This document shows, piece by piece, positions 1 to 22,829 of a stretch of 22,829 nucleotides of DNA; within the stretch, counting starts at the first letter, position 1; the number at the start of each line of letters is the position of its first letter. A program made the position numbers and the translations under genes. The stretch lies in contig CAKVKI010000011.1 in NCBI GenBank assembly GCA_934754975.1, positions 1 through 22,829 on the forward strand, in the 5' to 3' direction. The stretch comes from an uncultured Alistipes sp. Lineage in GTDB: Bacteria > Bacteroidota > Bacteroidia > Bacteroidales > Rikenellaceae. Under the pieces are notes generated by a model that made no database searches, was not told where the DNA came from, and saw only the letters and a list, made by a program, of their open reading frames with translations.

Positions 1-2
1 AG

Positions 3-1109
3 CTAATTCTGCTCGGCCTGCTGGCTCCCGATGTCGCGGCCGACGTCATCAGCTCCGATACCGACAAGGGCGAGAAGCGGGGCGGATTCATGCCGACGTT
101 CTTCCACGGCGACCACGCTTCGGCGTTCGTGGCCGGAGTGTACCTGCGGGGCATCCGCGGTTTCGACGTGCGGCGCGCCTACGATCTGGTCCTGCGCAAC
201 GCCACCGTGCAGGGGCCGAGCCGCCCGTGGCTCGACGAGTATATCGCCCGCGGCTATATCCCCGAAATGGATGTCGAGAATCCCGTGACGCAGACCGTAT
301 GCAAAGCCGCGGTTACGAAAACGCTCGAATACGCCTACGACGATTATGCCGTGGCGCTGCTGGCCGATGCGCTGGGAGACCGGGCGAACCGGGATATGCT
401 GATGAAGCGCACGTCCAATTACAAGAACCTCTTCGACCCCTCGACGGGGCTGATGCGCGGACGGCTCGACGACGGCTCGTGGATCACGCCCTTCGACGAC
501 CAGTATCCCTATTACGAATACATGTACCGCGAAGCCAACGCCTGGCAGCAGGCGTTCTTCGCGCCGCACGACACCGAGGGGCTGATCGGCCTCTATCCCA
601 GTCGCGAGGCGTTCGGAGCGCAGCTCGATAGGCTCTTTTCGATTCCGTGGAAAGGGTACGAAGTGGACAACCTTTCGGGTTTTATCGGGCAGTACTGCCA
701 CGGCAACCAGCCCGACCACAGTTTCCCCTACCTGTATTACTTTATCGGCCGGCAGGAGCGTTCTCAGGAGCTGCTCGACTATATTCTGGACCGATTCTAC
801 GGCATGGGACCCGAAGGACTGGCGTTGTCGGGCATGGACGACGCCGGCGAGATGTCGTCGTGGTATGTCTTCAACGCCATCGGGCTTTATACCTATTCCC
901 CGGCCGATCCCGAATATATCGTGATCGTGCCGCTGTTCGACAAGGTGGCGGTATTGCTGGGCGACGGTTCCCGCTGGTCGGTCCGCCGCGAGGGGACGGG
1001 CCGCCGGATTACGGGCATCACGTGCGGCGGAAATCCGGTCGGGGGATGGTTCGTGCCGCACGATGCGCTGGGCAAAGGCGAACTGGTGATTACGACTTCG
1101 GAAAAATAG
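3..1109 (+). CDS. GH92 family alpha-mannosidase-type enzyme, 3' part (5' end outside window)
   Basis: The reading frame is open from the left edge, so only the C-terminal 368 residues are present; GH92 enzymes are usually 700-800 residues. The family comprises calcium-dependent exo-acting alpha-mannosidases, mostly secreted or periplasmic, that trim N-glycans and yeast mannan. Family landmarks are visible: GGFMPTFFHGDHA near the start, YAYDDYAVA, a CHGNQPDH motif at 696-719, and MDDAGEMSSWYVF at 834-875, whose paired Asp are the expected catalytic-base region. The oddity is the Gln at 708-710: the usual motif is GNEPxH, whose Glu is the general acid. Family assignment is firm. Linkage specificity is unknown, and the Gln hints at a substrate with a good leaving group. 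A hairpin terminator follows the TAG stop. No neighbour on the same strand lies close enough to be an operon partner. Confidence 0.93.
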   Translation, partial: LILLGLLAPDVAADVISSDTDKGEKRGGFMPTFFHGDHASAFVAGVYLRGIRGFDVRRAYDLVLRNATVQGPSRPWLDEYIARGYIPEMDVENPVTQTVCKAAVTKTLEYAYDDYAVALLADALGDRANRDMLMKRTSNYKNLFDPSTGLMRGRLDDGSWITPFDDQYPYYEYMYREANAWQQAFFAPHDTEGLIGLYPSREAFGAQLDRLFSIPWKGYEVDNLSGFIGQYCHGNQPDHSFPYLYYFIGRQERSQELLDYILDRFYGMGPEGLALSGMDDAGEMSSWYVFNAIGLYTYSPADPEYIVIVPLFDKVAVLLGDGSRWSVRREGTGRRITGITCGGNPVGGWFVPHDALGKGELVITTSEK

Positions 1110-1185
1110 ACGGTTGCGGATGCCCTGCGGAGGATATGCGGCGCAGGGCATGCTCCGGAAACGGCCGGGAGCGTCCGGATGACAG

Positions 1186-1218
1186 CGGCGGCGGAAACCA
1201 ATTCCGCCGCTGTTTTTT
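1186..1218 (+). terminator. Rho-independent terminator of the GH92 gene
   Basis: A 9-bp stem (GCGGCGGAA at 1188-1196 with TTCCGCCGC at 1202-1210, extended by two more pairs) has a 5-nt loop and runs into six T residues at 1213-1218. It lies 77 bp after the stop codon. Confidence 0.85.
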
Positions 1219-1286
1219 CCGGAAATGCCCGGTGCGGCTCGTCGTATGGATTTTGTGGATCGGACTCCGGACCGGGGACGGGCGCG

Positions 1287-1320
1287 AAAAACGGAGGCCG
1301 GGGTTTCGATGCTCCGGCCT
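1287..1320 (-). terminator. Terminator of the minus-strand small gene
   Basis: AGGCCGGGG (1295-1303) pairs with CTCCGGCCT (1312-1320), with one wobble and an 8-nt loop. Read on the minus strand, the stem is followed within three bases by five T (the A run at 1287-1291). It lies 28 bp past the stop of the gene ending at 1348. Confidence 0.7.
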
Positions 1321-1347
1321 TCGTTCTTTCCGATGTGCCGGGCGTCG

Positions 1348-1608
1348 CTACTTCTTCGCCCAGCCGTGGATGACCTGACTCTGTACGTTTACGCCGTATG
1401 CTGCGGCTTTGTCGAGGATGCGCCGGGCCAGAGCCGCTTTTTTGTCGTCGGGCGCATAGCGGAAGTAGGCTTCGGCGGCCCGTACGTGTTCGGCGTCCAC
1501 GAGCGGGAATTCGCGCGTCTCGGGAATCCCGAACGCCGAGTCGGGCAGTTCGTGCCGCTCTTCGGCGGAGAGCCGGTCCGCGGCCTTGTGTTTTGTCGTT
1601 GTCGTCAT
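1348..1608 (-). CDS. Short conserved hypothetical protein (86 aa, DUF6582-like)
   Basis: This is an 86-residue soluble protein with no signal peptide or membrane segment. A basic N-terminus (MTTTTKHKAADRLS) is followed by LPDSAFGIPETREFPL, DAEHVRAAEAYFRYAP and a helical LARRILDKAAAYGV segment. The pattern (LPD..F..P..R.FPL.D..HVR.A...F..AP) resembles a small domain that recurs in Bacteroidetes proteins and in some phage structural or protease-adjacent proteins; DUF6582 is my best guess from memory. No catalytic residues are recognisable. It lies 85 bp downstream of yjbQ on the same strand and ends before its own terminator, so the two are probably cotranscribed. Its molecular function is not known to me. 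Confidence 0.8.
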   Translation of the reverse strand: MTTTTKHKAADRLSAEERHELPDSAFGIPETREFPLVDAEHVRAAEAYFRYAPDDKKAALARRILDKAAAYGVNVQSQVIHGWAKK

Positions 1609-1693
1609 TGCTTTCCCTTGTTTGGTGATCCGCTTCGGGAAAGGTGCAATTTTCCGGCCAGCCGACCCGCTTGGCTCCTGAATTGCGGCCGGA

Positions 1694-2104
1694 TTATCCG
1701 ATTAGGGTGGCGACGATGCGGCGGCCCGAAGCGCGGTTGCGGAATTCGCAGAGGTAGATGCCCTGCCATGTGCCGAGGTTGAGCCTGCCCCGGGTGACAG
1801 GTATCGTCAGCTCGACACCCGTGAGCGTCGATTTGGCATGCGCCGGCATGTCGTCGTCGCCTTCGAGCGTGTGGACGTAGTAGGATTCGCGCTCGCGGAC
1901 CAGCCGGTCGAAGATGGCCGAGAGGTCCGTGCGGACGTCGGGATCGGCGTTTTCGTTGATCGAAAGACCTGCGGAGGTGTGTTTGATGAAGAGATGCACC
2001 AGCCCGGCGCCGGGCAGCGGCGGCAGGTTGGCCGCGATTTCGTCCGTGACGAGGTGAAACCCGCGGGTGCGGGGGCGGAGTGTGAATTCGGTTTGTCGGA
2101 TCAT
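1694..2104 (-). CDS. yjbQ: YjbQ family protein (UPF0047, secondary thiamine-phosphate synthase type)
   Basis: The 136-residue length is typical of the family. Signature segments are HLFIKHTSAGLSINENADPD (residues about 57-76), EGDDDMPAHAKSTLTG, PVTRGRLNLGTWQGIYLCEF and the C-terminal VATLIG. Family members form compact cytoplasmic trimers with conserved His and Glu residues. E. coli YjbQ has weak thiamine-phosphate synthase activity, but the physiological role is unsettled. The start is a single well-placed ATG. A TATCTTTA element at 2128-2135 on the minus strand is a plausible -7 box giving a very short leader. It is the first gene of a probable two-gene minus-strand unit. Confidence 0.95.
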   Translation of the reverse strand: MIRQTEFTLRPRTRGFHLVTDEIAANLPPLPGAGLVHLFIKHTSAGLSINENADPDVRTDLSAIFDRLVRERESYYVHTLEGDDDMPAHAKSTLTGVELTIPVTRGRLNLGTWQGIYLCEFRNRASGRRIVATLIG

Positions 2105-2127
2105 GGCGATGCTGTAAATTACTGCGG

Positions 2128-2135
2128 TAAAGATA
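2128..2135 (-). promoter_or_regulatory. Candidate -7 box for yjbQ
   Basis: On the minus strand the sequence reads TATCTTTA, one base from the Bacteroidetes TAnnTTTG box, 23 bp before the yjbQ ATG. No good TTTG element is found at the expected distance upstream, so support is moderate. Confidence 0.4.
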
Positions 2136-2268
2136 GCAAAAATCGGGGGACGCTCCCTTTGCCGTTACGCGTTCCGGGACATTTCGCATGCAAATGTCCG
2201 AAATAGTGCCCCCGAGTGTTGGAAATTCCGGCATTTATTGTGATATTAGAGGATAAATTTCCCTGATT

Positions 2269-2709
2269 ATGTCTGCAATACTGAGATTTCTGTTTCCGGA
2301 CAAACCCTATACTCCCGGCAATTCGTGGCTGCTGCTTGCGGCCCGCATTATTTTCGGAGGACTGCTGATGTCGCACGGCATCGCCAAGTGGCAGAACTTC
2401 GATGCGCTTTCCGCCGCGTTTCCCGATCCGCTGGGTGTCGGCGGCGGTGTTTCGCTCGCGCTGGCGATTTTCGGCGAAGTCGTCTGTTCGGCCGGGTTTA
2501 TCGCGGGGCTGTTCTACCGGCTGGCCCTCATCCCGATGATCTTCACGATGTGCGTGGCTTTTTTCGCCGTACACGGCGGCGATCCGTTCGCGGCGCGCGA
2601 GCTGGCGCTGGCTTACCTGTCGGTTTTCGTGCTGATGTACGTCGCAGGGCCCGGCCTGTACGCCGCCGATACGCTCATTGCGCGGCGGATTCCGAAGCGG
2701 CGGCGGTAG
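2269..2709 (+). CDS. DoxX family inner-membrane protein
   Basis: This 146-residue protein has four hydrophobic segments, roughly residues 18-36, 58-80, 83-104 and 108-132. DoxX-family hallmarks are visible: AARIIFGGLLMSHGIAKW near the N-terminus, FPDPLGVGGGVSLALAIFGEVVCS, and GGDPFAARELALAYLSVFV. DoxX-like proteins are small four-helix quinone- or redox-associated membrane proteins (terminal oxidase subunit or MauE-like folds), and for most members the exact role is unknown. A very basic tail (RRIPKRRR) fits a cytoplasmic C-terminus. A TAAATTTC element at 2254-2261, eight bases before the ATG, would give an almost leaderless message. It is a single-gene unit, divergent from yjbQ. Confidence 0.9.
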   Translation: MSAILRFLFPDKPYTPGNSWLLLAARIIFGGLLMSHGIAKWQNFDALSAAFPDPLGVGGGVSLALAIFGEVVCSAGFIAGLFYRLALIPMIFTMCVAFFAVHGGDPFAARELALAYLSVFVLMYVAGPGLYAADTLIARRIPKRRR

Positions 2710-2824
2710 TCCTGCAATTTTTTTTATCCGGGTTCCTGCCGGGCAATTCGGGGTAAGCGGCTCGCTGTGAATCGGGTTCGCCCGGTGCGGCATATGCCGG
2801 TGCAGGCGGCGCGGCGAATAAAAT

Positions 2825-2854
2825 TTTGCTGCGTCGGGGATTTTTGTAAATTTG
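2825..2854 (+). promoter_or_regulatory. Promoter of the propeller/LuxR regulator
   Basis: TTTG at 2825-2828 and TAAATTTG at 2847-2854 are separated by 18 bp, close to the Bacteroidetes housekeeping consensus (TTTG, 19-21 bp, TAnnTTTG). It lies 26 bp before the ATG at 2881, which argues against the longer frame that opens at 2767. TGTAAA at 2845 and CTTTTTTGC at 2869 also echo the repeated motif in front of susC, which could mean autoregulation. Confidence 0.7.
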
Positions 2855-2880
2855 TCCGAACACTCATACTTTTTTGCGGA

Positions 2881-5712
2881 ATGAACCTCGCTTTGCGGCA
2901 TATCGTCCTCTCGTTTCCGGTCCGGCTCGTCGGACTGCTGTCCGTGTGCCTGGGGGCGCTGCCCGTTTTCGCAGCGGCAGAAACTCAGGTGCGGTCCGGC
3001 GGGGAACTGCATAATTCGGTTTACCGTATTCAGGTCCGCAATATCGACGCCCGGGATTATCAGGGCGACGTGCAGGTGTGGGACCTGGTTTCCGACTCCG
3101 ACGGGCATGTCTATGCCGCTACGGGGGGCGGGCTGAGCGTCTGGGACGGTATTCGCTGGAGCGTCTATCCGACAGCGGGACTCCCCATTTTCAGGTGTCT
3201 GGCCTATGACCCGCAGACGGGGCGCATCTATGCCGGGGCGGACAACGAATTCGGTTTTTTCGTCAGGGACGCTTACGGCGGATACGAATATACGCGCCTG
3301 CATCAGAATCCCCGGAGCGAGGTCCCCGAAATCTTCTGGCGCATCATCCTGCACGACGGAGCGGGTTATTTCCAGACGCACGAACAGATTTACCGCTATG
3401 ACCGGCAATCCGGGCGGATCGCTCCTGTACTGACGGAAGGGGCGGTCGGCTATATCCACGCCGTCGGGGACGGGATTTGGTTCCAAGACGGTTCCGGGTT
3501 ATGCGAACTGCGGCCCGACGACACGGTCGTGAAGACAGGGATTGCCTTGTCTGATAGAGTTATCGCCGTGTATCCGCAGAACGGCGAATATATCCTGATT
3601 ACCGAACGCAGCGGCATTTTCGCATGGGACCAAGGTGCGCTGCGCCCGGTGGACGGGCAGCTCAATGCGCTGCTGGCCCGGGTGCGGCTGTTTGCTGCGA
3701 GCCGTACGGCCGACGGCCGCTACCTGCTTGGTAGCGTGATCGACGGCTTGTATATCGTCGATGACCAATGGCGCGTCAGCCGCCGTTTCGGAACTCAGGA
3801 AGGGTTGCTGCATACGACCGTGCTTTCCGTCGAGGAGACTGCGGCCGGGGATATCTGGCTGGGACTCGACGGCGGGATGGCCCGGATCGAAGCGTCCGGG
3901 GCCGGAGCGGTCGTGACGAGCCGTTCGCAGGAGATCGGAAGCGTTTACGACGTCGCTGAGTATGAAGGGGAGCTTTACGCCGGGACCAATAAGGGACTGT
4001 TCCGTTACAGAGGCGACGGCGTTTTCCGTCTGGTCGAAGGGACTCAGGGACAGGTGTGGCGGCTGATACGGGCCGATGACGCGCTGGTCGTATGCCACGA
4101 TGCGGGGACGTTCACGCTTTGGAGGGGCGCACTGCACCGCAGCGACGATTGCAGCGTCTGGCAGCTCCTGCCGTGGGGCGAACGTAAAAACCGCTGGATC
4201 GGGGCGGACTTCAGGGGCGGATTCTCGATTTATGAAATACACGACGGGCGGCTCTATCCCCGGAAAAAGGTCGAAGGCTACGGCGGTGTCCATTCCGACA
4301 TGGGGATCGACCGTTTCGGAAGTATCTGGGTGCAGAACAGGGCGGGAGATCCCGTGCGGATACGGCTCGATGCCGACGACCGGGCGGCCGACGTGCGGAT
4401 TTACGCCCCGGGCGGGCGGCAGGAACCGCTGTACCGGACTCAGCTCGACAACGATGTCTTCTTTTTCCGGGGGCACGAGGTATTGGGATATGATATAAAC
4501 TGCGATTCGCTGGTGCGCAGCGATTACTATACTTCGATGCTCGGCGTGGTCCGTGAAGCGCCGACGGCGCTGACGCAGTCGGGCGACCGTATTTTCGGCA
4601 TTTATGCCGACGGAGTGGGGGTGGTCGGCCGGCAGGGAAACCGTTTTTTCGACTACGGGAGGCTCAACATGCCGGAGGGCCTGAATATGATTCCCTCGCG
4701 GGCGCGGCGGGTCATTCCCATCGACAGCCATACGATTGCGATCGGCCTGCAGAACGGCGTCTTTTTCTTCGATACGCGCATGCAGGACGAAGAGTATCGC
4801 CGGCCGCGCGCACCGCAGCTCGAAAGGTTGCTGCTGCACCTCCGGGATACTTCCGAATTCCTGACGGTGCGTCCCCTGAACGAGGTCTATGCCGTGCCGC
4901 AGAACTATGTTGCGATCGAGGTGCGCCTGTCGAACCTCTATACGCACGGACAGGTCCGTTATTCGGTCGATGGCGGACCGTGGACGACGGCGCCGGGCGT
5001 GCCCGCTTTCCGGCTCAACGACCTGCAGAGCGGAAAACATACGCTCCGCATCCGCAACCTCGATCCCGTGAATTCGTCGCAGGAACCGCTCGAACTCGTT
5101 TTCGACGTCGCCTATCCGTGGTATTTGCAGCTGCGTTTCATCGGCTGCATGCTGCTCGCTGCCGTGGGTATCGGCCTGATTGTCCGCTACCTTTTCAAAC
5201 GCGGCGTGGAACGGCAGCGGCGTGCGCTGCTGCGGGAACAGGAGCGGCTGTTCGAGCAGGAGAAGAAGGAACACGACATCGAACTGCTGCGGGTGGAGCT
5301 GCGTGAACGCGAGCGGAAACTTATAAACCTGACCATGATGGGTATCCAGCGCAATACGATGCTGGGTGAACTGCGCCGCGAAGTGGAGCTGTTTCCCGAT
5401 CAGGAGCAGCGCAGGCGCGTGCTGCGCAGGATCGACTCCTATATGAACGACAAGGAGAACCACGAACTCTTCGAAAAATACTTCAACACCATCCACGACG
5501 GATTCTTCACCCGTCTGTTACAGCATCATCCGGGGCTTACTTCGAACGAAATGCGAATCTGCGCCTATATCAAGCTCAACCTGAGTACGAAGGAGATCGC
5601 GGCTTACATGAATATCTCGCCGAGCAGCGTCGAGATCGCCCGCCACCGCCTGCGCAGGAAGATGAATCTGGCTTCGGAGGTGAATCTTCAGCACTACGTT
5701 TCCGCCATCTGA
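2881..5712 (+). CDS. Membrane-anchored propeller / Y_Y_Y / LuxR-HTH transcriptional regulator of the PUL
   Basis: This 943-residue one-component regulator starts at the ATG at 2881, just after a good promoter and with a signal sequence (residues about 1-33, ending FAAAE). Residues about 45-650 form two-component-regulator propeller repeats, with recurring segments such as VWDLVSDSDGHVYAAT, GDIWLGLDGGMARI and LYAGTNKGLFRY. A Y_Y_Y domain follows (about 670-745, with VRYSVDGGPW). One transmembrane helix lies at about 750-773, then a charged coiled coil (about 775-830). The C-terminal LuxR-type helix-turn-helix is at about 883-930, with LTSNEMRICAYIKLNLSTKEIA and SSVEIARHRLRRKMNL. Histidine-kinase and receiver domains of classic HTCS regulators are absent. 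Known architecture implies periplasmic ligand sensing and direct DNA binding at the membrane. Its place before susC makes that operon the likely target. Confidence 0.9.
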   Translation: MNLALRHIVLSFPVRLVGLLSVCLGALPVFAAAETQVRSGGELHNSVYRIQVRNIDARDYQGDVQVWDLVSDSDGHVYAATGGGLSVWDGIRWSVYPTAGLPIFRCLAYDPQTGRIYAGADNEFGFFVRDAYGGYEYTRLHQNPRSEVPEIFWRIILHDGAGYFQTHEQIYRYDRQSGRIAPVLTEGAVGYIHAVGDGIWFQDGSGLCELRPDDTVVKTGIALSDRVIAVYPQNGEYILITERSGIFAWDQGALRPVDGQLNALLARVRLFAASRTADGRYLLGSVIDGLYIVDDQWRVSRRFGTQEGLLHTTVLSVEETAAGDIWLGLDGGMARIEASGAGAVVTSRSQEIGSVYDVAEYEGELYAGTNKGLFRYRGDGVFRLVEGTQGQVWRLIRADDALVVCHDAGTFTLWRGALHRSDDCSVWQLLPWGERKNRWIGADFRGGFSIYEIHDGRLYPRKKVEGYGGVHSDMGIDRFGSIWVQNRAGDPVRIRLDADDRAADVRIYAPGGRQEPLYRTQLDNDVFFFRGHEVLGYDINCDSLVRSDYYTSMLGVVREAPTALTQSGDRIFGIYADGVGVVGRQGNRFFDYGRLNMPEGLNMIPSRARRVIPIDSHTIAIGLQNGVFFFDTRMQDEEYRRPRAPQLERLLLHLRDTSEFLTVRPLNEVYAVPQNYVAIEVRLSNLYTHGQVRYSVDGGPWTTAPGVPAFRLNDLQSGKHTLRIRNLDPVNSSQEPLELVFDVAYPWYLQLRFIGCMLLAAVGIGLIVRYLFKRGVERQRRALLREQERLFEQEKKEHDIELLRVELRERERKLINLTMMGIQRNTMLGELRREVELFPDQEQRRRVLRRIDSYMNDKENHELFEKYFNTIHDGFFTRLLQHHPGLTSNEMRICAYIKLNLSTKEIAAYMNISPSSVEIARHRLRRKMNLASEVNLQHYVSAI

Positions 5713-5758
5713 CCACTGCGGGAAGTCTGACCTGATGTTTAAATATTTTCATGGATAA

Positions 5759-5883
5759 TGTAAAGGTATAAAATTCTGCTTATTGCTTATTATCAGATTT
5801 TTATAATATTTTATTCAGGCAATTGTAAAGGTCGGCTTTTTTATTTTGTTAAGGTGTAAAATGTTTGTAAAGCCCGCTTTTTT
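5759..5883 (+). promoter_or_regulatory. Repeated TGTAAAG...GCTTTTTT elements upstream of susC (candidate operators)
   Basis: TGTAAAG occurs at 5759-5765, 5824-5830 and 5866-5872, with a related TGTAAAA at 5855-5861. Two copies are followed after 3-4 bases by GCTTTTTT (5835-5842 and 5876-5883). The two complete copies are 42 bp apart, four helical turns. Each full element also has AAAG/CTTT dyad symmetry. The last copy abuts the -33 box, the usual position for an activator. Binding by the adjacent LuxR-type regulator is an inference. Confidence 0.55.
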
Positions 5884-5912
5884 GCAGGGATCCGATCCGT
5901 CTTCTAAATTTG
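5881..5912 (+). promoter_or_regulatory. Promoter of the susCD operon
   Basis: TTTG at 5881-5884, a 20-bp spacer and TAAATTTG at 5905-5912 match the Bacteroidetes consensus exactly. The predicted start near 5919 leaves a leader of about 55 nt before the ATG at 5974. Confidence 0.85.
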
Positions 5913-5973
5913 ATTTCGGACCGGTGGACCTAAACCGGACTAAACCTTAACTTAAACTACTAAAACATTGCTT

Positions 5974-8900
5974 ATGAAAGGTCTCAACCCCAAGAGCAAG
6001 CCGACGAAAGCGGGCCGTCTGATATGCCGGCTTCTGGCGGCGTTTATTTTCGTAATGAACACTGCCGGCGCTTATGCGCAACAGCAGGTCAGTGGAACCG
6101 TAAGGAATGCGGCCGGAGAACCCGTGGTCGGCGCATCGGTCGTAGTCGAAGGTACGGCCGTCGGCACGACGACCAATACTTCGGGAGCATTTACGCTCAG
6201 CGTGCCCGCCGGCGGCGCGCTTAACTTCTCATTTATAGGTATGACGCCCCAGCGCGTCGAGGTGGGCAACCGCACGCAGCTCGAAGTGGTCATGGAGGAC
6301 GACGCGATTTCGATGAGCGCCGTCGTGGTGACGGCCCTCGGCATCAAGCGCGACGAGAAAGCGCTCGGATATGCCGTGCAGAGGGTGGCTGCCGACGAAC
6401 TGCAGACGGTCAAGGGCGTCGATGTGGCCACTTCGCTGTCGGGCAAGGTTTCGGGCCTGATGGTGAAAAACCCGTCGGATTTTGCGGAAGCCCCGACGCT
6501 GACGCTGCGCGGGGAGACTCCGCTGCTGGTGATCGACGGCGTTCCCTATTATAACATGACCATGCGTGATATTCCGGCCGACGACATCGAGTCGATCTCG
6601 GTGCTGAAAGGCGCTACTGCTTCGGCCCTCTATGGTTCGCGCGGCGGTACGGGCGCTGTAATGGTGACCACCAAACGCGGATTGAGCGCCAAAGGTTTTT
6701 CGGTGGACATCAACTCTTCGACGATGTTCCATGCCGGTTTTCTGGCTATTCCCGAGAAACAGAATATGTACGGCCGCGGTACGACGGGCGTTTACGCCTG
6801 GAACGGCGACCGCCAATGGGGACAGCTGATGGACGGTTCGGTCGAGATCGAGCAGTGGAATCCCCGCACCAAGCAGATGGAGATGCGTCCCTACTCGGCC
6901 GTGGGCAAGGACAACTTCCGCAACTTCCTGGAGTCGGGCTATATCCTCAACAACAGCGTCAGCGCCACGCAGCAGGGCGAGATGGGAAGCTTCCGCGCTT
7001 CGGCGTCGTGGATGGACACCAAGGGCGTTTACCCGAACCAGAAGTTCGACAAGTATACGTTCAGCATCGGCGGCGACATGAAATACAAGAATTTTTCGCT
7101 TTCGGCCAATGTGGCCTATAACCGCCACCATACGCCCAATGCGGGCCAGAACGGATACACGAACTATGACCCGATGTACTCGCTGCTGATCTGGAGCGGC
7201 GCAGACTGGGATATCCGCGACTACCGCGATTACTGGATCACGCCGGGCGAAGTGACCAACAATCCCTATACGCGCATACAGGCCGACGGAACCATTCAGC
7301 AGGCCGGTTCGCTCGACAACCCCTATTTCATCCAGTACGAGCGTATCCGCGAAGAGACGCGCGACGTGATGAACGGCAATATCAACATGAGCTACGACAT
7401 TATGCCCTGGCTCAAACTGACCGTGCGTTCGGGTCTCGATTTCTATGTCGATAAAACCGAGATGCGCATCGCCAAGGGCAGTTTCACCAATTCGGGCAAT
7501 ACCTACGGATCGGTCGTCGGCGCCAAGCTGGGGTATTTCCGCACGCAGCGCGACACGGGATTCAGTACGAACAACGACTTCCTGCTGACGGGCGACTACA
7601 CGTTCGGCGATTTCCGCGTGGACGGGCTTTTCGGCGGCGGCATCTTCTACCGCCGTTCCGAATCGCTGATGGGCTATACGGCCGGCGGCCTGAACCTGCC
7701 CGACTTCTATTCGCTCAACAACGCCGTAGACGGTGCGAAGGCCACTTCGTCACTCAGGGAACAGCAGGTGAACAGCCTTTACGGACGGCTGTCGCTCTCG
7801 TGGCGCGACATGCTCTACGTCGAGGCGACGTTGCGCAACGACTGGAGTTCGACGCAGGCTTCGACGCCTTACAAATCCTATATCTATCCTTCGGTGTCGG
7901 GAAGTTTCGTGGTTTCGGAACTGCTGCCCAAGACCGACTGGCTGTCGATCTGGAAACTGCGCGGTTCGTGGACCATTTCGAAGCGTCCGGCCGACATCTA
8001 CGCCACCAACACCAGTTATAAGGTGACGGCCGACACCTGGAACGGCATGTCGGGCGCGGCGCAGAATACGACGGGCTACAACATCGCCATTCTGCCTTCG
8101 GCGTTCGAGACCTTCGAGGTCGGTACGATGGCTTCGTTCTTCGGCAACCGCCTTTCGCTGGACGTGTCCTACTACCAGAAGCGCAATTACGACACGCAGA
8201 AGAGCGTGGCCGTGTCACACGCTTCGGGTTACTACAACAACCTCGTGAACACCAAGGAGGAGATTACCAACAAGGGGTGGGAGATCACGCTCGGCGCCAC
8301 GCCCGTAAAGACCCGCGACTGGCGCTGGGACGTGACGTTCAACTGGTCGCGCTACCGCCGCCACTACACGCAGATCGACCCCGAATATTCGACCGACCGT
8401 CCGTGGGTAGCCAAGGGCAAGCGCGCCGACCATATCGTACTCAACACCTTCCAGCGTCACGAAGAGACCGGGGAGATGATCCACGACGCCAACGGCCTGC
8501 CGCTCTACAATACTTATCAGTCGGTTTACGGCTATTCCGATCCCGACTGGATCTGGGGCGCGACCACCACGCTGCGCTGGAAGAACCTGTCGATGTCGCT
8601 GTCGTTCGACGGTCGTGTGGGCGGCATGACGCAGAGCTACACGGAGACTTACCTCTGGATCGCCGGAAGCCACCCCAAATCGACCACCGAAGCGCGTTAC
8701 CTCGACGTGACGAATCCCGGCACGAAGAACCACCTGAGCCAGGGCCAGCGCGTGGTGAGCGGCTCGGCGACGTGGGACGCGCAGGGAAACAAGCTGACCG
8801 ATACGCGCGTATTCGCTCCCAACGACGTGAAGACCACCTATAAGGATTATGTGGGCCGCGTCCACAAGAACAACGTCTGGGGCGGTGTGGCGTCGCCGCT

Positions 8901-9132
8901 GGACATGTTCCGCACGACGTTCCTTAAACTGCGCGAGGTTTCGCTCACCTACGACGTGCCGGCCAGATATTGCCGCATGATCCGCAGCAAGGGCATCGCG
9001 GTGTCATTCGTCGGACAGAATGTCTTCATGTCGGCCAAGGATTTCAAGTATTCCGATCCCGACGGCGGTACGGAGAACCTCTCCGACCCTTCGGCGCGCT
9101 ACCTCGGTTTCAATGTCAAACTTTCGTTCTAA
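5974..9132 (+). CDS. SusC/RagA-type TonB-dependent outer-membrane transporter
   Basis: The product is 1052 residues, a normal SusC length. The ATG at 5974 gives a clean signal peptide (about residues 1-31, cut after AYA before QQQVSG). A carboxypeptidase-D-like regulatory domain follows (about 33-105, VSGTVRNAAGEPVVGASV), then the TonB-box region VVVTALGIKRDEKALGYAV and the plug (about 110-235, with LLVIDGVPYY, ESISVLKGATASALYG, GAVMVTTKRG). The 22-strand barrel ends in LGFNVKLSF, a typical outer-membrane C-terminus ending in Phe. No STN domain is seen, so signalling through an anti-sigma factor is unlikely. It forms a lid-and-barrel importer with the SusD protein encoded 15 bp downstream. 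The enzymes downstream suggest beta-glucan oligosaccharides as substrate. Confidence 0.97.
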   Translation: MKGLNPKSKPTKAGRLICRLLAAFIFVMNTAGAYAQQQVSGTVRNAAGEPVVGASVVVEGTAVGTTTNTSGAFTLSVPAGGALNFSFIGMTPQRVEVGNRTQLEVVMEDDAISMSAVVVTALGIKRDEKALGYAVQRVAADELQTVKGVDVATSLSGKVSGLMVKNPSDFAEAPTLTLRGETPLLVIDGVPYYNMTMRDIPADDIESISVLKGATASALYGSRGGTGAVMVTTKRGLSAKGFSVDINSSTMFHAGFLAIPEKQNMYGRGTTGVYAWNGDRQWGQLMDGSVEIEQWNPRTKQMEMRPYSAVGKDNFRNFLESGYILNNSVSATQQGEMGSFRASASWMDTKGVYPNQKFDKYTFSIGGDMKYKNFSLSANVAYNRHHTPNAGQNGYTNYDPMYSLLIWSGADWDIRDYRDYWITPGEVTNNPYTRIQADGTIQQAGSLDNPYFIQYERIREETRDVMNGNINMSYDIMPWLKLTVRSGLDFYVDKTEMRIAKGSFTNSGNTYGSVVGAKLGYFRTQRDTGFSTNNDFLLTGDYTFGDFRVDGLFGGGIFYRRSESLMGYTAGGLNLPDFYSLNNAVDGAKATSSLREQQVNSLYGRLSLSWRDMLYVEATLRNDWSSTQASTPYKSYIYPSVSGSFVVSELLPKTDWLSIWKLRGSWTISKRPADIYATNTSYKVTADTWNGMSGAAQNTTGYNIAILPSAFETFEVGTMASFFGNRLSLDVSYYQKRNYDTQKSVAVSHASGYYNNLVNTKEEITNKGWEITLGATPVKTRDWRWDVTFNWSRYRRHYTQIDPEYSTDRPWVAKGKRADHIVLNTFQRHEETGEMIHDANGLPLYNTYQSVYGYSDPDWIWGATTTLRWKNLSMSLSFDGRVGGMTQSYTETYLWIAGSHPKSTTEARYLDVTNPGTKNHLSQGQRVVSGSATWDAQGNKLTDTRVFAPNDVKTTYKDYVGRVHKNNVWGGVASPLDMFRTTFLKLREVSLTYDVPARYCRMIRSKGIAVSFVGQNVFMSAKDFKYSDPDGGTENLSDPSARYLGFNVKLSF

Positions 9133-9147
9133 ATCAAGGCTAAACCT

Positions 9148-10683
9148 ATGAAAAGCATATTCAAATATATCGTTCCCTGCGTCGTGTCCCTGCTGGCGGC
9201 CGGTGGCTGCAGCAACTTCGAGGATATGAACACCAATCCCGATACGACCACCAAGGTGAGTCCCGCGCTGCTCTGCACGTCGGCGCTCACGACCATGGCG
9301 AAATTCAGCGGCGACGCCAAAGCCTATCTGGCGACGGCGGCCCTGCCCAAATACATCGCCTATGCCCAGGAGGGGCAGATGGCCGAGCAGTACAACAATA
9401 TCGGCCGCGGCAGTTTCAGTCTCTATGCTGTTTTTCCGAACCTCGACGACATGGTGTCGTTCGCTTCCAAGAGCAGCGCTTACGAAACTTCGTCGTACCG
9501 CGGCGTGGAGTATTTCGTCAAGGCCCACATCCTCTACAAACTGACGATGGAAATGGGCGACGTGCCCTGTTCTCAGGCGGGACAGGGAATGTCGGAAGGC
9601 ATTATGAAGGCAGTGTACGATCCGCAGGAGCAGGTTTTTGCCACGGTGCTTTCCTACCTGCAGACGGCGGCCGACAATTTCGCGCAGAGTTCGGGCACAT
9701 TCACGGGCGACATCTTCTTCGGCGGAGACCCTGCCAAATGGCTCAGGGCGACCAACGCCCTGCGGCTGAAGGTACTCATGTCGCTTTCGGAGAAGGCCGA
9801 CGTCGCGTCGCTCAACGTCAAGGGGGCTTTTGCCGAAATCGTACGCGACGGCCGCCTGATGCAGAGCAACGCCGATAACCTCGCCCTGACCTATGTCGAC
9901 AAGGCCAACAGCTATCATCCGCTCTATTCGACCAGCGACAAATTCGTGGTCAATACGATGATGAGCGCAACGGTAGTCGACAAACTCAAGGCGCTGAACG
10001 ATTACCGGCTCTTCTATTATGCCGCACCCTACGAGAATGCGGCGGGGGAAGGACATACGCCGGATGAGATGGATGCCTACCGGGGCGTGGACGTGACGAT
10101 CGACTTCACGGCGATCAACACTGCCTACAACAGCCGTGACTATTCGCTGCTCAACAAGCGCTACGTACAGCAGAAGGACAGCGAACCGCTGGTGCTGGTG
10201 GGCTATGCCGAGCAGTGTTTCCTGATCGCCGAGGCGATCGAGCGCGGCTGGGTGAGCGGCACTTCGCAGACGTATTACGAAAACGGCGTCAAGGCGGCCC
10301 TTTCGTTCGTGATGGGATTGAACGCCGCGACTGTCGGCAAAGCGATCACGCAGGACTATATCGACTCCTACTTTACGGGCGAAGCGGCCTATAAGTCCGC
10401 TTCCGCCGAGCGGCTGCGCCAGATATGGGACCAGAAATACCTGATGACGTTCATGCAGGACTGCGACAACGCCTACTTCGAGTACCGCCGCACGGGGTGG
10501 CCCCAGCTGCCGATCAATCCCGCGACAAGTCTCAATGTAAACGCTCCCGGCAAACTGCCGGTGCGCTGGATGTACCCTTCGAACGAGGAGACGACCAACA
10601 GCAGCAACCTGCTGGAAGCGCTGAACCGTCAGTTCGGCAACGAAGCGGATGAAATCAACGGCCTGATGTGGCTGCTCAAATAA
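9148..10683 (+). CDS. SusD/RagB-family surface glycan-binding lipoprotein
   Basis: This 511-residue lipoprotein has signal MKSIFKYIVPCVVSLLAAGG with lipidated Cys21. The N-terminal CSNFEDMNTNPDTTTKVSPALL is characteristic of the SusD-like_2 branch. TPR-like helices follow (for example YFVKAHILYKLTMEMGDVPCSQA). Later family segments include RLRQIWDQKYLMTFMQDCDNAYFEYRRTGWPQLP and RWMYPSNEE. The mature protein caps the SusC barrel and binds the incoming glycan at the cell surface. The gene follows susC by 15 bp. No SusE/F-like surface binding lipoprotein gene follows, which is unusual for a glucan PUL. A hairpin separates it from the enzyme genes. Confidence 0.96.
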   Translation: MKSIFKYIVPCVVSLLAAGGCSNFEDMNTNPDTTTKVSPALLCTSALTTMAKFSGDAKAYLATAALPKYIAYAQEGQMAEQYNNIGRGSFSLYAVFPNLDDMVSFASKSSAYETSSYRGVEYFVKAHILYKLTMEMGDVPCSQAGQGMSEGIMKAVYDPQEQVFATVLSYLQTAADNFAQSSGTFTGDIFFGGDPAKWLRATNALRLKVLMSLSEKADVASLNVKGAFAEIVRDGRLMQSNADNLALTYVDKANSYHPLYSTSDKFVVNTMMSATVVDKLKALNDYRLFYYAAPYENAAGEGHTPDEMDAYRGVDVTIDFTAINTAYNSRDYSLLNKRYVQQKDSEPLVLVGYAEQCFLIAEAIERGWVSGTSQTYYENGVKAALSFVMGLNAATVGKAITQDYIDSYFTGEAAYKSASAERLRQIWDQKYLMTFMQDCDNAYFEYRRTGWPQLPINPATSLNVNAPGKLPVRWMYPSNEETTNSSNLLEALNRQFGNEADEINGLMWLLK

Positions 10684-10697
10684 AGGAACGGATCGAT

Positions 10698-10737
10698 CGG
10701 GGAGGGACGGCCCGCACGGCGTAGCGGTCTCTCCCCG
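10698..10737 (+). promoter_or_regulatory. Strong intercistronic hairpin between susD and the GH16 gene
   Basis: CGGGGAGGGAC (10698-10708) pairs over 11 bp, with one wobble, to GTCTCTCCCCG (10727-10737) around an 18-nt loop. There is no T run afterwards. It could protect the susCD message or partly reduce downstream expression, but a complete stop is unlikely. Confidence 0.55.
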
Positions 10738-10753
10738 GTTCGGGATATATGGT

Positions 10754-11587
10754 ATGAAAAAGGTATTTTTGTTTTTAGTCTCGGTTTTCGTCGCCGTCAC
10801 TGCCGGAGCGGGAACTCCGGCGGCGCGGATATCTACTCCCTCTGGCTGCGATTGGCGGCTGGTCTGGAACGATGAGTTCGATTACAGGGGCCTGCCCGAT
10901 CCCGCTAAGTGGGGGTACGATACCAGCCGCAACGGCGAGGGGTGGGGCAACAACGAACTGCAGTGTTACACGGCGGCGCGCCGCCGCAACGCCCGCGTAC
11001 GGAACGGAGCGCTGACGATCACGGCCCGCCGGGAGCCGCGCGGCGGCAAGAAATACACTTCGGCACGGCTGGTTACGCGCGGGCGTCAGGCGTGGTGTTA
11101 CGGCCGGGTGGAGGCGCGGGTGCGCTTTCCCGAGGGCCGCGGTACATGGAGCGCCGTGTGGCTGATGCCCGAGGAGAGCCGTTACGGCGTCTGGCCCGCC
11201 AGCGGCGAGATCGACCTGGTCGAGCAGGTGGGGTATGATTCCGACTGCATCGTAGGGACGGTACACACCACCCGCCATTCGCATCTGGACGGAACCCAGA
11301 AGAACGGCTCCGTGAGATCGCCCGGCGTGACGCGCGAATTTCACCTCTATGCGATCGAGTGGGAGCCGGAACAGATCCGCTTCTATTTCGACGACCGGCT
11401 CTATTTCGTGTATGAGAACGACGGCGCAGGCTCTGCCGGATGGCCCTTCGACCAGCCCTTCTACCTGATTCTCAACCTTGCCGTCGGCGGCAACTGGGGC
11501 GGACAGCAGGGGATAGACGACCGGGCGTTCCCGCAGCGGATGGAGGTCGATTACGTGCGCGTTTACGAAAAAATACAAAACAAATGA
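10754..11587 (+). CDS. GH16 family endo-beta-glucanase (laminarinase-like)
   Basis: The product has 277 residues: a Sec signal peptide (about 1-20) and one GH16 domain. The active site is GEIDLVEQVG: Glu152 as nucleophile, Asp154 as helper and Glu157 as acid/base. Other family segments are LVWNDEFDYRGLPDPAKWGY, WGNNELQCYT, GRVEARVRFPEGRGTWSAVWLMP, FHLYAIEWEPEQIRFYFDD and LILNLAVGGNWGG. These fit the bacterial beta-1,3- or beta-1,3/1,4-glucanase branch (GH16_3 type) rather than agarase or carrageenase branches. There is no lipobox, so a periplasmic location is more likely than the cell surface. It lies 70 bp after susD across the hairpin and 7 bp before the GH3 gene. Exact linkage preference cannot be read from sequence alone. 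Confidence 0.93.
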   Translation: MKKVFLFLVSVFVAVTAGAGTPAARISTPSGCDWRLVWNDEFDYRGLPDPAKWGYDTSRNGEGWGNNELQCYTAARRRNARVRNGALTITARREPRGGKKYTSARLVTRGRQAWCYGRVEARVRFPEGRGTWSAVWLMPEESRYGVWPASGEIDLVEQVGYDSDCIVGTVHTTRHSHLDGTQKNGSVRSPGVTREFHLYAIEWEPEQIRFYFDDRLYFVYENDGAGSAGWPFDQPFYLILNLAVGGNWGGQQGIDDRAFPQRMEVDYVRVYEKIQNK

Positions 11588-11594
11588 TCCGAAT

Positions 11595-13955
11595 ATGCGA
11601 ATGATGAAGATGAAACAGGCGGCGCTGCTGGCGTTGGGCCTGCTGCTGTCGGTGACGGCGGCGTCCGCCGCCGGCGGCAGCGACGAAGTGCAGGTGGAAC
11701 GCCGTATCCGCAAAATCATGGAGGGGATGACCCTCGAACAAAAAGTGGGGCAGATGACCCAGCTGACGCTCGACGTCTTGGGCCGGGGCGAGCATATCGC
11801 ACATAGTTATATGCCGTTCGAATTTGACGAAACGATGCTCGACTCGGTGATCCATCACTACAAGGTGGGGTCGATCCTCAATACGGCGTCCAATACGCCG
11901 CTGGAGGTCGGAACCTGGTCGCGCATCGTGCGCCGGCTGCAGGAGGAAGCGCTGGCCGACGGCGGGATTCCGATCATCTACGGCGTGGACCAGATTCACG
12001 GCGTGACCTATACCGTGGGCGGGACGCTTTTCCCGCAGCAGATCGGCATGGCGGCGACGTGGAATCCGCAGCTGGTGGCCGAAGGCGCCCGGATATGCGC
12101 CTATGAAAGCATGGCGGGGAATGTGCCGTGGAATTTTTCGCCGATCCTCGACCTGGGGCGCGATCCCCGGTGGCCGCGCATGTGGGAGACCTACGGCGAG
12201 GATTCGCACCTCGTATCGGTGATGGGCGTCGCCGCCGTACGCGGTTATCAGGGAGCGGACCGCTCGCGGGTGGACGGCCGCCATGTGGCCGCCTGCCTGA
12301 AACATTACCTCGGTTACGGCGTGCCCTATTCGGGCCGCGACCGCACGCCGGCCCTGATTCCCGACAACGAACTGCGGGAGCGTCACTTCCAGCCGTTCGT
12401 CGATGCCGTCCGCGCGGGAGCGCTCTCGGTAATGGCCAATTCGGGGCTTATCAACGGCGTTCCCGTGCATGCGTCGCACCGCCTGTTGACGGAATGGCTC
12501 AAGGAAGGACTGGACTGGGACGGCGTGATCGTGACCGACTGGAACGACATCAACAACCTCTGGTCGCGCGACCGTCTCTGTACGACGCCCAAGGAGGCGG
12601 TGAAGATCGCTATTAACGCCGGCATCGATATGTCGATGGTGCCGTACGACGTGAAATTCTGCACCTATCTCAAGGAGCTGGCCGAAGAGGGCGAAGTGCC
12701 GATGAGCCGTATCGACGACGCCGTGAGCCGCATCCTGCGCCTGAAAATCCGGCTCGGACTTTTCGAGCGGCCGTATGCCGCGGTGGAGGATTATCCGGAA
12801 TTCGCCGGCGAAGCGTTCGCCCGCTGCGCCCGCGCCGCGGCCGAAGAGTCGATAACCCTGCTGAAAAACGAGGGCGGGCTGCTGCCCCTGCCGTCCGGTG
12901 CGAAGATATTGGTGACGGGGCCCGGCGCCAACTCGATGCGTGCGCTCAACGGCGGCTGGACCCTTTCGTGGCAGGGCGAGAAGGCCGATCTTTACGGCGA
13001 AGCATACCGGACGATATTGGAAGCCCTGACCGCCCGTGCAGGTGCAGGCAGGGTGGTTTATGCGCCCGGCGTTACCTATGAGGAGGGGAATCCGCCGACG
13101 ACCGCGATTCCCTATTATGCCGAGAACGAACCGCAGATCGAAGCGGCCGTGCGGGCGGCCGCCGGGGTCGATTGCGTCGTTCTCTGCCTGGGCGAAAATT
13201 CGTACTGCGAAACACCGGGCAATCTCGAAGACCTGACGCTTTCGGCCAATCAGCTGAAGCTGGCCGGAGCGATGGCGGCGACCGGAAAGCCGGTCGTCCT
13301 CGTACTGGCTGAGGGCCGTCCCCGGATCATCAGCTCGATCGAGCCGCAGATGCGCGCCGTCGTGCAGGCCTACCTGCCCGGAAATTACGGCGGGGAGGCA
13401 CTGGCCGCCGTTCTTTACGGCGATGTGAATCCCTCGGGCCGCCTGCCCTATACCTATCCGAAATATGTCAATGCACTGACGACCTACGATCACAAGCCCT
13501 GCGAAACGATGGATGTGATGGAGGGCGCTTACAATTACGAGGCGGCGGTGTCGGTGCAGTGGCCGTTCGGTTACGGATTGGGTTATACGACCTTTGCATA
13601 CGATAACCTACAGGTCGGGAAGTCCGTTTTCCGTGCGGGCGACGAACTTGTTTTCACGGTCGATGTGACCAATACCGGCAAACGCGCCGGCAAGGAGACC
13701 GTGATGCTGTTTTCGAGCGACCTGGCGGCAAGCATCAGCCCCGACGTCCGCCGCCTGCGCGCTTTCGGGAAGGTCGAACTGCAGCCCGGCGAGACCCGGC
13801 GTGTGAAACTTGCCGTTCCGGCCGACGATCTTGCGTTTGTGGGCGCCGACGGCCGCTGGCGTCTCGAAAAGGGCGATTTCGACATACAGGCCGGCAGCAG
13901 GGTGGTGCGCATAACGTGTTCTGAGACAAAAGTGTGGGATACGCCGAACAGGTAG
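11595..13955 (+). CDS. GH3 family beta-glucosidase
   Basis: The 786-residue protein has a signal peptide (about 1-25, ending ASA). The (beta/alpha)8 domain contains KVGQMTQLTLD, IYGVDQIHGV, NFSPILDLGRDPRWPRMWETYGED and CLKHYLGYG. The nucleophile is Asp315 in GVIVTDWND. The second domain carries GENSYCETPGNLEDLTLS, where Glu539 aligns by motif with the acid/base Glu of barley ExoI-type GH3 enzymes. A fibronectin-III-like domain ends the protein (about 670-780, GDELVFTVDVTNTGKRAGKE). It probably removes terminal glucose from beta-1,3 or mixed oligosaccharides in the periplasm, completing the work of GH16. The 7-bp gap to the GH16 gene indicates one transcript. The start at 11595 is followed by nearby in-frame ATGs that cannot be excluded. 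Confidence 0.95.
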   Translation: MRMMKMKQAALLALGLLLSVTAASAAGGSDEVQVERRIRKIMEGMTLEQKVGQMTQLTLDVLGRGEHIAHSYMPFEFDETMLDSVIHHYKVGSILNTASNTPLEVGTWSRIVRRLQEEALADGGIPIIYGVDQIHGVTYTVGGTLFPQQIGMAATWNPQLVAEGARICAYESMAGNVPWNFSPILDLGRDPRWPRMWETYGEDSHLVSVMGVAAVRGYQGADRSRVDGRHVAACLKHYLGYGVPYSGRDRTPALIPDNELRERHFQPFVDAVRAGALSVMANSGLINGVPVHASHRLLTEWLKEGLDWDGVIVTDWNDINNLWSRDRLCTTPKEAVKIAINAGIDMSMVPYDVKFCTYLKELAEEGEVPMSRIDDAVSRILRLKIRLGLFERPYAAVEDYPEFAGEAFARCARAAAEESITLLKNEGGLLPLPSGAKILVTGPGANSMRALNGGWTLSWQGEKADLYGEAYRTILEALTARAGAGRVVYAPGVTYEEGNPPTTAIPYYAENEPQIEAAVRAAAGVDCVVLCLGENSYCETPGNLEDLTLSANQLKLAGAMAATGKPVVLVLAEGRPRIISSIEPQMRAVVQAYLPGNYGGEALAAVLYGDVNPSGRLPYTYPKYVNALTTYDHKPCETMDVMEGAYNYEAAVSVQWPFGYGLGYTTFAYDNLQVGKSVFRAGDELVFTVDVTNTGKRAGKETVMLFSSDLAASISPDVRRLRAFGKVELQPGETRRVKLAVPADDLAFVGADGRWRLEKGDFDIQAGSRVVRITCSETKVWDTPNR

Positions 13956-13972
13956 TCGTCCGTTCGGTAAAA

Positions 13973-14013
13973 CAGCGGGACCGACATCCGATTATGAGAT
14001 GTCGGTCCCGCTG
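13973..14013. terminator. Perfect 16-bp inverted repeat after the PUL (probable terminator)
   Basis: CAGCGGGACCGACATC (13973-13988) is perfectly complementary to 13998-14013 around a 9-nt loop. On the plus strand no T run follows (TGGTCTGG). On the minus strand the stem is followed by GTTTT. It lies 17 bp after the GH3 stop, so termination of the PUL transcript or 3'-end protection is the simplest reading. Confidence 0.65.
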
Positions 14014-14049
14014 TGGTCTGGGTCGTAAATTTTATTATACTGCCGGAGC

Positions 14050-14080
14050 TTTGTAAAATGTGATTTTTGCGCTACTTTTA
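14050..14080 (+). promoter_or_regulatory. Promoter of the TPR/AraC regulator gene
   Basis: TTTG at 14050-14053, a 19-bp spacer and TACTTTTA at 14073-14080 differ from consensus only in the last base. The leader to the ATG at 14170 would be about 80 nt. Confidence 0.6.
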
Positions 14081-14169
14081 CCTTTCGGAAGGCCGGTTCG
14101 TGCTGACATGCACTCCGGTGATTGCCGGGCCGGGCAGACTGTCCGCGCAAAAAACCTTCCCCCGCACGC

Positions 14170-15930
14170 ATGACCCGCTTGAAAAAAATACTCCTTTACA
14201 TCCTGCCGGCAGCCGTAATGCTGTCGGCGGCATCGGGTTCCACGGCGTTTGCCGGGGATGCCGGCCGCCGGACGGATTCGCTGCACACGGTGCTGCCCGC
14301 ACTCGAAGGGAAGGCGAAACTGAAAGCTCTCCTGCAGACCGCCAAATATGCACGGGACGCAAGTTCCGGAATGGACGCGGAGGAGGAGGCCGTCAACCGG
14401 CTCCTGAAGGAGGCCCGGCTGCAGAAGGACAAGGACATGGAAGCCGAAGCGCTGTTGCTGCTTTTGTTGTGTTATAACAACTACAACGACAAGGAGCGAT
14501 ACCTCGCTATTTCGGAGGAAGCGGGCAGGTTCTACCTCGACAACGGCTATATGGAGCATTACTGGGAGTATCTTTTCCTTGAAGTGAATTTATTGCACAC
14601 GTCGAACGATCAGGAAAAAGTCCTGAAACTTATCGGAGAGCTGTACGACCGGGCCAAGTCGATGAATTACGCTTACGGCCTCGCCCTGGCCTCCTGCCGT
14701 CTGGGCACGGCCTATCAGATCGCTAAGGAGTACGATGCCGCGCGTGCGGCTTTTCTGGAAGCGTGGTCCTATGTCGAACAGGTGGAAGATCCCCGGAAAC
14801 GCGCCAAAGTGGTATATTACTGCGGTCAGGCGCTGGTTCTCGAGTATAACCGTACGCACCAGTATGAACAGTCGCTCGCCGTGCTGGAAGAGTGGAGCGA
14901 AAATATCGAAGCGTGCAGGGCGTGGGCCGTGGAAAACAATGAGAGTACGTTCACGAGCGATATATCGCAGATACACTGTGATATGTTCCGGGCGGAGACC
15001 TATACGTTCACAGGCAATTTTGAAGCGGCCGATAAGTACCTCGCCCGCGTCGCCGCCGTGGTGGACAGCTATCCGCCGCTCGTGAAAAACTATTACCTGC
15101 ATACGAAACGCATCATCCATAAGCAAAAGGGTGAGTACGCCGAGGCGCTTGCCGTCAGTGCCCGGCTGAAAGACTATTACGCCGAAAAGGGCGAAGTCCT
15201 CATGTATAGTTCGATGGCGGCCGATATGTGGGAGTCGTTGAAGAGTCTGGGCCGCTATAAAGAGGCTGTCGTGCTGGGCGACGAGATTATGATGCTGTCG
15301 GATTCGCTTTACAATGTCGAATGTCTCAGGCAGCTCAATGAACTGAGTACGATCTATGAGGTGGATAAACTCAAGGCCCAGAAGCAGCGCCAGCAGCTTA
15401 TAATCATCTCCGTGAGCGCCGGATGCCTGCTGTTGGCCGTCATCATCGCCATTTATATTATCTACTCGTACAACCTGAGGAGGAAAAACGTCTCGCTTTA
15501 CAATCGGATACGGGAGATGACGCGCGCCGAAAAGGAAGCCGAACGGATGCTCGGCCTGGTTCCCGGAACCGAACTCTCCCGCGGGATGAAGCTTTTCAGG
15601 GAGCTGACGCAGCTGATGTACAATGAAAAGTTGTTCCTCGACCCCGAGGTGGATCGCCACTCCGTGGCGGTCCGGCTCGGCACCAACGAGAGTTACCTCG
15701 TCAATGCCATACACGAAGGGGCTTCCGACACGACTTTTGCCAATTATATCTCCGACCTGAGACTTGCCTATTCGCTGGATCTCCTGACCGGCAATCCCGA
15801 CATGACACTCGAAGCATTGGCGCAGGAGTCGGGCTACGCATCTTATTCGCCTTTCTTCCGGGCGTTCGTCAAAAAATACGGAATGAGTCCTTCGGAATAC
15901 CGCAGGCTTTTCTCCGCAAAATCCCTGTAA
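14170..15930 (+). CDS. TPR-transmembrane-AraC hybrid transcriptional regulator
   Basis: The product has 586 residues when started at the ATG at 14170, which directly precedes a signal peptide (MTRLKKILLYILPAAVMLSA, cut near residue 28). An earlier in-frame opening at 14122 would put a charged stretch before the signal and is less likely. Residues about 35-400 are helical TPR-like repeats (for example GLALASCRLGTAYQIAKEYD and KGEYAEALAVSARLKDYYAE). One transmembrane helix is at about 410-434, then a short coiled coil. An AraC/XylS DNA-binding domain lies at about 475-582, ending TLEALAQESGYASYSPFFRAF and KYGMSPSEYRR. The layout suggests periplasmic sensing coupled to membrane-tethered DNA binding. 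The lipoprotein gene 165 bp downstream, with phased direct repeats before it, is the likely target. Confidence 0.9.
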   Translation: MTRLKKILLYILPAAVMLSAASGSTAFAGDAGRRTDSLHTVLPALEGKAKLKALLQTAKYARDASSGMDAEEEAVNRLLKEARLQKDKDMEAEALLLLLLCYNNYNDKERYLAISEEAGRFYLDNGYMEHYWEYLFLEVNLLHTSNDQEKVLKLIGELYDRAKSMNYAYGLALASCRLGTAYQIAKEYDAARAAFLEAWSYVEQVEDPRKRAKVVYYCGQALVLEYNRTHQYEQSLAVLEEWSENIEACRAWAVENNESTFTSDISQIHCDMFRAETYTFTGNFEAADKYLARVAAVVDSYPPLVKNYYLHTKRIIHKQKGEYAEALAVSARLKDYYAEKGEVLMYSSMAADMWESLKSLGRYKEAVVLGDEIMMLSDSLYNVECLRQLNELSTIYEVDKLKAQKQRQQLIIISVSAGCLLLAVIIAIYIIYSYNLRRKNVSLYNRIREMTRAEKEAERMLGLVPGTELSRGMKLFRELTQLMYNEKLFLDPEVDRHSVAVRLGTNESYLVNAIHEGASDTTFANYISDLRLAYSLDLLTGNPDMTLEALAQESGYASYSPFFRAFVKKYGMSPSEYRRLFSAKSL

Positions 15931-15968
15931 CCGGAATAGAACTGTTCGCGGGCTCTGTCTGAATGGCG

Positions 15969-16028
15969 TTTTCCGAATCGGCAATTGGTTTTTTTCTGAA
16001 TCGACAACTCTTTTTTCTGATTTGACAA
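15969..16028 (+). promoter_or_regulatory. Three phased direct repeats upstream of the lipoprotein gene (candidate AraC-type operators)
   Basis: Related 16-mers occur at 15969-15984 (TTTTCCGAATCGGCAA), 15992-16007 (TTTTCTGAATCGACAA) and 16013-16028 (TTTTCTGATTTGACAA). They are 23 and 21 bp apart, about two helical turns. A -7-like TATTTTTA follows at 16050-16057 without a good -33 box, as expected for an activator-dependent promoter. An inverted partial copy (TGTCAAAT) is at 16071-16078. Confidence 0.65.
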
Positions 16029-16095
16029 GCCCCTTTTTCAATACGCCCCTATTTTTACAAACGAAGGAACTGTCAAATCTCTAAAAAATTGTCTG

Positions 16096-18225
16096 ATGAA
16101 AAATCATTTACCTCTTCTGTTATTCGGCACGCTGGCACTGGTGGTGGCAACGATGGCATCTTGCGGGAAAGATACGACCGAGCCTGCGGTCGAACCTCCG
16201 GTCGATCCCGATAAGTATTCGATTACCGTAACCGCCGGTACGGGCGGCATTGCCGAAGCGACGGCCGACGATACGGCTGTGACCGAGGCTGTGGAAGGCG
16301 CGCAGATCACCCTCACCGCCATTCCCGGCGATGGCTATACGTTCAGCCGCTGGATAGTCGAGAGCGGCGGCGCGGAGCTTTCGGATGAGACGGCCAACCC
16401 CGCGGCATTTGCCATGCCGGCGGAAAACGTATCCGTCAAGGCGGAGTTTGCCGAAGTAATGTTGAATATATACGATAAAATTACCGACCCTCAATTTCAG
16501 TACTATTGCCGCGACATCGGGAAATTCGACACGAACAACGACGGGGTGCTGTCGCTAGAAGAAGCCCGTGCGGTGACGGAAATCAATGTGAATGAGTTGG
16601 ATAAGCTGTTGGGCAAGCCGGTTGGGTCGCTGGCCGGAATAGAGTATTTTACATCGCTCACCTACCTGACCTGTTACGGCAACGCCATTGCCGAGATCGA
16701 CGTGTCGAAGAATACCGAACTTACCTACCTGCACGTGGCTACCAACCGGCTGACAAAACTCGACGTGTCGAAAAACACCAAACTCGTAAACCTGTATTTC
16801 AGCTGGAACGCGATTCCTGAGATCGATCTGTCCAAATGTCCCGATCTTGAGATATTGCAGTACAATGGCTGCAGCGAACTGGTCTCGCTCGATGTATCGG
16901 GGAATACGAAGCTTACCGGCGTCATGGGGGAAAGCTGTCCTAAAATCACCTCGCTCGACTTCTCGAACAATCCGGCGCTGGTGAGTCTGGATTGCGCCGC
17001 ATGCGGACTGACCTCGCTCAATGTATCGGGCTGTCCGGCGCTGAAAACGCTGCACAGTTTGGAGAACCGGCTGACTTCGCTCGACGTATCGAAAAACACC
17101 GCGTTGGAAATTTTCACCTGCGATCATAATCGGCTGACGTCGCTCGACGTGTCGAAAAATACGTCGCTGAAATATTTTATGTGCTGGAATAACCGGATGA
17201 AGACGCTGGATGCTTCGTCCATGAGCGACCCGAATGATTTCGATCTCGGCTGCGGCGTGCAGACCACCGACGGCACTACGCCGCAAACCCTGACGCTCAC
17301 CCTGCGCGAGGATCAGAAACAGCGCTGGGAGCTGTATATGGTACCCTTCGACGACATGAATGCAAATGTAACGCTCGCAGGCGGTAGCGCAGATGTTTTC
17401 GTGTCTCTGACCGACCCTGTGTTCAAAGCGTACTGCGAACGGTTCGACACCGACCGGGACGGCAAACTCTCACTGGAGGAAGCCGCGGCGGTGACAGATC
17501 TGACAGTGCCCGATATGGGTATCGCTTCCTTAGCCGGATTGGAGTATTTTCCGGGGATCAAAAAGCTGGTATGCAATAACAATAAGCTGGTTTCGCTCAA
17601 TGTCGCATATAATCCGGCACTGGTCGATCTGGTATGCAATGACAATCAACTGACCGAACTCATTTTGACCAAAGGATTGTCGGGCGGCGATGTACTCGCC
17701 AGTGTCTACTGCCAGAACAACCAACTGACCAAACTCAGCGTAGGCGGCTGCCGGCAGCTTCAGACACTCAACTGCCAAAACAACCAATTGACCGAAATCA
17801 ATCTGTGGCATGCTTCGGCGCTGGGCAAGATCAATTGTGCGAACAATAAGCTGACCGGACTCGATTTCTACTACACCAATGCACTGGTCTCGCTCATGTG
17901 TCAGAACAACGAGCTGAAAACGCTCGATCTGTCGAATAAGAGGGCGCTTATGAGCGTGATGTGCAATAACAATCCCATGACCTCGCTCACTATATCCGGC
18001 TGTACTTCGCTGGTGGGGCTGATGGCCTACGAAAACCGGCTGACGGAGCTGAACGCTTCGGATATGGACAGTCCCGCCGGCTTTAATATCTTCTGCGGCA
18101 ATCAGACATCCGACGGCTCTGCGCCCCAAACCCTGAGGCTCACCCTGCGCGAAGAACAGAAGCCGCATTGGGAGAACGATATGAAAAGCTCTTCATTGAA
18201 CAACAATGTCGTGCTGGCCGATTGA
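16096..18225 (+). CDS. Leucine-rich-repeat lipoprotein with two EF-hand modules
   Basis: This 709-residue predicted lipoprotein has a lipobox ending MASC, with Cys23 lipidated and a Pro-rich linker after it. Residues about 41-118 form a bacterial-repeat domain (YSITVTAGTGG ... GDGYTFSRWIVESGG ... MPAENVSVKAEF). Two similar modules follow. Each starts with TDP.F..YC and an EF-hand-like calcium loop (DTNNDGVLSLEE at 145-156; DTDRDGKLSLEE at 451-462). Each continues with SLAG.EYF and about 21-residue leucine-rich repeats (LTSLDVSKNTALEIFTCDHN type), and ends with a TPQTLTLTLRE- or APQTLRLTLRE-like segment. The fold suggests a surface or periplasmic binding or adhesion protein. No catalytic motif is visible and the ligand is unknown. 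It follows the TPR/AraC regulator and ends at a strong terminator, so it is probably transcribed alone. Confidence 0.9.
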   Translation: MKNHLPLLLFGTLALVVATMASCGKDTTEPAVEPPVDPDKYSITVTAGTGGIAEATADDTAVTEAVEGAQITLTAIPGDGYTFSRWIVESGGAELSDETANPAAFAMPAENVSVKAEFAEVMLNIYDKITDPQFQYYCRDIGKFDTNNDGVLSLEEARAVTEINVNELDKLLGKPVGSLAGIEYFTSLTYLTCYGNAIAEIDVSKNTELTYLHVATNRLTKLDVSKNTKLVNLYFSWNAIPEIDLSKCPDLEILQYNGCSELVSLDVSGNTKLTGVMGESCPKITSLDFSNNPALVSLDCAACGLTSLNVSGCPALKTLHSLENRLTSLDVSKNTALEIFTCDHNRLTSLDVSKNTSLKYFMCWNNRMKTLDASSMSDPNDFDLGCGVQTTDGTTPQTLTLTLREDQKQRWELYMVPFDDMNANVTLAGGSADVFVSLTDPVFKAYCERFDTDRDGKLSLEEAAAVTDLTVPDMGIASLAGLEYFPGIKKLVCNNNKLVSLNVAYNPALVDLVCNDNQLTELILTKGLSGGDVLASVYCQNNQLTKLSVGGCRQLQTLNCQNNQLTEINLWHASALGKINCANNKLTGLDFYYTNALVSLMCQNNELKTLDLSNKRALMSVMCNNNPMTSLTISGCTSLVGLMAYENRLTELNASDMDSPAGFNIFCGNQTSDGSAPQTLRLTLREEQKPHWENDMKSSSLNNNVVLAD

Positions 18226-18240
18226 TTCTGTCCGGCGCTG

Positions 18241-18285
18241 AAAACAGAAACCGTCCCGGAATCGGGGCGGTTTCTGTTTTTTTTT
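18241..18285 (+). terminator. Rho-independent terminator of the lipoprotein gene
   Basis: AAAACAGAAACCG pairs with CGGTTTCTGTTTT over 13 bp, with further inner pairing (TCCCG/CGGGG). The stem runs straight into nine or more T residues ending at 18285. Confidence 0.93.
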
Positions 18286-18482
18286 ATGTATGTTATTCGT
18301 TATTTCTTGCTTCTATTTGCTGATGCGGAAAGTAATAATTTGATTGTTAGTTATGTATAAGAAAGCTATTCGTATTATAGCGGAAATATGCCAGGTATTA
18401 TGGTGATATGTTTCAACAGTTTGATAGTTTTGGGGAATAGGATTTCTTATTGCAACCATTTCTGCAAGAATAATAACGAAAG
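18286..18482. other. AT-rich intergenic stretch with no supported gene
   Basis: Between the two terminators I see only short frames. One 17-codon peptide frame starting at 18354 (MYKKAIRIIAEICQVLW) lacks a recognisable promoter or leader. I see no repeat, tRNA or promoter that I can support. Confidence 0.5.
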
Positions 18483-18508
18483 GAACCGCATCAAGAGCGG
18501 TTCTTTTT
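18483..18508. terminator. Hairpin terminator between the lipoprotein gene and the minus-strand small gene
   Basis: GAACCGC (18483-18489) pairs with GCGGTTC (18497-18503), followed by TTTTT on the plus strand. On the minus strand it is followed by CTTTCGTT and sits 18 bp after the stop of the small gene, so it may serve that gene. Confidence 0.6.
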
Positions 18509-18525
18509 CTTGCACTTTCGGCTCG

Positions 18526-18693
18526 TTACTCTTTCTCCGAATCTGGTGCAGGGTAGTAGCGTTTGAGCCAGCATTTCGCAATTTCAGCTTTGGTGAGGCG
18601 GCGGATGAAAAAACGGATCGGCACACCGGCGATTTTGTCTTCCCGGCTGATTAGTACGATGTAATTATCAAGCGCGTCGACAAGGGTTTTCAT
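18526..18693 (-). CDS. Small hypothetical protein (55 aa)
   Basis: A 55-codon frame runs from the ATG complementary to 18691-18693 to the TAA at 18526. It reads MKTLVDALDNYIVLISREDK and continues with a basic amphipathic part, FIRRLTKAEIAKCWLKRYYP, before a short acidic end (SEKE). The composition looks like a folded small helical protein rather than a chance frame. A hairpin terminator follows closely. It starts 18 bp after the stop of another possible minus-strand frame, so both may be in one transcript. I do not recognise the family. It could be a leftover of the mobile or accessory region near the recombinase. Confidence 0.5.
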   Translation of the reverse strand: MKTLVDALDNYIVLISREDKIAGVPIRFFIRRLTKAEIAKCWLKRYYPAPDSEKE

Positions 18694-18711
18694 ATCCAGT
18701 GTATTGTTCTT

Positions 18712-19089
18712 TTAAAACTCGCACCGTAGGCCGGCACCGGTAATCAGCGGCATTGCATCATCGGAATTATCCGATAAGGCCTGGCGAACACGATCCGGGT
18801 CCGTTGTAGCGATCCGGTCTTTTTTGAGGCTGCTCCACGCATTGGCCGCCTTATCGGGATCAAGAATGAGCGGACGACGTAAATCACATACAATGTACTC
18901 CCGAATTTCCGTTATAGGGTAATACGACCGACAATGTAGAGTGGTTTCGGAGCATCCGACGGATGCCGGAACCGAAAAAACGGCGACGATCGGAACATGC
19001 CGTTCGGACTGCGGCGGACGCTTCGGCAAACCGCTGCAATCCGGAAACAATCTCCCAAACTGAAAATATTCGCAGGTCCTCCCTGCCAA
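18712..19089 (-). CDS. Possible decayed or hypothetical minus-strand gene
   Basis: The frame is 125 codons if the ATG at 19089 is used. Only the last 70 or so residues look protein-like (YYPITEIREYIVCDLRRPLI, then DPDKAANAWSSLKKDRIA and a C-terminal PLITGAGLRCEF). The upstream part is Cys/Arg/Ser/Pro-rich and looks like translated non-coding DNA, and no start codon lies near the point where the good sequence begins (about 18930). Either the 5' end is lost or a frameshift near 18930-18950 separates it from its start. A second overlapping frame (PKPLYIVGRI) hints at the latter. No family is recognised. The 18-bp gap to the following small gene suggests a former operon. Confidence 0.3.
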   Translation of the reverse strand: MAGRTCEYFQFGRLFPDCSGLPKRPPQSERHVPIVAVFSVPASVGCSETTLHCRSYYPITEIREYIVCDLRRPLILDPDKAANAWSSLKKDRIATTDPDRVRQALSDNSDDAMPLITGAGLRCEF

Positions 19090-19158
19090 TGAACGCCTCT
19101 CGAAATCGTACGACGCAAATCCGTCGTGCCTTTATACGGTATGTTTCCGCCTATACTT

Positions 19159-19166
19159 TACATTTG
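19159..19166 (+). promoter_or_regulatory. -7 box of the recombinase gene
   Basis: TACATTTG matches TAnnTTTG exactly, 27 bp before the ATG at 19194. A TTTA at 19131-19134 is the only -33 candidate and is too far away (24-bp spacer). A hairpin (ACGACG/CGTCGT, about 19110-19128) lies just upstream. Confidence 0.55.
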
Positions 19167-19193
19167 TTTGGTTTTTTGTCTAAACAAAGAAAA

Positions 19194-20465
19194 ATGAACA
19201 AGTGTATTATGGCCTCGATTAAACCCGTTCTGAACTATCGTCCGAACAAGGATGGACGCTACACGCTTATTTTACAGATTCTCCACAACCGCCGGCGGGG
19301 CGTCGTCTTTTCGCCTTAATATCTGCTGTCTGGAGAGTTCGACTCCAAAAAAGGAATGGCTGTCGCTGTAAACCGCACGAAAGCCGCCCGGACCCGTGCC
19401 GGCGAGATCAACGACTACATCCGTATGCAAACTGCGGAGTTGCATCGCACGATCCGGGAAATGGAGCTGTCGGGCGACCCTTTCACCCCGAAGGAGATCG
19501 CTGCGGCCTACCGGCGTCGCGGCGACCGGCGCTATGTGCGGACTTTCGTACTCTCGCTCTGCGAGGAACTGGAGAGGCGCGGCAAGCACAGCACATCGGG
19601 CACCTATCGGTCGCTGCTCTCGGCTTTCGAACGTTTCGCGGGCAGCCGGGATACGTACCTGCACGAACTGACTCCGGCGCGTCTGGCGGGATTCGAGGAA
19701 TACCTCAAGGCCGTCCCCCTGCAGCGCAATACGATTACTTTTTATATGCGCATCCTGCGGGCCGTTTACAATAAGGCGCGGCGCGTGGGGCTGGTTGCAA
19801 AGGGCGAGAACCCTTTCGAAGAGGTGTCGTTCCGCATCGACAAGACCCGCAAGCGGGCCGTCGGCGTGGATACGCTGCGGCGTGTCGCCGAGGCGGACTT
19901 CGGGACACGCACCTGGCTTACGCTGGCCCGCGATCTGCTGTTGTTCAGCTTCCACGCGCGCGGCATGTCGTTCGTGGATATGGCCTACCTGAAACGGGAA
20001 GACGTCCAGGATGGTGTCCTGCGTTACACGCGCCGTAAGACCGGGCAGATCTTTTCGGTGCGCGTGACGAATGCCCTGCAGGAGCTGATCGACCGTTATG
20101 CGGCGTGTGCGCCGTGGATGCTTCCCGTAATGAAAGGATGCGCCGTGGGGCGTGAGAACGGGATCGCGCTTCCCGACCTGGAGCCGGATGCGCCCCCGCA
20201 AGTATTGTATAAGCGCTATCGGGAGGCACTTACGAATTACTGGTATTACCTCGGAATCATCTCCGACGAACTGGATACCGGGAAACGACTGTCGTTCAAT
20301 GTCGCCCGCCATACGTGGGCGTCCGTAGCCCGCAACCGGGGTATTCCGCTGGCGGTTATCAGCCAGGGCCTCGGGCACACCTCCGAAAAAACGACCACGA
20401 TCTATCTCGATGACCTGAACGCCCGTGAGGTGGACGATGCCAACGACATCGTGACGCGGTATTAA
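19194..20465 (+). pseudogene. Bacteroidetes-type tyrosine recombinase with an in-frame stop at codon 42
   Basis: The frame from the ATG at 19194 would encode 423 residues, normal for this family. It begins MNKCIMASIKPVLNYRPNKD and continues through a beta-rich arm-binding domain (GRYTLILQILHNRRRGVVFSP). A TAA at 19317-19319 then interrupts it without changing frame, and YLLSGEFDSKKG follows directly, as family proteins normally continue. The remainder is complete: a SAM-like core-binding domain (about 110-210) and a catalytic domain with Arg256 (HARGMSF), Lys282 (RRKTG), Arg372 (NVARHTW; Asn where many members have His or Tyr), His395 (LGH) and nucleophile Tyr404 (TIYLDDL). Translation could restart at the ATG at 19356 (369 residues). 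It may be inactive, or make a truncated recombinase lacking the arm domain. It lies 1.3 kb from the inverted repeats at 21763/22216, its most likely substrate. Confidence 0.85.
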
Positions 20466-20483
20466 TCCTGTTTCTCCGACGGA

Positions 20484-21554
20484 TTACGACACGGCGGGCT
20501 GTTCGTCAGAAATACCCCCCCCCTCCTCCTCGACCAGCTTCAGCAGGGCTTCATAGAGGTTGTCGTGCTTTTCGAGTCCGAGCTTGCTGCGGATCGTCCC
20601 GCGGATGGTGGTGATTGCCGAGGCGTTTTTCCTGAGCTTGCGTGCGATACCGGTGACGGTCATTCCCCGCAGGATCAGCAGGCATACCTCCTTTTCATAA
20701 GGTGTCAAACCCAATTCTCCGGCATCGAGCGCCGTGAGGTTTTGCTTTTTTCGTTCGACCACGTCGGCGGCCGCCTCCAGCACGGAGGCCTTCGTCTGTT
20801 CGTCGAGCAGGTCGAGGAGCCTGCTTTTCTGACTCTCGGAAAGATGTTTGCGGCGGGTCAACTTGATCAGCCGGAACAACTCCTCCTTATCGATATTGAG
20901 GTATTCGAAAATCCGGTCCTGCTCCCGGACCAGATTATCTTTGCTGTGCTGCAACGACGCCACGCCGCGTACCAACCGGTCTCCCATAAAGGCAAGTACG
21001 ATGAACGCAAGCGCCAGCACCGGAATCACATGCCCTATATGGGGACTCTGTGTGGCATATCCGCAGATAATCAGCGTCACGATCGTGATGAGGGTCTGTA
21101 TGTAAGGCAAGTAACGGATATAGGCCGTAATGGAGAGGATCAGCGCCATGCCCAGCAGGATCGTGTTGCTCATGATTCCCGGTACGCCCATGATGATTCC
21201 CGGCTCCGACGAGGTCATGTGGATCATTTCGATCGCGGTTTCGATCTGGATGGAGAGTATTAGCAGCAGGACAGCCCGGTAGACGGAAATTTTCCGCCGG
21301 ACATACAGTGCGATGAGCAGCAGGATGAGCAGGGCATGGATCGAGTTGATGGTGTCGAAGAAACGACTTTGGGGCCCGAACGAGGTCGCGATATTCAGGA
21401 CGATGCCGAGCAGGTAACCCAGCGAGGCATAGAAAAAAACGAATGCGCGCTGGCGTCCAATGAGGTCGTCGGCATTGTCAGGAACGCGAAAAACCTGTCT
21501 GAAAGCAGATACTACGCCGGTTGGGCGCAATTTTTTTTTGTATTTTTTCTTCAC
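20484..21554 (-). CDS. Six-helix membrane protein with C-terminal LuxR-type HTH (regulator)
   Basis: This 356-residue frame starts at a GTG (complement of 21552-21554); no upstream or nearby in-frame ATG exists. Residues about 38-210 hold six hydrophobic helices (for example FVFFYASLGYLLGIVLNIA, IHALLILLLIALYV and VIPVLALAFIVLAFM). A charged helical linker follows (about 215-285), then a LuxR-type helix-turn-helix (about 288-345, LTPYEKEVCLLILRGMTVTGIARKL and SAITTIRGTIRSKLGL). It is probably a membrane-tethered transcription factor. It is divergent from the OmpA-like gene and convergent with the recombinase gene (18-bp gap), so it probably controls the surface operon. Homopolymers are striking: A9 at 21531-21539 (codons 6-8) and G9 at 20515-20523 near the C-terminus. 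Confidence 0.85.
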   Translation of the reverse strand: MKKKYKKKLRPTGVVSAFRQVFRVPDNADDLIGRQRAFVFFYASLGYLLGIVLNIATSFGPQSRFFDTINSIHALLILLLIALYVRRKISVYRAVLLLILSIQIETAIEMIHMTSSEPGIIMGVPGIMSNTILLGMALILSITAYIRYLPYIQTLITIVTLIICGYATQSPHIGHVIPVLALAFIVLAFMGDRLVRGVASLQHSKDNLVREQDRIFEYLNIDKEELFRLIKLTRRKHLSESQKSRLLDLLDEQTKASVLEAAADVVERKKQNLTALDAGELGLTPYEKEVCLLILRGMTVTGIARKLRKNASAITTIRGTIRSKLGLEKHDNLYEALLKLVEEEGGGISDEQPAVS

Positions 21555-21709
21555 CTGTTCAACTTATTTTGGTTCAGTATTTTGTATTGCATCGACATGA
21601 CAAGACATGATATGTTTTCATTCTGTTTTCGGACATCCGGAAGGAAGAAATGTGCCGAAAAATGAGACGTGGTAATAAAAAAGACATATCTTTGCATTGT
21701 AAAATTTCC

Positions 21710-21740
21710 CAAATATACGCTCCTTCCCGGATATTGCAAA
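21710..21740 (-). promoter_or_regulatory. Promoter of the membrane LuxR regulator
   Basis: On the minus strand TTTG (21737-21740), a 19-bp spacer and TATATTTG (21710-21717) match the Bacteroidetes consensus perfectly. It lies 22 bp outside the left inverted repeat, so inversion changes only what is upstream of it. The leader to the GTG at 21554 would be about 150 nt. Confidence 0.8.
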
Positions 21741-21762
21741 ATGGCTTTTAACGGGGTGAAGA

Positions 21763-21785
21763 TCAGTTCTTTTTGGAAAAGAATT
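21763..21785 (+). repeat. Left inverted repeat of the invertible segment
   Basis: TCAGTTCTTTTTGGAAAAGA followed by ATT matches the complement of 22194-22216 at 22 of 23 positions, including an uninterrupted 19 bp (21767-21785). The copy is itself a near-palindrome (TTCTTTT...AAAAGAA) with an asymmetric TGG centre, like the paired half-sites of a tyrosine recombinase crossover site. Confidence 0.85.
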
Positions 21786-21932
21786 TATCATTGATATTCA
21801 CTCTTTCCCGAAAAAATCAAGATTTTAAATCCGCTCTTCTTTACGTGATACGGAGGTAGTTATTTCGTTGTTTGGCCGGGATTTCTCCCGACGTTCGATT
21901 CTGTTGTTGTTTCTTTATTCTAATGCTTATAT

Positions 21933-21972
21933 GCGGTTCGCTCCCTTTCGGGGTCGAATCGCTTTTCTTTTT
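21933..21972 (+). terminator. Rho-independent terminator inside the invertible segment
   Basis: GCGGTTCG (21933-21940) pairs with CGAATCGC (21955-21962), with one wobble and inner CCC/GGG pairing. The stem is followed directly by TTTTCTTTTT (21963-21972). The opposite strand has no T run, so it acts only in the current plus direction and reverses when the segment flips. Confidence 0.75.
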
Positions 21973-22163
21973 CTGCCTGACAGACAATGTATTCCAATTG
22001 CCATTGGGGTCGGTGTTTTTTACTGTTTCATCATTATGCGCGGAGTGAAAATTGGAATCGGCTTATAGCCAGCCTTTTGAAATCAATGTTTAGCTTCAAA
22101 ATAATGTGAATAAAAAAAATTATCAATAAATCTTACAAGATATATTTTAATCAATTTATAATC

Positions 22164-22193
22164 TGTGAATTACCTTGCAACTATCTATATTTC
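22164..22193 (+). promoter_or_regulatory. Candidate switchable promoter at the right edge of the segment
   Basis: TATATTTC at 22186-22193 differs from TAnnTTTG only in the last base. A weak TGTG lies at 22164-22167 (18-bp spacer). It is the only -7-like element I find close before the OmpA-like gene; none occurs between the right repeat and the ATG. Its orientation is toward that gene in this assembly. Confidence 0.4.
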
Positions 22194-22216
22194 AATTCTT
22201 TTCCAAAAAGAATTGA
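22194..22216 (-). repeat. Right inverted repeat of the invertible segment
   Basis: AATTCTTTTCCAAAAAGAA (22194-22212) is the exact complement of 21767-21785, and the match continues to 22216 with one mismatch. Like the left copy it has internal dyad symmetry. It lies 73 bp before the ATG of the OmpA-like gene. Confidence 0.85.
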
Positions 22217-22289
22217 AGCTGAACAGGCGTTTTTGACGGCTGTCGGGAACGGGATATGGAGGTGAAAGAAGCGAATAACCCACCTCTGA

Positions 22290-22829
22290 ATGAAGAACAA
22301 GATAATTATTGCGACAATCGCACTCCTGCTTTTATCGGGGACGTTTTCGGCAGCCTGGGGCCAGCAGTCCGGGTCCGGGACGGAAAGTGCGCATCAAGTC
22401 GATGCGGCGGTCTATTTCCGCATCGGGGAGAGTACTGTCGACCCGGATTTCGAAGGCAACCGGATTCGTCTGATCGTCTTTCTGAACGATCTGCGGCACA
22501 TCCAGGCCGATTCGAACTACGTGATCTCCCGCATCGAGGTCGCAGGCACGGCCTCGCCGGACGGGGCTCGTGAGCGTAACGAACAGCTGGCCGGGGAGCG
22601 GGCCGAAGCGCTGGCTTCATGGCTTGTTTCTGAGGCCGGAATTCCTTTTGAGAAAATCTCCGTGGTGAACGGCGGTGAGAATTGGACGGGGCTTCGCGCG
22701 ATGATCGAAGTCTCGGAGATGCCGCGCAAGGGCGATATGCTGCGGCTGATGGATCGTTATTCGGATGACCGGGCTGCGCGCAAGCGTGCCATGCAGTATT
22801 ATGCCGACAGCGAGCCGTGGCTGTGGATG
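22290..22829 (+). CDS. OmpA-like/DUF3575-type protein opening a probable fimbrial operon (3' end outside window)
   Basis: An open frame from the ATG at 22290 runs 180 codons to the edge. A signal peptide (about 1-24, MKNKIIIATIALLLLSGTFS, cut near WGQ) precedes an OmpA-like segment: AAVYFRIGESTVDPDFEGN, ISRIEVAGTASPDGARERNE and LAGERAEALASWLVSEAGIP. It continues with NGGENWTGLRAMIEVSEMP and RKRAMQYYADSEPWLWM. From memory, this string of motifs is typical of the first gene of Bacteroidales fimbria (FimB/Mfa2/fimbrillin) operons, where DUF3575 and DUF3868 proteins are encoded early. The exact DUF is uncertain because the C-terminus is missing. A small hairpin (GAGGTG/CACCTC, 22259-22286) precedes the ATG and might limit translation. 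Expression is probably set by the invertible segment upstream. Confidence 0.8.
   Translation, partial: MKNKIIIATIALLLLSGTFSAAWGQQSGSGTESAHQVDAAVYFRIGESTVDPDFEGNRIRLIVFLNDLRHIQADSNYVISRIEVAGTASPDGARERNEQLAGERAEALASWLVSEAGIPFEKISVVNGGENWTGLRAMIEVSEMPRKGDMLRLMDRYSDDRAARKRAMQYYADSEPWLWM

Follow-up and report, generated by a model that had tools for sequence, protein, structure and literature searches.

Judged from its sequence, the window analysed here, a 22,829-nt stretch of DNA from an uncultured Alistipes sp., very likely carries a site-specific DNA inversion switch, that is, a phase-variation element, upstream of a probable fimbrial operon. Tyrosine recombinases of the family encoded nearby exchange strands at the spacer of their sites. 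In the mechanism we propose, such an enzyme would bind two dyad sites, TTCTTT-N5-AAAGAA, and exchange strands across their identical 5-nt spacers. The 446-bp segment between a divergent LuxR gene and an OmpA-like gene would then be inverted, and its orientation would decide whether transcription reaches the operon. Whether the moving part would be a terminator or a promoter is close to a toss-up.

Inverted repeats and the genes that flank them

The proposed segment is bounded by two 23-nt arms, one at 21763–21785 (plus strand) and the other at 22194–22216 (minus strand). As the initial annotation had it, the arms are complementary at 22 of 23 positions (96%), with 19 bp perfect and 408 nt between them. 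The left arm contains a 17-nt core, TTCTTT-TTGGA-AAAGAA, at 21767–21783, which is the proposed recombination site; the right arm repeats this core in inverted register (22212–22196). Two exact copies of the 19-mer, inverted relative to each other, are present, and shuffles of the window gave a mean of 0.01 matches with up to three mismatches. The LuxR and OmpA-like genes are 735 bp apart, and the longest perfect inverted repeat in this intergenic region measures 19 bp, a length reached by none of 1000 dinucleotide shuffles (maximum 16); the segment is thus bounded by inverted repeats beyond chance. For the longest inverted repeat over the whole 22.8 kb, 19 bp was reached in 1 of 100 shuffles. 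This is less extreme, and the intergenic position of the arms therefore matters. The exact 19-mer also has two matches in viral_contigs, in or beside phage-like coding DNA and with no partner arm reported, which we took as chance.

To the left of the segment, on the minus strand, lies a gene for a membrane LuxR-type regulator (20484–21554; 356 aa). Its product has hydrophobic stretches at about residues 37–199 and a weak GerE (HTH) match at 283–329, under the curated cut-off, which bears out the divergent membrane regulator described earlier. In the protein collection, 22 LuxR homologues were found at E 0.001 or better. For seven of them, the longest contig has the same size as that of a listed recombinase match (304473, 210642, 81806, 11504, 9127, 3144 and 3134). 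On the two contigs of ~3.1 kb (3144 and 3134), the LuxR and recombinase genes would take up most of the sequence and would thus be neighbors. Contig sizes of this kind make the LuxR–recombinase pair look like a conserved module. Word-pattern scans of genome_contigs and viral_contigs with the LuxR protein and its 23-row alignment found no relatives, and the protein had no match in the phage collection. No flipped copy of the locus was thus seen in these collections, which weighs against inversion.

The OmpA-like gene begins 73 nt past the right arm and runs off the end of the window (22290–22829, plus strand; 180 aa in the window). This piece corresponds to the N-terminal half of the first-gene product, a DUF3575 protein, of a fimbrial locus on pMMCAT plasmids (28% identity), and none of 279 candidates from the protein collection matched it at E 0.001. 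At the pMMCAT locus, a LuxR-type gene (28% identical to that of the window) diverges from the DUF3575 gene, which is followed by DUF5119 and then fimbrillin (Mfa_like_1). Hence, two marks of a type V pilus (fimbrillin) locus are seen in the window: a first gene related to DUF3575 (~28%, N-terminal part only) and a divergent LuxR-type gene. Two other loci, L012 and L020, have the following order: a gene for a recombinase homologue, a segment bounded by repeats, a ~190-aa gene and a DUF3868/OmpA gene (28–29% identical to the window piece). From the homology of one partial gene and the divergent regulator, we regard the OmpA-like gene as the probable first gene of a fimbrial operon. The fimbria-type gene of the initial annotation thus gains support from homology, for the 180 aa that the window covers.

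Comparison with pMMCAT also yields a point against inversion, in that its 306-bp LuxR/DUF3575 intergenic region contains no inverted repeat of the window type. On these plasmids, the homologous recombinase gene lies ~10 kb from the fimbrial locus, next to a capsule (UpxY) locus. A further point against inversion comes from the arms themselves. Each is a near-palindrome (the right one consists of two 12-nt arms around 3 nt), so that only three central bases distinguish the inverted register from the direct one: the former gives 27 of 41 matches, the latter 24 of 41. Such arms might instead be a palindromic operator present twice, ~430 bp apart, at which a regulator such as the LuxR protein binds or loops the DNA, with no inversion. 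Any two copies of a near-perfect dyad resemble an inverted repeat, and the nearly equal match in direct register is in keeping with this idea. However, agreement at the three central bases is confined to the inverted register, for which we estimate a chance of 1 in 64; the homologous pMMCAT intergenic region contains no such pair; and the arms rank first with a matrix built from recombinase-linked sites (below). Together, these observations make an operator pair very unlikely.

The remainder of the window encodes other functions. A polysaccharide-utilisation-like cluster (5968–13955) includes genes for a TonB-dependent receptor, a SusD-like protein, GH16 and GH3, and ahead of it lies the gene for a large regulator that combines a propeller repeat with a LuxR-type HTH (2767–5712). 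A leucine-rich-repeat protein (16096–18225) shows EF-hand-like and divergent InlB B-repeat matches, as well as a weak match, under the cut-off, to the NCBIfam model 'invert_tail'.

The linked recombinase and the design of its sites

A tyrosine recombinase gene on the plus strand, convergent with the LuxR-type gene, ends at 20465, which confirms the reported distance of 1.3 kb to the left arm at 21763. Its frame, which starts at 19194 (or 19209), is cut short by an in-frame TAA at 19317–19319, inside the arm-binding region, leaving a 5' piece at 19194–19319. The remainder (19356–20465; 369 aa) has complete core-binding and catalytic parts (Phage_int_SAM_5 and Phage_integrase). It retains R202, K228, R318, H341 and Y350, the catalytic residues of the tyrosine recombinase family. 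Among the candidates scored from the protein collection, 2792 homologues were found, of which 120 were listed. In that list, the closest relative is 97% identical and 418 aa long, and the nearest named organism is Rikenella microfusus (71%). The recombinase alignment found no relatives in viral_contigs.

The premature stop makes activity of the recombinase in this strain doubtful and counts against inversion. The TAA position is read through in all 20 relatives that were aligned, among at least 120, including the nearest one. From this in-frame stop, the strain's switch may be locked: a former switch whose arms persist while the truncated recombinase is inactive, an explanation compatible with an inversion switch. 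Any loss of switching would be recent, given that 19 bp of the two arms have remained identical. On the other hand, the TAA could stem from a sequencing or assembly error, which would leave the switch active; translation from the ATG at 19356, with the catalytic part complete, could maintain activity; and another recombinase could act in trans. On balance, we consider a locked switch rather unlikely.

Relatives of the recombinase with 33–39% identity, drawn from the plasmid and phage collections, defined 11 loci for comparison (L003, L004, L012 and L014–L021). The 62 matching plasmid records supplied two recombinase loci and, for the comparison of orientation, one partner record; from the phage collection, the nine best of 23 recombinase-matching records were compared, three of them in part. 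At 10 of the 11 loci, inverted repeats with 15–31 perfect bp lie near the recombinase gene and bound segments of 189–319 bp, whereas L017 showed no inverted repeat of at least 14 bp near the recombinase relative. That this family adjoins such segments supports the claim that the window segment is invertible. The comparator arms fit a core, TTCTCT-N5-AGAGAA, at 8–12 of 12 fixed positions. In the window arms this 6-N5-6 layout is kept, and the two half-sites are altered in matching ways. The repeat sequence had not been recognised at first; it is not entirely novel, since it represents a half-site variant, TTCTTT in place of TTCTCT, of the 6-N5-6 site that occurs beside recombinase relatives.

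A weight matrix was built from 28 comparator arms (14 segments), with the window excluded. Core positions and strand were chosen by best match to a by-eye consensus, with a bonus of half a point where the spacer ended in A, and hence we make no claim about that spacer base. Repeats without a 6-N5-6 core or without a recombinase nearby were left out (those of L007, L009 and L010, and one each of L016 and L018). Four loci (L009, L010, L011 and L013) have an OmpA match and no recombinase match; L005, L006 and L007 were used for LuxR context only; and L008, with other recombinases (~30%), was counted in the 15-segment promoter tally described below, outside the 11 loci and the matrix.

Scanned over both strands of the 22.8 kb, the matrix ranks the two window arms first, with scores of 12.15 and 11.98; the next unrelated site scores 9.88. 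Random sequence matched to the intergenic region in size and composition would yield 0.06 scores as high as those of the arms. These data tie the repeat to the recombinase family and speak against a mere operator pair. The repeat thus resembles the sites beside recombinase relatives, at the low end of their range: the comparator arms score 11.5–24.8, and only 1 of the 28 is lower than the window arms, which counts against inversion. Two differences in layout count against it as well. The window segment is longer than any of the comparators, at 446 bp, and the recombinase gene is separated from the nearest arm by 1.3 kb with the LuxR gene between, against at most ~0.5 kb for the nearest comparator arms.

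For one homologue, inversion can be seen directly. A segment of L004 that adjoins the homologous recombinase gene (1382–1597) is exactly inverted between the pMMCAT records NZ_CP072238 and NZ_CP072253 (reverse-complement identity 1.0), and the neighboring segment and the flanks are unchanged except for one base. Orientation was compared letter by letter for this single pair. Of 20 records matched by the L004 query, 17 align in one piece over at least 99%, one is inverted and two are partial (65% and 14%). The exact inversion shows that the homologue's segment has inverted in nature.

Several comparator records have features of their own. In L004 (1382–1967), L016 (5396–5984), L018 (2446–2964) and L021 (6254–6866), one recombinase gene lies beside two neighboring repeat-bounded segments, and the paired segments have similar half-sites and different spacers. 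It is as if one enzyme served two switches separated by spacer identity. On a Phocaeicola massiliensis plasmid (L008, 7622–16140), recombinase genes of 363 and 309 aa flank a DUF3575/fimbrillin-like cluster. The 25-bp repeat there has the core GTTACT-TTAGA-AGTAAC, again a 6-N5-6 site, with other half-sites. Finally, Bacteroidales-type fimbrial genes, repeat-bounded segments linked to a recombinase, or both, occur in GenBank records named 'Bacteriophage sp.' (unverified, from human faeces); L012 and L020 were assessed by gene content, and L009–L011, L013–L019 and L021 by matches only. Of these, L012 and L020 at least appear to be bacterial DNA.

Hairpin and promoter-like elements of the segment

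The interior of the proposed segment (21786–22193) is gene-free and AT-rich, as previously noted: its 408 nt have 35% G+C, and no ORF of at least 80 aa overlaps it. G+C content is 41% in the first 275 nt and 23% in the last 133 nt. A promoter was said to lie inside. PMC12632263 gives the Bacteroides -7 consensus as TANNTTTGY. In 14 of 15 comparator segments (all except that of L012), a perfect TAnnTTTG occurs with its end 26–36 nt from one segment end, and such an element lies within 20–40 nt of an end in 3% of shuffles. The window segment, searched on both strands, contains no TAnnTTTG. Its best rightward element is TATATTTC (22186–22193, plus strand), which is imperfect (5/6), abuts the right arm and sits 19 nt from the segment end; TGTG/TCTG lies upstream of it. 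One match of this quality was observed, compared with a mean of 2.5 in shuffles. An E. coli-type promoter scan was set aside as ill-suited to a Bacteroidales-type group.

The segment also contains a terminator-like hairpin, at 21933–21962 on the plus strand (-18.3 kcal/mol), followed by UUUUCUUUUU up to 21972. None of 200 interior shuffles gave a hairpin as strong (best -15.2). Hairpin and U-tract are confined to the plus strand, the minus strand reaching -4.0 at best; an intrinsic-terminator hairpin on one strand only is also a mark of a cwpV-type segment. Among the 15 comparator segments, the strongest comparable hairpin is -11.5, and none matches the hairpin plus U-tract of the window. Elsewhere in the mostly GC-rich window, hairpin/T-run places at -12 or below number nine on the plus strand, three of them at -18.3 or stronger, and three on the minus strand. 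The terminator scan missed the hairpin at 21933–21962, probably owing to an internal mismatch; RNA folding showed it. A fold of the whole segment was set aside because the two arms pair by construction, and an Rfam search gave no credible match.

With no TAnnTTTG on either strand and a strong hairpin and U-tract present, the claim of a promoter inside the segment is not supported, and inversion may move a terminator instead. In its present orientation, the hairpin would stop rightward transcription; flipped, it would leave no U-tract on the rightward strand, and transcription would pass. Given inversion, such an orientation-dependent terminator falls somewhat short of an even chance. Tentatively, then, we envisage a Bacteroidales fimbrial operon under an invertible terminator, with its promoter outside the segment, beside the divergently transcribed LuxR gene; a tyrosine recombinase would flip the terminator into and out of the leader. 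A candidate -7 element for the downstream gene, TATCTTTG, is found outside the segment and reads into it (21687–21694, plus strand); its -33 element is poor (2/4), and by our estimate about one such element is expected by chance in an AT-rich region of this size. On the minus strand, also outside the segment, TTTG-N19-TATATTTG (21710–21740) is a good candidate for the LuxR promoter.

A non-consensus promoter may nonetheless lie inside the segment. Given inversion, a promoter in the AT-rich right end, probably LuxR-dependent, has much the same prospects as the terminator. The full form of this alternative, a classic Bacteroidales invertible promoter that points toward the OmpA operon, is off-consensus because LuxR activates it and is ON in the present orientation, is equally tentative. 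Promoters are the rule among the comparators, the AT-rich end of the interior finishes in TATATTTC with its upstream TGTG/TCTG, and a regulator gene adjoins the segment. Moreover, the non-inverting pMMCAT LuxR/DUF3575 region also lacks TAnnTTTG toward DUF3575 (its only copy is on the other strand), which suggests that promoters beside such LuxR genes may depart from the consensus. Against this stand the lack of TAnnTTTG on both strands, the position of the best element at 19 rather than 26–36 nt from the end, and its quality, no better than in shuffles. An internal promoter would also leave the strong hairpin and U-tract without a role, except insulation.

That neither a terminator nor a promoter is moved, given inversion, seems improbable. 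The two modes make opposite predictions: the present orientation is OFF under the terminator model and ON under the right-end promoter model. Whichever applies, this is very likely an inversion element of known kind that departs from all 15 comparators in the strength of its terminator-like hairpin and from 14 of them in the lack of an end-proximal TAnnTTTG. In most descriptions, phase-variable surface structures of Bacteroidales are controlled by promoters that flip. Should the segment move a terminator, scans that read invertons by a promoter within them would assign the ON state wrongly; should it turn out to be a promoter switch and no more, with a poor promoter, it would simply join a very long list of invertons. 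The 6-N5-6 dyad is a recognisable site design that links a recombinase family with its target sites, and the window provides a member changed in both half-sites.

Comparison with known systems

The fimbriae and the sites of the E. coli fimS/FimB–FimE system are unrelated to those of the window, and the fimS promoter lies inside the segment. An invertible-terminator mechanism is known to us solely from the cwpV switch of C. difficile. As in the arrangement proposed here, the DNA inverted by a tyrosine recombinase at fimS lies ahead of a fimbrial operon, according to PMC9993118. For cwpV, which is served by RecV, PMC2784873 puts forward a model with a promoter outside the inverted segment, with orientation deciding whether an intrinsic terminator, proposed for the OFF transcript, forms in the leader. 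By analogy, the window would share the outside promoter and the orientation-dependent intrinsic terminator. It differs in that its hairpin lies wholly inside the segment; in addition, the cwpV repeats enclose 195 bp and recV lies away from cwpV, according to PMC2784873, and the window is known from sequence alone.

In the literature covered, which mostly did not extend to subscription papers and is thus weak evidence of absence, we found no description of such a locus or of a Bacteroidales invertible terminator. PMC11892184 lists, among future work, the question of whether motifs enriched downstream of coding sequences serve as terminators. Both this paper and PMC12632263 describe Bacteroidales/Bacteroidota invertons that lie ahead of capsule (UpxY) and fimbrillin operons and have a tyrosine-type recombinase linked to them.

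Compared with these invertons, as far as those texts go, and with the pMMCAT and Alistipes indistinctus plasmid loci counted among them, the window has the same short 6-N5-6 repeats, a recombinase homologue alongside and a probable surface-structure operon downstream. It is set apart by its TTCTTT/AAAGAA half-sites, the LuxR gene between recombinase and segment, the lack of a consensus promoter inside, the strong terminator-like hairpin, the longer segment and the interrupted recombinase frame. With the non-inverting LuxR–DUF3575–DUF5119–fimbrillin locus of the pMMCAT type, the window shares the divergent LuxR-type gene and the N-terminal half of DUF3575, each at 28% identity. Unlike the window, that locus has a shorter intergenic region with no repeat, and its homologous recombinase serves as neighbor to a capsule locus rather than to the fimbrial genes.
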